From Aequorivita vitellina (lineage in GTDB: Bacteria; Bacteroidota; Bacteroidia; Flavobacteriales; Flavobacteriaceae): 64,000 nucleotides of DNA. The stretch covers positions 1 through 64,000 of the forward strand of contig NZ_JAIRBA010000014.1 in NCBI RefSeq assembly GCF_022008365.1, given 5' to 3'. Below the pieces are notes generated by a model. That model ran no database searches and had not been told where the DNA came from. It saw only the letters and a program-made list of their open reading frames with translations. Positions 1-64,000 of the stretch are shown one piece after another. The first letter of the stretch is position 1. Every line of letters starts with the position of its first letter. The translations under genes were made by a program, and so were the position numbers.

Positions 1-16
1 TACCTAACGGCATTAC

Positions 17-80
17 GCCCCAGCGGGGCAAAATATGGGTAGTCAAGAAATCGCAACCAAGTATATGTCCCGTGAGGACA
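17..80. repeat. Two REP-like hairpins
   Basis: Positions 17-29 read GCCCC-AGC-GGGGC, a perfect 5-bp stem. Positions 64-80 read ATGTCC-CGTGA-GGACAT, a perfect 6-bp stem. Both are followed by similar AT-rich text (ATAATATG, AAATATG). Short GC-rich hairpins in AT-rich intergenic DNA are typical of dispersed REP-type elements in flavobacterial genomes. That these belong to such a family is inferred, because copy number cannot be seen in one window. Confidence 0.5.
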
Positions 81-157
81 TAATATGTTTTAATCGAGCA
101 ATACTAATTTAAAACCTTTAAACCTTCATATACATTAGTCTACACCCTAGTCTAGAT

Positions 158-272
158 TCTAGTTTCCAGTAGCGAAGCGGTCTAGTATCTAGTAGCGAAG
201 CGGTCTAGTATCTAGTAGCGAAGCGGTCTAGTTTCCAGCAGCGAAGCGGTCCAGTTTCCAGCAGCGCAGCAG
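158..272. repeat. 23-bp tandem repeat, five copies
   Basis: Five contiguous 23-base units start at 158, 181, 204, 227 and 250. Units 2 and 3 are identical. The others differ at a few sites (TCTAGTATC versus TCTAGTTTC or TCCAGTTTC, AGTAG versus AGCAG), and the last is the most decayed. All contain the core AGCGAAGCGG or a variant. There are no spacers, so it is a minisatellite and not a CRISPR array. Confidence 0.85.
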
Positions 273-551
273 TCCAGTTTCTCTCCCCGCACATTACTAA
301 ACCTTCATTATCATTAATTTGTGAGCAATGCCTGCTGTACATTTAACTATTTAACTAGCTGATATAGAGCCAATAATATTATTTTTAATATATTTGAATG
401 AGTGCTTTAAGTACTTATCTCCTCACTTTATAAAATCCGGTTGCACGTTTTCGTTTGCTGTGGGTTTGTCATTTTAAATATTTCTATTTACGCGTAATGC
501 CAATTAACTATGATACCTAAACCGTTTGATGGATCGTAAAAACCATACATT

Positions 552-1028
552 ATGAATAATCTTAAAAATCTTGTTTACATTCTTACTTGTCTTTCCTTTT
601 CAATTATTATTGGGGCTGCTTTTTATGAACATTTGGCTGTTTGGCCACGCGCGTTTTCGGCGATCCCAGCTTCACTTACAATGCATCAAGGAGGCTATGG
701 TTTAAATGCCGAAGCATTCTGGAGTATCATCCATCCCATTACTTTAGCGCTATTCATTTTAACCCTTATTTTATTCTGGAAAACTAAAAGACGAATAAAT
801 TTATTGATTAGCTTACTTGGTTATTTACTCATTATTGCAGTTACTGGAATCTACTTTGTCCCCGAATTGGTGGCTATTACTACTACTGAATATGCTACTA
901 CAATAGATGAAGCCTTGACTAGCCGAGGGCAAATCTGGATTAATTTAAGTCTGTTGAGATTATTGCTAATAGTAGGATTAGCGGTTGTATTATTTTTCGG
1001 ATTAACGAAATCCAACCTCAAAGCGTAA
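552..1028 (+). CDS. Small four-helix membrane protein (DUF1772-like)
   Basis: This 158-residue protein has four hydrophobic segments, at about residues 6-25, 58-76, 83-105 and 131-152. There is no long soluble domain. The pattern, with a polar loop between the first two helices and a loop rich in Thr and Glu between helices 3 and 4, resembles the small DUF1772 / anthrone-oxygenase-like membrane proteins. I see no catalytic motif that proves that family. It is a single gene, separated by 292 bases from the TonB receptor. It starts at ATG with no clear promoter. The function is unknown, and the family assignment is tentative. Confidence 0.75.
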   Translation: MNNLKNLVYILTCLSFSIIIGAAFYEHLAVWPRAFSAIPASLTMHQGGYGLNAEAFWSIIHPITLALFILTLILFWKTKRRINLLISLLGYLLIIAVTGIYFVPELVAITTTEYATTIDEALTSRGQIWINLSLLRLLLIVGLAVVLFFGLTKSNLKA

Positions 1029-1320
1029 CCGATACTAGTTAACTACAATAGCTGCTTCTGGCACCGATGAATTAAGCTGGTACAGCGAAAAGTGACATAA
1101 AACCAGTTAAATAGACGAAAATAATCCTCAAGATAACATCGTTTAATTTGGCTTTTAACGCGTCGCACGGCTTGTTGTATTAACTCGCCACCCAATTACC
1201 AAGAAACCACTCCCTTATAAATTCCTTATTTAGATTTATTATGAATAATTAGGATAATTCATTTCCAGGAAATACTTTTGCCAGAAATCAACTATTTTAA
1301 TTCAGTCTAAATAAGTATCA
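1029..1320. other. Intergenic region upstream of TonB receptor
   Basis: This 292-base stretch contains no gene that I can support. Its right third holds the putative iron-responsive palindromes and a -7 box, listed separately. The left part shows nothing recognisable. Confidence 0.5.
1225..1315 (+). promoter_or_regulatory. Putative promoter and regulator sites of the TonB receptor
   Basis: A perfect 10-base inverted repeat brackets this region: CTTATTTAGA at 1225-1234 and TCTAAATAAG at 1306-1315. The left arm also begins a local imperfect palindrome, TTATTTA-N8-TGAATAA. Between the arms, TACTTTTG at 1273-1280 matches the Bacteroidota -7 consensus TAnnTTTG, but no TTG lies at the expected -33 distance. 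Iron-dependent repressors of the DtxR or Fur type bind AT-rich palindromes of this kind, so iron control of the receptor is a reasonable inference, not a demonstrated fact. Confidence 0.35.
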
Positions 1321-3744
1321 ATGAAAATAATTCAAAGCGTTTTTCTACTCGCACTAATCTCAACCTGCACATTTGCACAAAATGCCTCCATCACAGGTAA
1401 TGTAATCGATAACAATCAAAGTCCGCTGCCCGGCGTAAACGTAATTTTATTAAATACGGCTAAAGGAACACAAACCGATATTAACGGAAACTTTACCCTT
1501 GCAAAACTCGAAAATGGAAATTACACACTTATGGTTTCTTACTTGGGATTCAAAACAAGGGAGTTGCCCGTTTCCCTGGCAGCCAATCAATCCCTTAACT
1601 TGGGTGCCATTATTCTTTACGAAGGAAATGAAATCTTAAACGAGGTGGTTATAAAAGCCGAACGCACCAATAAATTCTCCCGTAAACAAACGGCTTATGT
1701 TTCAAAACTTCCACTAAAAGATATAGAAAACACCCAAGTTTATAGCACCATCCCAACCGAACTCTTAGAATCGCAAGTGGTAACAAACTTTGACGATGCC
1801 TTAAAAAACGCAACCGGTGTTGAACAACTTTGGGCATCAACTGGTCGGGGAGGAGATGGCGCCGGATATTATTCGCTACGTGGCTTTTCAGTACAGCCGC
1901 AATTGGTGAACGGCCTTCCCGGCTTGACAAACGGTACCATCAATCCAGCAAACATTGAACGTATTGAGGTCTTAAAAGGGCCTTCGGCTACTTTATTCGG
2001 AAATGCTGTAAGTTCCTACGGCGGACTTATTAACGTAGTTACCAAAAAACCGTATGTGGGAACAGGAGGGGAGCTCTCTTTTACTTCGGGAACTTATGGA
2101 CTTAACCAAATTGTGGGCGATTTCAACACTGCCTTGAGCAAGGAAGACAATCTGTACTTTAGAATAAATACAGCATTTACAACCGAACAAAGTTATCAGG
2201 ATGCTGGCTTTAGAAAATCGTTTTTTGTGGCGCCCTCGCTTTCCTATAAAGTGAATAACAAACTCTCCTTTTCATTTTATGCCGAAATAACGCAGGCCGA
2301 ACAAACAAATCCTACCTTTTTATTTTTAAACAGAAGCGCCCCAACGGAAGCAGATAATCTTGAAGCCTTAGGCTATAACAACAAGCTGTCCTTTACGAGC
2401 AACGATTTAGCCCTTCAAAACCCCAATCAGAATTATAGAATTGAAATGGATTACAAGCTGTCTAACGCTTGGCGATCGCAAACCTTACTATCTAAAAGTT
2501 CAACTTCAACCAAAGGCTATTATTCGTATTTATTCGATTATGGTATTTTAGGCGGTAATACCTTCACCCGTTTTATCAATAAACAGAATGCAAATACCCA
2601 AACTACCGATATTCAACAAAATTTTATAGGTGACTTTAAAATTGCATCGCTTCGCAATAGGGTAGTAATTGGCTTAGATTATTTTAACGCCACACAAACC
2701 GATAACGGAACCGCTTATGCCTTTTATGGCAACGTAAAACCCGATGGCACAGTGGTTAACGATAATCCGTTTACACAAGAAGTTGAAACCACGCCTTTTC
2801 CACTTTCTACCGCGGGAGTTGATGCTGCCTTGACAAATATGGCCGTAGGAAACAACAAGTCCAAATACCATATTTACAGTCTGTACGCTTCCGATGTATT
2901 GAATATAACCGATAATCTTTCGGCAATGGTAGGCCTGCGTTTAGATAGATTTGACAATGAAGGCGATTTAACTACTGCCGAAGATGATTACGACCAAACT
3001 ACACTCTCACCAAAATTCGGACTGCTATACCAACCGCTTGCCGATAAATTAGCTGTTTTTGCCAACTACCAAAACGGATTTACAAACGTTGCACCCCAAT
3101 TAGTTGGCAATCCAGATGATGGTGCGCAAACCTTAAAAACTTTCAACCCTGAACAGGCAAATCAATTAGAGTTAGGAATTAAAACAAACCTCTTTAACAA
3201 CAGGTTAAACGCCACTATTAGCTATTACGACATTAAGGTTAAAGACCGTGTAATTACAGATCCTTCTTCACCATTTAATAAAATACAGGGTGGGGAAGTG
3301 GTAAGTAAAGGTTTTGAGGTTGAAGTAAACGCCAATCCATTCTCCGGACTAAACATTCGCGCGGGATATAGCAGTAACGATAGCGAAACCACAAAATCTG
3401 ACAATACCGAAATTTTAAATAGACGTCCGTTAGAGGCAGGCCCAGAAACGCTTTACAACTTCTGGACCAGTTACGAATTTCAGTCGGGCAAACTCAACGG
3501 ATTTGGCATAGGAGCAGGGTTTAACGGTGCTAGCGAGAGCTTTGCAATAAACTATAAATCTACTGGCGAATTTATTTTACCAAGCTATACCGTGGCAAAC
3601 GCTTCGGTTTTTTACCAAGCAAATAAATACCGAATTGGCTTAAAACTAAACAACGCTCTTAATGAAAAATACTATAAAGGTTGGACAACCATCAATCCAC
3701 AGATGCCCAGAATGCTACTCGCAAATATTTCATATCAGTTTTAA
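1321..3744 (+). CDS. TonB-dependent siderophore receptor
   Basis: This outer-membrane receptor probably imports a ferric siderophore using TonB energy. The 807 residues start with a signal peptide (about 1-19, ending FAQ). A carboxypeptidase-regulatory-like domain follows (about 22-112, with SPLPGVNVIL and TDINGNFTL), as is common in Bacteroidota receptors. The plug domain (about 140-245) carries GGYYSLRGFSV-like text, IERIEVLKGPSATLFG and GGLINVVTKKP, hallmarks of FhuA/FhuE-type receptors. The remainder is a 22-strand-type beta barrel, ending with the aromatic residue of the terminal ISYQF. The substrate cannot be read from the sequence. The downstream PepSY membrane protein, 59 bases away, supports iron-siderophore uptake. 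Confidence 0.93.
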   Translation: MKIIQSVFLLALISTCTFAQNASITGNVIDNNQSPLPGVNVILLNTAKGTQTDINGNFTLAKLENGNYTLMVSYLGFKTRELPVSLAANQSLNLGAIILYEGNEILNEVVIKAERTNKFSRKQTAYVSKLPLKDIENTQVYSTIPTELLESQVVTNFDDALKNATGVEQLWASTGRGGDGAGYYSLRGFSVQPQLVNGLPGLTNGTINPANIERIEVLKGPSATLFGNAVSSYGGLINVVTKKPYVGTGGELSFTSGTYGLNQIVGDFNTALSKEDNLYFRINTAFTTEQSYQDAGFRKSFFVAPSLSYKVNNKLSFSFYAEITQAEQTNPTFLFLNRSAPTEADNLEALGYNNKLSFTSNDLALQNPNQNYRIEMDYKLSNAWRSQTLLSKSSTSTKGYYSYLFDYGILGGNTFTRFINKQNANTQTTDIQQNFIGDFKIASLRNRVVIGLDYFNATQTDNGTAYAFYGNVKPDGTVVNDNPFTQEVETTPFPLSTAGVDAALTNMAVGNNKSKYHIYSLYASDVLNITDNLSAMVGLRLDRFDNEGDLTTAEDDYDQTTLSPKFGLLYQPLADKLAVFANYQNGFTNVAPQLVGNPDDGAQTLKTFNPEQANQLELGIKTNLFNNRLNATISYYDIKVKDRVITDPSSPFNKIQGGEVVSKGFEVEVNANPFSGLNIRAGYSSNDSETTKSDNTEILNRRPLEAGPETLYNFWTSYEFQSGKLNGFGIGAGFNGASESFAINYKSTGEFILPSYTVANASVFYQANKYRIGLKLNNALNEKYYKGWTTINPQMPRMLLANISYQF

Positions 3745-3755
3745 TTAGCAGCAAG

Positions 3756-3790
3756 AAGGGTAATGCAATTTTTAATCGTGTTGCCCTTTT
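3756..3790 (+). terminator. Hairpin between receptor and PepSY gene
   Basis: AAGGGTAATGC pairs with GTGTTGCCCTT using two G-U pairs. The right arm is followed by TTTT. The hairpin lies 12 bases after the receptor stop and may terminate or attenuate transcription into the PepSY gene. Confidence 0.5.
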
Positions 3791-3803
3791 AAAATTTTAA
3801 TCA

Positions 3804-4928
3804 ATGACATTTAAAAAATTAGTATTTCAAATTCATAAAATACTCGGACTTTCAACCGGGGTGGTTGTTTTTATAGTAGCCATTACTGGCTGTTCGTGGG
3901 CGTTTAGAGATGAGATTGAAAGCTTGTACGACGATTATAAAAAAGTAGCGCCCCAAGAAACAGCTATCTTAACGCCCACCGAAGCTAAAGACATTGCAAA
4001 ATCGGTTTTTCCGAATAACACCGTACACGGAACACTCTTTAAAAAAGCCGACGATGCAATAGAAGTTATATTTTACGACGCCAAACCTGAGTTTTATCAG
4101 AGTGTTTTTCTAAACCCGTATTCAGGAAAAATCATACAAGTAGATGACCATCTTTCAGGTTTTTTCGCCTTTATATTAAAAGGGCATATGCGATTGTGGC
4201 TACCAAAAGAAATAGGGGAACAAGTGGTAGGAGTTTCAGTATTGATTTTTATTTTAATCCTTATTTCAGGCTTTATTTTATGGCTCCCCAAAAGGCGGAA
4301 GAATCTAAAACAACGCACAAAATTTAATTGGAAAAAAACCACCAAATGGAAACGCAAGAATTTTGACTTACACGCTATTATTGGTTTTTACGTCTGTGCC
4401 CTGGCCCTGGTTGTAGCTTTTACAGGCTCGGTGTTATCCTACAATTGGTTAAAATATGCGCTGTACAAAACGGTGGGCGGGGAGAAAGAAGCAAGGTTTA
4501 TCATCCCCGAAAATATAAGTAAATCGGTAGATACTTACGGTGTTAAACCAATGGATTTTTTAATTGCGAAACTTCAAAAAGAATCGCCCAATGCAACTTC
4601 CTACGAACTGCATTACCCTAAAACTCCCGATGAGAGTATTTATGTAGAAGTTTCAAATAGTGAAGGTTTATACTACAATGCCGATTTTCGTTTTTTTGAT
4701 CAAAATACACTCGAAGAAATTGAAACTCCCAGTATTTATGGCAAATACAAAGACGCCAAAGTAGCAGATAAAATCCTAAGAATGAATTACGATATCCATA
4801 TAGGCGCTATCGGTGGCATTGCGGGAAAAATTATTGCGTTTGTAGTAAGTTTGCTTATTGCCAGTTTGCCGGTTACAGGCACTTTACTGTGGTATGGCAG
4901 AACCTATAAAAAAAAGAAAACGCCCTGA
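3804..4928 (+). CDS. PepSY-associated TM protein (ferri-siderophore reductase type)
   Basis: This 374-residue inner-membrane protein has helices near 13-35, 140-165, 188-212 and 340-365. These frame two periplasmic PepSY-like regions. The N-terminus has the family pattern of a conserved His in FQIHKILGLSTG followed by an ITG segment. The helix-3 region has DLHAIIGFYV and the last part has NYDIHIGAIGG, so candidate heme-ligand histidines sit at the helix ends. Relatives (PiuB, FoxB, FpvG types) reduce or process ferri-siderophores at the inner membrane. Its place behind a siderophore-type TonB receptor fits that role. The specific substrate is not known. Confidence 0.88.
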   Translation: MTFKKLVFQIHKILGLSTGVVVFIVAITGCSWAFRDEIESLYDDYKKVAPQETAILTPTEAKDIAKSVFPNNTVHGTLFKKADDAIEVIFYDAKPEFYQSVFLNPYSGKIIQVDDHLSGFFAFILKGHMRLWLPKEIGEQVVGVSVLIFILILISGFILWLPKRRKNLKQRTKFNWKKTTKWKRKNFDLHAIIGFYVCALALVVAFTGSVLSYNWLKYALYKTVGGEKEARFIIPENISKSVDTYGVKPMDFLIAKLQKESPNATSYELHYPKTPDESIYVEVSNSEGLYYNADFRFFDQNTLEEIETPSIYGKYKDAKVADKILRMNYDIHIGAIGGIAGKIIAFVVSLLIASLPVTGTLLWYGRTYKKKKTP

Positions 4929-4949
4929 ACAAAGGCGCAAAAATATAAA

Positions 4950-4991
4950 ACGCACGATTGTGCCCCATCATAGAAGCGGGCAATCGTGCGT
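4950..4991. terminator. Strong bidirectional terminator
   Basis: ACGCACGATTG-T-GCCC pairs with GGGC-CAATCGTGCGT-type text: a 14-bp stem with one bulged T and a loop of about 12 bases. It lies between the convergent PepSY and VOC genes and probably ends transcripts from both sides. Confidence 0.7.
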
Positions 4992-5021
4992 AACCATTTA
5001 GCATAAAATAAATAGTTCAGT

Positions 5022-5423
5022 TTACTTTTTGTAATTAATCATCCAGCTTATTCCGTATTTATCGGTACATCTTCCGTAATGCGCCCCCCAAGAGGTTTTT
5101 TGAAAAGAAGTGTGAACCCTTCCAGACGCACTAAGCGTATTAAAAGTTGTTTTGGCTTCTTCTTCGCTATCCATATCTACTCCCAAATGTATATTGGTGC
5201 CATCTGTTAATGGAGTGTCGGGAGCCGCGTCATAACCCAGTAAGGTAAAGTCCTTACCGCGTAACTCTGCGTGCTGCCATTTGGTTCTATAATTGCCCGG
5301 AATATCAATTTCCTTATTTTCGTAGGTTTCCGTGTTTTTAATTTCCCCACCAAATATTTCTTGATAGAAATTAAATGCTTCCCGACAGTTTCCTCTAAAG
5401 GCTAAATAGGCTTCAATTCTCAT
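5022..5423 (-). CDS. VOC family protein (PhnB-like)
   Basis: This 133-residue protein has the vicinal-oxygen-chelate fold pattern. It begins with MRIEAYLAFRGNCREAFNFY, followed by FGGEI, and the C-terminal half ends WGAHYGRCTDKYGISWMINY. That is characteristic of the PhnB / 3-demethylubiquinone-9 methyltransferase-like VOC subgroup. These proteins bind metal or small ligands, and most have no known substrate. It is a single gene transcribed away from ku, with the strong hairpin at 4950-4991 just downstream. The start at ATG is clear because the first strand of the fold begins immediately. Confidence 0.88.
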   Translation of the reverse strand: MRIEAYLAFRGNCREAFNFYQEIFGGEIKNTETYENKEIDIPGNYRTKWQHAELRGKDFTLLGYDAAPDTPLTDGTNIHLGVDMDSEEEAKTTFNTLSASGRVHTSFQKTSWGAHYGRCTDKYGISWMINYKK

Positions 5424-5745
5424 AATAATGTTTTTTGGTTTTTAATTTATTAACCTAAAGCTACGCATTGACGAGGGAAGATAAAACTATTTATACCTTG
5501 TTTAACACCGACTGTTAAGGACGTATTAAAGCCTACTCGACGGGAATTTCAACTTTATAAAGCTACTTCTACTTATCATTAATTCCCGAATAAGGTAACA
5601 CGCTCTTCTTCAAAAAAGTATTCGTATGTATATTTCTATTTCTGCTTTTTAAAAAGCTAAAGTATCGTGAAATAGTATCGCTTTTCTTATGAATAGTTTT
5701 ATTTTTAATCAGACACTATTCATTTATTAATTCAAAGAAGAAATT
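5424..5745. other. Divergent intergenic region upstream of ku
   Basis: I see no gene in these 322 bases between the divergent VOC and ku genes. They contain a perfect 14-bp palindrome, GCTTTTTAAAAAGC, at 5644-5657. An 8-bp inverted repeat, ATGAATAG (5689-5696) and CTATTCAT (5716-5723), lies 22 bases before the ku start and overlaps TAGTTTTA, a seven-of-eight match to the -7 consensus. The inverted repeat is a candidate operator. Confidence 0.4.
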
Positions 5746-6525
5746 ATGCGATCAATTTGGAATGGTTCCATCAGCTTTGGCCTTGTGTCAATTCCTATTA
5801 AAATGTACACAGCAACCGAAGATCGAAGACTAGATCTAGATATGTTAGATGTTCACGATAATGCGCGTATCCGCTATAAACGGGTAAATGAAGAAACAGG
5901 GAAAGAAGTGGAATGGAAAGACATCGTGAAAGGCTTTAAAAAGGACGATGCGTACGTGATTTTGGAAAAGGAAGATTTTGAAAAAGCCAATATGAAAAAG
6001 AGTAAAACAATAGACATTGAAGAGTTTATTGATGAAGTCGAAGTAAGCGATTTGCTTTTTAAAAGTCCGTATTTTTTGGAGCCGCAAAAAGAAGGGGGTA
6101 AGAGTTATAATCTGCTTCGCGATGCTTTAAAGAAAACCGGAAAATTAGGGGTTGCAACTTTTGTAATGCGGCAAAAGGAAAACCTGAGCCTCATTGGAGT
6201 TTATAAAAATGTTTTGGTTTTACACGTAATCCGCTTTGCCGAAGAGATTCGCGATCCCGCCAACTTAAAACTTCCAGACACAAAAGTTTCAAAGAAAGAG
6301 GTGTCGATGGCCTTGTCATTAATAGACAATTACACCACTAGCTTTAAACTCGATAAATACAAAGACGTGTACAATAAACAGTTGATGAAAATAATCGAAA
6401 ATAAAAGCACGGGTAAAAAAACCAAAATCAAGAAAATAGACACGACGCCTACTCCCGCAAACGATTTAATGGCCAAATTAAAAGCCAGTTTAGAACAGAA
6501 AAAAAAGAATGCTAAAGCCTCCTAA
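5746..6525 (+). CDS. ku: Ku DNA end-binding protein
   Basis: Ku forms a ring-shaped homodimer on double-strand break ends and recruits LigD for non-homologous end joining. The 259 residues open with the classic bacterial Ku start MRSIWNGSISFGLVSIPIKM. They continue through the Ku core beta-barrel (ILEKEDFEKA, DLLFKSPYFLEPQ, KNVLVLHVIRFAEEIRDP) and end in a lysine-rich tail (KKTKIKKI and EQKKKNAKAS), as in other bacterial Ku proteins. The length is normal for the family. The ligD start lies 2 bases after the stop, so the two are co-transcribed. Confidence 0.97.
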   Translation: MRSIWNGSISFGLVSIPIKMYTATEDRRLDLDMLDVHDNARIRYKRVNEETGKEVEWKDIVKGFKKDDAYVILEKEDFEKANMKKSKTIDIEEFIDEVEVSDLLFKSPYFLEPQKEGGKSYNLLRDALKKTGKLGVATFVMRQKENLSLIGVYKNVLVLHVIRFAEEIRDPANLKLPDTKVSKKEVSMALSLIDNYTTSFKLDKYKDVYNKQLMKIIENKSTGKKTKIKKIDTTPTPANDLMAKLKASLEQKKKNAKAS

Positions 6526-6527
6526 TC

Positions 6528-8945
6528 GTGGCCTTAAAAAAATACATACAAAAACGGAAGTTTAACGATACGCCAGAACCTCGAGCCGAACTGGATAACG
6601 AGAACGGCATGCGGTTTGTAATACAGCGCCACCAAGCGCGTAGATTGCACTACGACCTGCGTTTGGAAATGGAAGGAGTGCTTAAAAGCTGGGCAATACC
6701 AAAAGGACCGTCGATGAATCCGGCAGAAAAACGATTGGCAATTATGACCGAGGATCATCCAGTTAAATATCTAACGTTTAAAGGCGTTATCCCAAAAGGC
6801 AACTACGGGGCAGGGGAGATGGATATTTGGGATAGCGGAACTTACAGTATTGCCGCTAACAAATCTGATGCCGACCCGCTGGAACAGTTGCACAACGGGG
6901 ATTTAAAAATTGAATTCTTCGGAAATAAGATAAAAGGTAAATTCGCACTCGTCCACACCAAAAGAGGGACCGCTAAAAATCAATGGCTTCTTATTAAAAA
7001 AAAGGATGCATATGCAACTACCAGTGATTACGATGCCGAGACGTTTGCTTCTTTCGTTAATAAATCGCAATCCCAACAATCCTTTGACATACATAAATTT
7101 GTAAGCCCGATGCTTGCCAGTCCGGCGAAAAAGATTTTTAAAGACCCCGATTGGGTATTTGAGTTAAAATGGGATGGGTATAGAATGCTGGCGAATATAT
7201 ACAACCAGCAAGTAACGCTTTATTCGCGAAACGGAATTTCGTATAACAGCAAATTCGCTTTGCTTAAAAAAGATTTGGAACGTATTCCCCACAATTGTAT
7301 CCTCGACGGCGAAGTGGTTATTTTAGATAAAGACGGGAAGCCAAACTTCCAAAAACTTCAAAATTACAAGTCGGAAAAAAGTGAAGGCGAACTGCGGTAT
7401 TACGTTTTTGATATACTTCACCTAAACGGTCACGATACTATTTCGCTTTCTTTAATAGAGCGAAAAAGCTTCTTGCCCGAAATTTTAGAAGATTTAGAAT
7501 ACGTGCGTTTTTGCGATCATATTGAAGGTATGGGACCAACACTTTACAATCGTGCAATAGCCGACGGAATGGAAGGGGTAATTGCCAAAAAAGCCGATTC
7601 TACCTATGCTCCCGGCTACAGAAGTGAAAAATGGTTAAAAATAAAAAAAACCGCGACGGCGGAAGCTATAATTTGCGGCTACACAGAGTCTGAAAGTGGC
7701 GGCTCCCTTTTTGGCTCTCTAATTTTAGGAATGTATCAAGAAGAAAAATTGCAATATGTGGGCAATTGTGGCTCGGGTTTTTCCAATGCAGAGCAGAAGA
7801 AATTGTTGCAAAAAATGCAAGCCTTACAAACCGAAGAAAATCCTTTTGAAGGTAAACTGCCCTTAAAAGGAAGAATTCCACATTACATAACACCCAAATT
7901 AATATGTGAGGTAAAATTTTCAGAATGGACCAAAAATGGACGTATGCGACATCCCATTTACAAAGGTCTGCGCCACGATAAAAATATAACTGAAATAAAC
8001 AAACAACCCACGAAAACACAGGCTTCCGCACAAACGAAAAACCCCACTTCGGGATTGGAAATTAACGGGGTAACGGTTCCGCTTTCAAATTTGGTAAAAG
8101 TTTATTGGCCCGATGCCGGATATACCAAATACGATCTTATAGACTATTATTTAAATATTTCAGAAACAATCTTGCCGTATTTAGTAGATAGACCTCAAAA
8201 CTTACATAGGCATCCCAATGGGATTTTAAAACCTTCGTTTTATCAAAAAGACAACGAAACGCCTCCAGACTGGGTAGAAACAGTAAATATTTACTCGGAA
8301 TCTTCTAAAAAGGAAATAGCCTATTTGCTTTGCCAAAACGATGCAACCTTGCTATATATGGCTAATTTGGGATGCATTGAAATCAATCCGTGGAATGCCA
8401 CAATTCAAAACTTGGAACAGCCTACATATACGGTTATAGACATAGATCCTTCTAATAAAAACACTTTTGAAGAAGTAATTGAAGTTGCACAAGCTGTAAA
8501 AGAAGTGTTGCAATTGGCAAACATAGACGGCTATCCCAAAACTTCGGGTTCTTCTGGCTTGCATATTTATATTCCCTTGGGTGCCAAATACAGTTTTGAG
8601 CACGCCCGCGACTTTGCAAAACTGCTGTGTTATTATGTACACGAACGCCTGCCAAAACTCACTACTATGGAGCGCGCCTTAAATAAACGCGATGGAAAAA
8701 TATACTTAGATTACCTACAAAACCGCCGCGGACAAACATTAGCGGCGCCGTATTGCGTACGACCAAAAAAAGGAGCTTCGGTTTCTGCTCCGCTTTCGTG
8801 GAGTGAAGTTGTTCCGGGTTTGGCAATCCTAGATTTTACAATTAAAACCATGCCCGCCCGAATTGCAAAAACTGGCGATATATTTAGCCCAGTATTAGTA
8901 AAAGGGATAGATATGGAGGCGGCAATAAATGCGTTAAACGCTTAA
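6528..8945 (+). CDS. ligD: Multifunctional DNA ligase D
   Basis: LigD processes, fills and seals DNA ends with Ku. The 805 residues carry three domains in the order phosphoesterase, ligase, polymerase. The N-terminal 3'-phosphoesterase (about 20-160) shows H35, H41, D43 and H77. The ATP-dependent ligase (about 190-490) has the adenylated lysine K214 in FELKWDGYR and a second conserved motif, MEGVIAKK. The primase-type polymerase (about 510-805) has the metal-binding D638-I-D640 and RGQTLAAPYCVRP. The only sensible start is GTG at 6528, two bases after ku. This PE-Lig-Pol order is the one seen in many Bacteroidota. Confidence 0.97.
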   Translation: MALKKYIQKRKFNDTPEPRAELDNENGMRFVIQRHQARRLHYDLRLEMEGVLKSWAIPKGPSMNPAEKRLAIMTEDHPVKYLTFKGVIPKGNYGAGEMDIWDSGTYSIAANKSDADPLEQLHNGDLKIEFFGNKIKGKFALVHTKRGTAKNQWLLIKKKDAYATTSDYDAETFASFVNKSQSQQSFDIHKFVSPMLASPAKKIFKDPDWVFELKWDGYRMLANIYNQQVTLYSRNGISYNSKFALLKKDLERIPHNCILDGEVVILDKDGKPNFQKLQNYKSEKSEGELRYYVFDILHLNGHDTISLSLIERKSFLPEILEDLEYVRFCDHIEGMGPTLYNRAIADGMEGVIAKKADSTYAPGYRSEKWLKIKKTATAEAIICGYTESESGGSLFGSLILGMYQEEKLQYVGNCGSGFSNAEQKKLLQKMQALQTEENPFEGKLPLKGRIPHYITPKLICEVKFSEWTKNGRMRHPIYKGLRHDKNITEINKQPTKTQASAQTKNPTSGLEINGVTVPLSNLVKVYWPDAGYTKYDLIDYYLNISETILPYLVDRPQNLHRHPNGILKPSFYQKDNETPPDWVETVNIYSESSKKEIAYLLCQNDATLLYMANLGCIEINPWNATIQNLEQPTYTVIDIDPSNKNTFEEVIEVAQAVKEVLQLANIDGYPKTSGSSGLHIYIPLGAKYSFEHARDFAKLLCYYVHERLPKLTTMERALNKRDGKIYLDYLQNRRGQTLAAPYCVRPKKGASVSAPLSWSEVVPGLAILDFTIKTMPARIAKTGDIFSPVLVKGIDMEAAINALNA

Positions 8946-9016
8946 ATTGAATGTACCCGTTAAACCCCATTAACTGTTTCTTAAAGTTTTAGTTTCTTCG
9001 AGAAACTCCAGCGGAA

Positions 9017-9154
9017 TTATTTCTTTTCCTCAACCCCCTTATTCGGTCGTTTTGGCAAGTCGCGCTCCTTCTTAGTATCTTCCGGGTCTTTTTCGACTTC
9101 CCCATATTGATTGTGATCGCGTTTTTTATCGAAACCATTAGTTGTGTCTCCCAT
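9017..9154 (-). CDS. Small hydrophilic protein (45 aa)
   Basis: Hand translation of the minus strand gives a 45-residue protein. It starts MGDTTNGFDKKRDHNQYGEV and ends in a Lys/Glu/Pro-rich tail. It has almost no hydrophobic residues, so it should be soluble and probably disordered. Tiny charged proteins of this kind are common next to stress genes in flavobacteria. It is convergent with ligD and sits 71 bases from the ligD stop. The intact frame and clear ATG support a real gene. The function is unknown. Confidence 0.6.
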   Translation of the reverse strand: MGDTTNGFDKKRDHNQYGEVEKDPEDTKKERDLPKRPNKGVEEKK

Positions 9155-9302
9155 AATATTGTTTTCTTTTAAATTAAATTTCTTTTTGAATGTATTAATC
9201 GCAGCAACTGCTTAAAATTAAATGAATATTCGTTAAAAGATAAAACAATTAATTCAACTTTAAATTACTATTAAGTGGAATTTAACAGCTACTTTCCACG
9301 CC

Positions 9303-9566
9303 TTATTTAGGCCGTTTATAAAGAATTAGCATCACAAGCATTGATATATTTAATAAAAATGAAATGCCATTAAACAAAATAATGGGGATGTCATTTTTTA
9401 AAATTCCATACACCGTCCACAATCCAACTCCTAAGATTAAGATAGTAAACATAACCGGCGATATGTCGGCAATTTTTTTGGTTTTCCAAGATTTAATGAT
9501 TTGGGGAAGAACCGCAATGGTCGTCAAAATTCCAGATAAATACCCTATAAGCTGTTCTATATCCAT
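9303..9566 (-). CDS. SemiSWEET sugar transporter
   Basis: SemiSWEETs are three-helix proteins that dimerise into a sugar uniporter. This one has three membrane helices and the PQ-loop signature LPQIIKSWKTKK in the first. ISPVMFTILILGVGLWTVYG makes up the second and a hydrophobic third segment ends in KRPK. I chose the ATG at 9566 (MDIEQLIGYL), which gives 87 residues, the normal family size. An upstream in-frame ATG at 9587 would add seven polar residues. The substrate is not evident. Confidence 0.88.
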   Translation of the reverse strand: MDIEQLIGYLSGILTTIAVLPQIIKSWKTKKIADISPVMFTILILGVGLWTVYGILKNDIPIILFNGISFLLNISMLVMLILYKRPK

Positions 9567-9587
9567 GGTTTCCTTTTGTATCTCCAT

Positions 9588-9907
9588 TTTTCGGCAGAGA
9601 TTCTAAAAATATATTTTTTACAATTACAGCAATCTTAATTAATTCATATTTAACAATGTTTCAGTAAATGATTGAAAAGAAATCGTTGTACATAAAGATT
9701 CTGAATCATTCGCCGCAAATTCAATAATCGCATTTTTCAATTAAAAAATACTATAAATTCACCGTTGTTGTATGTATTAACAAATGAATAACAAGCCTAC
9801 GTTGTTAATTTTCTACTAAATTAAAAAATCGCCTTTTCATTTTTACTAATTTAACATTGGTTTTAAAGAACCCAGTTTTTAGTTCAATGTCTTAAAACGA
9901 AATTGAA
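9588..9907. other. AT-rich intergenic region
   Basis: These 320 bases separate the divergent SemiSWEET and half-SBP genes. I see no gene, strong hairpin or good TAnnTTTG promoter. Confidence 0.4.
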
Positions 9908-10414
9908 ATGCTAACACACCAAATTAAGAGTACAACTTGTAAGGAAAAATCGGCCGTATTATGGAGGAATAAAATATTTGAAATCCTTCGGCCTTGCCTG
10001 CTTTTACTAATTCTATCTATTTTTTTGAGTTGCGATTTTCCAAAAGATCCCAGCAACACCTACAATGATGCACGTGCCAATGGAATGAAAGTAGGCGTAG
10101 TAAACAATCCTCCGTTTACCAATACAACTAAGGACACCGTTTCAGGAAGAGAGATGCAAATTATAGCTGCTTTCGCGAAGCAAAATAATATAGCTATTGA
10201 GTATGTGGTCGCTTCAGAAACCAATTTAATAAATCTTTTAAAAAATAGAAAGATTCAAATTGTAATTGGAGGATTTACCAAAAAAACGGTCTGGAAAAAA
10301 CACGCTGGCCTAACGGCTGCATATGACGGTACCCACGTATTTCTAGTCCCAAAAGGAGAAAATAGGTTGGTCTTTAAATTGGAAACGTATTTTAATAAAA
10401 ACTTAAAGCAATGA
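9908..10414 (+). CDS. Half-length solute-binding lipoprotein (SBP family 3-like)
   Basis: The 168 residues carry a long N-terminus, then a hydrophobic stretch ending in a lipobox-like LSCDF near residues 42-46, so lipid anchoring is likely. The mature part resembles lobe I of family-3 solute-binding proteins: MKVGVVNNPPFTN, then SGREMQIIAAFAKQNNI and LLKNRKIQIVIGGFTKK. The second lobe and the hinge are missing, because a typical SBP is about 250 residues. No ABC permease or ATPase is nearby. The stop overlaps the start of the CDF transporter by four bases (ATGA), implying translational coupling. It may be a sensor or accessory of that transporter, which is an inference. Confidence 0.75.
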   Translation: MLTHQIKSTTCKEKSAVLWRNKIFEILRPCLLLLILSIFLSCDFPKDPSNTYNDARANGMKVGVVNNPPFTNTTKDTVSGREMQIIAAFAKQNNIAIEYVVASETNLINLLKNRKIQIVIGGFTKKTVWKKHAGLTAAYDGTHVFLVPKGENRLVFKLETYFNKNLKQ

Positions 10415-11358
10415 TTTTATCTAAAAGTTTTGAATTGCCTAATAGCTTGCGACAAGTGATGAAGGACGCTAAAAAACTAGAGTGGATAACCTTGGCGTAC
10501 ATGCTTTCCGTAATAGTGATTATGTTTTTGGTAATGGGCTCGTCGCAGGCGATGAAGACGGCTTGGTTAGAGGATGCGCTAAGTACATTGCCCGCCATAG
10601 CTTTTCTTGTTGCTACAAAAATATACGATAAACCTGCTACCAAAAAATATCCGTATGGATACCATAAAGTGTTTGGCATTTCCTTTTTAACAGGATCTGT
10701 TGCCTTGTTTGGAATGGGTTCGTATCTGGCGATTGATTCAATAATCTCACTCCTTGAAAAAAATAGACCCACTATAGGCACCATCGTTATTTTTAAACAT
10801 ACAATCTGGATGGGCTGGATTATGATTTTGGCGCTAATTTATAGCGCCTTGCCGGCAATGTGGTTGGGGTATAAAAAATTACCCCTCGCAAAAAAACTTC
10901 ACAATAAAATATTACATACCGATGCAACCACCCAAAAAGCCGATTATATGACGGCCTTTGCCGCTATTGTTGGTATTCTCGGCATTGGTATTGGTCTATG
11001 GTGGATGGATGCGGCGGCGGCAATTTTTATATCGGTTTCGGTTATTAAAGATGGGTTTTCTAATCTAAAAAGTGCAATTGCCGATTTAATGGAAAGAAGA
11101 CCGCAGGATGTAAATAACGAAGAACCAGATCCCTTAATTCAAGAAATCAGTGATAAAGTTAGCGCTTGGCCGTGGGTAAAAGACGTGCGGGTACGTTTCA
11201 GAGAACACGGGCAAGTGTATTTTGGAGAGATTTACATAATCCCAAAAACTTTAGAAAATGCAGAAAATTTACTAACTGCAGGAAAGAAAGAAATAGAGAG
11301 TTACCATTGGAAAATTTTTGATGTAACCCTTACCCTCGTAAAAAAAATTGAAACGTAA
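10411..11358 (+). CDS. Cation diffusion facilitator family transporter
   Basis: The 315-residue protein has six predicted helices and a C-terminal cytoplasmic domain (about 235-315), the CDF layout. The segment KKYPYGYHKVFGISFLTGS occupies the place of the family motif that follows helix 2. TDATTQKADYMTAFAAI corresponds to the helix-5 metal-site motif. The usual HxxxD spacing is altered there, so ion choice may differ from zinc-type members. Its start overlaps the stop of the half-SBP lipoprotein. The family exports divalent metals in exchange for protons. The substrate here is not determinable. Confidence 0.88.
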   Translation: MILSKSFELPNSLRQVMKDAKKLEWITLAYMLSVIVIMFLVMGSSQAMKTAWLEDALSTLPAIAFLVATKIYDKPATKKYPYGYHKVFGISFLTGSVALFGMGSYLAIDSIISLLEKNRPTIGTIVIFKHTIWMGWIMILALIYSALPAMWLGYKKLPLAKKLHNKILHTDATTQKADYMTAFAAIVGILGIGIGLWWMDAAAAIFISVSVIKDGFSNLKSAIADLMERRPQDVNNEEPDPLIQEISDKVSAWPWVKDVRVRFREHGQVYFGEIYIIPKTLENAENLLTAGKKEIESYHWKIFDVTLTLVKKIET

Positions 11359-11376
11359 TTTAAACTATGATAGAAA

Positions 11377-12225
11377 ATGAAGAAAGATGAAAAAATACCC
11401 AATCAATCGCAATCTCAACCGGGAAAGCAGTCTAAAATGCATCCGAAGCCCGAAATAATTAGAAAGAATTACAAAGGCAGTGAAAAGCTGAAAGGAAAAA
11501 TAGCTTTGATAACAGGCGGAGATAGTGGCATAGGAAGAAGCGTAGCAGTACACTTTGCACGCGAAGGAGCCAAGATTGCAATTGTATATTTAGAGGAAAA
11601 TAAAGATGCAAAAACAACAAAAAAACTCGTAGAAGCTGAAGGCAGTAAATGTATAATTATAGCCGGTGATTTAAAAGATGCTGATTTCTGCAAAAAAGCG
11701 GTTTCGCAGTGTGTAAGCGAATTTGGCGGACTAAATATTGTGGTAAATAACGCCGCTATGCAATTTGCGAAAGATAGTTTTTCAGAAATAGATGACGCGC
11801 AACTTACAGAAACTTTTGAAACAAATATCTATTCCTATTTTAGGATTACGCGCGCAGCCTTAAATCATTTAAATGAAGGCGATTGCATAATCAATACCAG
11901 TTCTGTAACGGCATACCGTGGTAGCGACCATTTAATTGACTACTCGAGTACCAAAGGAGCCATTGTAAGTTTTACACGTTCGTTGTCTAAAAACCTAGCA
12001 TCAAAAAAAATACGGGTAAACGGAATCGCTCCCGGACCAATCTGGACCCCCTTAATTCCTGCGACCCTAAATAACGTATCCGATTTTGGACGAGACACCC
12101 CTCTGGGACGTCCAGGGCAACCAAGTGAATTGGGACCGGCCTACGTTTTTTTAGCCTGCGAAGATAGCAGTTACGTTACCGGTCAATTTATTCACGTGAA
12201 TGGGGGGGAAGTGGTAGGAGGATAA
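11377..12225 (+). CDS. SDR family oxidoreductase (general-stress type)
   Basis: The 282 residues hold a classical short-chain dehydrogenase. It has the NAD(P) motif GGDSGIGRS near 48-56, NNAA near 123-126, the catalytic Ser in NTSSVT and the active-site motif YSSTK. An extra hydrophilic N-terminal extension of about 40 residues (rich in Gln, Lys and Pro) precedes the Rossmann fold. The same extension occurs in the YhdG/YdaD-type stress SDRs of Bacillus and Bacteroidota. It sits 18 bases after the CDF gene, so the three genes 9908-12225 are probably one operon. The substrate is unknown. Confidence 0.92.
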   Translation: MKKDEKIPNQSQSQPGKQSKMHPKPEIIRKNYKGSEKLKGKIALITGGDSGIGRSVAVHFAREGAKIAIVYLEENKDAKTTKKLVEAEGSKCIIIAGDLKDADFCKKAVSQCVSEFGGLNIVVNNAAMQFAKDSFSEIDDAQLTETFETNIYSYFRITRAALNHLNEGDCIINTSSVTAYRGSDHLIDYSSTKGAIVSFTRSLSKNLASKKIRVNGIAPGPIWTPLIPATLNNVSDFGRDTPLGRPGQPSELGPAYVFLACEDSSYVTGQFIHVNGGEVVGG

Positions 12226-12267
12226 GTAGTAGTTTAGTTTTTACTTTTTTAGGGTTAAAACTTTTTT

Positions 12268-13203
12268 CTATTTTACTTCTGTTACTACAAAAAATCCGTC
12301 GTTACCTTGTTTTTGATATAGTGGCATAAAGATAAATGCATTCCAGTCGCTATAAATGGGTTGCCCGTTTTGATGAGCCAATAGCTCGCCTTTTTTAATG
12401 GGTTGAAAATTGCTATAGCCGGGTTCCATTTCAAAGTCATCATCGGTGCTTAAACCGTGGCGGTAGCATATTTCAAATGTTTTTTGGTTTTGCTTCTTTT
12501 CTAAAAGCAGTGCTGCAGCTTCGGGGTATTCTTGAAGCTGATTTAAATTGAGTTCGCAAGCATTGTGCAAGGCTAACCAAATAATTCCTTCGTGATTCAT
12601 TTCGGAAGATTTGTCTTGGTGCTGTCCTCCTTCAAATACAAATCCTGTAATTCCTATTCGGCTTTCATAATGATCAATACAGCCCAATACGATATCAGAA
12701 AAACCGCGTATAATATAAGTTGGGAATTTATGCGCCCAAGCATCATTGTCATTTACCTCTTGCACTGAAATATAGGGGTCGCTGGCGGCCGAAGTAGTGT
12801 GACAATCCAGAAAATAGCGTTCGCTATATTGCGCTTCAGAAAACTGATTGAGCGTTTCAATAATCTCAAACATTTCTTTCTTTTCGTGACTGTCAATGTT
12901 TTCACTCGCAATGTTTTCTTTAGTCCAAGTGCGATTTAAATCTTCATCGATAAAACGCACTCCTTTTTGCAATGCTTTTTTATTTCCCGAAACTCCAACC
13001 ACCTTGCCTTTAATTTCGGGAGTTTCTTTATTTAGCGTTTTAAACACCTGCTGTAAAGCTATAATTCCACTAGGTTCATTGCCGTGAATGCCAGCAGTAA
13101 TAAATAACAACGGACCTTCTTTACCGCTGCTGTATTCTCCTATTACACGTGGTATGTTTTTCAATGCTTTTTCGTCTATATCTTTTTTAGCTGTACTTTT
13201 CAT
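12268..13203 (-). CDS. M14/AstE-AspA-like zinc deacylase or peptidase
   Basis: This 311-residue protein belongs to the succinylglutamate desuccinylase / aspartoacylase group of M14 metallo-hydrolases. Zinc ligands are visible as H40 and E43 in AGIHGNEPSG and H135 in LDCHTTSA. DLNRTW (88-93) is the substrate-carboxylate-binding segment. E191 in FVFEGG is the catalytic glutamate. The C-terminal part (about 240-311) looks like the small beta domain of AstE proteins. It is the last gene of a three-gene operon, starting one base after the stop of the ATP-grasp ligase. Its natural substrate is unknown. The context suggests hydrolysis of an amide made by that ligase. Confidence 0.88.
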   Translation of the reverse strand: MKSTAKKDIDEKALKNIPRVIGEYSSGKEGPLLFITAGIHGNEPSGIIALQQVFKTLNKETPEIKGKVVGVSGNKKALQKGVRFIDEDLNRTWTKENIASENIDSHEKKEMFEIIETLNQFSEAQYSERYFLDCHTTSAASDPYISVQEVNDNDAWAHKFPTYIIRGFSDIVLGCIDHYESRIGITGFVFEGGQHQDKSSEMNHEGIIWLALHNACELNLNQLQEYPEAAALLLEKKQNQKTFEICYRHGLSTDDDFEMEPGYSNFQPIKKGELLAHQNGQPIYSDWNAFIFMPLYQKQGNDGFFVVTEVK

Positions 13204-13204
13204 T

Positions 13205-14257
13205 TTACTCCATTGTTGCTAACTCTTTGTTCGTTAGGCTGTTTTTATAATATTTTTTGTATTCTATTTTGCGTTCAATTGCTTCCACAACAGTATCGGT
13301 AAAGGCGGGGAGTTTAATTTTTTCGCAGTAATCTAATCCTCCCGGACTCAACACATTAATTTCAATTAGTTTGTCGTTAACTATGTCCAGTCCAACGAAG
13401 AAAAGTCCATCTCTAATTAATTTTGGAGCTGTTAGTGAAACAATGCGTTCTATGGCTGGGGTTAGCTTGGCTTTCTTTGCTTTTGCACCCAGTGATAAAT
13501 TACTTCTAAACTCTGTGTTATCACTATTTACGCGTCTAATAATAGCTTTTTCGCCATCTTCCTCCAGAATTTTGCCATTTAATAAAATAACCCGAACATC
13601 ACCTTTGCTAACCTCCGGAAGAAATTCCTGGGCTATTATATATCCTTTGGCACTAATGGTTTCCACTATTTGATTGAGATTCTTTTTATCTTCATCTATT
13701 AAATATACGTCTTGGCCGCCAGAACCTTCCAAAGGCTTTAACACCATCTTTTTACCAACCTTTTCCCAGAATTTCAAGATGTCTTGCATATTGCGGGTTA
13801 TTAAACTATCGGGTTTAATTTCGGCGGGTAATTCTTCAAAATAAAGCTTATCGATAAAGGCGTGGCTCATTGCAAAGGCGTCGTTTAAAACCAAAACCCC
13901 ACTTTGCTGAATCATTCGGGCAAAGGCAATGCCGCTGTGTTCGGCCCAATGTCTATCTGAAGTTTCTTCGGTTGGATTGTTTCGTAAAAAAACTACATCC
14001 ATACTCGTACTGGGTACGGCTTTGGTCTTTACTTTATCGTCCTGTACCTGTTTCCAAAATTCTTCAACCGTTTCGCCTTTTATTGTAGATGGAATCCTTT
14101 TACAGCGAAGGCTTATATTTTTATCACGATTGAAAATAAAATCGCCCACACTCATTACATAAACATCATGGCCACGTTCGTGAGCCTTTTTCAATATTAC
14201 AACCGTCGTTCCACAAGCTTCGGTTTTTATGTCGCTAATTACAAAACATATCTTCAT
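13205..14257 (-). CDS. GshB-like ATP-grasp ligase
   Basis: An ATP-dependent carboxylate-amine ligase of 350 residues. The N-terminal pre-ATP-grasp domain (about 1-125) contains FLRNNP, comparable to the substrate-binding region of glutathione synthetase GshB. The ATP-grasp core has the nucleotide lysine and flexible loop VLKPLEGSGGQDV (172-184), GDVRVILLNGK (219-229) and the metal and acceptor motif GLD..LIEINVLSPGG (289-307), which closely follows the GshB signature. No gshA is present, and this lineage encodes bshA, so ordinary glutathione synthesis is unlikely. It sits between the DUF1704 and M14-like genes with gaps of 2 and 1 bases. The substrate is unknown. Confidence 0.88.
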   Translation of the reverse strand: MKICFVISDIKTEACGTTVVILKKAHERGHDVYVMSVGDFIFNRDKNISLRCKRIPSTIKGETVEEFWKQVQDDKVKTKAVPSTSMDVVFLRNNPTEETSDRHWAEHSGIAFARMIQQSGVLVLNDAFAMSHAFIDKLYFEELPAEIKPDSLITRNMQDILKFWEKVGKKMVLKPLEGSGGQDVYLIDEDKKNLNQIVETISAKGYIIAQEFLPEVSKGDVRVILLNGKILEEDGEKAIIRRVNSDNTEFRSNLSLGAKAKKAKLTPAIERIVSLTAPKLIRDGLFFVGLDIVNDKLIEINVLSPGGLDYCEKIKLPAFTDTVVEAIERKIEYKKYYKNSLTNKELATME

Positions 14258-14259
14258 TA

Positions 14260-16095
14260 TTATATTAGTTTAGATAGGGAGATTCCCTGTTTAAGTTTAT
14301 TTATACGTTCTTTAAAATCTTTTTGCTGTAAATATCTAGGCTTTAAATGGGGTGGCTGCAATAATCCACGGGCAGTGAGATCGTTGATCATTGGCACGTG
14401 TTTTAATGCAAATTTTCCAGCCAGTAAAAACTCCAGATCGCCACCGGCTATTAGGTAATCGCGAAGATGAACTAAGCCTTTTAAATAAATGATATCTTTT
14501 AAAAAACCGCCTCCCTGAAACATTCTAGAGGTAATATTAAAAGCTCTTTCTTTTGAAAATTTGTGCGTGTTATACAGTAGGTGAAAAACAGTTTTAAAAT
14601 CTGCATTGTCCATAAGGGCGGCACCTGCCAAAACGCGTCCGGCAAGAAGACGCAAACGGTTAGCGGAAAGCCCACCAATTAAATACTCCGAAAGTACGGC
14701 TATGCCTTCTTGCAAGGTGTCGTAATCTGCAAAGCCAACACTCAACTGACTCAACGGTTGTTGCGACCCGTTAAAGTGGGTGAGGACGTGGGTGCCTATC
14801 TCGTGCTGAATTAAAGCTTGTGCCTCTTTATGTGTTAAGGTGTAGTCTGCTGGTAAATAAAGCTCGCCGTTGCTCACCATCATTACATTTACGTCTTTTC
14901 GTATATGTACTTTACATTGAAAATTAGAATCCTGTTGCCTTAAAAATTTAAACTCTTTTGAAGCCATGTCGGCAAACGCTTTGGCATGCAATACTTTTGA
15001 ATTATCGTCTTGGGTATCTTCAGGAATATTTTGAAGAATTAATTCGGCTTCGGTTAAAATATTTTTTTGAAGTCCTTTATATAATCTTACGCTACTGTAG
15101 AAAAAGTTTTTAGATCCGCGCTCCTTTAACATGGTTAATTGTTGGTCTAATTCTTCCCGTTTTTCATGAAAGAGGTGGGAGAGGGCAGGGTCGTCTATTT
15201 GATCAATTTCAAGGTTGTAGAGTTTTCGTTTTAAAATATCGGGATCTACGGGTAGCAGACGGTAATGATATTCTTCTAAATTTTTAAAATTGCTTTCAAA
15301 AAACCGTTTCCGCAAGCTTTGAATGTTCACAGGCGCCACTAATAACAAAAACTGATAGCTGTTTTCAATTTGGGTAAGCGCGCGATCAATTTTAAAAACT
15401 TCTTTGTGTATTTCGCGTTTTCCCAAGGCGTAATAACTGGCCAAATTGCTGGACGTTTGAACACGGATAAATTCAAAAACAGATTTCTGAATGGCTTCCG
15501 CAACACTTTCTTGAAACTGTCTAAAGTAAACAGGAAATACTTCGCCCTCGGCATCGCGATAAACGGGAGGTATTTCCAAACCAATTAAAGTTCCGCCACA
15601 GTCTTTAATTTTTGCAATACTCATTAAGGCAGCTTCCGATTCTTGTTGGCGTTGTTTGGTTTGTTCTATAGTAGCTGTTAGCTGCACGCCGTACGTTCTG
15701 CTTTTTACTTTTTCAAGCGCTTCCCGAAGTACTTCTAATGATACTGGCAGTTTGTGCGATGGCCCACGGATAACAAATTGGGTACTATCTTCAGCCCCGC
15801 TATATATTTCCATTAAAAAAAAGCTGCCAAAACGAGCGCTCATCTTTTTGGTAAGTTGCTTTATAAATTCTTGAAAATACTCAAAATGATCTGCGCCTAT
15901 TATTAAATAACTCGCGCCGGTACGCGCGAGGCGCATTGTTGCTTTATCATTGGGCCTATTTCGGTAAACAAGTAAAAAAGGAACGTCGTGCTCCAAGAAC
16001 AGATACCCGCCATAGGGAAGACTTTTAACCGTTCGTTGACCTGCTTCAAGTTCGCCAATTAATACTTCTTTTTCCGTAGTCGACGTCGCTTTCAT
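14260..16095 (-). CDS. DUF1704 (MATCAP-like) metallopeptidase
   Basis: A 611-residue protein of the family annotated as flavohemoglobin expression-modulating QEGLA motif protein. The C-terminal half contains a zincin-type HExxxH motif, H431-E432-I-G-T-H436. LQEGIAVLSE (461-470), about 25 residues later, is the QEGLA motif, and its glutamate is the likely third zinc ligand. The N-terminal 350 residues are helical and without recognisable motif. No signal peptide is visible, so the protein is cytosolic. The eukaryotic members (MATCAP/KIAA0895) remove the C-terminal tyrosine of tubulin. The bacterial substrate is unknown to me. It is the first gene of the operon with the ATP-grasp and M14-like genes. 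Confidence 0.88.
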   Translation of the reverse strand: MKATSTTEKEVLIGELEAGQRTVKSLPYGGYLFLEHDVPFLLVYRNRPNDKATMRLARTGASYLIIGADHFEYFQEFIKQLTKKMSARFGSFFLMEIYSGAEDSTQFVIRGPSHKLPVSLEVLREALEKVKSRTYGVQLTATIEQTKQRQQESEAALMSIAKIKDCGGTLIGLEIPPVYRDAEGEVFPVYFRQFQESVAEAIQKSVFEFIRVQTSSNLASYYALGKREIHKEVFKIDRALTQIENSYQFLLLVAPVNIQSLRKRFFESNFKNLEEYHYRLLPVDPDILKRKLYNLEIDQIDDPALSHLFHEKREELDQQLTMLKERGSKNFFYSSVRLYKGLQKNILTEAELILQNIPEDTQDDNSKVLHAKAFADMASKEFKFLRQQDSNFQCKVHIRKDVNVMMVSNGELYLPADYTLTHKEAQALIQHEIGTHVLTHFNGSQQPLSQLSVGFADYDTLQEGIAVLSEYLIGGLSANRLRLLAGRVLAGAALMDNADFKTVFHLLYNTHKFSKERAFNITSRMFQGGGFLKDIIYLKGLVHLRDYLIAGGDLEFLLAGKFALKHVPMINDLTARGLLQPPHLKPRYLQQKDFKERINKLKQGISLSKLI

Positions 16096-16448
16096 TATAC
16101 CTGTTTTCTGAGCTTTTTTTATTTGATTAGGTAATATAAAAAATATGCCAGTGCAGACTAATTGGTTTAATTATTATTTAACAGGGCTTTGGGAGGGTTT
16201 TATAAGTAAGGGCTAAAATAGATTTAAATAAAGGTCCAGCATCGTAAATTCGGCGGAATACATAATTAGCTTTTACAGCTATAAAAGCTTTTTTTCGGAT
16301 TTCGAAATCGTATTTAAATTGCATAAAAATGCCTATGAATTTTTTTTTCTAAAATTTATTAACTATCATTATTATTGAATATTTTCGCCGAAGTTATAAT
16401 TTGTATATAAGCAACTTATAAAAGCACAATTTTTAAAAACACAATAAT
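16096..16448. other. Divergent intergenic region with terminator-like hairpin
   Basis: These 353 bases lie between the DUF1704 operon and the secreted protein at 16449. No gene is evident. The hairpin at 16268-16297 is listed separately. TATAAT occurs just before the secreted-protein gene, but no strict TAnnTTTG box was found on either strand. Confidence 0.4.
16268..16297 (+). terminator. Terminator-like hairpin in a divergent region
   Basis: AGCTTTTA (16268-16275) pairs perfectly with TAAAAGCT (16282-16289) across a 6-base loop and is followed by a run of T. This is an intrinsic-terminator shape on the + strand, although no + strand gene lies directly upstream. It might end a small RNA or act as a leader element of the 16449 gene. 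Confidence 0.4.
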
Positions 16449-17258
16449 ATGAAACATATACTTACTTTTTTTATTATGGTTTTTTTTATCTCTGGATCTG
16501 CCCAAGTAGGGATAGGAACAGTTGACCCCAAAAGCGATTTACATATAGTTAAAACCGCTGATAATGATGGAGGAAGTATACAAATTGATGGCGGAATACG
16601 TTTAGGAGGTACTGAAACAACTCAAGGTTCCAAGGGAAAAGCTGGTCAAGTTATAATGAGTAATGGTACAACTGCGGGTTGGGTAACTTTGGGGAAAGCT
16701 GAAGGATATATTACTAACTGTGATGTCCCTAATAAAGTAGCATTTATTGACATTAATCTTCCAAACGGAAGTCCTTGGAATGAATATAATGTTTCCAGTG
16801 CTCAAATGACAACTGCACTTAACAGCTTAACCGACGGAGGTATTGTCGCATTGAGAACGAATTCAATTGTTACATATACTTCGGGACATACTAGATTGAC
16901 TATAACACTTCCAAAGACAACCGATGTTTTAAACAAACCATTCGTAATAACGTTTGATGGTCCTAGTGGTTCTAATAATTTACTAGGCCATAATTCTATA
17001 ATTCGTATTATAGTAAAACCTAATGCTAACGAGCCAAATTCTTTAATTTATGAATTAGGAGGAAATTTTATAAGTCGCACTATTACAATTGAGAGCTATC
17101 CATCTAACAATGAAGACTATAAGGTTTCTGACCTAGACAATGATTCTGGAAGTACTCAGCCCATTCTTTTATTTAACTCTTATACAATTAAAGCCATTAA
17201 TACCAAAACTTGGGCATTTACAAATCGTGATTGTTATGTGCAAAATCCGACGCAATAA
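16449..17258 (+). CDS. Secreted protein with QVGIGT leader motif
   Basis: A 269-residue protein with a signal peptide (about 1-19, ending GSAQ). It is immediately followed by VGIGTVDPKSDLHI, the motif that opens many secreted or cell-surface proteins of Bacteroidota and usually precedes adhesin-like or tail-fibre-like repeats. The next part (about 50-80) reads like the typical linker ending in GWVTLG. The C-terminal 180 residues look beta-rich and match no domain I recognise. No C-terminal type IX sorting domain is obvious. It is a single gene flanked by long non-coding stretches. The function is unknown. Confidence 0.8.
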   Translation: MKHILTFFIMVFFISGSAQVGIGTVDPKSDLHIVKTADNDGGSIQIDGGIRLGGTETTQGSKGKAGQVIMSNGTTAGWVTLGKAEGYITNCDVPNKVAFIDINLPNGSPWNEYNVSSAQMTTALNSLTDGGIVALRTNSIVTYTSGHTRLTITLPKTTDVLNKPFVITFDGPSGSNNLLGHNSIIRIIVKPNANEPNSLIYELGGNFISRTITIESYPSNNEDYKVSDLDNDSGSTQPILLFNSYTIKAINTKTWAFTNRDCYVQNPTQ

Positions 17259-17332
17259 GGTAATTTATATTTTTAATTTTATTCAAGTCGTTTAAGGATA
17301 ATATTATTAGTACAACAAGAGAAATGCGATGA

Positions 17333-17349
17333 CGATATTTATAATATCG
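17333..17349. repeat. Small AT-rich hairpin
   Basis: CGATATT-TAT-AATATCG is a perfect 7-bp stem. It lies 75 bases after the secreted-protein stop in a 248-base convergent gap that otherwise shows nothing. It has no T-run, so it is only a weak terminator candidate. Confidence 0.35.
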
Positions 17350-17506
17350 CTAAATAATGCAAAAACGTGGCTAATGACTATATTTAAAAAAGTCATTTCG
17401 TGTCCTATAATTTATATTATGTAAAATAGAATAATAGTAAAGCTACTTATCCCACTACCCAGTTTACCACATTATATAGACTATAAACATACTTTCTTAA
17501 TTACTT

Positions 17507-17731
17507 CTATTTCACTAAATCATAACTCTTGATAAAAATAGCTGCGTCGCAAACATATTTCTCGCCGTTTACACCTACCATTAACCAATCCCCGGGTTTT
17601 CCCTTCATTGTGCCTTCTAAGGTTTCCACTTCAAAAGCTTCGTTTATTTGAACACATTTTACAGGAATCGGTTTTTTAATTGCTTTTTTAAAATTCAGCT
17701 TTGGCGTTTCCTTTTGAGTAAATTTCAGCAT
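17507..17731 (-). CDS. PGDYG-domain-like small protein
   Basis: A 74-residue protein ending in KPGDWLMVGVNGEKYVCDAA and FIKSY. This corresponds to the PGDYG-type domain: a Pro-Gly-Asp-aromatic turn followed by a conserved strand and an IFxxSY end. The family is widespread, and I know of no established biochemical role. The N-terminal 25 residues are basic. No signal peptide or membrane helix is present. It lies 49 bases from the start side of the FNT channel gene's stop, on the same strand. Confidence 0.75.
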   Translation of the reverse strand: MLKFTQKETPKLNFKKAIKKPIPVKCVQINEAFEVETLEGTMKGKPGDWLMVGVNGEKYVCDAAIFIKSYDLVK

Positions 17732-17780
17732 ATAAAAAAATTTTCAGTCTAATAACAATAAAATAAAGCCTTAAATATAT

Positions 17781-18641
17781 CTATCCCTTAACATCATAAA
17801 CAAAGGCGCGATATTTCAGTAAAGCGACAAAAATAGCACCGCCTATGGCATTTCCTAAAAGTGCCAAAAGAATAAAATAAAGATAATCTACAAATGTTAT
17901 CGCTGGCGAACTTATCCACCCCGCAAAAACTTCTACATTACCCACAATACTGTGATGCAGACCAGTAAAAGCTAATACCGCGGTAATAATAAATATTAAA
18001 ACAATTCTACTAAACGTACTTTTTGAAGCAGCTATTAACCAAGATAGTAAACCCATTAACCAACCCGCTAAAATGGCACTTGTAAAAATGACGATATTGT
18101 TGTAATCAATAACATGAACGGCTATTTTTTCGACCGTTTCAAGATCGAATATCCGCATACGCGGACCTATCCAAACCAGTACAAAAGCAATAAGGTAACC
18201 GCCTATTAAATTCCCGAGAATAACGAGTCCCCAAAGGTTTAACAAGCTCCCAAAGCTTCTTTTTTTGTTGAGTACAGGAAGAGTAAGCAACGAGGTTTGC
18301 TCCGTAAATAATATAGACTGCCCTAAAATTATCATGATAAAACCTACTGGATAGACTATTGCCAGCGATTTTAAAATTGTGTCCTCTTCTACTTTTCCGT
18401 GAAGAAAGAAATACAACGCACAAATTAGCAAATAACTAAAACCAATCTCCAACCCCGCTGTAAGTGAACTAAGCAGAATACTTAACGCACTTTTATCATA
18501 AGTTTCCTGCCCATCTATTATTTGCTGTTTAAGTATTTCGCCATGCGATTTTGCATTTGTCAACTCAGACGACTTTGAGTTTTTTAACTCTTCGTCAATA
18601 TTTTGTTGCTCTTCAGATTTACTCGTTTTAGATTCTGACAT
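17781..18641 (-). CDS. Formate/nitrite transporter family channel
   Basis: A 286-residue membrane protein with a hydrophilic N-terminus (about 1-55, rich in Ser, Lys and Glu) followed by six hydrophobic helices. The pattern, including GWLMGLLSWLIAASKSTFSR after a helix and HHSIVGNVEVFAG before the next, is the FNT fold with its half-helices and pore histidine. FNT proteins conduct small monovalent anions such as formate, nitrite or hydrosulfide. I start at the ATG at 18641 because the only longer option uses a TTG. The long acidic-basic N-terminus resembles stress-associated FNT members. The ion is undetermined. Confidence 0.9.
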   Translation of the reverse strand: MSESKTSKSEEQQNIDEELKNSKSSELTNAKSHGEILKQQIIDGQETYDKSALSILLSSLTAGLEIGFSYLLICALYFFLHGKVEEDTILKSLAIVYPVGFIMIILGQSILFTEQTSLLTLPVLNKKRSFGSLLNLWGLVILGNLIGGYLIAFVLVWIGPRMRIFDLETVEKIAVHVIDYNNIVIFTSAILAGWLMGLLSWLIAASKSTFSRIVLIFIITAVLAFTGLHHSIVGNVEVFAGWISSPAITFVDYLYFILLALLGNAIGGAIFVALLKYRAFVYDVKG

Positions 18642-18702
18642 ACGGAGATGATTGCGCAACTATAAAAATCGGCTTTTTTTAGGAATTTAAGTTTCTTCTG
18701 AA

Positions 18703-18888
18703 TTAATTTTTTTTTAAAGCATCCAAAATCTTTTCCTTGTCTGAATTTGATTTCATAGCATCATCCTTTTCCACTTTTAATTCGCCATCGCCCTTAATTT
18801 TTAAATTTTCTTCCTGTTGCAGCTTTCCAAAATTTGACGATTTTCGGTATTCATCTTGAAAATCTGCGTGTTTCTTTTTCTTGGTCAT
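18703..18888 (-). CDS. Small highly charged protein (61 aa)
   Basis: A 61-residue, Lys-, Asp- and Glu-rich protein starting MTKKKKHADFQDEYRKSSNF. It has no hydrophobic core or motif, so it is probably disordered. It lies only 6 bases after the stop of the nitroreductase gene on the same strand, so the two are likely co-transcribed. Its composition resembles small stress-related hydrophilic proteins, but no function can be assigned. Confidence 0.65.
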   Translation of the reverse strand: MTKKKKHADFQDEYRKSSNFGKLQQEENLKIKGDGELKVEKDDAMKSNSDKEKILDALKKN

Positions 18889-18894
18889 AATTTG

Positions 18895-19500
18895 TTATTT
18901 TTTAAAGTTTCCATTAAAGGTAAATTCTTCTTGTTTTTTCCGACTTCGCATTGTTTCTAGCTCTTGTTTTTTAAGATCTTCGGGCAAATCGTCAGGATTG
19001 CCGCCATAATATCCAAAGGCCACGGCGGTTGCCACGTGGTAATCATCAGTGAAATTAAACTCTTCTTGCGCTTTTTTAAAATTTAAACCTGCCATTTGGT
19101 GTACTGCAATCCCCATACTATTGGCTTGGTGAATTACATTCCCCATAAAAAGACCTAAGTCGTGCAGGGCGTGAAAATTTTCTTTGTTATTGGTATTCAT
19201 CGTTTTTTTATAGGCGTTAATCCACAATAACTGTGAGTTGGCTGCCCAACTTTTATTAAACTCGTCTAAACAATTAAATATACGTGTGTACATTTCGGTA
19301 CCCTTCGTACCCCAAATAATACGCCATGGCTGAATGTTTGATGAACTTGGCGCCCACCGACCAGCTTCAAATAAGGTTTTTACATCTTCTTCTTTTATAG
19401 GTGTATTGGCAAAATTACGCGGACTCCATCTGTTTTTTATACTGTCTAAAATAGGATGTTCTACAGGGGTTTTTTTATTTACAGATATCATGTTTTTCAT
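18895..19500 (-). CDS. Nitroreductase family protein
   Basis: A 201-residue FMN-dependent NAD(P)H oxidoreductase of the nitroreductase family. The N-terminal FMN-binding motif is KNRWSPRNFANTPI, followed by EAGRWAPSSSNIQPWRII, which together bind the FMN phosphate and isoalloxazine. AVAFGYYGG near the C-terminus is the second conserved FMN segment. These enzymes act as homodimers in the cytosol on quinones, nitro compounds or flavins. The natural substrate is unknown. An alternative ATG lies three codons into the protein. It heads a short minus-strand run with the 61-residue charged protein. Confidence 0.93.
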   Translation of the reverse strand: MKNMISVNKKTPVEHPILDSIKNRWSPRNFANTPIKEEDVKTLFEAGRWAPSSSNIQPWRIIWGTKGTEMYTRIFNCLDEFNKSWAANSQLLWINAYKKTMNTNNKENFHALHDLGLFMGNVIHQANSMGIAVHQMAGLNFKKAQEEFNFTDDYHVATAVAFGYYGGNPDDLPEDLKKQELETMRSRKKQEEFTFNGNFKK

Positions 19501-19613
19501 ATTTTTCTTTTAAATGTAATGGCTTTAGGCTGGCTTAAAAAGAATTTAAAAAAGTTTTAACGCTCACCGCCATTATTAACATTTCCATATAATTTTTAGA
19601 ATTACTTTCCACT

Positions 19614-19621
19614 TAGTTTTG
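19614..19621 (+). promoter_or_regulatory. -7 box of terC
   Basis: TAGTTTTG is a perfect TAnnTTTG match, 15 bases before the ATG at 19637. It overlaps the upstream in-frame TTG at 19619, which argues that translation starts at 19637. No TTG is found at the -33 spacing. Confidence 0.4.
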
Positions 19622-19636
19622 TGTAAATTTTACTTT

Positions 19637-20596
19637 ATGTTGGTCTGGGGAATCTTTATTGGTTTTATCATTTTATTCTTAGCGTTAGATTTGGGTGTGT
19701 TTAATCGCACTCCCCATATTATTAAAACCAAAGAAGCTGCAATCTGGACCAGTATCTGGGTTACTTTGGCATTGGCCTTTTCTGGGGTTATTTACTGGCT
19801 TTTTAAAGAAGGCTTAGTTGAAAACCCAACCAATTTGGCGCCAGATGCCGCTATGCTAAAATACATAACCGGCTATTTAATAGAGCTATCGTTGAGCATT
19901 GACAACGTATTTGTTATTGCAGTAATTTTTTCATCCTTCGCCATTCCACAGAAATACCAACACGAAGTTTTATTTTACGGAATATTGGGAGCCATTGTTT
20001 TTAGGGCGTTAATGATCTTTTTTGGAGTTGCCCTTATCAATAAATTTGATTGGATAATCTATGTCTTTGGCGCATTTTTATTGTTTACCGCCTTTAGAAT
20101 GTTATTTCATAAAGAGACTGAATTTGATCCCAAAAAGTCGAAAATGTTTCGATTTATGAAAAAACTCTTTCCTGTTAGTTACAAAATGGATGGCGATAAA
20201 TTTTTTATAAAGCGAATGGGAATCCGTGCTGCCACCCCCCTATTTGTAGCTTTAATAATAATTGAGCTCACCGATATCCTTTTTGCACTAGATAGTATTC
20301 CGGCAATTTTGGCCATTACTGCAGATCCGTTTATTGTTTTCAGCTCAAACATTTTAGCCATTTTAGGCCTGCGCTCAATGTATTTTTTAATCTCTAGAAT
20401 GCTTACTAAATTTAGATTTATAAACTACAGTTTGGTTGTTATTTTGGCCTTCGTGGGTGTAAAAATGATACTCGCCCATAATGTTGAAATCCCCGAATGG
20501 CTGTCACTGGGCGTAATTGGTTTATCGTTAGCTGCTGGTATAATTGCATCTATTGTAATTACAGACCCCAACGCTGCTGTTTTGGAAGAGGACTAA
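19637..20596 (+). CDS. TerC family membrane protein
   Basis: A 319-residue integral membrane protein with about nine helices. The start MLVWGIFIGFIILFLALDLG is the standard TerC N-terminus. The acidic motifs LSLSIDNVFVIAVIFSSF and IELTDILFALDSIPAILAI, each with an Asp inside a helix, are the family signature and probable metal-binding sites. TerC proteins are linked to tellurite resistance and manganese efflux. I chose the ATG at 19637 because it matches the family start exactly and because a -7 box overlaps the upstream TTG. It is monocistronic, with HPF downstream under its own promoter. Confidence 0.94.
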   Translation: MLVWGIFIGFIILFLALDLGVFNRTPHIIKTKEAAIWTSIWVTLALAFSGVIYWLFKEGLVENPTNLAPDAAMLKYITGYLIELSLSIDNVFVIAVIFSSFAIPQKYQHEVLFYGILGAIVFRALMIFFGVALINKFDWIIYVFGAFLLFTAFRMLFHKETEFDPKKSKMFRFMKKLFPVSYKMDGDKFFIKRMGIRAATPLFVALIIIELTDILFALDSIPAILAITADPFIVFSSNILAILGLRSMYFLISRMLTKFRFINYSLVVILAFVGVKMILAHNVEIPEWLSLGVIGLSLAAGIIASIVITDPNAAVLEED

Positions 20597-20620
20597 ATTT
20601 TCACAATTTCATATTAAAAG

Positions 20621-20652
20621 TTTGGTTCGGCTTTTTTGCTATTGTATCTTTA
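20621..20652 (+). promoter_or_regulatory. Putative promoter of hpf
   Basis: TTTG at 20621-20624 and TATCTTTA at 20645-20652 are 20 bases apart. They match the Bacteroidota consensus TTTG-N17-23-TAnnTTTG with one mismatch. The start codon of hpf is 26 bases downstream. Confidence 0.45.
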
Positions 20653-20677
20653 AATTTATAATAAAAACCAACAGAAT

Positions 20678-20980
20678 ATGAAGATAAATTTTGAGTACCA
20701 CGAGGTTGCAGCGAGCCAAAGACTGGAAGGTTTTGTTGCTGAAAGATTAAATAAAATTGAAACAAAATACGACTCTATAATTAGTGGAGATGTTTATTTT
20801 AAAAAGGAAAATTCTTCAAATCCTGAAATTGGCAAAATTTGCAGCGTACGTTTAAGTATGCCAGGAACTACCATTTTTGCAGAGTCTTCAACGGCTTCAT
20901 TTGAAGCTTCGGTTGCAAAAGTAACTACAGAGCTTCGATCTCAACTTCAAAAACGAAAAGAAAAACTGAAAGCACATTAA
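20678..20980 (+). CDS. hpf: Ribosome hibernation-promoting factor, short form
   Basis: The 100 residues form one RaiA/HPF domain: MKINFEYHEVAASQRLEGFV, then the helix LNKIETKY, the strand GDVYFKKENS and the C-terminal basic segment RSQLQKRKEKLKAH. Members bind the small ribosomal subunit at the mRNA channel and silence ribosomes in stationary phase. It lacks the long-HPF C-terminal dimerisation domain. The next gene, an ArsC/Spx-like protein, starts four bases after its stop and should be co-transcribed. Confidence 0.9.
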   Translation: MKINFEYHEVAASQRLEGFVAERLNKIETKYDSIISGDVYFKKENSSNPEIGKICSVRLSMPGTTIFAESSTASFEASVAKVTTELRSQLQKRKEKLKAH

Positions 20981-20984
20981 TAGT

Positions 20985-21458
20985 ATGAAAGATATGGGAG
21001 TTATAGCACGAAATGAAAACCAACTTACCCTAATTTATAGTAGCAATACACGTGTGGGAACCCACACCTTAAGTTATTTAACAGGAATTGATGAAAGGTA
21101 TTTAGCTATAGATTTGGCTAAAACCAAAGTGTCTGATACCCAATGGGCAGAAATTGCCGATGCTCTGGGCGTAAAAATTGGCGATTTAATAGACAAACGA
21201 CAATTAGATATTGACAGTGAAAGTACATCCAATTTTGGTTCGAACGACTGGTTAAAAATTATCCAAAATAACGATTCGGTTATTTCGCAACCAATTGCAA
21301 TAATGGGTAGTAAAACTAAGCAAATAAACAATCCACCTGAAATTTTAGAGTTTTTTGGCGTTGAATCTGCTGGCTTAAATCAAAGTCCGCTTAAAGGCGA
21401 CAAGCCAGATATTGAAAGCACCACCGAAAAAGAACGATTTATAGAAAAGAATAAATAG
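20985..21458 (+). CDS. ArsC/Spx-like protein lacking the catalytic cysteine
   Basis: A 157-residue thioredoxin-fold protein of the arsenate reductase / Spx family. The C-terminal core DSVISQPIAIMGSKTKQINNPPEILEFF matches the family segment that holds the cis-proline and oxyanion-contact region (read here as separate parts at about 105-132). The N-terminal strand and loop (TLIYSSNTRVGTHTLSYL) should contain a redox Cys, but has Ser residues, and the protein has no Cys at all. ArsC-type reduction is therefore excluded. A regulatory or binding role is an inference. It follows hpf by four bases, which suggests a stationary-phase or ribosome-linked context. Confidence 0.7.
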   Translation: MKDMGVIARNENQLTLIYSSNTRVGTHTLSYLTGIDERYLAIDLAKTKVSDTQWAEIADALGVKIGDLIDKRQLDIDSESTSNFGSNDWLKIIQNNDSVISQPIAIMGSKTKQINNPPEILEFFGVESAGLNQSPLKGDKPDIESTTEKERFIEKNK

Positions 21459-21824
21459 TTATTCGGTCTTTATTGTTTCAATAGGTTGAAACTTGGGCTT
21501 AATCTTTTTGTAAACTTCAAGTTGCGGCCGTGTTAAAATATCATTCATTTCGGCGGTCTCCTCCTGTTGAAGTTTATACAGTAGATTAAGCTTTTCTTTT
21601 CCACTTAATTCTGCTTCAATTTTATACCTGCGAATTAAAAACTCCTCCACCTTTTGCTGAAATAAAGATTGTTGTTCTCCCGTTAATCCAAGTTCTGGCA
21701 CGTATTTCTGAGTGAGTTGGATGGCTTCCTTTTCTGCTACAGGATTAGATTTTTGAAGAAATGGATCCTGTGAAAATGCTGAGAAACTCATAAATAGAAA
21801 CAATATTCCGAGTAAATTTTTCAT
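21459..21824 (-). CDS. Small secreted protein with LTxxQ-like motifs
   Basis: A 121-residue protein with a signal peptide (about 1-18, ending AFSQ). The mature part is helical and contains LTGEQQSLF and LTRPQLEVYKK, resembling the LTxxQ motifs of periplasmic Spy/CpxP-type proteins. The resemblance is weak, and chaperone activity is only a possibility. Its stop codon abuts that of the convergent ArsC-like gene without any spacer, so there is no room for a separate terminator. Confidence 0.65.
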   Translation of the reverse strand: MKNLLGILFLFMSFSAFSQDPFLQKSNPVAEKEAIQLTQKYVPELGLTGEQQSLFQQKVEEFLIRRYKIEAELSGKEKLNLLYKLQQEETAEMNDILTRPQLEVYKKIKPKFQPIETIKTE

Positions 21825-21951
21825 GGTCTATAAATTTATTTAGTTTTTACTGAAATTAATAAATTTAAAACCAGTTGCCATTTTGTTTAACGCATTTTAA
21901 CGCTCTAAAAACAAGCACTTAACAAAAATATAAGAGCTGAAAAACACGCAA

Positions 21952-22203
21952 CTAAACCGAAATTTTCTGTTGAATTAACAAAATAGCATCGTCTATACTA
22001 CGAAGCTGCTCCATGTCCTCATTTTTAAATTCAATGTTAAAGACGTCTTCAATATCTAAAACAATATCAACAAGATGCGCCGAATTTATATTCAATTCAC
22101 GCGTTAAATCGCTTGATTTGTTTACTTCTTTTGGCGCCACGTCCTCCGGCAAATAGTTTATAATAATAGGTTCCAACCTTTCGTATATTTCTTTCGAAGT
22201 CAT
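21952..22203 (-). CDS. Acyl carrier protein of the PKS cluster
   Basis: An 83-residue acyl carrier protein. The phosphopantetheine attachment serine is S41 in LNINSAHLVDIV, where the usual DSL is replaced by NSA. The following helix DIVLDIEDVFNIEF is standard for ACP helix II-III. I start at the ATG at 22203, seven bases after the ketosynthase stop, because the longer frame overlaps that gene and adds no homologous sequence. It is the last gene of the seven-gene cluster and should carry the growing acyl chain. Confidence 0.9.
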   Translation of the reverse strand: MTSKEIYERLEPIIINYLPEDVAPKEVNKSSDLTRELNINSAHLVDIVLDIEDVFNIEFKNEDMEQLRSIDDAILLIQQKISV

Positions 22204-22210
22204 ATTTCGT

Positions 22211-23482
22211 TTATATTTTTTTAAAGATAACACAAGCGTTTACATCGCCAAACCCAAAACTGGCTTTTGCAATAGTTTGCAATGTGCTTTTTCGCAATTG
22301 TCTCGGGATTTTTTCTGAAGCAATTAAAGCATCAATTTCAGGATGTAAATTCTCGCAATTCACATTCGGAAAAATAAAATCTTCTTGCAATTGAAGCATT
22401 GCCGAAACAATTTCAATACTACCACTAGCAGCCAAACAGTGACCCACCATTCCCTTTAACGAATTTATATACGGAAACTCGGCCCCTCGCCTATTTAAAG
22501 CGAGGCTCCAGTTTTCAATTTCATCCGGATCTTTAATGGTCGCGGTTAAATGCCCGTTTATATAATCAATTTCATCGCCCGTTACATTCGCATTCACCAA
22601 CGCATCTTTAATGCATTTTTGAACGGCTGCACTGTTGGGAGCCGTCATACTTCCGCCGCCTCTTTGACCGCCGTTATTAACAGCGCCGCCTAGTATTTCG
22701 GCATAAATAGTTGCGCCCCTTTTTTGCGCACTTTCCAACGATTCAAGAAAATAGGCTCCTGCGCCACTTCCAGGCACGAAACCGCTGGCTTCGGCACTCA
22801 TTGGACCTGCAACTTTATTTGGCGCATCGTTAAATTTATAGGTGGTTACCTTCATTGCATCAAACCCGCCCCACAAATATGGGCCGCTATCACTGGTGCT
22901 ACCACAGAGCATATATTTTGCTTTCCCGTTTGCAATATGGTCGTAACCCAATAATAGCGCTTCAGTGCCGGTTGCACAAGCTGAAGAGTTTGCGGTAACT
23001 GTATTTCCGGCCCCAATAAGTCCGCCAAGATAGGCACTCACGCCACTTGTCATCGTTTGCGCCACAGAGGTACTACCCAAACGGCGCACATTTTTATCGT
23101 CTATTTTATAAATGGCTTCGCGAAATTTTTCAACGCCACTGGTGCCGCTGCCGAAGATTATTCCCAAATCCCACAATGGTTCTTCTTTTGGATTTGCTGG
23201 TTCAATTTTCGCATCTTTCAATGCGTCCATTCCTGCAATTACACCGTATAAAATACTGCTGCTGTTGAAATTTCGAAGTTGAAGTTCAGAGAGATATTCG
23301 CGTTTTTTATCTTCGGAAATATGTGGTTTTGCTCCCAACTGACAAGAAAAATTAAGATCGCGCAATTCAGGAAAAAACGCAATGCCAGAAACCCCGTTTT
23401 TTATGGCTTCCGAAAAAGCAGTCACCCCTACTCCATTCGGCGCAACAACGCCCAAACCTGTTATTACGACCCGTTTCCTCAT
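22211..23482 (-). CDS. Beta-ketoacyl-ACP synthase (KAS II type)
   Basis: A 423-residue ketosynthase catalysing decarboxylative condensation of acyl and malonyl units. The triad is present: C169 in ANSSACATG, H311 in NGHLTATIKDPDEIE and H348 in KGMVGHCLAASGS. The glycine-rich C-terminal segment KASFGFGDVNACVIFKK completes the fold. The Cys and both His make it an active elongating enzyme, not a chain-length factor. It differs from housekeeping FabF in the TATIKDPDE segment, and so is probably a cluster-specific enzyme. Its start overlaps the dehydratase stop by four bases (ATGA). Its partner ACP follows. Confidence 0.93.
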   Translation of the reverse strand: MRKRVVITGLGVVAPNGVGVTAFSEAIKNGVSGIAFFPELRDLNFSCQLGAKPHISEDKKREYLSELQLRNFNSSSILYGVIAGMDALKDAKIEPANPKEEPLWDLGIIFGSGTSGVEKFREAIYKIDDKNVRRLGSTSVAQTMTSGVSAYLGGLIGAGNTVTANSSACATGTEALLLGYDHIANGKAKYMLCGSTSDSGPYLWGGFDAMKVTTYKFNDAPNKVAGPMSAEASGFVPGSGAGAYFLESLESAQKRGATIYAEILGGAVNNGGQRGGGSMTAPNSAAVQKCIKDALVNANVTGDEIDYINGHLTATIKDPDEIENWSLALNRRGAEFPYINSLKGMVGHCLAASGSIEIVSAMLQLQEDFIFPNVNCENLHPEIDALIASEKIPRQLRKSTLQTIAKASFGFGDVNACVIFKKI

Positions 23483-23928
23483 TTAGTTTTAGTTTCTTTT
23501 AAAAGCATGCCGCTGATCGTACCTTGGGCAACAATTTCATCATTGGCATTCAGCATTTTTACTTTACATTTCAATTTGTTAAATCTGAAATATATTTTTT
23601 CTGAAACAACCTTCACTTTTTCGTCGGGAAATACTGGTAAGTAAAAATCGATTTCTGTATTGCTCAATGCGAAACCTGGGTTTTCAGAAATGTGTTCTTC
23701 GTTTAAAAGAAATATTCCAAAACAAACCAAGCCAATTTGCGCCATACATTCGGTTAAAATAACGCCAGGCGTAACCGGATTATTTATAAAATGACCTTTA
23801 TAAAAATAAGCGTCATTCCTAAAAAAATATGTGCCCGTTATACTTTCAGAAGAAACAGTGAGTATTTCATCCACAAACAAAAAAGGTTCGGAATACGGAA
23901 GTTGCACTATTATTTCTTTTGATTTCAA
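23479..23928 (-). CDS. FabZ-like 3-hydroxyacyl-ACP dehydratase
   Basis: A 149-residue hot-dog-fold protein. The central helix contains GHFINNPVTPGVILTECMAQ, the FabA/FabZ active-site segment, with H46 and the acidic E60. The order and spacing match FabZ. It should dehydrate a 3-hydroxyacyl-ACP to the enoyl form. The only usable start is TTG at 23928. The stop overlaps the ketosynthase start, so the two are translationally coupled. It stands 75 bases downstream of the FabI-like SDR. Confidence 0.88.
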   Translation of the reverse strand: MKSKEIIVQLPYSEPFLFVDEILTVSSESITGTYFFRNDAYFYKGHFINNPVTPGVILTECMAQIGLVCFGIFLLNEEHISENPGFALSNTEIDFYLPVFPDEKVKVVSEKIYFRFNKLKCKVKMLNANDEIVAQGTISGMLLKETKTK

Positions 23929-24003
23929 TATTTTTCTTTTTTCACTAAATTTTTCGGTTTCGTTTTCCTTTTCTATTTCTCTCGATTGCAGTTGCGATCG
24001 ATT

Positions 24004-24777
24004 TCACCTAAGACTCTCCCCGCCATCCACTTTTAGCACAGTTCCATTTATCCAATCGGCTTCTGCTTTGCACAGTAAATACACTGCGCTCGCAACATCA
24101 GCTGGAGTTGTAAGTCTGCTAAACGGATTTCTGAATTTCGCCATTTCAGCGAGCTTTTTACTTTCGGGAATTGCCAAAAACGAAGGTGTTTCCGTAGTTC
24201 CAGCTTGAATGCAATTGGTTGTAATTTCCAGTGGTGCCAATTCTACCGCCATATTTCGCATTAATGCTTCCAATACCGATTTTGCGGCAGAAACCGCTGC
24301 GTAACCCGGCCACACCCGAGCATTTCCTTCACTTGTAAAAGCGATGTTTCGAGCTTTATCTGTAAATATTTGGTTCGCAATTAAAGTTTGAACCCACTCG
24401 TACCAGCTTGTGGCCATTGCGTGAATCGTTATATCGAAATCTTGTTTAGTCAATGTTTCCGCATCTGCATTGTTCATTTTTTTTAAACTTCCTTTTGCGA
24501 TGCTGTGCAGTAATAGTTTCACACTATGTTTCGGAAATTCTTTAATAATCTCTAATCTCACAGCTTCATTTAAAGCATCTTTATTGAAAGTTTTCACCGT
24601 AACGCCAAAAGCATTCATCGTCTCAACTTCTTTCTCAAACATCGCCAAATTGCTTTTTCTATCGCGATGAATAATACAAATATTCATTCCTTTGGATGCC
24701 AATTTTTTGGCACTGGCGAGGCCTAAGCCGCTACTACCGCCTAAAATTATTGCCCATTTATTTTTGAATTCACTCAT
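24004..24777 (-). CDS. FabI-like SDR (candidate enoyl-ACP reductase)
   Basis: A 257-residue Rossmann-fold reductase with GGSSGLGLA (13-21) for NAD(P). The active site has Y159 and K166 separated by six residues, as in FabI enoyl reductases and unlike the YxxxK of ketoreductases. LLLHSIAKGS (88-97) also mirrors the FabI HSIA segment. The C-terminus ends WINGTVLKVDGGESLR, as in SDRs. Enoyl-ACP reduction is therefore the best reading. This leaves the cluster without an obvious ketoreductase. It starts two bases after the type III PKS stop. Confidence 0.85.
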   Translation of the reverse strand: MSEFKNKWAIILGGSSGLGLASAKKLASKGMNICIIHRDRKSNLAMFEKEVETMNAFGVTVKTFNKDALNEAVRLEIIKEFPKHSVKLLLHSIAKGSLKKMNNADAETLTKQDFDITIHAMATSWYEWVQTLIANQIFTDKARNIAFTSEGNARVWPGYAAVSAAKSVLEALMRNMAVELAPLEITTNCIQAGTTETPSFLAIPESKKLAEMAKFRNPFSRLTTPADVASAVYLLCKAEADWINGTVLKVDGGESLR

Positions 24778-24779
24778 AA

Positions 24780-25832
24780 TTAAAATTTCAACAAAACCCG
24801 TTGTGCCGAAAAACCAGGGCCGAAACTAAGCATCAATCCCAAATCTCCAGCGGGAAGATTTTTGTCCATAAAGCGTTCTAAAACGTACAGCACAGTGGCA
24901 CTGCTCATATTGCCGTACAACCGCAATACTTCTTTGGTATCTTCGATGTCCTTGCCCAATTTTCCAAATAAATCTTCTACTGTTTCAACTATTTTACGTC
25001 CGCCGGGATGAAAAATAAGATGATCGATATCCTCGATTTTTAAATTACTTTTCTCCAAAAACGGATGGATAATTGCAGGAAAATGCGCCACTATTTTTTC
25101 CGGAACCGATTTATCGAGTATCATTTTTAAACCTGTATTTACAAGCTTAAAACCCATCATATCTGTCGCATTGTAAAAATGATACATTTCTTCTGCAAGC
25201 ACTTCCGGTCCGCTATCTTCTTCATTGGAAGACATTAAAACACAAGCTGCACCATCGCCAAATATTGCGGCGCTCACTATATTCACCATTGAAAAATCTT
25301 CTAGTTGAAATGTTGCTGTGGGTGCTTCCAAAGCAATTACAGCTGCGCGTTTCCCTGGATTGGCTTTTAAAAAATTATTCGCGTAAATAATACCCGAAAT
25401 TCCAGCAGCGCATCCCATTTCGGTAACTGGCAAACGCACAATGTCTTGCCGCATTTTCAGTTCGTTTATTAAATACGCATCCACGGAAGGAATCATAATC
25501 CCTGTGCAACTTACAGTAATTATGAAATCTACATCGGTTGGATGCCAATTCGCTTTTTGTAAGGCTTTTTCAAGGCTTTGTTTTCCGAGTTTGGTAATTT
25601 CGCGAATATAAATATCGTTGCGTGCCTCAAAACTTGTATTCGTAAAAACTTCCAGCGGATCCATAATTGAGTAACGTTTATCTACCCCCGCTCCCTCAAA
25701 AATCTTGATTACTTTTCGTTGAAAACGCTTGTCTTGGTGCTGCATCCATTGTTCCACAAACGGAATAATCTCTGCAGTTTCCCGACTGTATTTTGGTAAT
25801 TGCTTTGCAACTGTGGATATTTTTACACTCAT
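24780..25832 (-). CDS. Type III polyketide synthase
   Basis: A 350-residue homodimeric chalcone/stilbene-synthase-like enzyme that extends a starter acyl unit with malonyl-CoA and cyclises it. The catalytic triad is visible: C141 in VTEMGCAAG, H275 in LIFHPGGRK and N308 in RLYGNMSSATV. The C-terminal SFGPGFSAQRVLL corresponds to the family GFGPG loop. The length is normal. Bacterial relatives make alkylresorcinols, alkylpyrones or germicidin-type pyrones. The product here is unknown. It is central in the operon, 58 bases after the methyltransferase. Confidence 0.94.
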   Translation of the reverse strand: MSVKISTVAKQLPKYSRETAEIIPFVEQWMQHQDKRFQRKVIKIFEGAGVDKRYSIMDPLEVFTNTSFEARNDIYIREITKLGKQSLEKALQKANWHPTDVDFIITVSCTGIMIPSVDAYLINELKMRQDIVRLPVTEMGCAAGISGIIYANNFLKANPGKRAAVIALEAPTATFQLEDFSMVNIVSAAIFGDGAACVLMSSNEEDSGPEVLAEEMYHFYNATDMMGFKLVNTGLKMILDKSVPEKIVAHFPAIIHPFLEKSNLKIEDIDHLIFHPGGRKIVETVEDLFGKLGKDIEDTKEVLRLYGNMSSATVLYVLERFMDKNLPAGDLGLMLSFGPGFSAQRVLLKF

Positions 25833-25890
25833 AGTAACTTCCTGCGAAAACAGAAATCTGATTTTAAAAAAGTTGATTCATTCTCCATCT

Positions 25891-26607
25891 TCATAATTTT
25901 TTCAGTATCCATTGGTAGCGATACGCCCAACGCCAATGGATTTCACTCTGCTGGTTGGGAATATTTTTTGAAATACTTTCGAGCTCCTCCCTTTTAAAGC
26001 CTCTTGCCACTGATATTAAACCGTCGTGCCTTGCTGTTTTGGTTTTTAAAAACAGTTTGCTCGCAACTTTAAATAAGTTGAAAGCGTGTTTACTTCGCTC
26101 TAAATCGTTTACAATTAGACCAATGCTCGTTTTGTGCAATAATGTTTTTAATAAGTTTTCAACCTTTTCGTTGCTGAAATGATGTAGAAACAGCGTGCAC
26201 ATTGCAATATCGCAATTAGGAATTAAATTTTCTTCTGAAAAGACATCTACTTTTAAATATTTTATGTTTGCATAAGCTTCACTTTTAATTTTGGCGAATT
26301 GTATGATATTTTCGTTAAAATCTAAACCTATACAATTGAAGTTGTACTTGTGTTTACGTCCAAAATCGGCACATTTACGAAGCAATTCTCCATCGCCACA
26401 ACCCAAATCTACTATGGTTATTTTTTCAGTTTTACTTTTGTTTTGCAACAGTTTTTGAAGTCCGTTAATTGTAATACTATTGCCACCCAACCACTTATTT
26501 ACCGTTTTTAAATCGGTTAAAAGATCTTTCATTTCCGGGCCGTGAAAATCAAGACTATCCATGACTTCAAGCTGTTGCGATCTGTATTTACTGTTGAAAG
26601 TAATCAT
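25891..26607 (-). CDS. Class I SAM-dependent methyltransferase
   Basis: A 238-residue methyltransferase with the SAM-binding motif I IVDLGCGDGELL (65-76), an acidic motif II (IGLDFNENI) and CDIAMCTLFLHHF as motif IV. The C-terminal half holds RSKHAFNLFKVASKLFLKTK, a basic helical lid seen in small-molecule O- or C-methyltransferases of polyketide clusters. It overlaps the upstream flavoprotein by four bases (ATGA) and precedes the type III PKS. The likely substrate is the PKS product, an inference from context. Confidence 0.9.
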   Translation of the reverse strand: MITFNSKYRSQQLEVMDSLDFHGPEMKDLLTDLKTVNKWLGGNSITINGLQKLLQNKSKTEKITIVDLGCGDGELLRKCADFGRKHKYNFNCIGLDFNENIIQFAKIKSEAYANIKYLKVDVFSEENLIPNCDIAMCTLFLHHFSNEKVENLLKTLLHKTSIGLIVNDLERSKHAFNLFKVASKLFLKTKTARHDGLISVARGFKREELESISKNIPNQQSEIHWRWAYRYQWILKKL

Positions 26608-27731
26608 GGGGTTGTGTTTCCGTGTGTTTTTTTAATAATCATTGGCACGATCGAAGGAACAACCTTGGCCATTGCAAATCCTACTTTCGAAGTACTTGGA
26701 TTCATTAAAACGCGTTGAATAAGTCTTCCTGTTTTTAGTCTGCTTTCAAATTCGTTCTTCCAGCTTTTGATGTATTCCGCTTCAATTAAAGCACGGTTGA
26801 AATTATTTTTTTGAAATGACTTCAGAAATATTTCAGAAAATATTTGTGCACTTTTAATCGCCATTGCCATTCCATTACCACAAAGTGGATGAATTAATCC
26901 AGCGCTATCGCCAACCATAAAAATATGATTTTCCACTGGGTTTTTCTTTTGAAATGATATTTGGCTAATAGTCAACGGTTTTTTAAAAAGTGGTTTCGCT
27001 TTGCTGAAAAATTCGTTTAAAAATGGGTTTTTACTCATTTCCTGTTTTTGAAATTCTGCTATCTTTCCGTACTTTTTAAACGATTTAAAAGTGGTTAAAT
27101 AACAGGCGTTAACAACATCATTTTCAGTTTTACTCAAACCGCAGTAGCCTCCGCTAAAATTGTGTAACGCAACGGTATCTTCCGAAAAATCGTAGTCGTA
27201 ATGTGCTTTCACCGCAAGCCACGGCGAGTTTTGACGCATAAATTTTCTGTTTAAAAAAGAATCAATATTTGAGCGTTTTCCGAAAGCACCAACTACAAAA
27301 TCTGCCTTAAAAACTCCTTTCTTTTGCGTGCTAATCTCGAATTGGTTCTTTTCAAAATTTATTTTTTCAACTGTATCAAAAACTACGTAAACTTTGTTTT
27401 TTATGGTTTCATAAAGTAGCTGATCAAATGCAAACCGACTTATTCCAAAACCGCCGAGTGGCAAAGTAGCCGTAATGGGTTTGCCTACAGAATCGGTAAT
27501 TTTAAATTTCGAAATTTCCTTTGCCCCTACGGAAAATGGATTTACTCCCAATGATTTTAAATACGGCAGTACTTCATTACTTACATATTCACCGCAAACT
27601 TTATGATTTGGATATTCATTTTTTTCAATCAAACAAACCAAACAGTTAAAATTTGCAAGGTGTAGCGCTGCGGTTAAGCCAGCGAGTCCACCCCCAATAA
27701 TTACTACGTTCCATTTGTTTTTTGTCATCAT
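26604..27731 (-). CDS. FAD-dependent oxidoreductase (geranylgeranyl reductase-like)
   Basis: A 375-residue flavoprotein. FAD is bound by the N-terminal GGGLAGLTAALHLA (13-26) and the acidic end of strand 2 (LIEKNEY), by VVGAFGKRS in the middle and by MVGDSAGLIHPLCGNGMAMA near residue 285. KVCGEYVSNEV after the first motif is typical of the geranylgeranyl-reductase-like and aromatic-ring hydroxylase relatives. It probably oxidises or reduces the polyketide or its acyl chain. It is the first gene of the seven-gene cluster; there are only 71 bases to the OmpA gene, and these contain a terminator. Confidence 0.9.
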   Translation of the reverse strand: MMTKNKWNVVIIGGGLAGLTAALHLANFNCLVCLIEKNEYPNHKVCGEYVSNEVLPYLKSLGVNPFSVGAKEISKFKITDSVGKPITATLPLGGFGISRFAFDQLLYETIKNKVYVVFDTVEKINFEKNQFEISTQKKGVFKADFVVGAFGKRSNIDSFLNRKFMRQNSPWLAVKAHYDYDFSEDTVALHNFSGGYCGLSKTENDVVNACYLTTFKSFKKYGKIAEFQKQEMSKNPFLNEFFSKAKPLFKKPLTISQISFQKKNPVENHIFMVGDSAGLIHPLCGNGMAMAIKSAQIFSEIFLKSFQKNNFNRALIEAEYIKSWKNEFESRLKTGRLIQRVLMNPSTSKVGFAMAKVVPSIVPMIIKKTHGNTTP

Positions 27732-27733
27732 AT

Positions 27734-27750
27734 TTAGCGTTTAAAGCTAA
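27734..27750 (-). promoter_or_regulatory. Inverted repeat just upstream of the PKS cluster
   Basis: TTAGC-GTTTAAA-GCTAA is squeezed between the OmpA terminator and the first start codon of the cluster. On the minus strand it includes TAGCTTTA, a seven-of-eight match to the -7 box. It may be the cluster promoter or operator. Confidence 0.3.
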
Positions 27751-27751
27751 A

Positions 27752-27782
27752 AAAATCCCGTCCAAAAATGGCACGGGATTTT
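27752..27782 (-). terminator. Terminator downstream of the OmpA gene
   Basis: AAAATCCCGT pairs with ACGGGATTTT, a perfect 10-bp stem with an 11-base loop. On the minus strand it ends in a run of T. It lies 21 bases after the OmpA-protein stop and separates it from the PKS cluster. Confidence 0.75.
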
Positions 27783-27802
27783 AATAAAATATTATATTTT
27801 AA

Positions 27803-28507
27803 TTATTCGCCTGCTTCATTCTGTGCTTCTTGCTTCATTTTTTCATTTGGAACAATAGCTAAATTTACGCGACGGTTTTTTGCACGACCCTCGGCAGTTG
27901 AATTATCTGCTACTGGCGCAGTTTCACCATACCAATTTGTGGTAAACCTACCCGCGCTCAATCCTTTGGTTTGAACCAAGTAGTTTGTTACGGCCTGTGC
28001 TCTGTTTTTAGAGAGAGTCATGTTCATTTCATCTGCTCCCACACTGTCTGTATGACCAACGACCAAAACATTAGTATCTGGGTATTCTTTAAGTACATTG
28101 GCTAATTTATTTAAAGTAGTTTGCGAATTAGCGTTAATGTTATATTTGGCAGTGTCAAAATAAACGCCGCTATTCTCATCAAAGGTCACAACAATACCGT
28201 CATCTACCCGTTCTACTTGAGCTCCAGGGATTTCTTGTTCAATTTGCTGAGCTTGTTTGTCCATTTTGGCACCAATAAGTACACCGGCACTACCACCAAC
28301 TACACCGCCAATAACAGCTCCAATTTCTCCGTTACCGCCTTTGCCTATGTTGTTACCAAGTATGGCACCCAACACGGCTCCACCGGCAGCGCCAATTACG
28401 GCACCTTTCTGTTTATTATTAGCATTTCTAGTAGCTTCACAGCTCGTAAAACTAATAACGAACGTAAAAGCTAAAGCAACTAATGTAATTTTTTTAAATG
28501 TTTTCAT
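27803..28507 (-). CDS. OmpA family lipoprotein with glycine-zipper domain
   Basis: A 234-residue envelope protein. The N-terminus has a signal sequence with the lipobox FTSCEA near residues 20-25. Residues about 35-85 form a glycine-zipper region (AAGGAVLGAILGNNIGKG) like those in outer-membrane lipoproteins. The C-terminal OmpA-like domain (about 105-225) contains NVLVVGHTDSVGADEMNMTL and AEGRAKNRRVNLAI, the peptidoglycan-binding motifs. It should tether the outer membrane to peptidoglycan. It follows the lipocalin-like lipoprotein on the same strand by five bases, so both form one unit ended by the hairpin at 27752-27782. Confidence 0.92.
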   Translation of the reverse strand: MKTFKKITLVALAFTFVISFTSCEATRNANNKQKGAVIGAAGGAVLGAILGNNIGKGGNGEIGAVIGGVVGGSAGVLIGAKMDKQAQQIEQEIPGAQVERVDDGIVVTFDENSGVYFDTAKYNINANSQTTLNKLANVLKEYPDTNVLVVGHTDSVGADEMNMTLSKNRAQAVTNYLVQTKGLSAGRFTTNWYGETAPVADNSTAEGRAKNRRVNLAIVPNEKMKQEAQNEAGE

Positions 28508-28512
28508 AATTA

Positions 28513-28992
28513 TTATTCTTGTATTTTAGTAAAGTTCATGTTTATTTTAAACGGTTTTCCATCCAAACTCACTGTTTGTTCCCAACGCATTGAAGATTCG
28601 TTAAGCTGAGCTAAACGCAGTCTGTAACCTGCATTGGTTTCTGATTTTCCTTTTTCATTTGTTGGTTTTAAAAGAAAATCATACAATCCAGAGGTAGGAT
28701 CTATTTCTTGAATGGTGAAAATAAAGTTTCGTTCACCGGTAGGACAATTAGAATTGTTAATGGTATAATTTCCCGTGTTATTATTAGGAATAAATCTCCA
28801 CGAACTACCTTCCATGCATTCCACGGAAGTATCGTTAAATAGCGTAACATTATACGTGCCCGAAGAGTCGTATGTAATATTGTCTAAAGCCCAATATCCT
28901 TTAATTACTTTTCGCGATTCTTGAACGGTTTTAGGTGTACCGCAAGCGAATGTTGTGGCTGCAATTACAGCCAAAATGAGGAATTTTTTCAT
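28513..28992 (-). CDS. Lipocalin-like lipoprotein
   Basis: A 159-residue protein with a lipobox-bearing signal peptide (TTFACGTPK near 14-22). The mature part is beta-rich: VIKGYWALDNITYDSSG, GSSWRFIPNNNTGNY and YRLRLAQLNESSMRWEQTV suggest the lipocalin-like fold common among Bacteroidota lipoproteins. The ligand is unknown. It precedes the OmpA lipoprotein by five bases, and an envelope-stress role is plausible for the pair. Confidence 0.82.
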   Translation of the reverse strand: MKKFLILAVIAATTFACGTPKTVQESRKVIKGYWALDNITYDSSGTYNVTLFNDTSVECMEGSSWRFIPNNNTGNYTINNSNCPTGERNFIFTIQEIDPTSGLYDFLLKPTNEKGKSETNAGYRLRLAQLNESSMRWEQTVSLDGKPFKINMNFTKIQE

Positions 28993-29028
28993 AAAAATTA
29001 ATTTTGGTTTTAAATGGTTATGTAGCGA

Positions 29029-29190
29029 TTACCTTCTAAATAATCTTGAAAGTAATGATAGTACTAATAGCACTATAAATATGTAAAAAATAATTTTTGC
29101 GATATCAGCTGCACCTTCTGCGATGCCTCCAAATCCAAAAACTGCTGCAATTATTGCAATAACTAGAAAAATAACGATCCAACGTAACAT
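29029..29190 (-). CDS. DUF1328 small membrane protein (53 aa)
   Basis: Hand translation of the minus strand gives 53 residues: [20 protein letters not shown], then [15 protein letters not shown], a second hydrophobic segment and the terminal LSRLFRR. This matches the DUF1328 / YtjA family: two helices joined by a Gly-Ala-rich turn with the conserved GxAxxAxxIAK pattern. The family is associated with stress-induced small membrane proteins of unknown role. It precedes the lipocalin and OmpA genes by 36 bases on the same strand. Confidence 0.9.
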
Positions 29191-29287
29191 AATAAATGGT
29201 TTTAATGATTAGTATACCACTAAAATAGATAACAATTTACTTGCTACATTACGCTTTATCTAAAGTTTAACAACGAATGTTAAATTA

Positions 29288-31297
29288 TTAGTAAGACAAT
29301 AAATCTAATAGGTTTTCTTTGAATTTTTCTTTAGGAAGATACCCTGCCTCTAAATTTGCCGCAAAGGGAATTGGAGTCTCTAAACTGCCCACACGCTTAA
29401 CTGGAGCGTCTAAATGCTCGAAGCAGTTTTCCATAATCAAGGCCGATATATCTGAAGCCATACTGCCAAAAATTGAATCCTCTTGAAGTATAATTACCTT
29501 CCCTGTTTTTTTAACAGAGCTGTAAATTGCTTCAGTATCTAACGGCATAAGCGTTCTTAAATCTATTAAGTCTGCCTTTATTTTATTGTTTTGATCCAAG
29601 GTTTCCAAAGCCCAATGCACTCCAGCTCCATAAGATATTATGGTTACATCGTTACCTTCTCGTAAAAGTGAGGCTTTCCCAAGCGGTAACGTGTAATAAT
29701 CTGTAGGCACATCTTGACGTATGCTTCTATACAATGCTTTGTGTTCAAAAAACAATACCGGGTTTGGGTCTTCAATACTCGTGGCCAATAAACCTTTAGC
29801 ATCATACGGAAATGCAGGATAAACCACTTTTAAACCAGGAGTGTGTGTAAACCACGCCTCATTGGTTTGACTGTGAAAAGGTCCCGCTCCCACTCCGGCC
29901 CCACAAGGCATTCTAACTACCACATCTGCCTTTTCATTCCAGCGATAATGGCTTTTGGCCAAATAATTTATAATTGGATTAAAGCCAGAAGTAACAAAAT
30001 CTGCAAATTGCATTTCCACCACGGCCTTAAAATCGTTAATAGAAAGCCCCATTGCTGTTGAAACAATTGCCGATTCACATATAGGTGTATTGCGCACGCG
30101 CCCTTTCCCAAATTGCTCCACAAAACCTTCCGTTATTTTGAAAACACCGCCGTACTCCGCAACGTCTTGCCCCATAATTATAAGGTTGTCGTGGCGTTTC
30201 ATAGACTGTTTTAAACCTTGCGAAATAGCGTCGATTAAACGCACGTTTTCAATTTCTAAACTTGAAACAACTTCTTGATATTCAAAAGGCTTGTAAACGT
30301 CATTTAATTCATTAGTTTTACTGAACTCAACTACTGGCTCTGCAAAGGCGATGTCTAGATTTTCATCTATTTCGTGTTTGAATTCACTTTTAAATTCTTC
30401 AATTTTTTCCTCAGAAATAAGGCCTTCTTCAAGTAAATAACTTTCAAAATTGAGCAAAGGATCGCGCAAGCCCCACTCGTCAATTAAAGTCGTAGGAACG
30501 TATTTTGTACCACTCGCCTCTTCATGTCCGCGCATTCTAAAGGTTTTAAATTCCAAAAGAATTGGCCGCGGATTGGTACGCATACTTTCCACCAATCCTT
30601 TTAATTTGGTATAAACCTCTAAAATATTATTTCCTTCAATAATATGCGATTCCATTCCGTATCCCTTTCCACGATCGGCAATATGTTCGCAGTTGTACTG
30701 TTCGTTGGTTGGAGTTGAGAGGCCGTAACCGTTATTTTCAACACAAAAAAGCACCGGAAGTTGCCATACAGAAGCCACATTCAACGCTTCGTGAATATCG
30801 CCTTCACTAGTCCCGCCTTCACCTGTAAAAACTGCGCAGACTTTATTGTTTTCTTTTAGTTTATTTCCCAAAGCAATTCCGTCGGCAACGCCAAATTGCG
30901 GTCCCAAGTGCGAAATCATTCCTACAATATGATACTCTTGTGTTCCAAAATGAAAACTTCTATCGCGGCCTTTGGTAAAACCGTTCGCTTTTCCCTGCCA
31001 TTGCGAAAACAATCTATGCAATGGAATATCGCGCATCGTAAAAACCCCGAGATTTCGGTGCATGGGTAAAATGTATTCGTCTTTATCTAAAACTGCTGTA
31101 ATTCCTACGGAAATAGCTTCCTGTCCTATTCCGCTAAACCATTTTGAAACTTTGCCTTGGCGCAACAGAATGAGCATTTTTTCTTCTATCATCCTCGGCT
31201 TCAACATGCCGCGGTATAGATTAATTAAAGTGACGTCATCAAGGTCTTTTCGGTTGTAATCGAAGAATATTTGGGGGGTAGTCTCTGGTTTCATCAT
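29288..31297 (-). CDS. Fused alpha-beta E1 of a branched-chain-type 2-oxoacid dehydrogenase
   Basis: A 669-residue thiamine-diphosphate enzyme that decarboxylates a 2-oxoacid and passes the acyl group to a lipoyl E2. The alpha half (about 1-330) has the ThDP motif CAVFTGEGGTSEGDIHEALN...ENNGYGLST. The beta half (about 345-669) has FGKGRVRNTPICESAIV, MPCGAGVGAGPFHSQ and HTPGLKVVYPAFPYDAKGLL. In most bacteria these are two genes. No E2 or E3 gene lies nearby. Two adjacent ATG codons could start it. A strong promoter match lies just upstream. Confidence 0.94.
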   Translation of the reverse strand: MMKPETTPQIFFDYNRKDLDDVTLINLYRGMLKPRMIEEKMLILLRQGKVSKWFSGIGQEAISVGITAVLDKDEYILPMHRNLGVFTMRDIPLHRLFSQWQGKANGFTKGRDRSFHFGTQEYHIVGMISHLGPQFGVADGIALGNKLKENNKVCAVFTGEGGTSEGDIHEALNVASVWQLPVLFCVENNGYGLSTPTNEQYNCEHIADRGKGYGMESHIIEGNNILEVYTKLKGLVESMRTNPRPILLEFKTFRMRGHEEASGTKYVPTTLIDEWGLRDPLLNFESYLLEEGLISEEKIEEFKSEFKHEIDENLDIAFAEPVVEFSKTNELNDVYKPFEYQEVVSSLEIENVRLIDAISQGLKQSMKRHDNLIIMGQDVAEYGGVFKITEGFVEQFGKGRVRNTPICESAIVSTAMGLSINDFKAVVEMQFADFVTSGFNPIINYLAKSHYRWNEKADVVVRMPCGAGVGAGPFHSQTNEAWFTHTPGLKVVYPAFPYDAKGLLATSIEDPNPVLFFEHKALYRSIRQDVPTDYYTLPLGKASLLREGNDVTIISYGAGVHWALETLDQNNKIKADLIDLRTLMPLDTEAIYSSVKKTGKVIILQEDSIFGSMASDISALIMENCFEHLDAPVKRVGSLETPIPFAANLEAGYLPKEKFKENLLDLLSY

Positions 31298-31313
31298 TAT
31301 AAATTTGCAATAT

Positions 31314-31342
31314 CAAAAGTATTAAAAAACCCGTTGTAACAA
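31314..31342 (-). promoter_or_regulatory. Promoter of the E1 gene
   Basis: Read on the minus strand, TTG (31342-31340), an 18-base spacer and TACTTTTG (31321-31314) match the Bacteroidota consensus TTG-N17-23-TAnnTTTG exactly. The E1 start codon is 17 bases downstream, giving a very short leader. Confidence 0.6.
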
Positions 31343-31543
31343 CGATTATTAACGGAAATTTTATCTTCATAATAACTTTGATAATTTGGTATCTTTGTAA
31401 TCTCAATAAATGAATTATTAGGTGTTAATTTAAGAAATTGAACACTCTATGCTGAATATAATTTTTAGTGTTACGCCTTTAGTCTGTTAATAATACACTC
31501 AAATTCTGTAATTTAGTTTTTTCGAATAGATAAATAAAAAACC

Positions 31544-32494
31544 ATGAATAATATACCCAGCGTAAATTTAGCCGATTTCCTTTCTGATGATCCAAAAAGA
31601 AAACAAAAATTTGTTGATGAAATAGGCTCTGCTTATGAAGATATAGGCTTTGTGTCGCTTAAAAATCACTTTCTGAGCGATCAGCTAGTTGAAGAATTAT
31701 ACAAAGAAATAAAAGCCTTTTTTGCGCTTTCTGTGGAAACGAAAGAAAAATATGAAATTCCAGGTCTCGGTGGGCAGCGCGGCTATGTTTCCTTCGGAAA
31801 AGAGCACGCCAAAGGCAAGAAGGAAGGCGATTTAAAAGAATTTTGGCACTTTGGACAAGAGCCTGCCGAAGACGCAAATCTTTCAGAAAAATATCCCGAA
31901 AATGTGCAAGTAACCGAACTCCCCGATTTTAACCACACAGGTATGGAAGCCTATAGAATGCTCGAGAAAACAGGGGTTTATGTGCTTAGAGCACTCGCAC
32001 TTTATATAGGTTTAGACGAATTTTATTTTGATCACTGGGCAGCAAATGGCAATAGTATTTTACGGCCAATCCACTACCCGCCAATAACCGAAGAGCCAAA
32101 AGGAGCAATGCGCGCAGGTGCTCACGGCGATATAAATCTTATTACTTTATTAATGGGCGCTTCAGCTGGTGGATTGCAAGTTTTACGCAAGGATGGCGAG
32201 TGGATTGACGCAATCCCGAACGAAGATGAGTTGGTTATAAACGTAGGCGATATGCTTGAACGACTTACCAATAACAAACTGCGATCTACCATTCACCGCG
32301 TTGTAAATCCGCCGCGTGAAGAATGGGGAAGCCCGCGTTATTCCATTCCCTTCTTTATGCACCCGCGCAGCGATATGAAATTAAATTGCTTACCAGAATG
32401 TATTGACGCAAAACACCCAAAAGCTTACGAAGATATTACTGCTGGCGAATTTTTACACCAGCGTTTAGTAGAAATAGGACTGATAAAAAAATAG
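31544..32494 (+). CDS. Isopenicillin N synthase-like 2OG-Fe(II) dioxygenase
   Basis: A 316-residue cytosolic oxygenase. The N-terminal DIOX_N-like part begins IPSVNLADFLSDD and includes GFVSLKNH. The iron facial triad is H194 and D196 in GAHGDINLITLLMG with H251 in RSTIHRVVNPP. The 2-oxoglutarate arginine lies in SPRYSIPFF, ten residues on. The family hydroxylates, desaturates or cyclises small molecules. The substrate is unknown. TATCTTTG at 31390-31397 is a perfect -7 box, but it leaves a leader of about 140 bases and lacks a -33 TTG. Confidence 0.92.
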   Translation: MNNIPSVNLADFLSDDPKRKQKFVDEIGSAYEDIGFVSLKNHFLSDQLVEELYKEIKAFFALSVETKEKYEIPGLGGQRGYVSFGKEHAKGKKEGDLKEFWHFGQEPAEDANLSEKYPENVQVTELPDFNHTGMEAYRMLEKTGVYVLRALALYIGLDEFYFDHWAANGNSILRPIHYPPITEEPKGAMRAGAHGDINLITLLMGASAGGLQVLRKDGEWIDAIPNEDELVINVGDMLERLTNNKLRSTIHRVVNPPREEWGSPRYSIPFFMHPRSDMKLNCLPECIDAKHPKAYEDITAGEFLHQRLVEIGLIKK

Positions 32495-32566
32495 TTCTTC
32501 GGCGCCACTCTGGGACTAACTCGGTGATTGAGCGGAACCGAAATCACAACACTTAAAATTGAAACA

Positions 32567-32896
32567 TTGAATTCTTTAGAAGACCAGCTTAAAAATCTTT
32601 TTCCGGACCACGAACCATCCGAAATTCCCAAAGAATCGGAAGAACCAACAATTTGGATGCAAAACGACCCGTTAATTTGTAAATACGAAAAGCGAAAAGG
32701 CAAGCCAATTACAATTATAGAAGGCTACACCGGGGCCGATAGCGACTTTAAAATTCTTGCCAAAGAATTAAAACAACTCTTAAGCGTTGGCGGTAGTTTT
32801 AAAAACGAACAAATAATAATTCAAGGCGATTATCGCGATAAAATTATGCAGTTTTTAGAAAAGAAAGGTTTTAAAGTAAAACGGGTTGGTGGATGA
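32567..32896 (+). CDS. eIF1/SUI1 family protein (YciH-like)
   Basis: A 109-residue protein with the SUI1 fold in its C-terminal 75 residues: CKYEKRKGKPITIIEGY, DFKILAKELKQLLSVGGSFK and IIIQGDYRDKIMQFLEKKGF, all characteristic of eIF1/YciH. These proteins bind the ribosomal P-site region and affect start-codon choice. No ATG is available. TTG at 32567 gives an N-terminus reading MNSLEDQLKNLFPDHEPSEI, while a TTG at 32528 would add 13 residues. It follows the 2OG oxygenase gene closely on the same strand. Confidence 0.85.
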   Translation: MNSLEDQLKNLFPDHEPSEIPKESEEPTIWMQNDPLICKYEKRKGKPITIIEGYTGADSDFKILAKELKQLLSVGGSFKNEQIIIQGDYRDKIMQFLEKKGFKVKRVGG

Positions 32897-32938
32897 TCAG
32901 TGAGCAGTAATTGGTATTCAGTGTTAGTATTCAGTGGA
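32896..32938. repeat. Short degenerate direct repeat
   Basis: Around 32900-32938 the text contains GGTATTCAGTGTT followed by AGTATTCAGTGG, two near-identical 10-base copies with related CAGT words before them. It looks like low-complexity repeat decay between genes. No function is apparent. Confidence 0.4.
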
Positions 32939-33010
32939 TAAACTCCCAATCTGGTCGCTCGTTACTAATAGCATCCACTTTAAAATTTTAAGCATAAAAA
33001 TTAAATTATT

Positions 33011-33892
33011 TTGAAACAACAAACCATACAACCCAGTGAGCTCATAATTACTCCAGAAGGTAAAATTTATCATTTAGACCTCGCTCCTTCTCAATTAGCA
33101 ACTACCATAATTACTGTTGGTGATCCAGGACGGGTTGAGAAGGTTTCAAAATATTTTGACACTATTGAGTGTACAGCACAACATCGCGAGTTTAAGACAC
33201 ATACTGGTACTTACAAAGGAAAACGGATAAGCGTAATTTCTACCGGCATTGGACCAGACAATATTGATATAGTTTTCAACGAACTGGACGCTTTGGTAAA
33301 TATAGATTTTGAAAAACGCCAAGTGAAAAAAGAACTCACATCACTTAATATTATTAGAATTGGCACATCCGGTGGCTTAACTCCCGAAATTGAAGTAGAT
33401 AGTTTTTTAATTAGCGAATTGGGAATTGGTTTGGATAACGTGATGCACTATTACGATAAAACCGATAAAATTTTCAATCGCGATTTTGCTCAATCATTTA
33501 TAGATCACACCCAGTGGAATCCAGATAATTCGGTGCCGTATGCCGTTGAAGCTGACAAAAGTTTGTTGAAAAAACTTACTTCAGAAAAAACAATCCACGG
33601 AATTACCATTACTAACGTAGGCTTTTACGGTCCGCAAGGTCGGGTACTTCGGGCAAAATTGAAAGATGAAAACCTCAATGAAAAGCTAGCTTCTTTCCGA
33701 TATAAAAAGAAAAAAATTACCAATCTAGAAATGGAAACCGCCACTATGTACGGAATGGCGAAACTTTTAGGTCATCGCGCAATTTCGATGAATGCTATTG
33801 TTGCTAATCGCGCTTCGGGTACTTTTAGTGAAAATGCTTCAAAAACAATTGACGCACTTATTCAATATACACTTAGTAAAATTATAGCATGA
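33011..33892 (+). CDS. Nucleoside phosphorylase (uridine phosphorylase-like)
   Basis: A 293-residue PNP/UDP-family enzyme. ITVGDPGRVEKVS near residue 37 is the phosphate-binding loop, ISVISTGIGPDNIDIVFNEL holds the next conserved glycine turn, and IIRIGTSGGL is the family core. The purine/pyrimidine-site and ribose-binding segment is LEMETATMYGMAKLLG near 240. The reaction would be phosphorolysis of a nucleoside. Base specificity is uncertain. The start is TTG at 33011, since no ATG is suitable. The stop overlaps the following SBP-like gene by four bases (ATGA), so the two are coupled. Confidence 0.9.
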   Translation: MKQQTIQPSELIITPEGKIYHLDLAPSQLATTIITVGDPGRVEKVSKYFDTIECTAQHREFKTHTGTYKGKRISVISTGIGPDNIDIVFNELDALVNIDFEKRQVKKELTSLNIIRIGTSGGLTPEIEVDSFLISELGIGLDNVMHYYDKTDKIFNRDFAQSFIDHTQWNPDNSVPYAVEADKSLLKKLTSEKTIHGITITNVGFYGPQGRVLRAKLKDENLNEKLASFRYKKKKITNLEMETATMYGMAKLLGHRAISMNAIVANRASGTFSENASKTIDALIQYTLSKIIA

Positions 33893-34743
33893 AGAATTTT
33901 TTGATTGGAGGTGTGCCAGAACATTTTAACTTGCCTTGGTATATTGCACTTCGGGATAAAGAATTTCAAAAAGAAGAAATCAATCTTCGCTGGAAAGATT
34001 ATCCCGGTGGAACTGGCGAAATGGCCGCTGCCCTGCGCAATAAAGAAATTGATATGGCCGTAATCCTCACCGAAGGAATTGTGCGCGATATAATTAATGG
34101 CAACGATTCTAAGATTGTTCAGGTTTTTGTAAAATCACCGCTGTTATGGGGAATTCACGTTGCCGCCGATTCAGATTACGAAGAAATTTTGGATTTAAAA
34201 GGAACCGATGCCGCAATTAGCCGCTACGGTTCGGGCTCGCATTTAATGGCTTTTGTAAATGCAGAAAATCACCATTGGGATTTAAAAAATGATTTGAAGT
34301 TTAAAGTAATTCAGGATTTAGATGGCGCTTTGAAAGGGCTTCCCAAAGGAAAAGGCGATTATTTTATGTGGGAAAAATTCATGACCAAACCCTATGTAGA
34401 CAACGGCACCTTCCGCTTAATTGGCGAATCCCCTACTCCGTGGCCTAGTTTTGTGATTGCCGTTCGCAATGACGTTTTAATAAATGAAGAAGCGTGCGTT
34501 AAAGCTATTTTAAAAGTAATAAATGATACAACCGCTAATTTTAAAGCCTTCCCAAATGTTGACGAGTTAATTGCCAAACGCTACGGTCAAAAAATTGAAG
34601 ATGTACGCGAATGGCTTTCATTAACGTCGTGGAGCGATGCTCAATTAACTTCAAAAGAGCTGGAAAACATTCAACAAAAATTACTTGAATTAAAATTAAT
34701 TGAAAATAAAATTCAGGAAACCAGCATCTTACACAATTTCTAA
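33889..34743 (+). CDS. Cytosolic periplasmic-binding-protein-like protein
   Basis: A 284-residue type-2 solute-binding fold without a signal peptide. It opens MKNFLIGGVPEHFNLPWYIA, followed by GTGEMAAALRNKEIDMAVILTEG and a second lobe with SRYGSGSHLM and TPWPSFVIAVRNDV. This is the NMT1/THI5-like or MqnA/MqnD-like layout. No transporter genes are present, and cytosolic members of this fold are often enzymes. Translational coupling to the nucleoside phosphorylase suggests a shared pathway on a nucleoside-derived molecule, an inference. The true function is unknown. Confidence 0.75.
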   Translation: MKNFLIGGVPEHFNLPWYIALRDKEFQKEEINLRWKDYPGGTGEMAAALRNKEIDMAVILTEGIVRDIINGNDSKIVQVFVKSPLLWGIHVAADSDYEEILDLKGTDAAISRYGSGSHLMAFVNAENHHWDLKNDLKFKVIQDLDGALKGLPKGKGDYFMWEKFMTKPYVDNGTFRLIGESPTPWPSFVIAVRNDVLINEEACVKAILKVINDTTANFKAFPNVDELIAKRYGQKIEDVREWLSLTSWSDAQLTSKELENIQQKLLELKLIENKIQETSILHNF

Positions 34744-34810
34744 AAATTTTCTTAATATTTACGCAACCTTACGTTGATCGCTGCATCTTGTTTATATAAA
34801 AACAACTATT

Positions 34811-34918
34811 ATGACTACTTTTTTAATCGTTCTGGGGGCGTTGTTAGTCACAAATTTCCTTTTGTTACAGTTTAGCTGTAACGATGCTACAGAGTCCGAT
34901 GTACCAGAAGAAGAATAA
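34811..34918 (+). CDS. Tiny single-helix membrane protein (35 aa)
   Basis: An intact frame of 35 codons starts at ATG: a hydrophobic helix (MTTFLIVLGALLVTNFLLLQ) followed by FSCNDATE and an acidic tail ending EEE. The composition fits a one-helix membrane peptide and not random AT-rich DNA. It lies alone between the SBP-like gene and ung. No function is known, and the call rests only on frame and composition. Confidence 0.5.
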   Translation: MTTFLIVLGALLVTNFLLLQFSCNDATESDVPEEE

Positions 34919-34949
34919 GAAAAAATATCCCCATTTCTTTTCTTTCTAT

Positions 34950-35615
34950 TTACCACACAATTGGAGTTTCTCCCTTACTTTTTAAAAATTCATTTGTTTT
35001 ACTAAAGTGTTTATTACCGAACCAATACCCTCTATTGGCGGCCAATGGCGAAGGATGCCCACTTGTTAAAACAAGATGTTTCGTACTGTCAACCTTTGCT
35101 CCTTTCTTTTTTGCCGGTCCTCCCCATAACATAAAAACCAACCCTTCCCTTTCATTTGAAAGTTTTTCAATTACCGCATCTGTAAATTTTTCCCAACCTT
35201 TATTTTGATGACTTCCCGCTTGGTGAGCACGAACGGTCAAAGTTGCATTTAAAAGCAAAACGCCTTGCGTCGCCCAACGTTTTAGGTATCCATTAGCTGG
35301 AACCGGTGTACCAACATCTGTTTTTATTTCTTCAAAAATATTTTTTAGCGAAGGTGGAATTTTAACATTTTCACCAACCGAAAAACAAAGACCATGTGCT
35401 TGTCCCGGTCCGTGATAGGGATCTTGCCCTATAATTACAACCTTCACCTCATTAAATGGAGTGCAGTTAAAAGCAGAAAAAATATGGCTTCCCGGCGGAA
35501 AACAAGTGTTGGTAGCATATTCAGATTTTACAAATTCTACTAAGTTTTTAAAATAGGGTTTTTCAAATTCATCCTTTAAAATAGCCTTCCAACCCGGCTC
35601 AATTGTTACCTGCAT
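34950..35615 (-). CDS. ung: Uracil-DNA glycosylase
   Basis: The 221-residue family-1 enzyme excises uracil from DNA. All key motifs are present: GQDPYHGPGQAHGLCFSV (water-activating Asp and Tyr), LLLNATLTV, FMLWGGPAKKKG and the minor-groove loop HPSPLAANRG, with the His near residue 187. Length and order are typical. It is divergent from mutS2, with about 40 bases between the likely starts. Confidence 0.98.
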   Translation of the reverse strand: MQVTIEPGWKAILKDEFEKPYFKNLVEFVKSEYATNTCFPPGSHIFSAFNCTPFNEVKVVIIGQDPYHGPGQAHGLCFSVGENVKIPPSLKNIFEEIKTDVGTPVPANGYLKRWATQGVLLLNATLTVRAHQAGSHQNKGWEKFTDAVIEKLSNEREGLVFMLWGGPAKKKGAKVDSTKHLVLTSGHPSPLAANRGYWFGNKHFSKTNEFLKSKGETPIVW

Positions 35616-35629
35616 TATTGTTACTTTTG
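35603..35629 (+). promoter_or_regulatory. Putative promoter of mutS2
   Basis: TTG at 35603-35605 and TACTTTTG at 35622-35629 are 16 bases apart, one base short of the usual range. The -7 box places the transcript start at about 35633. The upstream ATG at 35631 is then unlikely, and the ATG at 35655 is favoured. The -33 element lies inside the first codons of ung. Confidence 0.45.
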
Positions 35630-35654
35630 TATGATTGCTGAAAAAGTAAAATTA

Positions 35655-37829
35655 ATGGAAATAAAACGGAAAGCCCGTATACACACTAAAACTTTAGAGG
35701 ATCTTGAATTCCCCTCAGTACTATCCCAAGTTTCGGAATTTTGTGTAACCGAACCGGGACGTGAAACTATTTTAAAAATAATCCCCTATCGGGATTTTGA
35801 CGAAATTGAACCAGAACTGCGACGCGTGAAGGAATTTACCGCTTCGTTTGATGGCGATAACCGAATTCCAAATCACGGATTCGACCCAATTTTTCGCGAG
35901 CTACGATTATTCGAAATTGAAAATAGTTCGCTTGAAATTTCAGGATTTCGAAAAATTCTTTCTATTTCTGAAACCACTCGCATTCTGTTGAAATTCTTTA
36001 AAAAATTTGAAGAGTTTTATATTTATTTAAACTCTTTTTCCGAAGATGTAAATTACACTTCAATCATTTCCGAAGAAATAAATAAACGAATAGACAAATA
36101 TGGCGACATTAAAGACGAAGCTTCCACAGAACTTGGCACTATCCGCCGAAGGTTGAACGTTGTAAAAGGAAAGATAAATTCATCTTTTACAAAAGCGTTA
36201 TCGCAGTACGCACAAAGTGATTATTTAGATGAAATCCGCGAGTCGGTTGTAGAAAACAGACGCGTGCTCGCGGTTAAAGCAATGCATCGCAAAAAAGTGA
36301 AAGGCGCCGTTTTGGGCAGTTCAAAAACGGGAAGTATTGTTTACATTGAACCTCAGGAAACGCTAGAATACGCTAACGAACTTAGCAATCTGTTATACGA
36401 AGAGGACGAAGAAGTTAAGCGAATTTTAAAAGCTATGACCGCCTTTGTGCGTCCGCATGCCGGTTTATTGGCGAGCTATCAGGAATACTTGATAAAAATG
36501 GACGTGCTGTATGCAAAAGCAAAATATGCCCTAAAAATTAATGGGGTTTTGCCAATCGTTGTATCCAATAAAAAAACTGCATTAATAAACGCATATCATC
36601 CGTTGTTGTTGGTTTCCAATAATAAACGGAAAGAAAAAACATTTCCGCAGAGCATTGAACTTGTACCTGAAAAACGGATAATCGTAATTTCGGGACCCAA
36701 TGCGGGCGGTAAAAGTATTACGCTAAAAACCGTTGGGCTTTTACAGGTAATGCTACAAAGCGGGATGTTAATTCCTGCCGATCCACAGAGTGAAATGTGT
36801 TTTTTTAAACGAATTTTAACCGATATTGGCGATAATCAATCCATCGAAAATCATTTAAGTACCTATAGTTACCGTTTAAAAAAGATGAATCAATTTTTAA
36901 AAAAGTGCGATAATAAAACACTTTTTTTAATTGATGAATTTGGAACAGGGAGTGACCCAGAACTCGGTGGCGCGTTGGCAGAAACATTTTTGGAGGTTTT
37001 TTACGAACGTAAAGCTTTCGGAATAATTACTACACATTACACCAATTTGAAACTATTGGCGAATGAATTGCCACACGCGATAAATGCAAACATGCAATTC
37101 GACAATAAATCTTTAGAACCTTTGTACCACTTACATTTGGGCGAAGCGGGAAGCAGCTACACTTTTGAAGTTGCGCAGAAAAACGGTATTCCCTACAGTT
37201 TGATAAACAAAGCAAAAAAGAAAATTGAACGCGGCAAAGTACGTTTTGATAAAACTATTGCCAATCTTCAAAAAGAGCGGAGCAATCTTCGGAAAACTTC
37301 AGAATCCTTAAAAACCGAAGAACAAAAAGCGCGTATTGAAAGCAAGCAATTAGAAGAAGTTAATGCTCGTGTTCAGGAAAAACTGGAAAGTTATCAGGAA
37401 TTGTTTGACGCCAATCAAAAGTTAATTAGCTTGGGACGAAAAGTAGATATACTGTCTGAAAAATATTTCAACAATAAAAGAAAAAAACAGTTAATTGATG
37501 AGCTAATGAAGCTTGTTATGATTGAAAATAGCAAACGCAAAAAGCTAGCGCCCAAAAAGAAAAAGGCCGTAAAAGCCAAAGAAAAAGAGGTAATTAAAGA
37601 AGTTGAAAAAAAGGTTGAAGTAATTAGAGAACGCAAAAAAGAAGAAAAGGAAAAAGCAAAAAAATTACCGCCACCAAAACCGAAAGTTACGCTAAAAATT
37701 GGCGACAGAGTACGAATGATAGATGGCCGGGCAGTTGGAACCATTGACACTATTGAAAAAAACAAGGCTTTTGTAAATTACGGAATGTTCACCACCAATG
37801 TGAATTTGGAGGAACTGGAAAAAGTTTAA
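35655..37829 (+). CDS. mutS2: MutS2-type ATPase without Smr domain
   Basis: A 724-residue MutS-family protein. The clamp and lever helices (about 80-300) precede the ATPase, with Walker A ISGPNAGGKSITLKTVG near 347 and Walker B FLIDEFGTGSDPELGGALAE near 427. A long coiled-coil (about 520-670, rich in Lys and Glu) follows, then a KOW-like end KIGDRVRMIDGRAVGTID. The Smr nuclease domain that ends most MutS2 proteins is absent, as in many Bacteroidota. MutS2 acts on collided ribosomes or recombination intermediates. I start at the ATG at 35655 (MEIKRKARIHTKTLEDLEF), which fits the family start and the promoter position. Confidence 0.9.
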   Translation: MEIKRKARIHTKTLEDLEFPSVLSQVSEFCVTEPGRETILKIIPYRDFDEIEPELRRVKEFTASFDGDNRIPNHGFDPIFRELRLFEIENSSLEISGFRKILSISETTRILLKFFKKFEEFYIYLNSFSEDVNYTSIISEEINKRIDKYGDIKDEASTELGTIRRRLNVVKGKINSSFTKALSQYAQSDYLDEIRESVVENRRVLAVKAMHRKKVKGAVLGSSKTGSIVYIEPQETLEYANELSNLLYEEDEEVKRILKAMTAFVRPHAGLLASYQEYLIKMDVLYAKAKYALKINGVLPIVVSNKKTALINAYHPLLLVSNNKRKEKTFPQSIELVPEKRIIVISGPNAGGKSITLKTVGLLQVMLQSGMLIPADPQSEMCFFKRILTDIGDNQSIENHLSTYSYRLKKMNQFLKKCDNKTLFLIDEFGTGSDPELGGALAETFLEVFYERKAFGIITTHYTNLKLLANELPHAINANMQFDNKSLEPLYHLHLGEAGSSYTFEVAQKNGIPYSLINKAKKKIERGKVRFDKTIANLQKERSNLRKTSESLKTEEQKARIESKQLEEVNARVQEKLESYQELFDANQKLISLGRKVDILSEKYFNNKRKKQLIDELMKLVMIENSKRKKLAPKKKKAVKAKEKEVIKEVEKKVEVIRERKKEEKEKAKKLPPPKPKVTLKIGDRVRMIDGRAVGTIDTIEKNKAFVNYGMFTTNVNLEELEKV

Positions 37830-37893
37830 TAAAATACACGCAAAGACGATAATAAAATATCCTACGCCTTTGCGGCTTTGCTAGAAAATAGAA

Positions 37894-38295
37894 ATGTTAG
37901 AAGACAATAAAATAATCCTTTTTGATGGCGTTTGCAATCTTTGCAACGGGGCGGTCAATTTTGTGATTGAGCGCGACAAAAAGAACATTTTTAAATTTGC
38001 GGCGTTGCAAAGTGATATTGGGCGGGAGTTGACTTCAAAATTAAATATAGATACGTCAAAAATAGACTCCATTATTCTTATTGATGGCGAGAAACATTAT
38101 ATAAAATCTTCAGCAGCGCTACATATTACCAAACATCTTACGGGTGGCTATCCCCTACTTTATGGTTTTATGATTTTTCCAAAATTCATTAGAAATGCGG
38201 TTTATGAATACATTGCAAGAAACCGTTATAAATGGTTTGGGAAACGAGAAAGTTGTATGATAGCGACTGAGAAATTGAAGAGCAAGTTTTTGTAA
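37894..38295 (+). CDS. DCC-family thiol-disulfide oxidoreductase (DUF393)
   Basis: A 133-residue protein opening with IILFDGVCNLCNGAVNFVI. The DxxCxxC (Cys-x-x-Cys) motif defines the DCC family. FAALQSDIGREL and the C-terminal YKWFGKRESCMI are also typical. It is cytosolic or membrane-associated with a single weakly hydrophobic segment near 85-105. A thioredoxin-like redox role is assumed from the CxxC. No partner is evident. Confidence 0.9.
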   Translation: MLEDNKIILFDGVCNLCNGAVNFVIERDKKNIFKFAALQSDIGRELTSKLNIDTSKIDSIILIDGEKHYIKSSAALHITKHLTGGYPLLYGFMIFPKFIRNAVYEYIARNRYKWFGKRESCMIATEKLKSKFL

Positions 38296-38443
38296 GCTCT
38301 CACTCTTTTTTAAAATATTGCTAAATCTTTTAAATCTACTTCGATTGTAAGCAGTTTTATTTAATACGAATTAAATAAACTATTTTAAGATTTAATTGTT
38401 TTTAGATGATGAGTTAAATTACCATAGTTTCTCCAGTATAATT

Positions 38444-39244
38444 TTAATTTATAGTCTGCCCTGAATTAATATTACCAGGTGATTCTGCGGACGGTCCACT
38501 CCAAGTAAAATCGTTATATTCGTTTCCCGTACCTATTAACTGAAGTGATTCACCTATAGGGGTTGAAGCAGTTTCATTGACAAGAATATCAATTGAAGTT
38601 CTTCCATTTGCTGTTCCGTCTATCGCGGTAAAAGAACCTTCATAGCTAATAAAATAAAGTAATTCACCGGCATCGACTAAAGCAATTCCGTCAGGCGCAC
38701 CATTTTGAATACCGTCTCTTGGATATGAAAAGACAACAGTTCCAATTCCGTTTGATTGATCAGGAATCACTCCTGTTAGATTGGTAATTCCATAAACTTT
38801 TCCATTTACTCCATTATACAACTCAATGGAGTAGGTAGCTAAATCTAATCCAGCAGGTCCAGCAATTTCAATAAACTCTCCTTGATCCGTCCCATTATTA
38901 TCATAATGAAATTCATTAATCCAGGCTACTGGGCTAGCTAATGTAACGCAATGAATGCTTTCCCAGCTTTCGCCATTCCAAACTTGTAGACAGCCCTCAT
39001 TATTAGCGTAATTCAATAAAAATATGGTCAAACCATAATCTGCGTAACCCGCATTTATTGCATCGCGAGCAGCAATATTTGGAACACGTGGTGGCATAAA
39101 CCCGCCATAAGTAACACCACCATCTGAAGTACTGCTTATTTCCAACATTGATGCCGGCGTAGGAGTTGTGGTGCCAATTCCTACTTGGCAATAAATATTT
39201 GTCGCAATAAATGCAGCCCCGAAGAATAGAAAAATACGTTTCAT
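38444..39244 (-). CDS. Secreted protein with lamin-tail-like domain
   Basis: A 266-residue protein with a signal peptide (about 1-19, ending IYCQ) and the motif VGIGTTTPTPASMLEIS. Next come a GGFMPPRVP segment typical of such Bacteroidota surface proteins and the text GCLQVWNGESWESI. From about 105 to 255 it reads as a lamin-tail domain: INEFHYDNNGTDQGEFIEIA, followed by LDLATYSIELYNGVNG and YNDFTWSGP. This Ig-like fold is used by secreted enzymes and adhesins. There is no type IX sorting signal at the end. The function is unknown. Confidence 0.82.
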   Translation of the reverse strand: MKRIFLFFGAAFIATNIYCQVGIGTTTPTPASMLEISSTSDGGVTYGGFMPPRVPNIAARDAINAGYADYGLTIFLLNYANNEGCLQVWNGESWESIHCVTLASPVAWINEFHYDNNGTDQGEFIEIAGPAGLDLATYSIELYNGVNGKVYGITNLTGVIPDQSNGIGTVVFSYPRDGIQNGAPDGIALVDAGELLYFISYEGSFTAIDGTANGRTSIDILVNETASTPIGESLQLIGTGNEYNDFTWSGPSAESPGNINSGQTIN

Positions 39245-39422
39245 AACTATGCAGTTTACATAGCTAAGAAGTCATTAGTTCACTTTTATAGATTGGGTTT
39301 TTATACCGGGGAGAACCCAAATTTAATAAAAAATATTTTTTCTGCCAAAAATATATATATTTCACAAGTAAAACGAATTAAAGTCATTAATAAAATATAT
39401 TATTGGCAACAAACCCAAACTA

Positions 39423-40868
39423 TTACGAATCTAAGTCGAAAGTTTCCGAAGGATTGTCGTGTGGCTCATAATTTAGCATACCCTCTCCCTTTGCAATAAT
39501 TGTACAAACTGTAGCATCTCCTGTAACGTTCACTATGGTTCGGAACATATCTAAAATTCTATCAACCGGGAATATAATAGCAATCCAAGCAGGATTTAAA
39601 CCAACCGATTCTAAAACAATAATTAGCATTACCAGTCCTGCACTAGGAACAGCTGCCGAACCTATAGATGCGAGTGTTGCAGTTATAACAATGGTTAATT
39701 GCTGTCCTAATGTTAAATCGATCATATGCAGTTGCGCAAGGAAAACCACAGCCACGGCTTGGTAAAGACAGGTGCCATCCATATTTACTGTTGCACCAAT
39801 GGGAAGTACGAAACTGGTTATCTTTTTATCTACCCCAAGGTTTTCTTCAACACATTCCATAGTAACCGGTAATGTGGCAGCACTACTAGAAGTTGAAAAG
39901 GCCAAGGTTTGAGCTGGTGCCATTGCGTTGAAAAATCCTTTATAGGGAATACTCTTTACAAATAACTTCATAAATAAGGGGTATATTACAAATATCATCA
40001 ACATCAGCCCGGCAAATACTGTAAGAGAATACCAACTTAACCCTTTAAAAATTTCATAAACCTTGCCAATATCGTCTCCCGCCATTTTACTCACAACTCC
40101 AGCTAGCAATGCGAATACAAAGAAAGGAGCTGCTTGCATTACCAGATCTACCATTTTTAAAAACACCTCCATGGCGCTGTCCATAAAATCCGTGACAGGT
40201 TTTGATTTTTCATTTGGAATCAATAACAAGCTTACCCCGAAAAATATTCCGAAGAAAATAATTTGCAACATCAACCCATTATCTGTCAGTGAAAAGAAGA
40301 AATTTTCTGGAACAATATCAACCAACGGTTGCAGTGGAGTGCTCTCTTTAGCCTTTTGTGCAGTTTCCATCTTTTCTGAAACCGAAGCATCTTTTAAATC
40401 GCCTTTAGAAAGGTTTGTAATTTTTTGGGCACGTTCAAAAAAAGCTGGGTCTTGTAGATAGTTTATTCCGTCTTTTACTTCATGTCCTTTTGAAGCCGCC
40501 CAGATTTCATAACTTATTCGGTTATCAATTCGGCTTTGTTCATCAATTAGTTTTCCGGGTTTAATGGTGTTCACCAAAAGAAGCCCCATGCTTACTGCAA
40601 AGAGCGTTGTGATTAGATACGCCAATAAGGTCTTGCCTCCCATTCTTCCCAAACTTGACGGATCGCCTATATTAGCCACTCCGCTAATTATAGAAACCAA
40701 AACTAAGGGCACGGCAATCAATTTTAAAAGATTGATGAAAATTTTTCCAAATGGCGCTATCCAATCTATTGTAAATTCACTCCAACCTAACTGACTGCTG
40801 AGTAAAGCCCAAATAATACCTAAAACGAGTCCGATGATTATTTTCCAGTGTAGCGCTAATTTTTTCAT
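39423..40868 (-). CDS. Dicarboxylate/amino acid:cation symporter (DAACS family)
   Basis: A 481-residue membrane transporter of the glutamate/aspartate/C4-dicarboxylate symporter fold. Hairpin 1 reads AFSTSSSAATLPVTMECVEENLG, and helix 7 has the sodium-binding motif NMDGTCLYQ. Hairpin 2 is PSAGLVMLIIVLESVGL, and helix 8 has DRILDMFRTIVNVTGDA. An extra extramembranous insertion (about 110-170, rich in Lys and Asp) is present between early helices. The substrate is probably aspartate, glutamate or succinate. It sits upstream of no obvious partner. The aroC stop is nine bases away on the same strand. Confidence 0.93.
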   Translation of the reverse strand: MKKLALHWKIIIGLVLGIIWALLSSQLGWSEFTIDWIAPFGKIFINLLKLIAVPLVLVSIISGVANIGDPSSLGRMGGKTLLAYLITTLFAVSMGLLLVNTIKPGKLIDEQSRIDNRISYEIWAASKGHEVKDGINYLQDPAFFERAQKITNLSKGDLKDASVSEKMETAQKAKESTPLQPLVDIVPENFFFSLTDNGLMLQIIFFGIFFGVSLLLIPNEKSKPVTDFMDSAMEVFLKMVDLVMQAAPFFVFALLAGVVSKMAGDDIGKVYEIFKGLSWYSLTVFAGLMLMIFVIYPLFMKLFVKSIPYKGFFNAMAPAQTLAFSTSSSAATLPVTMECVEENLGVDKKITSFVLPIGATVNMDGTCLYQAVAVVFLAQLHMIDLTLGQQLTIVITATLASIGSAAVPSAGLVMLIIVLESVGLNPAWIAIIFPVDRILDMFRTIVNVTGDATVCTIIAKGEGMLNYEPHDNPSETFDLDS

Positions 40869-40877
40869 ATAAATTCT

Positions 40878-41942
40878 TTAGTGTCGTGAAATTTTATTTA
40901 ATAGATAGAAATCGGCAATAACTAATGCCGCCATAGCTTCAACTATTGGGACAGCACGAGGCACAACGCAGGGATCGTGACGGCCTTTCCCTTCAGCAAT
41001 CGCTTTATTACCTGCACTATCAATAGTATCTTGTTTTTGCATTATTGTGGCTACGGGTTTAAAAGCGACTCTAAAGTAAATATCCATACCATTGCTTATT
41101 CCGCCCTGTATTCCGCCACTCAAATTAGATTTTGTCGTTCCATCAGGGTTAAAAATGTCGTTGTGATCGCTTCCTTTCATCTTTGCGCCGCAAAAACCAC
41201 TTCCGTATTCAAACCCTTTTACTGCGTTTATAGAAAGCATTGCTTTTCCTAGTTCGGCGTGCAGTTTGTCAAAAACAGGCTCTCCCAAACCCACAGGTAT
41301 ATTTTGAAGAACACAGGTAATTGTTCCGCCAACAGTATCACCATTTTTTCGCATTTCTCTAATTAGACTTTCCATTTTGGCTGCGCTAGTTTCATCTGGA
41401 CACCGCACAACGTTATTTTCGGTTTTAGAAAAGTCTAAATCTTGATAGGGTTTATCGATGAAAATTTCACCCACAGAGGAAACAAATGCATTTATTTTAA
41501 TTTCTGAAAGCAGTTGTTTTGCAATGGCACCGGCTACAACTCTACAAGCAGTTTCTCGTGCGGAAGAACGTCCGCCACCGCGATAGTCGCGGACTCCATA
41601 TTTTTTATCGTATGTGAAATCGGCGTGTGAAGGACGGTAAATATCTTTTATGTGACTGTAATCTTTACTTTTTTGATCGGTATTTTCAATTGTGAAACCA
41701 ATTGGTGTTCCAGTCGTTTTCCCTTCAAAAATTCCTGAGAGAAACTTTACTTCGTCTGCTTCTTTTCGTTGGGTAACAATTGCTGATTGACCGGGTTTAC
41801 GGCGTTGCATTTCAAGATTGATTGCTTCAAAATTAAGGGAAAGTCCTGCAGGACAACCATCTATAATTCCGCCAATGGCCGCTCCGTGCGATTCGCCAAA
41901 GGTGGTGAGTTTAAAGATTGTTCCGAAGGAATTGCCAGCCAT
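40878..41942 (-). CDS. aroC: Chorismate synthase
   Basis: The final shikimate-pathway enzyme, which converts EPSP to chorismate using reduced FMN. The 354 residues show the family signatures [19 protein letters not shown] near 13-31, [21 protein letters not shown] near 115-135 and [18 protein letters not shown] near 320. The length is normal. It is preceded by an exact promoter match and followed by the symporter gene on the same strand. Confidence 0.98.
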
Positions 41943-41956
41943 AAGTTGGTTTTCAA

Positions 41957-41987
41957 CAAATGTAAACTTTCAAGGCCAAATATTCAA
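41957..41987 (-). promoter_or_regulatory. Promoter of aroC
   Basis: On the minus strand, TTG (41987-41985), a 20-base spacer and TACATTTG (41964-41957) match the Bacteroidota consensus exactly. The aroC start codon lies 15 bases further on. Confidence 0.55.
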
Positions 41988-42017
41988 GGTTGAAATTTCA
42001 AAATTATAGATAAATAC

Positions 42018-44957
42018 TTAAACAGTGGTTAAAAGCGCATTTTTAAGAATGGTAACAGGGTGAAGTGCGTGTCTTTCCGTGCCGTCCAGAATTTGATGAC
42101 GACAACTCGTACCATTGGCCGAAATAATAGTGTCTTCAGAAGCTTTTCGCACGGCGGGAAATAGCTTCAACTCCCCTATTTTCATACTCACCTCATAATG
42201 CTCCTTTTCATATCCAAAACTTCCAGCCATTCCGCAACAGCCCGAAGTAATGATGGTTGGTTTGAAGTTTTTGGGAAGGTTTAAAATATCAAAAGTTACT
42301 TTTTGATTGCTGAGCGATTTTTGATGGCAATGCGAATGTATTTTTATATGTTTTTCTTCCGAAGTAAACTGTGCTGCTGAAATAGCGCCGTTTTGAATTT
42401 CAGCAGCCAGAAATTCTTCGATTAAAAATGTATTTTTTGAAATAGCTTCCGCCGAAGGTTTATCGTCTACCAACCGAAGATATTCATCCCGAAAAGATAG
42501 GATTGCCGAAGGTTCAATTCCGAGAAGCGGGACATTTTCAGAAACCTTTTCTTTTAAAAATGAAATGTTTTTGTTAGCCTCTACTTTTGCCTCTTCCAAA
42601 AACCCTTTAGAAAGCAGTGCGCGACCGCTATCCAATGTATCTATTACTTCTACTTTATAACCCAAACCAGTTAAAAGTATAAACGAATCCACTGCAATTT
42701 CTACATCCAAATAATTACTGAATTCGTCAACAAAAAGCAATACGTTTTTTAATCTATTTCTTTCAACTGAATAATTTTCAGTTAATTGACTATTAGGATT
42801 TTGCAATGTATTACTGAAACTCTTAATCGAAACTTTTGGCAACGTTCTATTTTGATGAACCCCTCCAATATTTTTTATAATTTTTGAGGTGAATCCATTC
42901 GTAAAAAACCAATTTGACAACTTTGGAAATTTTGAAGCCATTTTATTCAACTGTGTACTTTTTCCGAATAATTTATTCGAAAAAGAAGCTCCGTTTGCTT
43001 TGTTGTACTGATATAAGAATTCAGCTTTTGCAGTGCTTATATCAACATTGCTGGGGCATTCGCTGGCACAAGCTTTACAACTTATGCAGAGATCAAAAAC
43101 ATCTTTTAACTCCTTTGAATTGAATTTGTTAACCGCGTTATTATTCGTTAAAACCTCGCGTAAAGCGTTGGCACGTGCGCGGGTTGTATCCTTTTCATTT
43201 CTCGTGGCGTGGTAGCTGGGGCACATGGCACCCGCAGAATCTGCGGTTTTACGGCAATCGCCGCTTCCGTTACAACTTTCGGCCAAACGAAGGATGCCTT
43301 GATAATCCCCAAAATCCATTAGCGTTTTAATGTTGGGTTCCGCTCTATCGGTTACATAACGAAGCGATTCGTCCATTTTAAAGGCATTGACAATCTTTCC
43401 CGGATTGAAAATGTTTTGTGGGTCAAAAGCTGTTTTGATTCGTTTTAAAAGCTCGTAATTTTTATCACCAATCATTAAGGGAATAAACTCTGCCCTTACA
43501 ATTCCATCGCCGTGTTCACCGCTAAAGGATCCTTTATATTTTTTGCAAAGCATGGCAACGTCTGTTGTAATTTTTCGAAAATAATCAACACCTTCGCCTT
43601 CTTTCAAATTTAAAATAGGACGTAAATGCAACTCACCCGCACCGGCATGGGCGTAATACACCGCCTGCTGGTTATACTTTTTCATGATAGCAGAAAACTC
43701 TAAAATATATTTCGGCAAATCTTCCAAAGCCACGGCTGTGTCTTCAATACATGCGACAGCTTTTTTATCGCCAACCATATTTCCGAGCAAACCTAAGCCT
43801 GCTTTTCGCAGTTCCAATGCCATATTAATTTCTTCGCCTCTTAAAATTGGACTGTGGTAATTATAGTTGGAAATTTCCAAAGATTTAAGCAAATTTTCAA
43901 TTTGAATGTTTAAATCTGCTTCAGTGTTACTTTTTAACTCTAAAAGTAAAATTGCTTTTGGATTGCCTTCCACAAAAAAGCGATACGGCTCGTAAGTCTT
44001 GCTTTTTTTGGTACAATCTAAAATTACGTCGTCCATCATTTCGCAGGTGTGCAAATTGTGTTGCATTGCCACAACCACGTCGTTTAAGCAGGCTTCAAGC
44101 GAATTGTAATGGGTGGCAACCATTGCGGTAAATTGTGGCGGCAACGGGTCTAATTGTAAGGTAATTTCAGTAGTAAAAGCAAGGGTTCCTTCACTTCCGC
44201 AGAGTAATTCGCAAAGATTTATTTCTTTGTTGAATTCGCTAAAAACATTGGTGTTAATTAAACTATCAACCGCATAACCCGTGTTTCTCCGGTGAATTTC
44301 AGGTTTTGGAAATTCGTTCCAGATTTCCTTTTGCGTTTCTTCGGAAATCAATTCATTATAAAGCGTTTTATAAATATTTCCTTCAAAAGAATTCAATTTC
44401 GTTTTCTGTAGAAAGTTTTCTTTTGAAATTTTTTCAAAAACCACTTCTTCGCCGTTGGTAAGAATTGTTTTCAATTTTAAAACCTTATCACGCGTTACGC
44501 CATATTGAATGGAAGTTGTGCCACTACTGTTATTGCCCACCATTCCACCGATCATACAGCGATTGCTCGTTGAAGTGTTTGGCCCAAAAAAAAGATTGAA
44601 AGGCTTCAAGTAAGCGTTTAATTCATCACGAATTACACCCGGTTGCAGTGTTACCGTTCGGTTTTCGGTATCGACCGATAATATTTTGGTGAAGTGTTTT
44701 GAAACATCAACAATTATTCCGTCACCAACGCATTGTCCCGCCAGGGAAGTGCCAGCTGCACGAGGAATGAGTGATGTGTTATTTTTTGAGGCAAACTGAA
44801 TAAGTTGCTTAATTGCCTCGCTATTTTTGGGGTATGCAACCGCTAACGGTACTTTTCGATACACGGATGCATCTGTGGCGTAAATTGCGGTGTGTAGGGC
44901 ATCGGAAAAAAAATCGCCTTTGAAATTTTCCTTAAATTCCTCTAATGTTTTTTTCAT
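42018..44957 (-). CDS. FAD/Fe-S D-2-hydroxyacid dehydrogenase (YdiJ-like)
   Basis: A 979-residue fusion of a GlcD-like FAD domain and GlcF-like iron-sulfur part. The FAD region has IPRAAGTSLAGQCVGDGIIV and MIGGMVGNNSSGTTSIQYG, and the oxidase C-terminal part ends FDPQNIFNPGKIV near 545. Cysteine motifs follow: DLCISCKACASECPSNVD for a 4Fe-4S cluster, then the CCG-type SHCHQKS and CCGMAGSFGYE near the end. Escherichia coli YdiJ (about 1018 residues) has the same order. It probably oxidises a D-2-hydroxyacid such as D-lactate or D-2-hydroxyglutarate. The ATG at 44957 fits the family start (MKKTLEEFKENF). Confidence 0.93.
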   Translation of the reverse strand: MKKTLEEFKENFKGDFFSDALHTAIYATDASVYRKVPLAVAYPKNSEAIKQLIQFASKNNTSLIPRAAGTSLAGQCVGDGIIVDVSKHFTKILSVDTENRTVTLQPGVIRDELNAYLKPFNLFFGPNTSTSNRCMIGGMVGNNSSGTTSIQYGVTRDKVLKLKTILTNGEEVVFEKISKENFLQKTKLNSFEGNIYKTLYNELISEETQKEIWNEFPKPEIHRRNTGYAVDSLINTNVFSEFNKEINLCELLCGSEGTLAFTTEITLQLDPLPPQFTAMVATHYNSLEACLNDVVVAMQHNLHTCEMMDDVILDCTKKSKTYEPYRFFVEGNPKAILLLELKSNTEADLNIQIENLLKSLEISNYNYHSPILRGEEINMALELRKAGLGLLGNMVGDKKAVACIEDTAVALEDLPKYILEFSAIMKKYNQQAVYYAHAGAGELHLRPILNLKEGEGVDYFRKITTDVAMLCKKYKGSFSGEHGDGIVRAEFIPLMIGDKNYELLKRIKTAFDPQNIFNPGKIVNAFKMDESLRYVTDRAEPNIKTLMDFGDYQGILRLAESCNGSGDCRKTADSAGAMCPSYHATRNEKDTTRARANALREVLTNNNAVNKFNSKELKDVFDLCISCKACASECPSNVDISTAKAEFLYQYNKANGASFSNKLFGKSTQLNKMASKFPKLSNWFFTNGFTSKIIKNIGGVHQNRTLPKVSIKSFSNTLQNPNSQLTENYSVERNRLKNVLLFVDEFSNYLDVEIAVDSFILLTGLGYKVEVIDTLDSGRALLSKGFLEEAKVEANKNISFLKEKVSENVPLLGIEPSAILSFRDEYLRLVDDKPSAEAISKNTFLIEEFLAAEIQNGAISAAQFTSEEKHIKIHSHCHQKSLSNQKVTFDILNLPKNFKPTIITSGCCGMAGSFGYEKEHYEVSMKIGELKLFPAVRKASEDTIISANGTSCRHQILDGTERHALHPVTILKNALLTTV

Positions 44958-45090
44958 AGTAGCTACTGTAAATGTAAAAAATTTCATTAACATTTTTTTC
45001 TAAAATATGGTATATAGATTGGCATTGCTTTAACTAGAAGCTAATGTTAATACCGGTAATTTTACGCTATTAATAACTAAAACTCAAATC

Positions 45091-45591
45091 ATGAAAAAAG
45101 TCATTTTTTTATTTACCATCATCTCTGCGCTCACTTGGCAGGCAAATGCGCAGGAAATTTCTGAAAATGCAATCGGACTTCGTTTTGGCGAAAGTGATGG
45201 TTTTGGTCCTGAAATAAATTATCAAAGACATCTTGGCGATAATAACAGACTAGAGCTAGGACTTGCTTTTCATAGCGAGAAGCACTGGAATGCAATAAAA
45301 CTTCTTGGAATCTACCAATGGGTTTGGAATATTGATGGTGGATTTAACTGGTACGCTGGCCCTGGAGCCGGTTTAGGACTTGTGAGTTATGATACAAAAG
45401 ACAAAGATTATCCTTTTGATGATAGATATGACGACTCCGAAGCATTTGCTTTTATTACGGGCGATATAGGTATAGAATACAACTTTGATATACCTTTAAT
45501 GCTTTCCTTGGATATGCGACCGCAATTTAATTTAGGATATAGAGACAACGTTAGTTTTGATATTGGGTTAAGTGCCCGTTATCAGTTTTAA
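45091..45591 (+). CDS. Outer-membrane beta-barrel protein
   Basis: A 166-residue protein with a signal peptide (about 1-20, ending ANAQ). Alternating strands follow (AIGLRFGESDGFGPEINYQR, LELGLAFHS, NWYAGPGAGLG) and the last strand ends in SARYQF, the terminal aromatic needed for barrel assembly. The size fits an eight-stranded barrel. No substrate is implied. It is followed by two hairpins that should end its transcript. Confidence 0.85.
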   Translation: MKKVIFLFTIISALTWQANAQEISENAIGLRFGESDGFGPEINYQRHLGDNNRLELGLAFHSEKHWNAIKLLGIYQWVWNIDGGFNWYAGPGAGLGLVSYDTKDKDYPFDDRYDDSEAFAFITGDIGIEYNFDIPLMLSLDMRPQFNLGYRDNVSFDIGLSARYQF

Positions 45592-45621
45592 ATAGCTGAA
45601 AAATACATCTTTATTACAACA

Positions 45622-45656
45622 AATGCTCCATAATTTTATGGGGCATTTTCCTTTTA
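45622..45656 (+). terminator. Terminator of the beta-barrel gene
   Basis: AATGCTCCATAA pairs with TTATGGGGCATT (12 bp with one T-G pair) around a two-base loop, then TTCCTTTT. It lies 31 bases after the stop. Confidence 0.75.
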
Positions 45657-45658
45657 AA

Positions 45659-45680
45659 AAAACAGGGTTTTTCCTGTTTT
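45659..45680. terminator. Second hairpin after the beta-barrel gene
   Basis: AAAACAGG and CCTGTTTT form a perfect 8-bp stem around GTTTTT. With A and T runs on both sides it could terminate in either direction and backs up the hairpin at 45622. Confidence 0.55.
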
Positions 45681-45740
45681 CTAAACAAAAAATTTTATGC
45701 AATTTTATATAATTTAGTATAATCTGCAAAAATATATACC

Positions 45741-47195
45741 ATGGACAAGCATTACGTAGACGTACATTGCCATCCCTCACTAAAGCCCTTTAGCAAAAGT
45801 TTTAAGTATAAACCAAGAAAACAGAATGATATTGACCCAAATAGAAAAAACTCTATTTGGCATTACAGCCCTCCAAACTTTTTGGAAAAGTTGGTTAACC
45901 GACTTGTTACCCTCACAAAATTTACGCAAACAGATTTAACCGCACTTGCAAAATCCAAAGCAAAAGTGGTGATTGTGTCACTTTATCCGTTCGAGAAACA
46001 TTTTTTTGGAAAAGAAATAATTGGAATAAAAGGCGTGACCGATGTTTTGGTTAATCTTGCCGCCAGCATTAGTCAAGCGCGGATGGATTACATTAGAAGT
46101 AATAATGATTATTTTGCCGATTTGGTAGATGAGTATAAATACTATCAACAACTCCACAATCAAGTTGAAAAAATAGACGGAAAAATCTACACCTACCGAT
46201 TGGTACGTAATTATCAAGAAATTCAACAAAACTTTTCTCAAGAAACAGATTCCAAAAAAATAATAAACATTATTCTAACTATTGAAGGAGGCCATAGCTT
46301 TAATACGGGTTTAGATATGAATAAAGATATGGCGAGTAGAACCGAAGTACTTGGTAATGTTAATGCTATTAAAGACTGGAAATACCGCCCTATGTTTATT
46401 ACACTGGCGCATCATTTTTACAATGAACTCTCTGGTCATGCCAGTAGTATTTCTATAGGAATATTAAAGAAAAACCAAAGTCGCGGCTTAAATACAGGGA
46501 TCACAGAATTGGGTGAAGAAGTAATTGATTTGTTACTCGATAACACCGATAATAAACGAATTCCGATAGATATAAAACATTTAAGCACAGCATCCCGGGA
46601 AGCATATTACAACATTCTAGACACAAAATACAGCAATGAAAATATACCTATAATTGCCAGCCACGGCGCTTGTAACGGGAAACATTCAATTGCATTATAT
46701 AATAAAACCGGCATTGGCAAACACGAAGATTGGTTCTGCAACATTGATATTAATTTTTATGACGACGAATTGATACGAATTGCGCGCAGCAACGGTATTT
46801 TTGGAATTCAATTAGACGAACGGCGCATTGGCAGTAATAAAGCAATTAATGAAAGCAAAATATATTTTCCAAACAAACGCAAACAATTGCGAAAAAAGGC
46901 TCTTTTAGTTTGGCGACAAGTATTACATATAGCGCAAGTACTGGACAATAAAGGGCTGTTTTGCTGGGGAATACAATCTATAGGAAGCGATTTTGACGGA
47001 ATTGTCAATCCAACAAACGGGTTGTGGACTGCCGAAAACATGAAGGATTTAGCCGAAGAAATGTTAAACCACGCCAACGATTATCTTTCAACAAATTTAA
47101 ACAAGCTAAAAAATTTCAATAGAATTAGCGGTGAAAGCATTGTAGAACGCGTAATGCACGGAAACGCCATGGATTTTATTGAAAGAAATTACTAA
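45741..47195 (+). CDS. M19-like (membrane dipeptidase family) metallohydrolase
   Basis: A 484-residue amidohydrolase-fold protein. VDVHCHPSLKPF at the N-terminus supplies the HxH metal site, LTIEGGHSF near 178 the bridging glutamate and FITLALAHHFYNELSGHA-type text near 215 further histidines. IIASHGACNGKHSI near 310 and SIGSDFDGIVNPTNG near 420 match the dipeptidase signature containing the conserved Asp. The usual renal dipeptidase is about 350-400 residues, so this is a longer variant with insertions. No signal peptide is visible. Dipeptide cleavage is likely but not proven. Confidence 0.85.
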   Translation: MDKHYVDVHCHPSLKPFSKSFKYKPRKQNDIDPNRKNSIWHYSPPNFLEKLVNRLVTLTKFTQTDLTALAKSKAKVVIVSLYPFEKHFFGKEIIGIKGVTDVLVNLAASISQARMDYIRSNNDYFADLVDEYKYYQQLHNQVEKIDGKIYTYRLVRNYQEIQQNFSQETDSKKIINIILTIEGGHSFNTGLDMNKDMASRTEVLGNVNAIKDWKYRPMFITLAHHFYNELSGHASSISIGILKKNQSRGLNTGITELGEEVIDLLLDNTDNKRIPIDIKHLSTASREAYYNILDTKYSNENIPIIASHGACNGKHSIALYNKTGIGKHEDWFCNIDINFYDDELIRIARSNGIFGIQLDERRIGSNKAINESKIYFPNKRKQLRKKALLVWRQVLHIAQVLDNKGLFCWGIQSIGSDFDGIVNPTNGLWTAENMKDLAEEMLNHANDYLSTNLNKLKNFNRISGESIVERVMHGNAMDFIERNY

Positions 47196-47253
47196 TAAGA
47201 AAAAATTCTTCGTGTTGAAATGTTTATTATAAATTGAAAAATCTAGACAAAAT

Positions 47254-48390
47254 CTAGTCACCATTTTTTCGAAGAATAGCGTCTTTATAGAGTTTTTCAT
47301 ACAAAGGCACTATTTTTTTTGTATCGTAAATCATGGCAGATTCTATTGCTTGTTTTTTGAATCTTGCTAATGTTTCATCAGATTCTAATATTTTTAAAGC
47401 ATTTTCTGCCATCTCTGCTACATTGCCTACTTCACTTAAAAATCCACTCACACCTTCAATATTCACTTCGGGTAAGCCGCCAGTATTGCTCGAAATTACC
47501 GGTACACCACAGGCCATTGCTTCTAGAGCTGCAAGCCCAAAACTTTCTTTTTCAGAAGGAAGCAGAAAAAGATCGGTAAAACATAAAATTTTATCTACTT
47601 CGTTACTATTTCCTACAAATAAAACTTTTTCTTCAATGCCTTTTTCTACACACAGGTTTTCACAAGCTTCTCGTTCGGGACCTTCGCCTACAACAATTAA
47701 TTTTGCAGGAATACGTTGTTGAATACGATCAAAAATTTCAATTACATCTTTTACTCGTTTTACAGGTCGCAGATTACTTACGTGAGTTATAATACGTTCA
47801 TCTGGCTCGGCCATCAAATCGCGCTGACACTCGGTAAACGGATTTATTTTCTTCGGAATATCAATAAAATTAGGAACAACGTGAATTTCCTTTTTAATAT
47901 CGAAAAGATGTAGGGTATCTTCCTTTAAACTCTTTGAAACTGAAGTTACCACATCGCTGTTATTAATACTAAAAGTAACGGCGGGTTTATAAAAAGGATG
48001 ATTACCTACCAGAGTAATGTCTGTGCCGTGCAGGGTTGTAACCATTGGAATATGAATGTTTTCTTCTGCTAGCATTTTTTGCGCCATATATCCGGCATAA
48101 GCGTGTGGAATTGCGTAATGCACATGAAGCAGCTCTATTTTATGCAACTTCACCATATCTACCAATTTACTGGAAAGCGCAAGTTCATACGGTTGATAGT
48201 GAAAAAGCGGATAAACTGGTACCGAAACTTCGTGAAAATGTATGTTTTTTGAAAGCAATTCAAGTCGAACAGGTTGTTTGTATGTTATAAAATGGATTTC
48301 ATGACCGTGTTCGGCAAGCGACAAACCCAATTCTGTGGCCACTACCCCACTCCCACCAAAGGTTGGGTAACATACTATTGCAATTTTCAT
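47254..48390 (-). CDS. bshA: BshA: N-acetyl-alpha-D-glucosaminyl L-malate synthase
   Basis: A GT4 glycosyltransferase of 378 residues that joins UDP-GlcNAc to L-malate, the first step of bacillithiol synthesis. The start MKIAIVCYPTFGGSGVVATE is near-identical to known BshA N-termini. THVSNLRPVKRVKDVIEI and LPSEKESFGLAALEAMACG, with its E-x7-E motif, bind the nucleotide sugar. bshB and bshC are not in the window. I start at the ATG at 48390, which matches the family start exactly. Confidence 0.96.
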   Translation of the reverse strand: MKIAIVCYPTFGGSGVVATELGLSLAEHGHEIHFITYKQPVRLELLSKNIHFHEVSVPVYPLFHYQPYELALSSKLVDMVKLHKIELLHVHYAIPHAYAGYMAQKMLAEENIHIPMVTTLHGTDITLVGNHPFYKPAVTFSINNSDVVTSVSKSLKEDTLHLFDIKKEIHVVPNFIDIPKKINPFTECQRDLMAEPDERIITHVSNLRPVKRVKDVIEIFDRIQQRIPAKLIVVGEGPEREACENLCVEKGIEEKVLFVGNSNEVDKILCFTDLFLLPSEKESFGLAALEAMACGVPVISSNTGGLPEVNIEGVSGFLSEVGNVAEMAENALKILESDETLARFKKQAIESAMIYDTKKIVPLYEKLYKDAILRKNGD

Positions 48391-48537
48391 ATTATATTTT
48401 TTTGAAGCACGAACCACAATAGCTTCGGCTAAAATTAAAATTAGTTTTCTTTATAAAAACAATGACAGGTAATGGTTTTATTTACTGTAATTTTTCTGCA
48501 GTCGTAACGCTCTTCACACTTATATTGAAGATTACTT

Positions 48538-51456
48538 TTAATAATCAATTGCCTCATAAATGGCCTCTTGAATTTTACTGCGCAAATCGCTTCTAATTAA
48601 CTTTCGGTTTTCCGAATCGGGAAACGTTCGGTTAGATAAAAACACATAAACAATTTCTTCCTCCGGATCTGCCCAAGCTAAGGTACCGGTAAAACCGCTG
48701 TGCCCAAAACTTGTCATAGACACGCAACCGCACGTTGGCCCCGAAGTACCAAGCTGTGGCTTGTCAAAGCCTACACCTCTTCGTACATTTTTATCGCAAT
48801 AATAACAGGTATTAAAAAGATCTAAAATATCTGGATTAAAATAGCGTGTGCCGCCGTAAAAACCTTTCCAAAGATACATCTGCATTATTTTGGCCACATC
48901 ATTAGAATTACTGAACAAACCCGCATGACCACTAACACCGCCAAGCATCGCTGCCCCTTGGTCGTGAACATAGCCTTGAACTTTCTGATTTCTAAAAATA
49001 TTGTCCTGTTCCGTGGGTGGAATATTGTCTTTTGAAAATTTAGACAATGGCAAATAGGTGGTATAATTTGCACCCAAAGACTGATAAATTTTTTCTTGCA
49101 CTACAAACTCCATTGGTTTGCCAAACTTTTGCTCAAAGTATTTTTTTAGAATATAATAAGGCAAATCACTGTATTTATATTCTAATCTGGAATATAGTTC
49201 GCTTTCGCGAATTGTTTTATAAATAGTATCCATATAATCTCTGCGCATATAAAGATTTTCTGCTACTTGCACATTAAAATCCTTAGCCGGAACATCTGAA
49301 TAATATTTTGAAGAAACCCCGGTTTTAGCCTCATTTAAAGTGTATCGATAAAACGGAATCCACGCTTTTAGCCGGGCATAGTGCGAAAGCATTTGTTTTA
49401 AAGTAATGTTGGCTTTGTTTGAGTTTTTATACTCGGGAAGCATTTCGGAAAGCTTGGTATTTATGCTCAACTCTTTTTTGTCTACAAGCTGCATAACAAG
49501 CGGCAACGATGCCAGAATTTTTGTGAGTGAAGCCAAATCATACATAGTGGTATCCGCTACCGCAATTTTCTTGTTGTATTCGTGATATCCAAAATTCTTT
49601 TGATAGATAACCTTCCCTTTGCGAGCAACTAAAACCTGCGCCCCGGGAAACATATCTTGGCGCATCCCCAAGTTAACCAGCGAATCTATTTTTTTTAATT
49701 TATAACTGTTAACCCCTACGCTTTCAGGAGTTCCGTATTGCAGTCTTCGCAACGATTTTGTTTTAAAACTTGTGTTTAATGGAAAGTCTTCGCCCAAAGA
49801 AACGGGAAGTTTTCCTTTTGCTTCTCGCGCTCCAAAAATAAGTTGCGCAGAAAGTTTCTGGGAAATTTCACTGTTTTGATAAGACATAATTATTCCTTCA
49901 AAATTGGCAGTGGTTTTTAAATCCAGCATAGCATACGGTCTTGCAAAAACATCTAAAATTACCGTATTTGTTCGGGCAATTTCATAAAGCCATACAATTT
50001 CGTTTTGTGAAAACTCAAATTTTTTCCAAGGATTGTCATTACTTTTATGAAAACCGATAATTACGTAATTGTAATGCTTTAGTTTTTCAATATAATCGTG
50101 GAGACTGTTCGCTTTTACCCAATCTACTTCGGCATATTTCTTTAATTCATTTAGAAAAACTTCACCCGAATCGTCTCCAAAATTTATGTACGCAATCTTT
50201 TTCTGTTGAAGCTCTTTTATAGGAAGAATTGCACGCTTATTCTTTATTACCGTGAGCGCATTGTCCATCGCTTCTTCGTACAGTGCATCGTCGTTCACCG
50301 AATTTAAATCTTCAAACAAATAATTTGTATTTACAGGCTTGTAATTATATAGCCCAACTTTATATTTTGCATAAAGAATTTTCTTTACAGAATAAGCCAA
50401 ACGCTTTTCAGTTATTACTTCTTCATTATAGGCATTTACAAGAAACTCCATTGCTTTTGGCACGTCTTCGGGAATCAACAGCACATCGTTTCCGGCTAAG
50501 AAGGCAGCGAGTTCTATTTCGCCAGGATTTTTGAAATTTGAAGCTCCTTTCATATTTAACGCATCTGTAAAAATGAGACCGTTGAAGCCGAGTTCGCCTT
50601 TAAGAAGATCTGTTACAATTTTAGAAGAAAGGGAAGACGGATAATTCATTTGAATTTCCAAAGCAGGAACGTTCAAGTGCGCCACCATTACGCTATTAAG
50701 CCCTTCACTTATCAATTTTTTATAGGGGTAAAGTTCTAAAGAATCAATGCGTTCTCGCGAAAAATCGATTGTTGGAAGGGTTTTGTGGCTATCCATATCT
50801 GTATCGCCGTGACCGGGAAAATGCTTTGCGCTCCCCATAATACCAGCGCTTTGCATTCCTTTCATAAAAGCAAGCGCTTTTTCGGTGACGTTTTCTTTAT
50901 CTTCGCCAAAAGAACGGTTCCCAATAATTGGGTTTTTTGGGTTGGTATTTATATCTACTACTGGCGCAAAATTAATGTGAACACCCAACCGTTTGGATTG
51001 TTCGCCAATTCTACGACCAATTTTTTCAACAATATTATTGTCGGTAATGGCGCCCAAAGTCATATTCCACGGAAAAGCATAAGTAGAATCTAATCGCATT
51101 GCCAATCCCCATTCGGCGTCCATTCCAATCATTAATGGGACTTTCGCGAGATCTTGAAATTCGTTGTTCAGCTTAGCTTGACGTACGGGACCACCTTTTG
51201 AAAAAATAACACCACCAATATGGTAATTGGTAATTAAGTCTTTGATTTTATCGGTCTTTGATTTAGGGTCGCTCGAAAATATATCGACCATAAAAAGTTG
51301 GCCCATTTTTTCTTCCAAAGTCATATTGTCGAAAATACTATCTACCCATTTTTTCTGATTTTGAAAATCCTTTTTAACTATTAACGGATTTCTATCCTGC
51401 GAAAAAGCTGTAAAAGCTAGCGATACAAAAACATATGTGAGCACTAAATTTTTCAT
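48538..51456 (-). CDS. GH3 beta-N-acetylglucosaminidase fused to a serine beta-lactamase-like domain
   Basis: A 972-residue secreted protein with a signal peptide (about 1-20, ending AFSQ). The GH3 part (about 30-370) is NagZ-like: GNRSFGEDKENV, KHFPGHGDTDMDSHKTLP (catalytic His-Asp region) and FNGLIFTDALNMKG. A middle domain (about 400-590) follows. The C-terminal beta-lactamase/penicillin-binding-like part (about 600-972) has the catalytic S643 in DLASLTKIL and YSDLPYYILKKYFEQ as the Y-x-N-like region. It should act on peptidoglycan fragments in the periplasm. The ATG at 51456 is preferred to an upstream TTG. Confidence 0.92.
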   Translation of the reverse strand: MKNLVLTYVFVSLAFTAFSQDRNPLIVKKDFQNQKKWVDSIFDNMTLEEKMGQLFMVDIFSSDPKSKTDKIKDLITNYHIGGVIFSKGGPVRQAKLNNEFQDLAKVPLMIGMDAEWGLAMRLDSTYAFPWNMTLGAITDNNIVEKIGRRIGEQSKRLGVHINFAPVVDINTNPKNPIIGNRSFGEDKENVTEKALAFMKGMQSAGIMGSAKHFPGHGDTDMDSHKTLPTIDFSRERIDSLELYPYKKLISEGLNSVMVAHLNVPALEIQMNYPSSLSSKIVTDLLKGELGFNGLIFTDALNMKGASNFKNPGEIELAAFLAGNDVLLIPEDVPKAMEFLVNAYNEEVITEKRLAYSVKKILYAKYKVGLYNYKPVNTNYLFEDLNSVNDDALYEEAMDNALTVIKNKRAILPIKELQQKKIAYINFGDDSGEVFLNELKKYAEVDWVKANSLHDYIEKLKHYNYVIIGFHKSNDNPWKKFEFSQNEIVWLYEIARTNTVILDVFARPYAMLDLKTTANFEGIIMSYQNSEISQKLSAQLIFGAREAKGKLPVSLGEDFPLNTSFKTKSLRRLQYGTPESVGVNSYKLKKIDSLVNLGMRQDMFPGAQVLVARKGKVIYQKNFGYHEYNKKIAVADTTMYDLASLTKILASLPLVMQLVDKKELSINTKLSEMLPEYKNSNKANITLKQMLSHYARLKAWIPFYRYTLNEAKTGVSSKYYSDVPAKDFNVQVAENLYMRRDYMDTIYKTIRESELYSRLEYKYSDLPYYILKKYFEQKFGKPMEFVVQEKIYQSLGANYTTYLPLSKFSKDNIPPTEQDNIFRNQKVQGYVHDQGAAMLGGVSGHAGLFSNSNDVAKIMQMYLWKGFYGGTRYFNPDILDLFNTCYYCDKNVRRGVGFDKPQLGTSGPTCGCVSMTSFGHSGFTGTLAWADPEEEIVYVFLSNRTFPDSENRKLIRSDLRSKIQEAIYEAIDY

Positions 51457-51470
51457 AAACAAATAGCTTT

Positions 51471-51956
51471 TTACGATAAAAATCTATTGTGCCAGCTTTC
51501 GTGTGCGGGTACTTCCCAATTTTCAAGGTATTCGGCTTTCGTATTTACCAAATTATTGAAAACAACCGTGTTTTTTGAAACAGATTTGTCTTTTGCCATT
51601 TTTCTGAAATCGGCCAAGGGTTTGTATGCAATATATTCTCCCGAATAAAAAGTCACGTTCATTTTGTCGAGAAAATCTACATCAAATTTTTCTTGAAGTG
51701 ATTGTATAAAATGTACCGAAGCATCAATGCTACAGCCCGATGCCGAAGCATTTGCTTGGTTTAAGCCAATTACAATAAACCGGTTGTATTTTATTTCTAA
51801 TGCAGCCTCAAGCTCAGCACCATGGGCAGTCCATTTGGTTAAAAAATCGTTTGTGAGTTCGGTAATTTCAGCAACTTCAGCGTCGCTCAATTTTCTATTG
51901 GCCTGATAAATCCATACTCTGGAATCATCTGGCAGGTTTTTAAATTCTGTAAGCAT
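51471..51956 (-). CDS. Conserved flavobacterial protein of unknown function
   Basis: A 161-residue soluble protein: DDSRVWIYQANRKLSDAEVAE, then FLTKWTAHGAELEAALEIKY, a GCSIDASVHFIQSLQEKF helix and the C-terminal ENWEVPAHESWHNRFL. Homologues in flavobacteria are often labelled ABC transporter ATPase, but there is no Walker motif here, so that label is unsupported. It starts 72 bases after the Fe-S protein gene and ends 14 bases before the GH3 fusion on the same strand. Confidence 0.8.
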   Translation of the reverse strand: MLTEFKNLPDDSRVWIYQANRKLSDAEVAEITELTNDFLTKWTAHGAELEAALEIKYNRFIVIGLNQANASASGCSIDASVHFIQSLQEKFDVDFLDKMNVTFYSGEYIAYKPLADFRKMAKDKSVSKNTVVFNNLVNTKAEYLENWEVPAHESWHNRFLS

Positions 51957-51988
51957 TTTGGAATTTTCTTTCTAGTTCATTAGCCCAA

Positions 51989-52032
51989 CGAGGAACCCGT
52001 CACGGTGGGAATACCTCGCAGGTTTTTTTTAT
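51989..52032. repeat. GC-rich inverted repeat with T run
   Basis: CGAGG (51989-51993) and CCTCG (52014-52018) enclose a smaller CCC/GGG pairing and are followed on the + strand by GCAGG and eight T. It resembles dispersed intergenic repeats of flavobacteria. Being on the opposite sense to the neighbouring genes, it is not a convincing terminator. Confidence 0.35.
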
Positions 52033-52820
52033 AAATCTTCTGCATTTGCAATCATTTCGGCAACGTCCATTACTTGCACGTTGTCTTCGGCATTTTTGGC
52101 TTTTACGCCATCGGTCATCATAACCATACAAAATGGGCATCCAGTAGCAATTATATCTGCCGATACTTCCATGGCTTGTTCGGTTCGCAATACGTTTACA
52201 TCTTTATTTCCAGGTTCGGGTTCTTTAAACATTTGTGCACCACCTGCGCCACAGCACATACCGTGTTTTTTATTGCGTCTCATTTCTACTAATTCGCCTT
52301 CTAGTTTTTCTAATAAATTTCTAGGGGCTTCATATTCGTTATTGGCTCTACCTAAATAACACGGATCGTGAAAGGTAATTTTCTTTCCTTTAAATTTTCC
52401 ACCTTCCACTTTTAATCTACCTTCTTCTAAAAGGGTTTTTAAAAACTGGGTATGGTGCATTATTTCATATTTGCCGCCGAGTTCTGGGTATTCATTGCCA
52501 ATAGTGTTAAAACAGTGCGGACAAGCAGTTACAATCTTTTTTATTCCGTAACCATTTAATACTTCAATATTGGTCATGGCTTGCATTTGGAACAAAAATT
52601 CATTCCCTGCACGTTTTGCGGGATCGCCAGTACAACTTTCTTCAGTTCCTAAAACAGCAAAATCTATTTTTGCTTTGTGAAGTAATTTCACAAAGGCTTT
52701 GGTTATTTTTTTTGCACGGTCGTCAAAACTCCCAGCACAGCCTACCCAAAAAAGCACTTCGGGTTGCTTGCCTTGAGCCATATATTCGGCCATAGTTGGC
52801 ACTTTTATTGGTTCACTCAT
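52029..52820 (-). CDS. CCG-domain Fe-S protein (HdrB/GlcF-like)
   Basis: A 263-residue protein with two cysteine-rich CCG-type motifs: VTACPHCFNTIGNEYPELGG with a following His-His, and FHDPCYLGRANNEYEAPRN leading to HGMCCGAGGAQMF. VGCAGSFDDRAK near 27 and TGCPFCMVMM near 240 supply further Cys. This matches the heterodisulfide-reductase subunit B-like domain that binds an unusual 4Fe-4S centre. It belongs with the membrane Fe-S protein at 53398, with the HAD gene between them. Together they form a probable quinone-linked electron transfer module. Confidence 0.9.
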   Translation of the reverse strand: MSEPIKVPTMAEYMAQGKQPEVLFWVGCAGSFDDRAKKITKAFVKLLHKAKIDFAVLGTEESCTGDPAKRAGNEFLFQMQAMTNIEVLNGYGIKKIVTACPHCFNTIGNEYPELGGKYEIMHHTQFLKTLLEEGRLKVEGGKFKGKKITFHDPCYLGRANNEYEAPRNLLEKLEGELVEMRRNKKHGMCCGAGGAQMFKEPEPGNKDVNVLRTEQAMEVSADIIATGCPFCMVMMTDGVKAKNAEDNVQVMDVAEMIANAEDL

Positions 52821-52904
52821 TTTATTATAGTTTGTGTTTCCAAGTTTAAAGTTTCAAATACAAGTTTCTGGAAGTTGAACACTTTAAATTTTGGAAGTTT
52901 AAGT

Positions 52905-53339
52905 TTAATCGTCAAATACTTCTATAGTTACTTCTTTTTCTACCAAATCGGTGAATTTTCCTTTGTAACGGGTTGCTTTCACCAAATGATTGTCTACCCA
53001 ATGGTAATTACCGCCACGTGGTTTTCCCATCAGCATGCTGTGGTATTTAAACCCGTGCTCGCTCAGCCAAGTTTCGGTTATTTCGCGATGGGCTTCGGTG
53101 CGGGAGGTGAAAAAGCAGATTATATGTCCTTCGTCGTACCATTTGTTCAAGGTTTTTAAGGCATCTGGAAAAGGCTTGCAAGTTGCCATCCTCTCGGGTT
53201 CTTCATTTGGTATGTCTTCGGTAATGGTGCCGTCAATATCTATCAAGTAGTTTTTTATTCCTTCGGGAAGAATCGGGCTCACGTGTTCGCCCTTTTCTAC
53301 TTTCTCGTGCAGCATTTTTTCTACTTCTTCTTTTTTCAT
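52905..53339 (-). CDS. HAD-like phosphatase
   Basis: A 144-residue HAD-fold protein with motif I NYLIDIDGTITEDIP near 26-40 (nucleophilic Asp then second Asp), motif II FFTSRTEAH near 77 and WVDNHLV as the late acidic motif. It is capless or has a minimal cap and is similar to small phosphatases of unknown substrate. It lies between two Fe-S protein genes on the same strand, 84 bases from one and 58 from the other, which suggests co-transcription without a clear functional link. Confidence 0.83.
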   Translation of the reverse strand: MKKEEVEKMLHEKVEKGEHVSPILPEGIKNYLIDIDGTITEDIPNEEPERMATCKPFPDALKTLNKWYDEGHIICFFTSRTEAHREITETWLSEHGFKYHSMLMGKPRGGNYHWVDNHLVKATRYKGKFTDLVEKEVTIEVFDD

Positions 53340-53397
53340 ACTATTGATTATTTGATCACGAATTCACGAATAATTTTCGAAAACGTATATCTCTTAA

Positions 53398-54702
53398 TTA
53401 ATTTTCATCCTTCCAATTCAATCGGTCCATTTGGTTGTATGGCCACGGTGCACCGTTGTTTTCAATATTTGTCATGGCAACATTCAGCTCTGTTGGGGCG
53501 GCAGATTGCTCCATCACCAAATATTGCCGCATATCCATAATAATACTCAGCGGGTCGATGCTCACGGGGCAAGCTTCTACGCAAGCGTTGCAAGTTGTAC
53601 ACGCCCAAAGTTCTTCGCGCGTAATGTAATCGTCCAACAATTGTTTGCCGTCGGGTTTAAACTCGCCGTTTTTGTCGATGTTTTTACCTATTTCTTCCAA
53701 ACGGTCGCGAGTGTCCATCATAATTTTACGCGGCGAAAGTTTTTTGCCGGTGTTATTTGCTGGGCATTCATCTGTACAACGGCCGCACTCTGTGCAGGTG
53801 TATGCGTTTAGTAATTGAATTCTACTTAAATCCATTACATCGCTAGCGCCGAATTTTGCAGGTGCTTCGGCAGCTCCTTCTGCGGGTGCAGCGAATGGAT
53901 CTGCATTGGGATCCATCATCATTTTTACTTCGTTAGTAACAGATTCTAAGTTTTTAAACTTCCCTTTTGGCACCACTTTTCCGAAATATACATTCGGAAA
54001 TGCCAACATAATATGAAGGTGTTTTGAAAAATATAAATAGTTAAGAAACACCAGTATTCCCAATATATGTAACCACCAAGCGCTGCGTTCAATAATATGA
54101 AGTGTTGCTTCTGGCGTGTTGCTAAACCAGCCAGCGATGTATTTTGAAACTATGTTGCCGTTGTTCATTTCTTGAAAAGGAATGTCTGTGGCGTTCATTA
54201 ACAGAAAAAGCCCCATTAAAACCATTTCAAAATAAAGAATAATATTACCGTCGTTTTTTGGCCAGCCTTTCATTTCGGGTTTCCAAAAACGTTGCAGTTT
54301 TAAAGCGTTTCTTCGCAACCAAAAGATGGTTACCGAAACAAAGACTAAAAGCGCTAATATTTCAAAAGAACCAATTAAAAAACCGTAAAAACCTCCCAGG
54401 GAAGAAAAAATTCTGTGCGTGCCGAAAATACCGTCAATAATGATTTCCAGTACTTCAATATTGATAATGATAAAACCGAGATAAACAATAATGTGAAGTA
54501 AGCCAGAAATAGGCCGCACCACCATTTTAGATTGTCCCAACGCAATGCGAAATACATTGCCCCAGCGTTCTCCCGTATGGTCTGAAGCATCTACTTTGTG
54601 GCCTAATTTAATGTTGCGTATAACTTTGCGGATGTTGATTGTAAAGAATCCAATACCTGCAACGAGTGCTATTAAAAATAGAATGTTTGGAATGTACTGC
54701 AT
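53398..54702 (-). CDS. Membrane-bound 4Fe-4S electron-transfer protein
   Basis: A 434-residue protein with about five N-terminal helices (1-245). Their histidines, such as LLHIIVYLG and WWLHILGIL, could ligate heme b in a nitrate-reductase-gamma-like domain. The soluble part carries two 4Fe-4S motifs, CTECGRCTDECPANNTGK near 306 and CTTCNACVEACPVSIDP near 376. It is the membrane partner of the CCG-domain protein encoded two genes downstream, analogous to HdrE-HdrC plus HdrB. It probably passes electrons to or from the quinone pool. The donor is unknown. Confidence 0.9.
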   Translation of the reverse strand: MQYIPNILFLIALVAGIGFFTINIRKVIRNIKLGHKVDASDHTGERWGNVFRIALGQSKMVVRPISGLLHIIVYLGFIIINIEVLEIIIDGIFGTHRIFSSLGGFYGFLIGSFEILALLVFVSVTIFWLRRNALKLQRFWKPEMKGWPKNDGNIILYFEMVLMGLFLLMNATDIPFQEMNNGNIVSKYIAGWFSNTPEATLHIIERSAWWLHILGILVFLNYLYFSKHLHIMLAFPNVYFGKVVPKGKFKNLESVTNEVKMMMDPNADPFAAPAEGAAEAPAKFGASDVMDLSRIQLLNAYTCTECGRCTDECPANNTGKKLSPRKIMMDTRDRLEEIGKNIDKNGEFKPDGKQLLDDYITREELWACTTCNACVEACPVSIDPLSIIMDMRQYLVMEQSAAPTELNVAMTNIENNGAPWPYNQMDRLNWKDEN

Positions 54703-54708
54703 AATGGT

Positions 54709-55656
54709 TTATTGGTCTGGGTTGGCTGGTGGTTCGTAATCTTTATTCTTTTTTCCGAAAATTGAAAAATGTACATAACGTTTCGGATTTAGCTTTAAGT
54801 CTTGCATCAACTGTTCAAGTTGTTTTGAAGCCCCTTCTAAATTTTCGTAAAGTTTATCATCCTTTAAAAGTTTTCCCATAGAGCCTTCTCCATTTTCAAC
54901 ACCCGAAACTATTTTGTCCATTTTATCCACTACACTTTGAAGATCGGTAACCAATTTACCCGTTTCAAGTTGCGACAGCGAATCTGTTAGTTTAGAAAGG
55001 TTACCGGCAGTTTTGTCTAAATTGGTAAATGTATTGTCTAATTTGCCTGTATTATTTGAAAGTATTTGATTCAAATTTTCAGACACTCCCGCAAAGGAGT
55101 TAAGCGTAGTGTTTAAATTTGCTATTGCTTGCTGCAAATTACGGCGCGTTTCTTCGTCTACAATGGCGTTTATACTTAATAACAACGTATCTACGGTTGC
55201 CAGAGTGTTATTTACTTTTCGTTCCAAAGGCCCCAAAGCTTTTGTAACTGCGGTGAGCATACCATCTTCTACATCGCCACGAAGGGTGTCGCCACTTTTG
55301 GCCACGTTGGCATCGTATTGTGGAAAAATACCCAAAGCTTTCCCACCAATTAATCCCGTACTGTATATTCTAACAATGCTATTTTTTGAAAAATCGAAAT
55401 CTTTCTCAACTGTAAATTTTACCACCAAGCTGCCTTTGGTGTTGGCAAAGGTAATATCCTGTACTTTTCCAACGGTGAGACCATTTATGGTAACTGGTGC
55501 TGCTTGGGCTAAGCCTTCAACATTGTCGTATTTTACGTAAAATTCCCGGTTTTTTTCAAGCAGATTCGTGCCTTTTAAAAAGCTATAGCCAAAGATTAAC
55601 AGCAAGATAGCTCCAATGGCGAGTATTCCGGTTTTAACTTCTTTCGATAGTTTCAA
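54709..55656 (-). CDS. MlaD/MCE-domain lipid transport protein
   Basis: A 315-residue protein with one N-terminal helix (about 8-26), the MCE domain (about 33-115, GLAQAAPVTINGLTVGKV and FTVEKDFDFSKNSIVRIYSTGLIGGKALGI) and a long helical C-terminus (about 140-290) likely forming a tube. MlaD-type proteins shuttle phospholipids between membranes. The only possible start is TTG at 55656, which gives the family start MKLSKEVKTGILAI. A promoter-like TACATTTG overlaps this codon. The gene lies six bases upstream of the membrane Fe-S gene and 54 bases after the amidase on the same strand. Confidence 0.92.
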   Translation of the reverse strand: MKLSKEVKTGILAIGAILLLIFGYSFLKGTNLLEKNREFYVKYDNVEGLAQAAPVTINGLTVGKVQDITFANTKGSLVVKFTVEKDFDFSKNSIVRIYSTGLIGGKALGIFPQYDANVAKSGDTLRGDVEDGMLTAVTKALGPLERKVNNTLATVDTLLLSINAIVDEETRRNLQQAIANLNTTLNSFAGVSENLNQILSNNTGKLDNTFTNLDKTAGNLSKLTDSLSQLETGKLVTDLQSVVDKMDKIVSGVENGEGSMGKLLKDDKLYENLEGASKQLEQLMQDLKLNPKRYVHFSIFGKKNKDYEPPANPDQ

Positions 55657-55710
55657 ATGTATATTTTTAGAATGTGAACAAATTTAAGTGATAAATATAA
55701 AGAATGCACA

Positions 55711-56832
55711 TTAATTGGCTTTCGATTTTAACACTTCCGGTAGATTAACTTTTCTTCCTTTTTTAAAAGCTACAACGTATGCCGAAGGATATCCCTTTTG
55801 CTGAACAAAGGTTTTCATCACTTGAATTTTGTTGTAATCGGAAGTTTCGCCATAATAATATTTAAAAAGTCCGTCTTCTTTTTCGCGTGCTACGTCTTTA
55901 AGTCCTTTAAAGTTATTAGGTTTTGGATCTAGTTTTCTGCTACTGGCTGCAAGTTGAACTTTGAAGGTTATGCCATCGTAGATCTCTTCCTTTGTGGTTT
56001 CTATTGCTTTTTCTACTTGAATCTGTTCAATTTGAGGGTCTCTAATTTTTTCGGTAGTAATGGAAAGACTGCTAATGTAAGATTTGATTGCATTCCCTAT
56101 TTCGTTAGCCATTTCGGTTTGTCCCTTTGCCGAATTTAAATACGCCCCTTCACTTTTATTGGTTAGGAACCCTGTTTCAATTAAAACACTTGGCATATAG
56201 GTGTTGTGAAGCACCCAAAAACCAGCCTGTTTCACACTTCTATCTTTTCTTTTTAAATTATTGATAATATTGTTTTGCACCAAACTAGCCAGTAAAATAC
56301 TTTGGTCTAAATATTCTTCCTGCATTAAGACCATTCCAATTAGCGATTCGGGTGCGTTGGGATCAAAGCCACCGTATTTTTCTTCGTAATTTTCTTCCAA
56401 ATAAATTACTTCGTTTTCCTTTTTGGCTACTTCAAAGTTTGCCTGGCTTTTATGAAGCCCCAAAACAAAAGTCTCTGCACCGTAGGCATTTGAATTATGA
56501 GCATTGCAATGAACCGACACAAAAAGATCGGCATCTGCTCTATTTGCTATTGCCGCACGTTCGCGTAATTCAATAAATACATCTGTTTTGCGGGTGTAGA
56601 TTACCTTTACATTGGGCAATTTTTCTAGCGCCGATCCTACTTTTAAAACAATATTCAGCGAAATTTCCGATTCTTTATAACCATTTCCCTTATTTCCGTG
56701 GTCGTGGCCACCGTGACCGGCATCCAAAACAACTACAAAAGGTTTTATAGGGTTTACTGCCGCTGATGCGTTGTTAGAAAATAATAAAACGGTGAATATT
56801 AATAAAAAAGAAGAAAAAAGTTTCGTGTACAT
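55711..56832 (-). CDS. N-acetylmuramoyl-L-alanine amidase
   Basis: A 373-residue periplasmic zinc amidase that cuts the peptide stem from peptidoglycan. It has a signal peptide (about 1-24, ending ASA). The Amidase_3 domain (about 32-250) shows FVVVLDAGHGGHDHGN with the first zinc His, KESEISLN with the zinc Glu, LFVSVHCNAHN with the second zinc His and SVLIETGFLTNKSEG with the catalytic Glu. The C-terminal part (about 280-365, FKVQLAASSRKLDPKP) resembles a SPOR-like peptidoglycan-binding domain. It is divergent from lptD, 250 bases from the proposed lptD start. Confidence 0.94.
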   Translation of the reverse strand: MYTKLFSSFLLIFTVLLFSNNASAAVNPIKPFVVVLDAGHGGHDHGNKGNGYKESEISLNIVLKVGSALEKLPNVKVIYTRKTDVFIELRERAAIANRADADLFVSVHCNAHNSNAYGAETFVLGLHKSQANFEVAKKENEVIYLEENYEEKYGGFDPNAPESLIGMVLMQEEYLDQSILLASLVQNNIINNLKRKDRSVKQAGFWVLHNTYMPSVLIETGFLTNKSEGAYLNSAKGQTEMANEIGNAIKSYISSLSITTEKIRDPQIEQIQVEKAIETTKEEIYDGITFKVQLAASSRKLDPKPNNFKGLKDVAREKEDGLFKYYYGETSDYNKIQVMKTFVQQKGYPSAYVVAFKKGRKVNLPEVLKSKAN

Positions 56833-57026
56833 ATGTGTGTTAACGCTTGTTACTAGTGATTATTATTATAAAGTTGCCCCAAGAAACAAAGCTGCTGTGC
56901 TCCAAAAAATATGACGGACTCTTCAATATTTTGAATAGTCTCGGTTCTTGACGCTTGGTTCTTTTTAGTCATTTGATCTTTTTCCCAAAAAGTTCAATTA
57001 AAAAAACGTACCCCAAAAAATATGTT

Positions 57027-57034
57027 TATTTTTG
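57027..57034 (+). promoter_or_regulatory. -7 box of lptD
   Basis: TATTTTTG is a perfect TAnnTTTG match. It overlaps the in-frame TTG at 57032, so that TTG is unlikely to be the start. This supports the TTG at 57083. Confidence 0.4.
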
Positions 57035-57082
57035 ACCGTTTCAAATATTGAGCCAAATCTACAAAATAATAGCATTAGCGCA

Positions 57083-59794
57083 TTGCAGACCAACGGGCAT
57101 TACTTAACAATCTTTTTAACAATACTGCTACTTTGCAGCCACGTTTTGCGTGCGCAAGACCTTCCACAAAAGAATGAAGCCGAGCTTCCTAAAACAACGC
57201 AAAACGATACGCTTTCTGTAAACTTAAAACCGGTTGTTACCGAGTTAAACGAACAAACCCAAGACACCGTAAAGACAGACTCCATAAAACCTGCCAAAGA
57301 AATACTAACAGACGTGGTAGATTATTACGGCGAAGATTACGTTTTGCTGAACCGAAAGGAAAACAAAGTATATATGTACAACAACGCCTATATAATATAC
57401 GGCGATATGCGCATTGATGCTGGATTAATAATTCTAGATTACAATAAAAACGAAGTTTACGCAAAGGGAATAGACAGCGCTGGAGTTTACAGTCAACGCC
57501 CTATTTTTGTGCAAGCCACTAATAAAGTTGAGCCAGATTCTATTAGATATAATTTTGATTCAGAAAAAGCTTTGGTTTTTAATAGCCGAACCGAACAAAA
57601 TGGCTTTCGGGTAATTTCTGAAGTAACGAAAAAAGTAAACGACTCGGTAGTGTATTTACGGAATGTAAAGTTTACAACTTCAAAAAACATTGACGATCCC
57701 GAATATTATTTTTACACCCGCAAGGCCAAATTTGTTCCTAAAAAGAAGATTGTTACTGGTTTAACCAATATGTTTATTGCAGACGTACCCACTCCGGTTG
57801 GGCTGCCGTTTGCATACTTTCCTTTAACAGAAGATCGAACTTCAGGTTTCATTATCCCGTCGTTTGGCGATAATAATAGCAGAGGTTTCTTTCTTCAAAA
57901 TGGTGGATATTACTTTGCCATAAACGATTATTTAGATTTAAGCCTACTGGGCGATTATTATACCAATGGTAGTTATGCGTTGCGCGGCGAAACCTCGTAT
58001 GCATTTCGATATAAATTTAGAGGAAATGTTAGCGCACGGTTTGAGAAACTTATAGATGAAGAAAGAGGATTTCCGGGCTTTGGCGAAACAAGCATCTACA
58101 ACATTCGGTGGTCGCATTCACAAGATCCAAAGAGCAGTCCAAACTCGCGTTTCTCGGCCTCTGTAAACATTGGGAGTAGTAAGTATTTTTCAGAATCTAT
58201 AAACCAAACCAACAATGCCAGTGCTTTGGTAAACACTTTAAGTTCGTCTGTTTCGTATTCCAAAACATTTGAAGGCGAGCCACAAGTAAACCTCTCGTTG
58301 GCTGCAACACATTCGCAGAATACAAAAACGCAAGCTATTTCTATGTCATTGCCGAATATGAATGCGAGTGTTTCAAGAATTTATCCGTTCGCACCAAAAG
58401 ACGGTACGAAAAAAGGGATTATCCAAAACATTAATTTTCAATATGATGTGAGTGCTGAGAACCGAATCCAAACTACAGATTCGCTGTTTTTTAAACCCGA
58501 AATGTTCAACACTGCACAAATTGGCGCGCAACACAACATACCATTAACTACTAACTTTAAAATTTTCAATTATTTAAGTGCTTCCGCAGGAACAAATTAC
58601 CGAGAAACCTGGGTGTTAAAAAGTACTAGAAAGCGTTACGATGAAAACATAAATAACGGTTTGGGAGGTATTGTTCAAGATACCGTTGCAGGTTTTGAAA
58701 GCTACCGTACCTATAATTTTTCTACTAGTTTGGGAACAACACTCTACGGACTTTTTAACTTCGGAAACGATAAAAAAATTCAAGCCATTCGCCACGTAGT
58801 TCGTCCTTCTATTGGGTATAACATCAACCCTGCTTTTGATAGATATTACGATGAATTTCTCGTGCCCGAAACTGCAGATGAAGCTGCACATATTGTAGAA
58901 TATTCACGTTTTGAAAATACACTTTACGGTGCCCCTAACAAAGTGTATTCCAGTAGCATCGGGATGTCGCTGAGCAATACTTTCGAAGCAAAAATGCGCG
59001 ATCGCGATACCACGGCATTGGAACCCAAAAAAGTAACTTTGTTAAACAACTTAAACTTTTCTACGGCCTATAATCTTGCGGGCGATTCATTAAAATGGAG
59101 TCCGCTTCAGTTTACGGGAAGTATTCCTATAATTCCAAAGTTAGATTTCAACTTCAGCGGGAGTTTAGACCCCTATGCTTTAGATAGCAACAATAAAAAA
59201 ATTGATGTTTTTAATATAGACAACGGTGGTAGTCTTTTCAGGTTAACCAATGCCAACATTAGTATAAACTACTCCTTCTCCAGTAAAGATTTTGATGGCA
59301 GTGGTCGTAAAAATTTAGACAGAACAGACAACGAAACTTTTAGAAATGGCGGACGCCCCGATGATCTTTTTGGAGAAGCTACTGATATTTACGACGGCCA
59401 AATTTATAAAGAAGACGAGGAAGAAGTTGACAAAACAAATGTAGCTTGGTATAATTACACAATTCCGTGGGATATGCGCTTGGCGTACACCATAACATAC
59501 GGCAACGGGCAACGACAAAACGAAATCTCCAGCCAATCGCTAATGGTAAGTACTAATATGGAGCTTGCGCCACGGTGGACCGTTGGTGTTTCTTCGGGAT
59601 ACGACTTTAAAAATAAAGGAGTTACTTTAACGCAATTCCGTTTCCAGCGCGACTTAGAAAGCTGGCAAATGAGTTTTAATTGGTCGCCTATTGGTAGTAT
59701 AAATACGGCTTGGTATTTCTTTATTGGCATAAAATCTTCGGTGCTTAGCGATATTAAATACGACAAACGTAGGGAGAGCGATAAAAGATTGTAA
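57083..59794 (+). CDS. lptD: LptD-like outer-membrane LPS assembly protein
   Basis: A protein of about 903 residues that inserts lipopolysaccharide into the outer membrane. With a TTG start at 57083 the N-terminus is a signal peptide (LTIFLTILLLCSHVLRAQ). The OstA/LptA-like beta-jellyroll region (about 80-250) includes YMYNNAYIIYGDMRIDAGLI and ATNKVEPDSIRYNFDSEKAL. The barrel follows (from about 265), with TPVGLPFAYFPLTEDRTSG as the family segment. It is the long Bacteroidota variant, ending in SDIKYDKRRESDKRL. No ATG fits. ridA follows by 38 bases. Confidence 0.88.
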   Translation: MQTNGHYLTIFLTILLLCSHVLRAQDLPQKNEAELPKTTQNDTLSVNLKPVVTELNEQTQDTVKTDSIKPAKEILTDVVDYYGEDYVLLNRKENKVYMYNNAYIIYGDMRIDAGLIILDYNKNEVYAKGIDSAGVYSQRPIFVQATNKVEPDSIRYNFDSEKALVFNSRTEQNGFRVISEVTKKVNDSVVYLRNVKFTTSKNIDDPEYYFYTRKAKFVPKKKIVTGLTNMFIADVPTPVGLPFAYFPLTEDRTSGFIIPSFGDNNSRGFFLQNGGYYFAINDYLDLSLLGDYYTNGSYALRGETSYAFRYKFRGNVSARFEKLIDEERGFPGFGETSIYNIRWSHSQDPKSSPNSRFSASVNIGSSKYFSESINQTNNASALVNTLSSSVSYSKTFEGEPQVNLSLAATHSQNTKTQAISMSLPNMNASVSRIYPFAPKDGTKKGIIQNINFQYDVSAENRIQTTDSLFFKPEMFNTAQIGAQHNIPLTTNFKIFNYLSASAGTNYRETWVLKSTRKRYDENINNGLGGIVQDTVAGFESYRTYNFSTSLGTTLYGLFNFGNDKKIQAIRHVVRPSIGYNINPAFDRYYDEFLVPETADEAAHIVEYSRFENTLYGAPNKVYSSSIGMSLSNTFEAKMRDRDTTALEPKKVTLLNNLNFSTAYNLAGDSLKWSPLQFTGSIPIIPKLDFNFSGSLDPYALDSNNKKIDVFNIDNGGSLFRLTNANISINYSFSSKDFDGSGRKNLDRTDNETFRNGGRPDDLFGEATDIYDGQIYKEDEEEVDKTNVAWYNYTIPWDMRLAYTITYGNGQRQNEISSQSLMVSTNMELAPRWTVGVSSGYDFKNKGVTLTQFRFQRDLESWQMSFNWSPIGSINTAWYFFIGIKSSVLSDIKYDKRRESDKRL

Positions 59795-59832
59795 TTTTAA
59801 TTGAAATTTTAAATTCAAATACCATTTAACAA

Positions 59833-60213
59833 ATGAAAACGATAATAACTACCGCCAACGCCCCTGCTCCAATTGGGCCGTATAATCAAGCAATTTTAAA
59901 CGGAAATATGCTTTATACTTCGGGGCAAATTGCGATTGATCCAAAAACCGGAAACTTGGAAACAGACAATATTAAATCTGAAACCAAATTAGTAATGGAA
60001 AACCTAAAAGCAATTTTAACCGAAGCGGGAATGACTTTTGAAAACGTGCTGAAATCAAGCATTTTTATAAGTGATATGAATAATTTTGGTGCAATCAATG
60101 AAGTTTACGCTACTTATTTCAATGAAGCTACCGCTCCTGCACGCGAAACGGTTGAAGTTGCAAATCTTCCTAAATTCGTAAATGTGGAGATTTCTGTGAT
60201 TGCTTCGTTTTAA
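59833..60213 (+). CDS. ridA: RidA family 2-iminobutanoate/2-iminopropanoate deaminase
   Basis: A 126-residue trimeric enzyme that hydrolyses reactive enamines and imines formed from serine and threonine. The N-terminal APAPIGPYNQAI, the GQIAIDPKTGNL strand and the C-terminal APARETVEVANLP, with its conserved Arg, are diagnostic. The length is standard. It follows lptD by 38 bases on the same strand and may be co-transcribed. Confidence 0.96.
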   Translation: MKTIITTANAPAPIGPYNQAILNGNMLYTSGQIAIDPKTGNLETDNIKSETKLVMENLKAILTEAGMTFENVLKSSIFISDMNNFGAINEVYATYFNEATAPARETVEVANLPKFVNVEISVIASF

Positions 60214-60336
60214 ATAGTTTAAATTTTGAAAATACTTTCTAATTTTCACTTTCAAAAATCTAAAAATAAATGCATTAAGGCTGAAATCTTCATTTTATTT
60301 TCAGTTCCATTTTAACTAAATACAATTCAATTTAAC

Positions 60337-60344
60337 TATATTTG
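60337..60344 (+). promoter_or_regulatory. -7 box upstream of the PLD lipoprotein
   Basis: TATATTTG matches TAnnTTTG exactly but has no -33 TTG at the right distance. It would leave a leader of about 135 bases with a short AAGAG/CTCTT hairpin near 60400. Confidence 0.35.
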
Positions 60345-60485
60345 AGTAACCCATTTTCTACATAATTTGAAGTATGCAAGTCTGTTAGCTACTGTGAAGA
60401 GTTTTTAAAAAACCTCTTGACGTAAGTCGCGGTTGTATTTCAATAATTGCTAAACCTCCGTTTATTAATTGTCTAAATACTTCAT

Positions 60486-62954
60486 ATGCAACAATCGTCA
60501 CCTTCCACTCGAAAAACTTCCAATTATAGCATTGTAATTGTTCTATTTCTCGCCTTTACGCTGCTAAGCTGCAGTCAAAAATTACTTCTAAATTCACCTT
60601 TGGCCACTACGCCAGACTACTTGGCACATAATAAATTTGTCGCTGAAAAAGCATTTGTATTAAAAGATAACGACCTTGCTTTTGCTTCAAAAATTGATAT
60701 AATCAAAAACGCCAAAAAAGAATTGCGTCTTATTTATTATATCTACGATTTAGATGAAACCACCGCTTTTATGACCCATGCGCTTTTGGAAAAAATAAAA
60801 GCCGATAAAGATTTTAAGGTTAAGTTACTGGTAGATTATCAGTGGAATTATAAAAATCTCGACTTTTTTAGATGGATGGAAAATCAGCAACCCAACGGAA
60901 TTCAGCAAATTGAAGTGCGTTTTTACAATCGTCCCGCTGTTTCTATAATTAAATTTGCCGAATTTATGACAATTGGTTGTGCTGGCGACAAAATTGGCGT
61001 ACAAGAAACCACCCCAAACTGCGCTGCAGAAAAGACAAATTATTTAAAAAAATACGACGGCTTATTATTAAATGAAGCAGAAGCTGAAATGAGTTTAGAG
61101 GCTAAAATATTTTTAGCAGGATTTTATTCCAAAGACCCAAACGGCCTTTTATTTGCAACGCAATTGGGCTATGCGCGCGAATTGCAAAACATGACAGAAA
61201 ATACCGCTGCAACTCCCACAATTACTGAAAGTGAAAAAGACAACTTAAAGAAAGTGATGAAATTGTATTGGACCGCTAAAACGGGAAATAACGCCCAAAA
61301 AATTCAAGCACAGATTCAGCTTTCAATAATTGGGTTGTTTTACGGCGATCAATTAAAACCCTTTTTAAATGGCCTGGAAACTATCTTGCCTTTTTCGCTT
61401 AAAAATATGGACGGCAGCGCAATGATGGCCAATAATGAAATGGATTATGTAACAGATTATTCGCATCATAAATTAATTTTAGCCGATAAAGAAGTGGCGC
61501 AATTGGGCGGTAGAAATTGTGCAAACGCATACCACATGCATCCCAACGATTTAGAAAAAAAATACATTTTTATGGACACCGATGTTTACATGCATTTAGA
61601 TAGCATCGGTGGCGATATCTTGCAAAAAAGCTACGATGAACTTTGGAATTATACCCAAATGGTCGCCACAACTACAGACATAGAAAAGCACGCCCCAATT
61701 GGCTATTTATACTTAATTAATAAAGCGACAAAAATGGCGGAAGCTGCTTGTCCTAAAAATTTAAACGATTTGGAAAAACAAGGCTGCGCACTTCAAATAT
61801 TTGTGCAGTTGCTAAATTCGAGCACTGAAGCTTTAGTTACTGAAAAACAAAAAGAATGGGGAACTAAATACGAAGCATTTTTACAGTCATATCAAAATAA
61901 TTACTTGAGCAAAACGATAAATGCAAAACGATGGACGAGCTTAGATATGCTTTTCGACTCGAATAACGGCTATGTTCAAAACACTGCATTTAGCAACACT
62001 TTACATTCTGTGAACGATATTCCTATTGCAAATCAAGAAATGTTTTACGTTCAAAATGTACCTTTCAATTTAAGTATTCTTAAACGCGGAAAATTAAAAA
62101 ATAGAAAATTTGGTTCGGAATACGGAAAGGAAATTGAACACGGTAAAATGATTCACAAAGTATGGGAAGATGCTTTCAACGATGCCTGCGCGAAGAGTAA
62201 TTTAACCAATAAACCTGTTGAAATAATTATTCATCAAGGCTATTTTTCGCCAACTGAAGGCGTTGTTCACGAAATGAATAAATTAATGAACAAAAATAGC
62301 TGCCCAAATGTTACACTTAAAATTTACACCAATTCTATTGGCACAACAGATTTAACCCCCATAAATTTTATAGGAAGAAGACAAATGCAGTATCTACTTC
62401 AGAAAAACAAAGAATTTGACACAGATAGATTTCAATATTTCGAATATGATAAAGAACGGCTTACTCAAGAAGTAGCAGACAATTTCTCAACCGAAAATGG
62501 CGTTAAAGAAGTGGGTTCGTTTTCGCTTCACACAAAAGTGATGATTTTTGGTGACGATATTTATATAGGTTCGGCAAATGCAGAATTTAGAAGCTATATG
62601 ATGGATACCAACAATGGCGTTTTTATAAAAGACGCGCCTGAATTAGTTGCCGCATATAAAAAGCTATTTGCAGAATTAGAAGCAAAACATATTGTCGTTG
62701 AAGCAAAGCATAGCATAAAATTTGATAATGCAGCACAACTTAGAATACAAGAGGAAAAAGATGTTGCAGCCCTATTAGACAGATACGCAATTAATGAACG
62801 GGAATCTATGGCAAACAGAAAAGCTGAACTAGAATTTTTTATACGCCAGTTTTATGCAACCTTAGATCAAGTTACAGCAGAAATGAAAAAAAGTTTAAAA
62901 AAGAAAAAATTAAAAGGCCCATCAAAATTAGACGAGCTTTTAAAAGTGTTTTAA
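60486..62954 (+). CDS. Phospholipase D family lipoprotein
   Basis: An 822-residue protein with a lipobox signal (TLLSCSQKL, about residues 26-34), thus anchored in the envelope. Two HKD motifs frame the PLD superfamily active site: H327/H328-x-K329 to D334 in SHHKLILADKE, with GGRN downstream, and H682-x-K684 in LHTKVMIFGDD, with IGSANAEFR downstream. The second motif has Gly at the canonical Asp place and the Asp one residue later. The middle segment (about 350-650) is long and unusual. It could be a phospholipase, cardiolipin synthase-like enzyme or nuclease. The secreted nuclease encoded nine bases downstream favours co-transcription. Confidence 0.9.
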   Translation: MQQSSPSTRKTSNYSIVIVLFLAFTLLSCSQKLLLNSPLATTPDYLAHNKFVAEKAFVLKDNDLAFASKIDIIKNAKKELRLIYYIYDLDETTAFMTHALLEKIKADKDFKVKLLVDYQWNYKNLDFFRWMENQQPNGIQQIEVRFYNRPAVSIIKFAEFMTIGCAGDKIGVQETTPNCAAEKTNYLKKYDGLLLNEAEAEMSLEAKIFLAGFYSKDPNGLLFATQLGYARELQNMTENTAATPTITESEKDNLKKVMKLYWTAKTGNNAQKIQAQIQLSIIGLFYGDQLKPFLNGLETILPFSLKNMDGSAMMANNEMDYVTDYSHHKLILADKEVAQLGGRNCANAYHMHPNDLEKKYIFMDTDVYMHLDSIGGDILQKSYDELWNYTQMVATTTDIEKHAPIGYLYLINKATKMAEAACPKNLNDLEKQGCALQIFVQLLNSSTEALVTEKQKEWGTKYEAFLQSYQNNYLSKTINAKRWTSLDMLFDSNNGYVQNTAFSNTLHSVNDIPIANQEMFYVQNVPFNLSILKRGKLKNRKFGSEYGKEIEHGKMIHKVWEDAFNDACAKSNLTNKPVEIIIHQGYFSPTEGVVHEMNKLMNKNSCPNVTLKIYTNSIGTTDLTPINFIGRRQMQYLLQKNKEFDTDRFQYFEYDKERLTQEVADNFSTENGVKEVGSFSLHTKVMIFGDDIYIGSANAEFRSYMMDTNNGVFIKDAPELVAAYKKLFAELEAKHIVVEAKHSIKFDNAAQLRIQEEKDVAALLDRYAINERESMANRKAELEFFIRQFYATLDQVTAEMKKSLKKKKLKGPSKLDELLKVF

Positions 62955-62963
62955 AATTATAAC

Positions 62964-63860
62964 TTGAAGAAAAAGATATCCATAATTAAATTAACCGCCG
63001 TCCTCGTTTCGTTCTTTTTCTTCGGAAATACAGTGCATTCAGCATTGCCTAATTCCGAAGTTCTCAGTGTTTATTTTTCAGATTCATTACTTTCAAATGA
63101 CGAAAATTCTAGGGTTGAATTTGCCGTTTTTTCCGAAGATACGATTCCGCTAAAAAACTTAGTTCAAAATTATAAACCGCAGCACGTTTTAAGTTATGAC
63201 GAGGCGCGAGCAGTAATGTACACTCAAATTTATAATATAAACGATACTGTAAGTTGTATGTATTCGGGTTATAAATTGCCGCTTTCACATACGCAAGAAA
63301 ACCCAGTTTTAAAGTTGATGAAGCTTAATCCTTTCAACAGTATAATTGCTGAACACAGTTATCCAAAAAGTAAAGGAGCTAGCAATGGAAATGCTAAAAG
63401 CGACATGCATCATTTATTTCCCGTGCGTTTAAGCGTCAATGTTTCAAGATACAATCACCCTTTTGGTGATGTTACAGATGAAGAATGTGACGTTTGGTAC
63501 ACGGCCGACGACAAGTATAAATCTAAGCCCGATGAAGTTGAAACTTTTTGTGCAAAAGAAGGAAATAAAAAATTTGAACCGCAAGACAGCTTTAAAGGCA
63601 ATGTTGCACGCGCAGTATTTTACTTTTACACTATGTATCGAGAAGAAGCCGATTTAGCCGACGATTCGTTTTTTGAATTGCAGCGAGAAACTTTATTAGC
63701 GTGGCACAAACAAGACCCCGTTGATGCGTTGGAATTAAAACGAACACTCCAAATTGCAGCATATCAATCTGGAAAAGCAAATCCATTTGTTTTAGACGAA
63801 ACGCTAGCCGAGCGACTATATGATTATAAACACGGCGCTACTCCCCCTCTTCCTCGTTAA
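62964..63860 (+). CDS. Secreted endonuclease I family protein
   Basis: A 298-residue nuclease with a signal peptide (about 1-26, ending VHSA). The endonuclease I core shows LSYDEARAVMYTQIYN, AEHSYPKSKG and AKSDMHHLFPVRLSVNVSR with the catalytic His, then NHPFGDV, RAVFYFYTMY and LLAWHKQDPVDALE. These nucleases cut DNA and RNA outside the cell. The only start is TTG at 62964. It lies nine bases after the PLD gene. Its end overlaps the stop of the convergent gene at 63838 by 23 bases. Confidence 0.92.
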   Translation: MKKKISIIKLTAVLVSFFFFGNTVHSALPNSEVLSVYFSDSLLSNDENSRVEFAVFSEDTIPLKNLVQNYKPQHVLSYDEARAVMYTQIYNINDTVSCMYSGYKLPLSHTQENPVLKLMKLNPFNSIIAEHSYPKSKGASNGNAKSDMHHLFPVRLSVNVSRYNHPFGDVTDEECDVWYTADDKYKSKPDEVETFCAKEGNKKFEPQDSFKGNVARAVFYFYTMYREEADLADDSFFELQRETLLAWHKQDPVDALELKRTLQIAAYQSGKANPFVLDETLAERLYDYKHGATPPLPR

Positions 63861-64000
63861 TTGTTCCCTGTGGTTTAAAATCTACTGGGTAGGTGTTGTC
63901 GTCCGGAATTACGGGAAGTTCAGCTTCTACAGTTACTTTTTTATTGAAAAGTTTTCGGTAGAGTTCCTGAAACGTATTAAAATCTACGGAATATGAAATT
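63838..64000 (-). CDS. C-terminal end of an unidentified gene (partial)
   Basis: The minus strand is open from the window edge to a TAG at 63838. The last 53 residues include SYSVDFNTFQELYRKLFNKK and PVIPDDNTYPVDFKPQG, ending in an acidic EEEGE. The start lies outside the window. I do not recognise the family. Its stop lies inside the end of the endonuclease I gene, giving a 23-base convergent overlap. Confidence 0.6.
   Translation of the reverse strand, partial: ISYSVDFNTFQELYRKLFNKKVTVEAELPVIPDDNTYPVDFKPQGTINEEEGE

Follow-up and report, generated by a model that had tools for sequence, protein, structure and literature searches.

A conserved bacterial operon of a MATCAP-type metallopeptidase, a GshB-like ATP-grasp ligase and an exchangeable amidohydrolase as a possible make-and-break module

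A 64,000-nucleotide stretch of the genome of the marine bacterium Aequorivita vitellina (contig NZ_JAIRBA010000014.1, positions 1 to 64,000; the window) encodes a metallopeptidase, an ATP-grasp ligase and an M14 hydrolase in direct succession, raising the question of what a ligase and two hydrolases do together in one operon. The trio consists of three complete minus-strand genes without internal stops and with intergenic gaps of 2 and 1 nt (Table 1), the arrangement given in a preliminary description of this DNA. The residues named there, H431, E432, H436 and the QEGIA motif of the metallopeptidase as well as H40, E43, H135 and E191 of the M14 protein, were all in place in the translations.

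Table 1 Features of the operon in the A. vitellina window.
Feature	Position	Strand	Evidence
Long-form MATCAP/DUF1704 metallopeptidase, 611 aa, operon gene 1	14260..16095	-	Pfam MATCAP 279 bits; AlphaFold model pLDDT 87.5
N-terminal degenerate FGase-like domain, ~residues 7-213 of long MATCAP	15457..16077	-	hhalign; without FGase motifs
MATCAP catalytic domain, residues 263-600	14296..15309	-	Pfam MATCAP
HEIGTH motif (H431, E432, H436)	14788..14805	-	aligned to human MATCAP counterpart
QEGIA motif, residues 462-466, with E463	14698..14712	-	aligned to human EEGLA
GshB-like ATP-grasp ligase, 350 aa, operon gene 2	13205..14257	-	Pfam GSH-S_ATP, GSH-S_N, RimK
AstE/AspA-type M14 hydrolase, 311 aa, operon gene 3	12268..13203	-	AstE_AspA_cat 67.8 bits

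In the 149 Flavobacteriaceae genomes sampled, each of the 24 long-form MATCAP genes had a top-tier ligase match no more than 3 kb away and vice versa, and each of the 17 top-tier M14 matches sat inside a trio. For the best 80 of 444 ligase relatives, the order MATCAP-ligase-M14 was found on one strand in 78 loci, including two in which a frame break interrupts one of the genes (L095, L118); the other two (L100, L128) are truncated by contig ends. This linkage is far beyond chance and establishes the trio as a real conserved module, contradicting the rare co-occurrence that the preliminary description had named as grounds for giving up the idea. Three unrelated genes sharing one transcription unit are therefore extremely improbable, as the linkage persists with changing flanks and two of the activities also occur fused (FGase-MATCAP, where FGase denotes the N-formylglutamate-amidohydrolase-like family). 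Bacterial MATCAP (DUF1704/QEGLA) as such was present in 77 of the 149 sampled genomes and on 124 plasmid records, most of them from rhizobia. No recognised amidohydrolase lay alongside in 5 of the 24 long-MATCAP/ligase loci, no ligase or MATCAP was annotated within 8 kb of the Bernardetia M14 gene, and no MATCAP or FGase within 8 kb of a ligase homologue on an Ensifer plasmid.

The metallopeptidase belongs to the Pfam MATCAP family (PF08014; E = 5.6e-83, 279.3 bits, cut-off 27), its score of 314.3 bits for the QEGLA hypothetical equivalog TIGR02421 falling below the cut-off of 338.65. H431, E432, H436 and E463 were invariant in 79/79 relatives. The AlphaFold model fitted human MATCAP (7z5g) with a TMt of 0.72 in Foldseek; 3u24, a putative lipoprotein, was also matched in the MATCAP fold search (E = 4.2e-4). 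The HEIGTH motif aligned with the same motif in human MATCAP, where its Glu is E281, and E463 with the second Glu of the human EEGLA motif, E316 (both numbers counted here). The E316A mutation inactivates TMCP1, according to the accessible text of PMC10499314. In this alignment, the bacterial enzyme retains the residues required for tubulin carboxypeptidase activity.

The amino terminus of the long MATCAP gave no Pfam FGase (PF05013) match, its homology emerging from profile comparison. Against 14 FGase sequences we obtained an hhalign probability of 90.5 (E = 1.3e-6), and 95.5 (E = 1.5e-8) with a profile from 33 long amino termini; the score was 50.5, compared to 21.4 for the best of 60 column-shuffled controls. 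A relationship of this domain to the ligase or the M14 protein was rejected, the scores of 17.2 and 20.6 lying inside the shuffled range. Of the motifs derived from the 14 FGases themselves, SRxExDxNR and DxHSYN were found in 0/80 long amino termini, and HxGH (or HxGG) gave regular-expression matches in 4/80; FGase structures were absent among the 50 Foldseek matches listed for the full-length model. Thus, the region is not an FGase by its motifs, and profile comparison identifies it as a degenerate FGase domain.

The ligase matched the Pfam families GSH-S_ATP (2.1e-47) and GSH-S_N (2.4e-9), and reached 402.7 bits over its full length for the NF009110/PRK12458 subfamily, whose curated cut-off is 408. 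Its AlphaFold model (pLDDT 86.7) had GshB as best PDB match (1gsa; TMt 0.83, 26% identity), followed by RimK and LysX/ArgX among the 50 matches listed. The glutathione synthetase equivalogs were missed by 116 bits (TIGR01380, 182.9 versus 299.05) and 74 bits (PRK05246, 197.8 versus 272). The absence of a gshA partner, already claimed in the preliminary description, extended to both Pfam families: PF04262 occurred in 0/149 Flavobacteriaceae genomes, A. vitellina included, and PF04107 was absent from the A. vitellina genome (197 contigs, 99.8% complete), the only one searched for it. Because there is no gshA, ordinary glutathione synthesis by the ligase is unlikely, and we rejected an ordinary GshB on the missed cut-offs together with the lacking gshA families. 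The same two observations speak against a thiol or other gamma-glutamyl-type peptide, where the ligase would make a glutathione-like tripeptide and the hydrolases would recycle it. The closeness to GshB would suit such a product, as would rhodanese genes in 5 of 11 loci with a short MATCAP form and BshC near five long-MATCAP loci; these BshC genes, however, are in convergent orientation and could simply reflect synteny, neither rhodanese nor BshC lies beside the window trio, and the A. vitellina BshC is on another contig. Overall, we regard a thiol peptide as very doubtful.

The third protein carries the AstE/AspA catalytic domain (PF24827; residues 30-145, E = 1.2e-18, 67.8 bits, cut-off 25), with H40, E43, R83, N90, R91, H135 and E191 invariant in 77/77 relatives. 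It stayed far under the equivalog cut-offs for succinylglutamate desuccinylase (58.1 versus 305.65 bits) and aspartoacylase (58.8 versus 180 bits). The AstE/AspA subfamily is known to strip N-acyl groups off acidic amino acids, not to trim C-termini; AstE, AspA and FGase act on N-acyl Glu/Asp, the characterised enzymes using free N-acyl amino acids. In the alignment, the M14 protein has residues equivalent to the Zn set of aspartoacylase and to its substrate-binding R63, N70 and R71 (residue list from the accessible text of PMC10998430). The 13 PDB sequences matched at E <= 0.001 comprised only AstE (succinylglutamate desuccinylases) and aspartoacylases, and on this sequence comparison a CCP-type deglutamylase was rejected. 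The tubulin parallel drawn in the preliminary description for all three folds hence holds for the metallopeptidase, which shares the family of human MATCAP, but neither for the ligase, with no TTL among its 50 listed PDB matches, nor for the M14 protein.

The amidohydrolase of the module is swappable, FGase taking the place of M14. The set FGase-MATCAP-ligase is annotated on Shinella and Mesorhizobium plasmids, FGase-MATCAP is annotated on S. meliloti pSymB, where we located the ligase by tblastn, and FGase also replaces M14 in Bacteroidota loci (L160-L163). The short MATCAP form is accompanied by FGase and a different GshB-like ligase, and in 8 of 10 such loci the retrieved stretch also contains a Na+:dicarboxylate symporter gene. 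The ligase clade covaries with the type of partner: four labels required 4 changes on the tree, whereas shuffling gave a mean of 20.1. Motif-intact FGase-MATCAP fusions exist as well: one adjoins a GshB-like ligase in Photobacterium (L139), and in another beside such a ligase (L159) the MATCAP match lies in a 668-residue frame with FGase similarity and motifs. The FGases match their family only distantly (Pfam E 1.8e-10 to 3e-24), and therefore N-formylglutamate need not be the substrate.

Nothing beyond the trio was common to the loci, whose flanks differ between genera. The largest neighbour cluster (32/81 loci; clusters partly annotated) reflects clade synteny, and a fourth conserved partner was rejected, as was a carrier or RiPP precursor peptide encoded alongside: the small-ORF cluster seen most often covered only 17/80 loci and overlies a tRNA-Arg, present in 12 of the 14 scanned loci having this cluster. 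Stress-type neighbours, seen both in the window and in L164, would fit a catabolic salvage under osmotic or general stress: MATCAP and M14 would degrade an N-acyl peptide, part of which the ligase would turn back into a peptide for storage or use as a compatible solute. In Photobacterium damselae, low salt raises adjacent GshB and QEGLA locus tags 38- and 27.5-fold according to the accessible part of PMC10308900, a pair assigned to this family only by inference from the related Photobacterium locus. The trio, however, includes no transporter, the window's nearby transporter genes (cation efflux, formate/nitrite, solute-binding protein) are not tied to it, and the variable flanks likewise argue against salvage, which we consider improbable.

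We tentatively favour, with somewhat less than even confidence, a cycle that makes and breaks a short compound held together by an amide bond; the likeliest such compound is a small N-acylated peptide with an acidic amino acid. The ligase would take an N-acyl amino acid or peptide as acceptor, activate its free carboxylate with ATP and join this to an amino acid through the latter's amine, MATCAP would act as metallocarboxypeptidase taking the ligated C-terminal residue off again, and M14 would hydrolyse the N-acyl amide to a free amino acid. The long MATCAP may go back to an FGase-MATCAP fusion in which the amidohydrolase half degenerated, the lost activity being made good by a separate FGase or, in the window lineage, by M14. 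The conserved linkage, the amidohydrolase swap with its clade/partner covariation, the fusions, the N-acyl Glu/Asp chemistry of AstE, AspA and FGase, the retained MATCAP and M14 residues, the dicarboxylate symporter and the lack of a linked carrier or precursor peptide are consistent with this cycle. Against it stand the loci without an amidohydrolase, the remoteness of the FGase matches, the Foldseek listing without FGase and the absence of further common genes. The MATCAP substrates known to us are proteins. Without regulation, moreover, a ligase and hydrolases sharing an operon would form a futile cycle.

A rather unlikely alternative is a protein-tail writer and eraser: by analogy to RimK/RimB on ribosomal protein S6 (RpsF), the ligase would add an amino acid to a protein C-terminus, MATCAP would remove it, and M14 or FGase would trim or deacylate the tail. 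MATCAP shares its Pfam family with a tubulin detyrosinase/deglutamylase, RimK follows GshB among the listed structural relatives of the ligase, and RimK/RimB is a documented ligase/peptidase pair in the accessible texts of PMC11957791 and PMC12239564. Yet the ligase is closer to GshB than to RimK among these matches, the characterised relatives of the amidohydrolases use free N-acyl amino acids, and the loci share no linked gene for a target or carrier. The FGase swap and the FGase-MATCAP fusions speak for a small N-acylated peptide no less strongly than for a protein tail. Of the amino-acid ligation and trimming module proposed in the preliminary description, a ligase with counteracting hydrolases stays the best reading, with RimK/RimB as precedent and the tubulin parallel weakened.

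Iyer et al. reportedly described ATP-grasp/peptidase neighbourhoods in 2009 and may already list some of this kind. In the accessible open-access literature, mentions of DUF1704, QEGLA or TIGR02421 were sparse and gave no function for the bacterial enzyme, and nothing joined DUF1704 or N-formylglutamate amidohydrolase with ATP-grasp. The accessible part of a chytrid list of horizontal transfers names a glutathione synthetase and a succinylglutamate desuccinylase, by those names (PMC5005798). It is conceivable, if unlikely, that the trio represents an undescribed, horizontally spread bacterial amino-acid tail cycle of GshB-like ligase, MATCAP carboxypeptidase and swappable N-acyl amidohydrolase, that the animal and alveolate tubulin detyrosinases were recruited from its carboxypeptidase, and that the dead FGase domain was kept for substrate binding or regulation. 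Linkage, swap and fusion narrow an 'unknown peptidase' to a defined chemistry, and would caution against the name 'glutathione synthetase' given to such ligases in several plasmid records.

Compared with known systems, the ligase has E. coli GshB as nearest solved structure, differing in the missed equivalog cut-offs and the genome without gshA families. The M14 protein shares family, Zn ligands and the Arg/Asn/Arg cluster with AstE/aspartoacylase and differs in equivalog scores and operon context. RimK/RimB (and Rlo) likewise combine an ATP-grasp protein and a peptidase in one operon, and RimBK fusions exist; RimB and RloA, however, are retropepsin-like aspartic peptidases in the accessible texts (PMC11957791, PMC12239564), whereas by Pfam the trio hydrolases are MATCAP and M14 (or FGase), neither being retropepsin-like, and the ligase is nearer to GshB. 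The mammalian NAAG cycle of NAAG synthetase I/II, glutamate carboxypeptidase II (GCPII) and ASPA, as given in the accessible text of PMC10998430, has the three types of activity proposed for the trio, with MATCAP in the place of the carboxypeptidase; that carboxypeptidase is of another family and the NAAG genes form no operon, so that the likeness would be one of functional analogy only. With the MATCAP/TMCP tubulin carboxypeptidases (KIAA0895L, KIAA0895; PF08014), the metallopeptidase shares catalytic family, fold, HExxxH, the third-ligand Glu and other aligned residues at ~18% identity, whereas the bacterial long form has a degenerate FGase-like domain and ligase and amidohydrolase partners, and no tubulin substrate is implied. 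The tubulin detyrosinase family would thereby gain a bacterial biochemical context.

The three genes form a real enzyme module with a swappable hydrolase, and they include an unusual protein in which MATCAP (PF08014, the family of QEGLA/DUF1704 proteins) follows an apparent remnant of an N-formylglutamate-amidohydrolase-like protein (FGase, PF05013). The window sequence contains the three minus-strand genes as the preliminary description had claimed, separated by 2 and 1 nt, and all named residues are in place. Comparison with the best-matching NCBIfam models left every protein below cut-off, as MATCAP scored 314 bits against QEGLA (cut-off 339), the ligase 183 and 198 bits against two GshB models (299 and 272, respectively) and 402.7 bits against subfamily NF009110 (408), and the M14 hydrolase 58 bits against AstE (306) and 59 against aspartoacylase (180). 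Of 11 named relatives with 81–91% ligase identity, nine came from Aequorivita. In the other sampled genome of this genus (G027), MATCAP and M14 matches were lacking and those of the ligase were weak, indicating that the trio is accessory.

Features of the trio and two of its neighbours in the window
Feature	Position	Strand	Length (aa)	Assignment
MATCAP	14260-16095	minus	611	Pfam PF08014
ATP-grasp ligase	13205-14257	minus	350	Pfam GSH-S_ATP + GSH-S_N + RimK
M14 hydrolase	12268-13203	minus	311	Pfam AstE_AspA_cat
DNA ligase D	6528-8945			stress-type neighbour of trio
SDR	11377-12225			stress-type neighbour of trio

The residues tested were highly conserved: all 12 of MATCAP were invariant in 79/79 relatives, 18 of 19 in the ligase in 85/85 (the remaining one in 84/85), and 10 of 12 in the M14 hydrolase in 77/77 (the other two in 73/77 and 76/77). 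The rhizobial long MATCAPs L136, L137 and L138 carry HE(V/I)GVH in place of HExxTH. Stress-related-looking genes surround the trio (window 6528-20980), also comprising a formate/nitrite transporter, TerC and an S30AE ribosome-hibernation-type protein; a similar SDR lies near the trio of L164, along with a weak YflT match below cut-off. Elsewhere in the window's genome, two tandem RimK-like ATP-grasp stretches (G000:C124:22509-24406) are matched weakly by the ligase profile.

Linkage was assessed in 149 Flavobacteriaceae genomes, where we found 88 MATCAP genes: 24 of the long form seen in the window (22 genomes; frames of about 610–650 aa) and 64 of a short form (64 genomes; mostly about 385–390 aa, one ending at a contig edge), with both forms co-occurring in nine genomes. 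Matches to the ligase profile separated into clear score tiers, the lowest of which comprises at least the matches listed. Every one of the 24 top-tier ligases had a long MATCAP within 3 kb, the reciprocal holding for all 24 long MATCAPs, and all 17 top-tier M14 matches lay inside a trio, so that the proposed conservation of the three-gene operon withstood the neighbourhood check. A second M14 AstE/AspA-like family, with frames mostly of about 400 aa, occurs away from the trio in many Flavobacteriaceae (47 second-tier matches listed). Sorted by amidohydrolase, the 24 long loci comprised 17 with M14, two with FGase (L022, L025) and five with none recognised beside them (L023, L026, L027, L029, L030); the genomes carrying these five loci each also encode a short MATCAP that has a separate ligase close by. 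Their partnerless MATCAP-ligase pairs are flanked by guaA and bshC (bacillithiol synthase) homologues, which could reflect synteny or hint at thiol metabolism.

Named genomes yielded 444 ligase relatives, and of the best 80 of these, 78 kept the order MATCAP-ligase-M14, contig ends cutting both exceptions (L100, L128); as this set is skewed to near kin, the 149-genome sample provides the fairer count. Among the carriers of the trio is the marine flavobacterium Leeuwenhoekiella blandensis MED217 (L087). The flanks vary by genus, with the most frequent neighbour cluster present at 32/81 loci and no small-ORF cluster above 17/80. Ligases were paired in tandem in six of the eight Salinimicrobium loci, and the arrangement MATCAP-ligase-ligase-M14 was observed in L122, L129, L130, L133, L134 and L135. 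The tandem copies fell into separate tree groups in the two loci tested, which suggests two specificities. Scans of 14 loci located a tRNA-Arg (TCT), a possible insertion site, upstream of the trio in 12 of them (L100, L103, L110, L119, L121-L124, L127, L129, L130, L132).

The short MATCAP pairs with another GshB-like ligase, a second-tier match lying within 6 kb in 58/64 cases. Ten of 11 such loci examined (L045-L055) combined ligase, FGase and short MATCAP, L050 having a symporter and MATCAP alone; a rhodanese was present in 5/11 and a Na+:dicarboxylate symporter in 9/11 of these stretches. Pfam identified FGase, rhodanese and symporter at some of the loci, and at the others they were assigned from similarity to those.

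FGase also accompanies MATCAP on plasmids. The annotated order in Shinella and Mesorhizobium is FGase-MATCAP-ligase; on S. meliloti pSymB, a ligase detected via tblastn adjoins the annotated FGase and MATCAP. These plasmid proteins share about 39% (ligase) and 31% (MATCAP) identity with those of the window. Public plasmid records, including L136 and L137, name these ligases 'glutathione synthetase/synthase' despite their membership of the MATCAP module. In the Bacteroidota sample, MATCAP occurred in 18/345 genomes, and we examined ten loci (L158-L167), including the high-GC L165, the genes of which were not resolved by the gene caller. Four loci outside Flavobacteriaceae (L160-L163) carry FGase-MATCAP-ligase. 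L164 has MATCAP-ligase with an adjoining M14 on the opposite strand, and L158 MATCAP on its own; within Flavobacteriaceae, L166 has the M14 trio and L167 both ligase types, FGase and a long MATCAP. Fusions join the two partners directly: L159 encodes a 668-residue frame with a MATCAP match and an FGase-like N-terminus with intact motifs, and Photobacterium sp. DA100 a single 662-residue protein consisting of FGase (39-214) and MATCAP (326-659), a ligase adjoining each.

In a midpoint-rooted ligase tree of 45 rows, for which the program warned of long branches meeting at L161 and two rhizobial rows, 22 M14-linked ligases formed one group (support 91/91, not starred), whereas FGase-linked and five partnerless ligases formed the other (98/95), with the M14-linked L164 at its base. 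Partner type, coded with four labels, required 4 changes versus a shuffled mean of 20.1. Together, these loci and the tree indicate that M14 and FGase are alternative occupants of one place in the module, each in lineages of its own.

The N-terminal 250 residues of the long MATCAP gave no match to any Pfam family. By profile comparison with 14 FGases, residues 7-212 aligned over nearly the full FGase length (probability 90.5, E 1.3e-6), scoring 50.5 compared to at most 21.4 for 60 column-shuffled controls, 11.7 for the reversed profile, and 17.2 and 20.6 for the ligase and M14 control profiles, respectively. N-termini from nine other long loci alone (eight FGase-flanked and L164) gave a probability of 86.6 (E 4.5e-6), and 33 N-termini combined 95.5 (E 1.5e-8). 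Two FGase motifs, present by construction in 14/14 FGases, were found in 0/80 long-MATCAP N-termini, and from these profiles we interpret the N-terminus as a dead FGase. Foldseek with the full MATCAP model returned M14 carboxypeptidases, the poly-glutamate hydrolase 5onj, amidases and nucleoside phosphorylases at E 0.01–0.08, weak matches that would be compatible with the FGase fold class; no FGase structure was among the 50 matches listed.

Searches of the open-access literature found two papers that mention DUF1704, QEGLA or TIGR02421 and no paper joining DUF1704, or N-formylglutamate amidohydrolase, with ATP-grasp, and as far as could be searched the module is apparently undescribed. Iyer et al. 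2009 reportedly treated ATP-grasp/peptidase neighbourhoods and may already note part of it. In P. damselae, genes with adjacent tags annotated GshB and QEGLA are reported to be up 38- and 27.5-fold at low salt, GshB being read by the authors as glutathione synthetase (PMC10308900). Judging from a related Photobacterium locus, this pair may belong to the same family, and its induction would then offer a hint at the role of the trio.

The ligase model (pLDDT 86.7) best matched the ADP- and glutathione-bound GshB structure 1gsa (TMt 0.83, 26% identity), followed by RimK, ArgX/LysX and graspetide ligases. The MATCAP model matched 7z5g (TMt 0.72), its E432 and E463 aligning with E281 and E316 of TMCP1 (numbered by our own count), both described as essential (PMC10499314). 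For the M14 hydrolase, nearest to AstE and aspartoacylase (ASPA), the alignment placed ASPA H21, E24, R63, N70, R71 and H116 (listed in PMC10998430; chain numbering assumed) at H40, E43, R83, N90, R91 and H135. Only its position and conservation link ASPA E178 to E191, and R168 and Y288 were not placed.

Established activities of the characterised enzymes are the coupling of an amine to a peptide or amino-acid carboxylate by related ATP-grasp ligases, the removal of C-terminal residues by MATCAP enzymes, and the cleavage of N-acyl groups from acidic amino acids by AstE, AspA and FGase. The type of chemistry is fairly well constrained, and putting these activities together, the simplest and most likely system would be one where the ligase makes a small N-acyl peptide and the hydrolases dismantle it from both ends. 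Alternatively, the trio may edit protein tails in the manner of RimK and RimB, where RimB cleaves off glutamates attached by RimK; hybrids of RimB and RimK also occur (PMC11957791, PMC12239564). Glutathione itself is an unlikely product: as had been claimed, gshA is missing, with PF04262 in 0/149 Flavobacteriaceae genomes and PF04107 absent from the window's genome, the only one searched for it, and BshC is present in that genome. The favoured cycle of a small N-acyl peptide, built and then broken from both ends, would resemble the mammalian NAAG cycle of NAAG synthetase, glutamate carboxypeptidase II and aspartoacylase.
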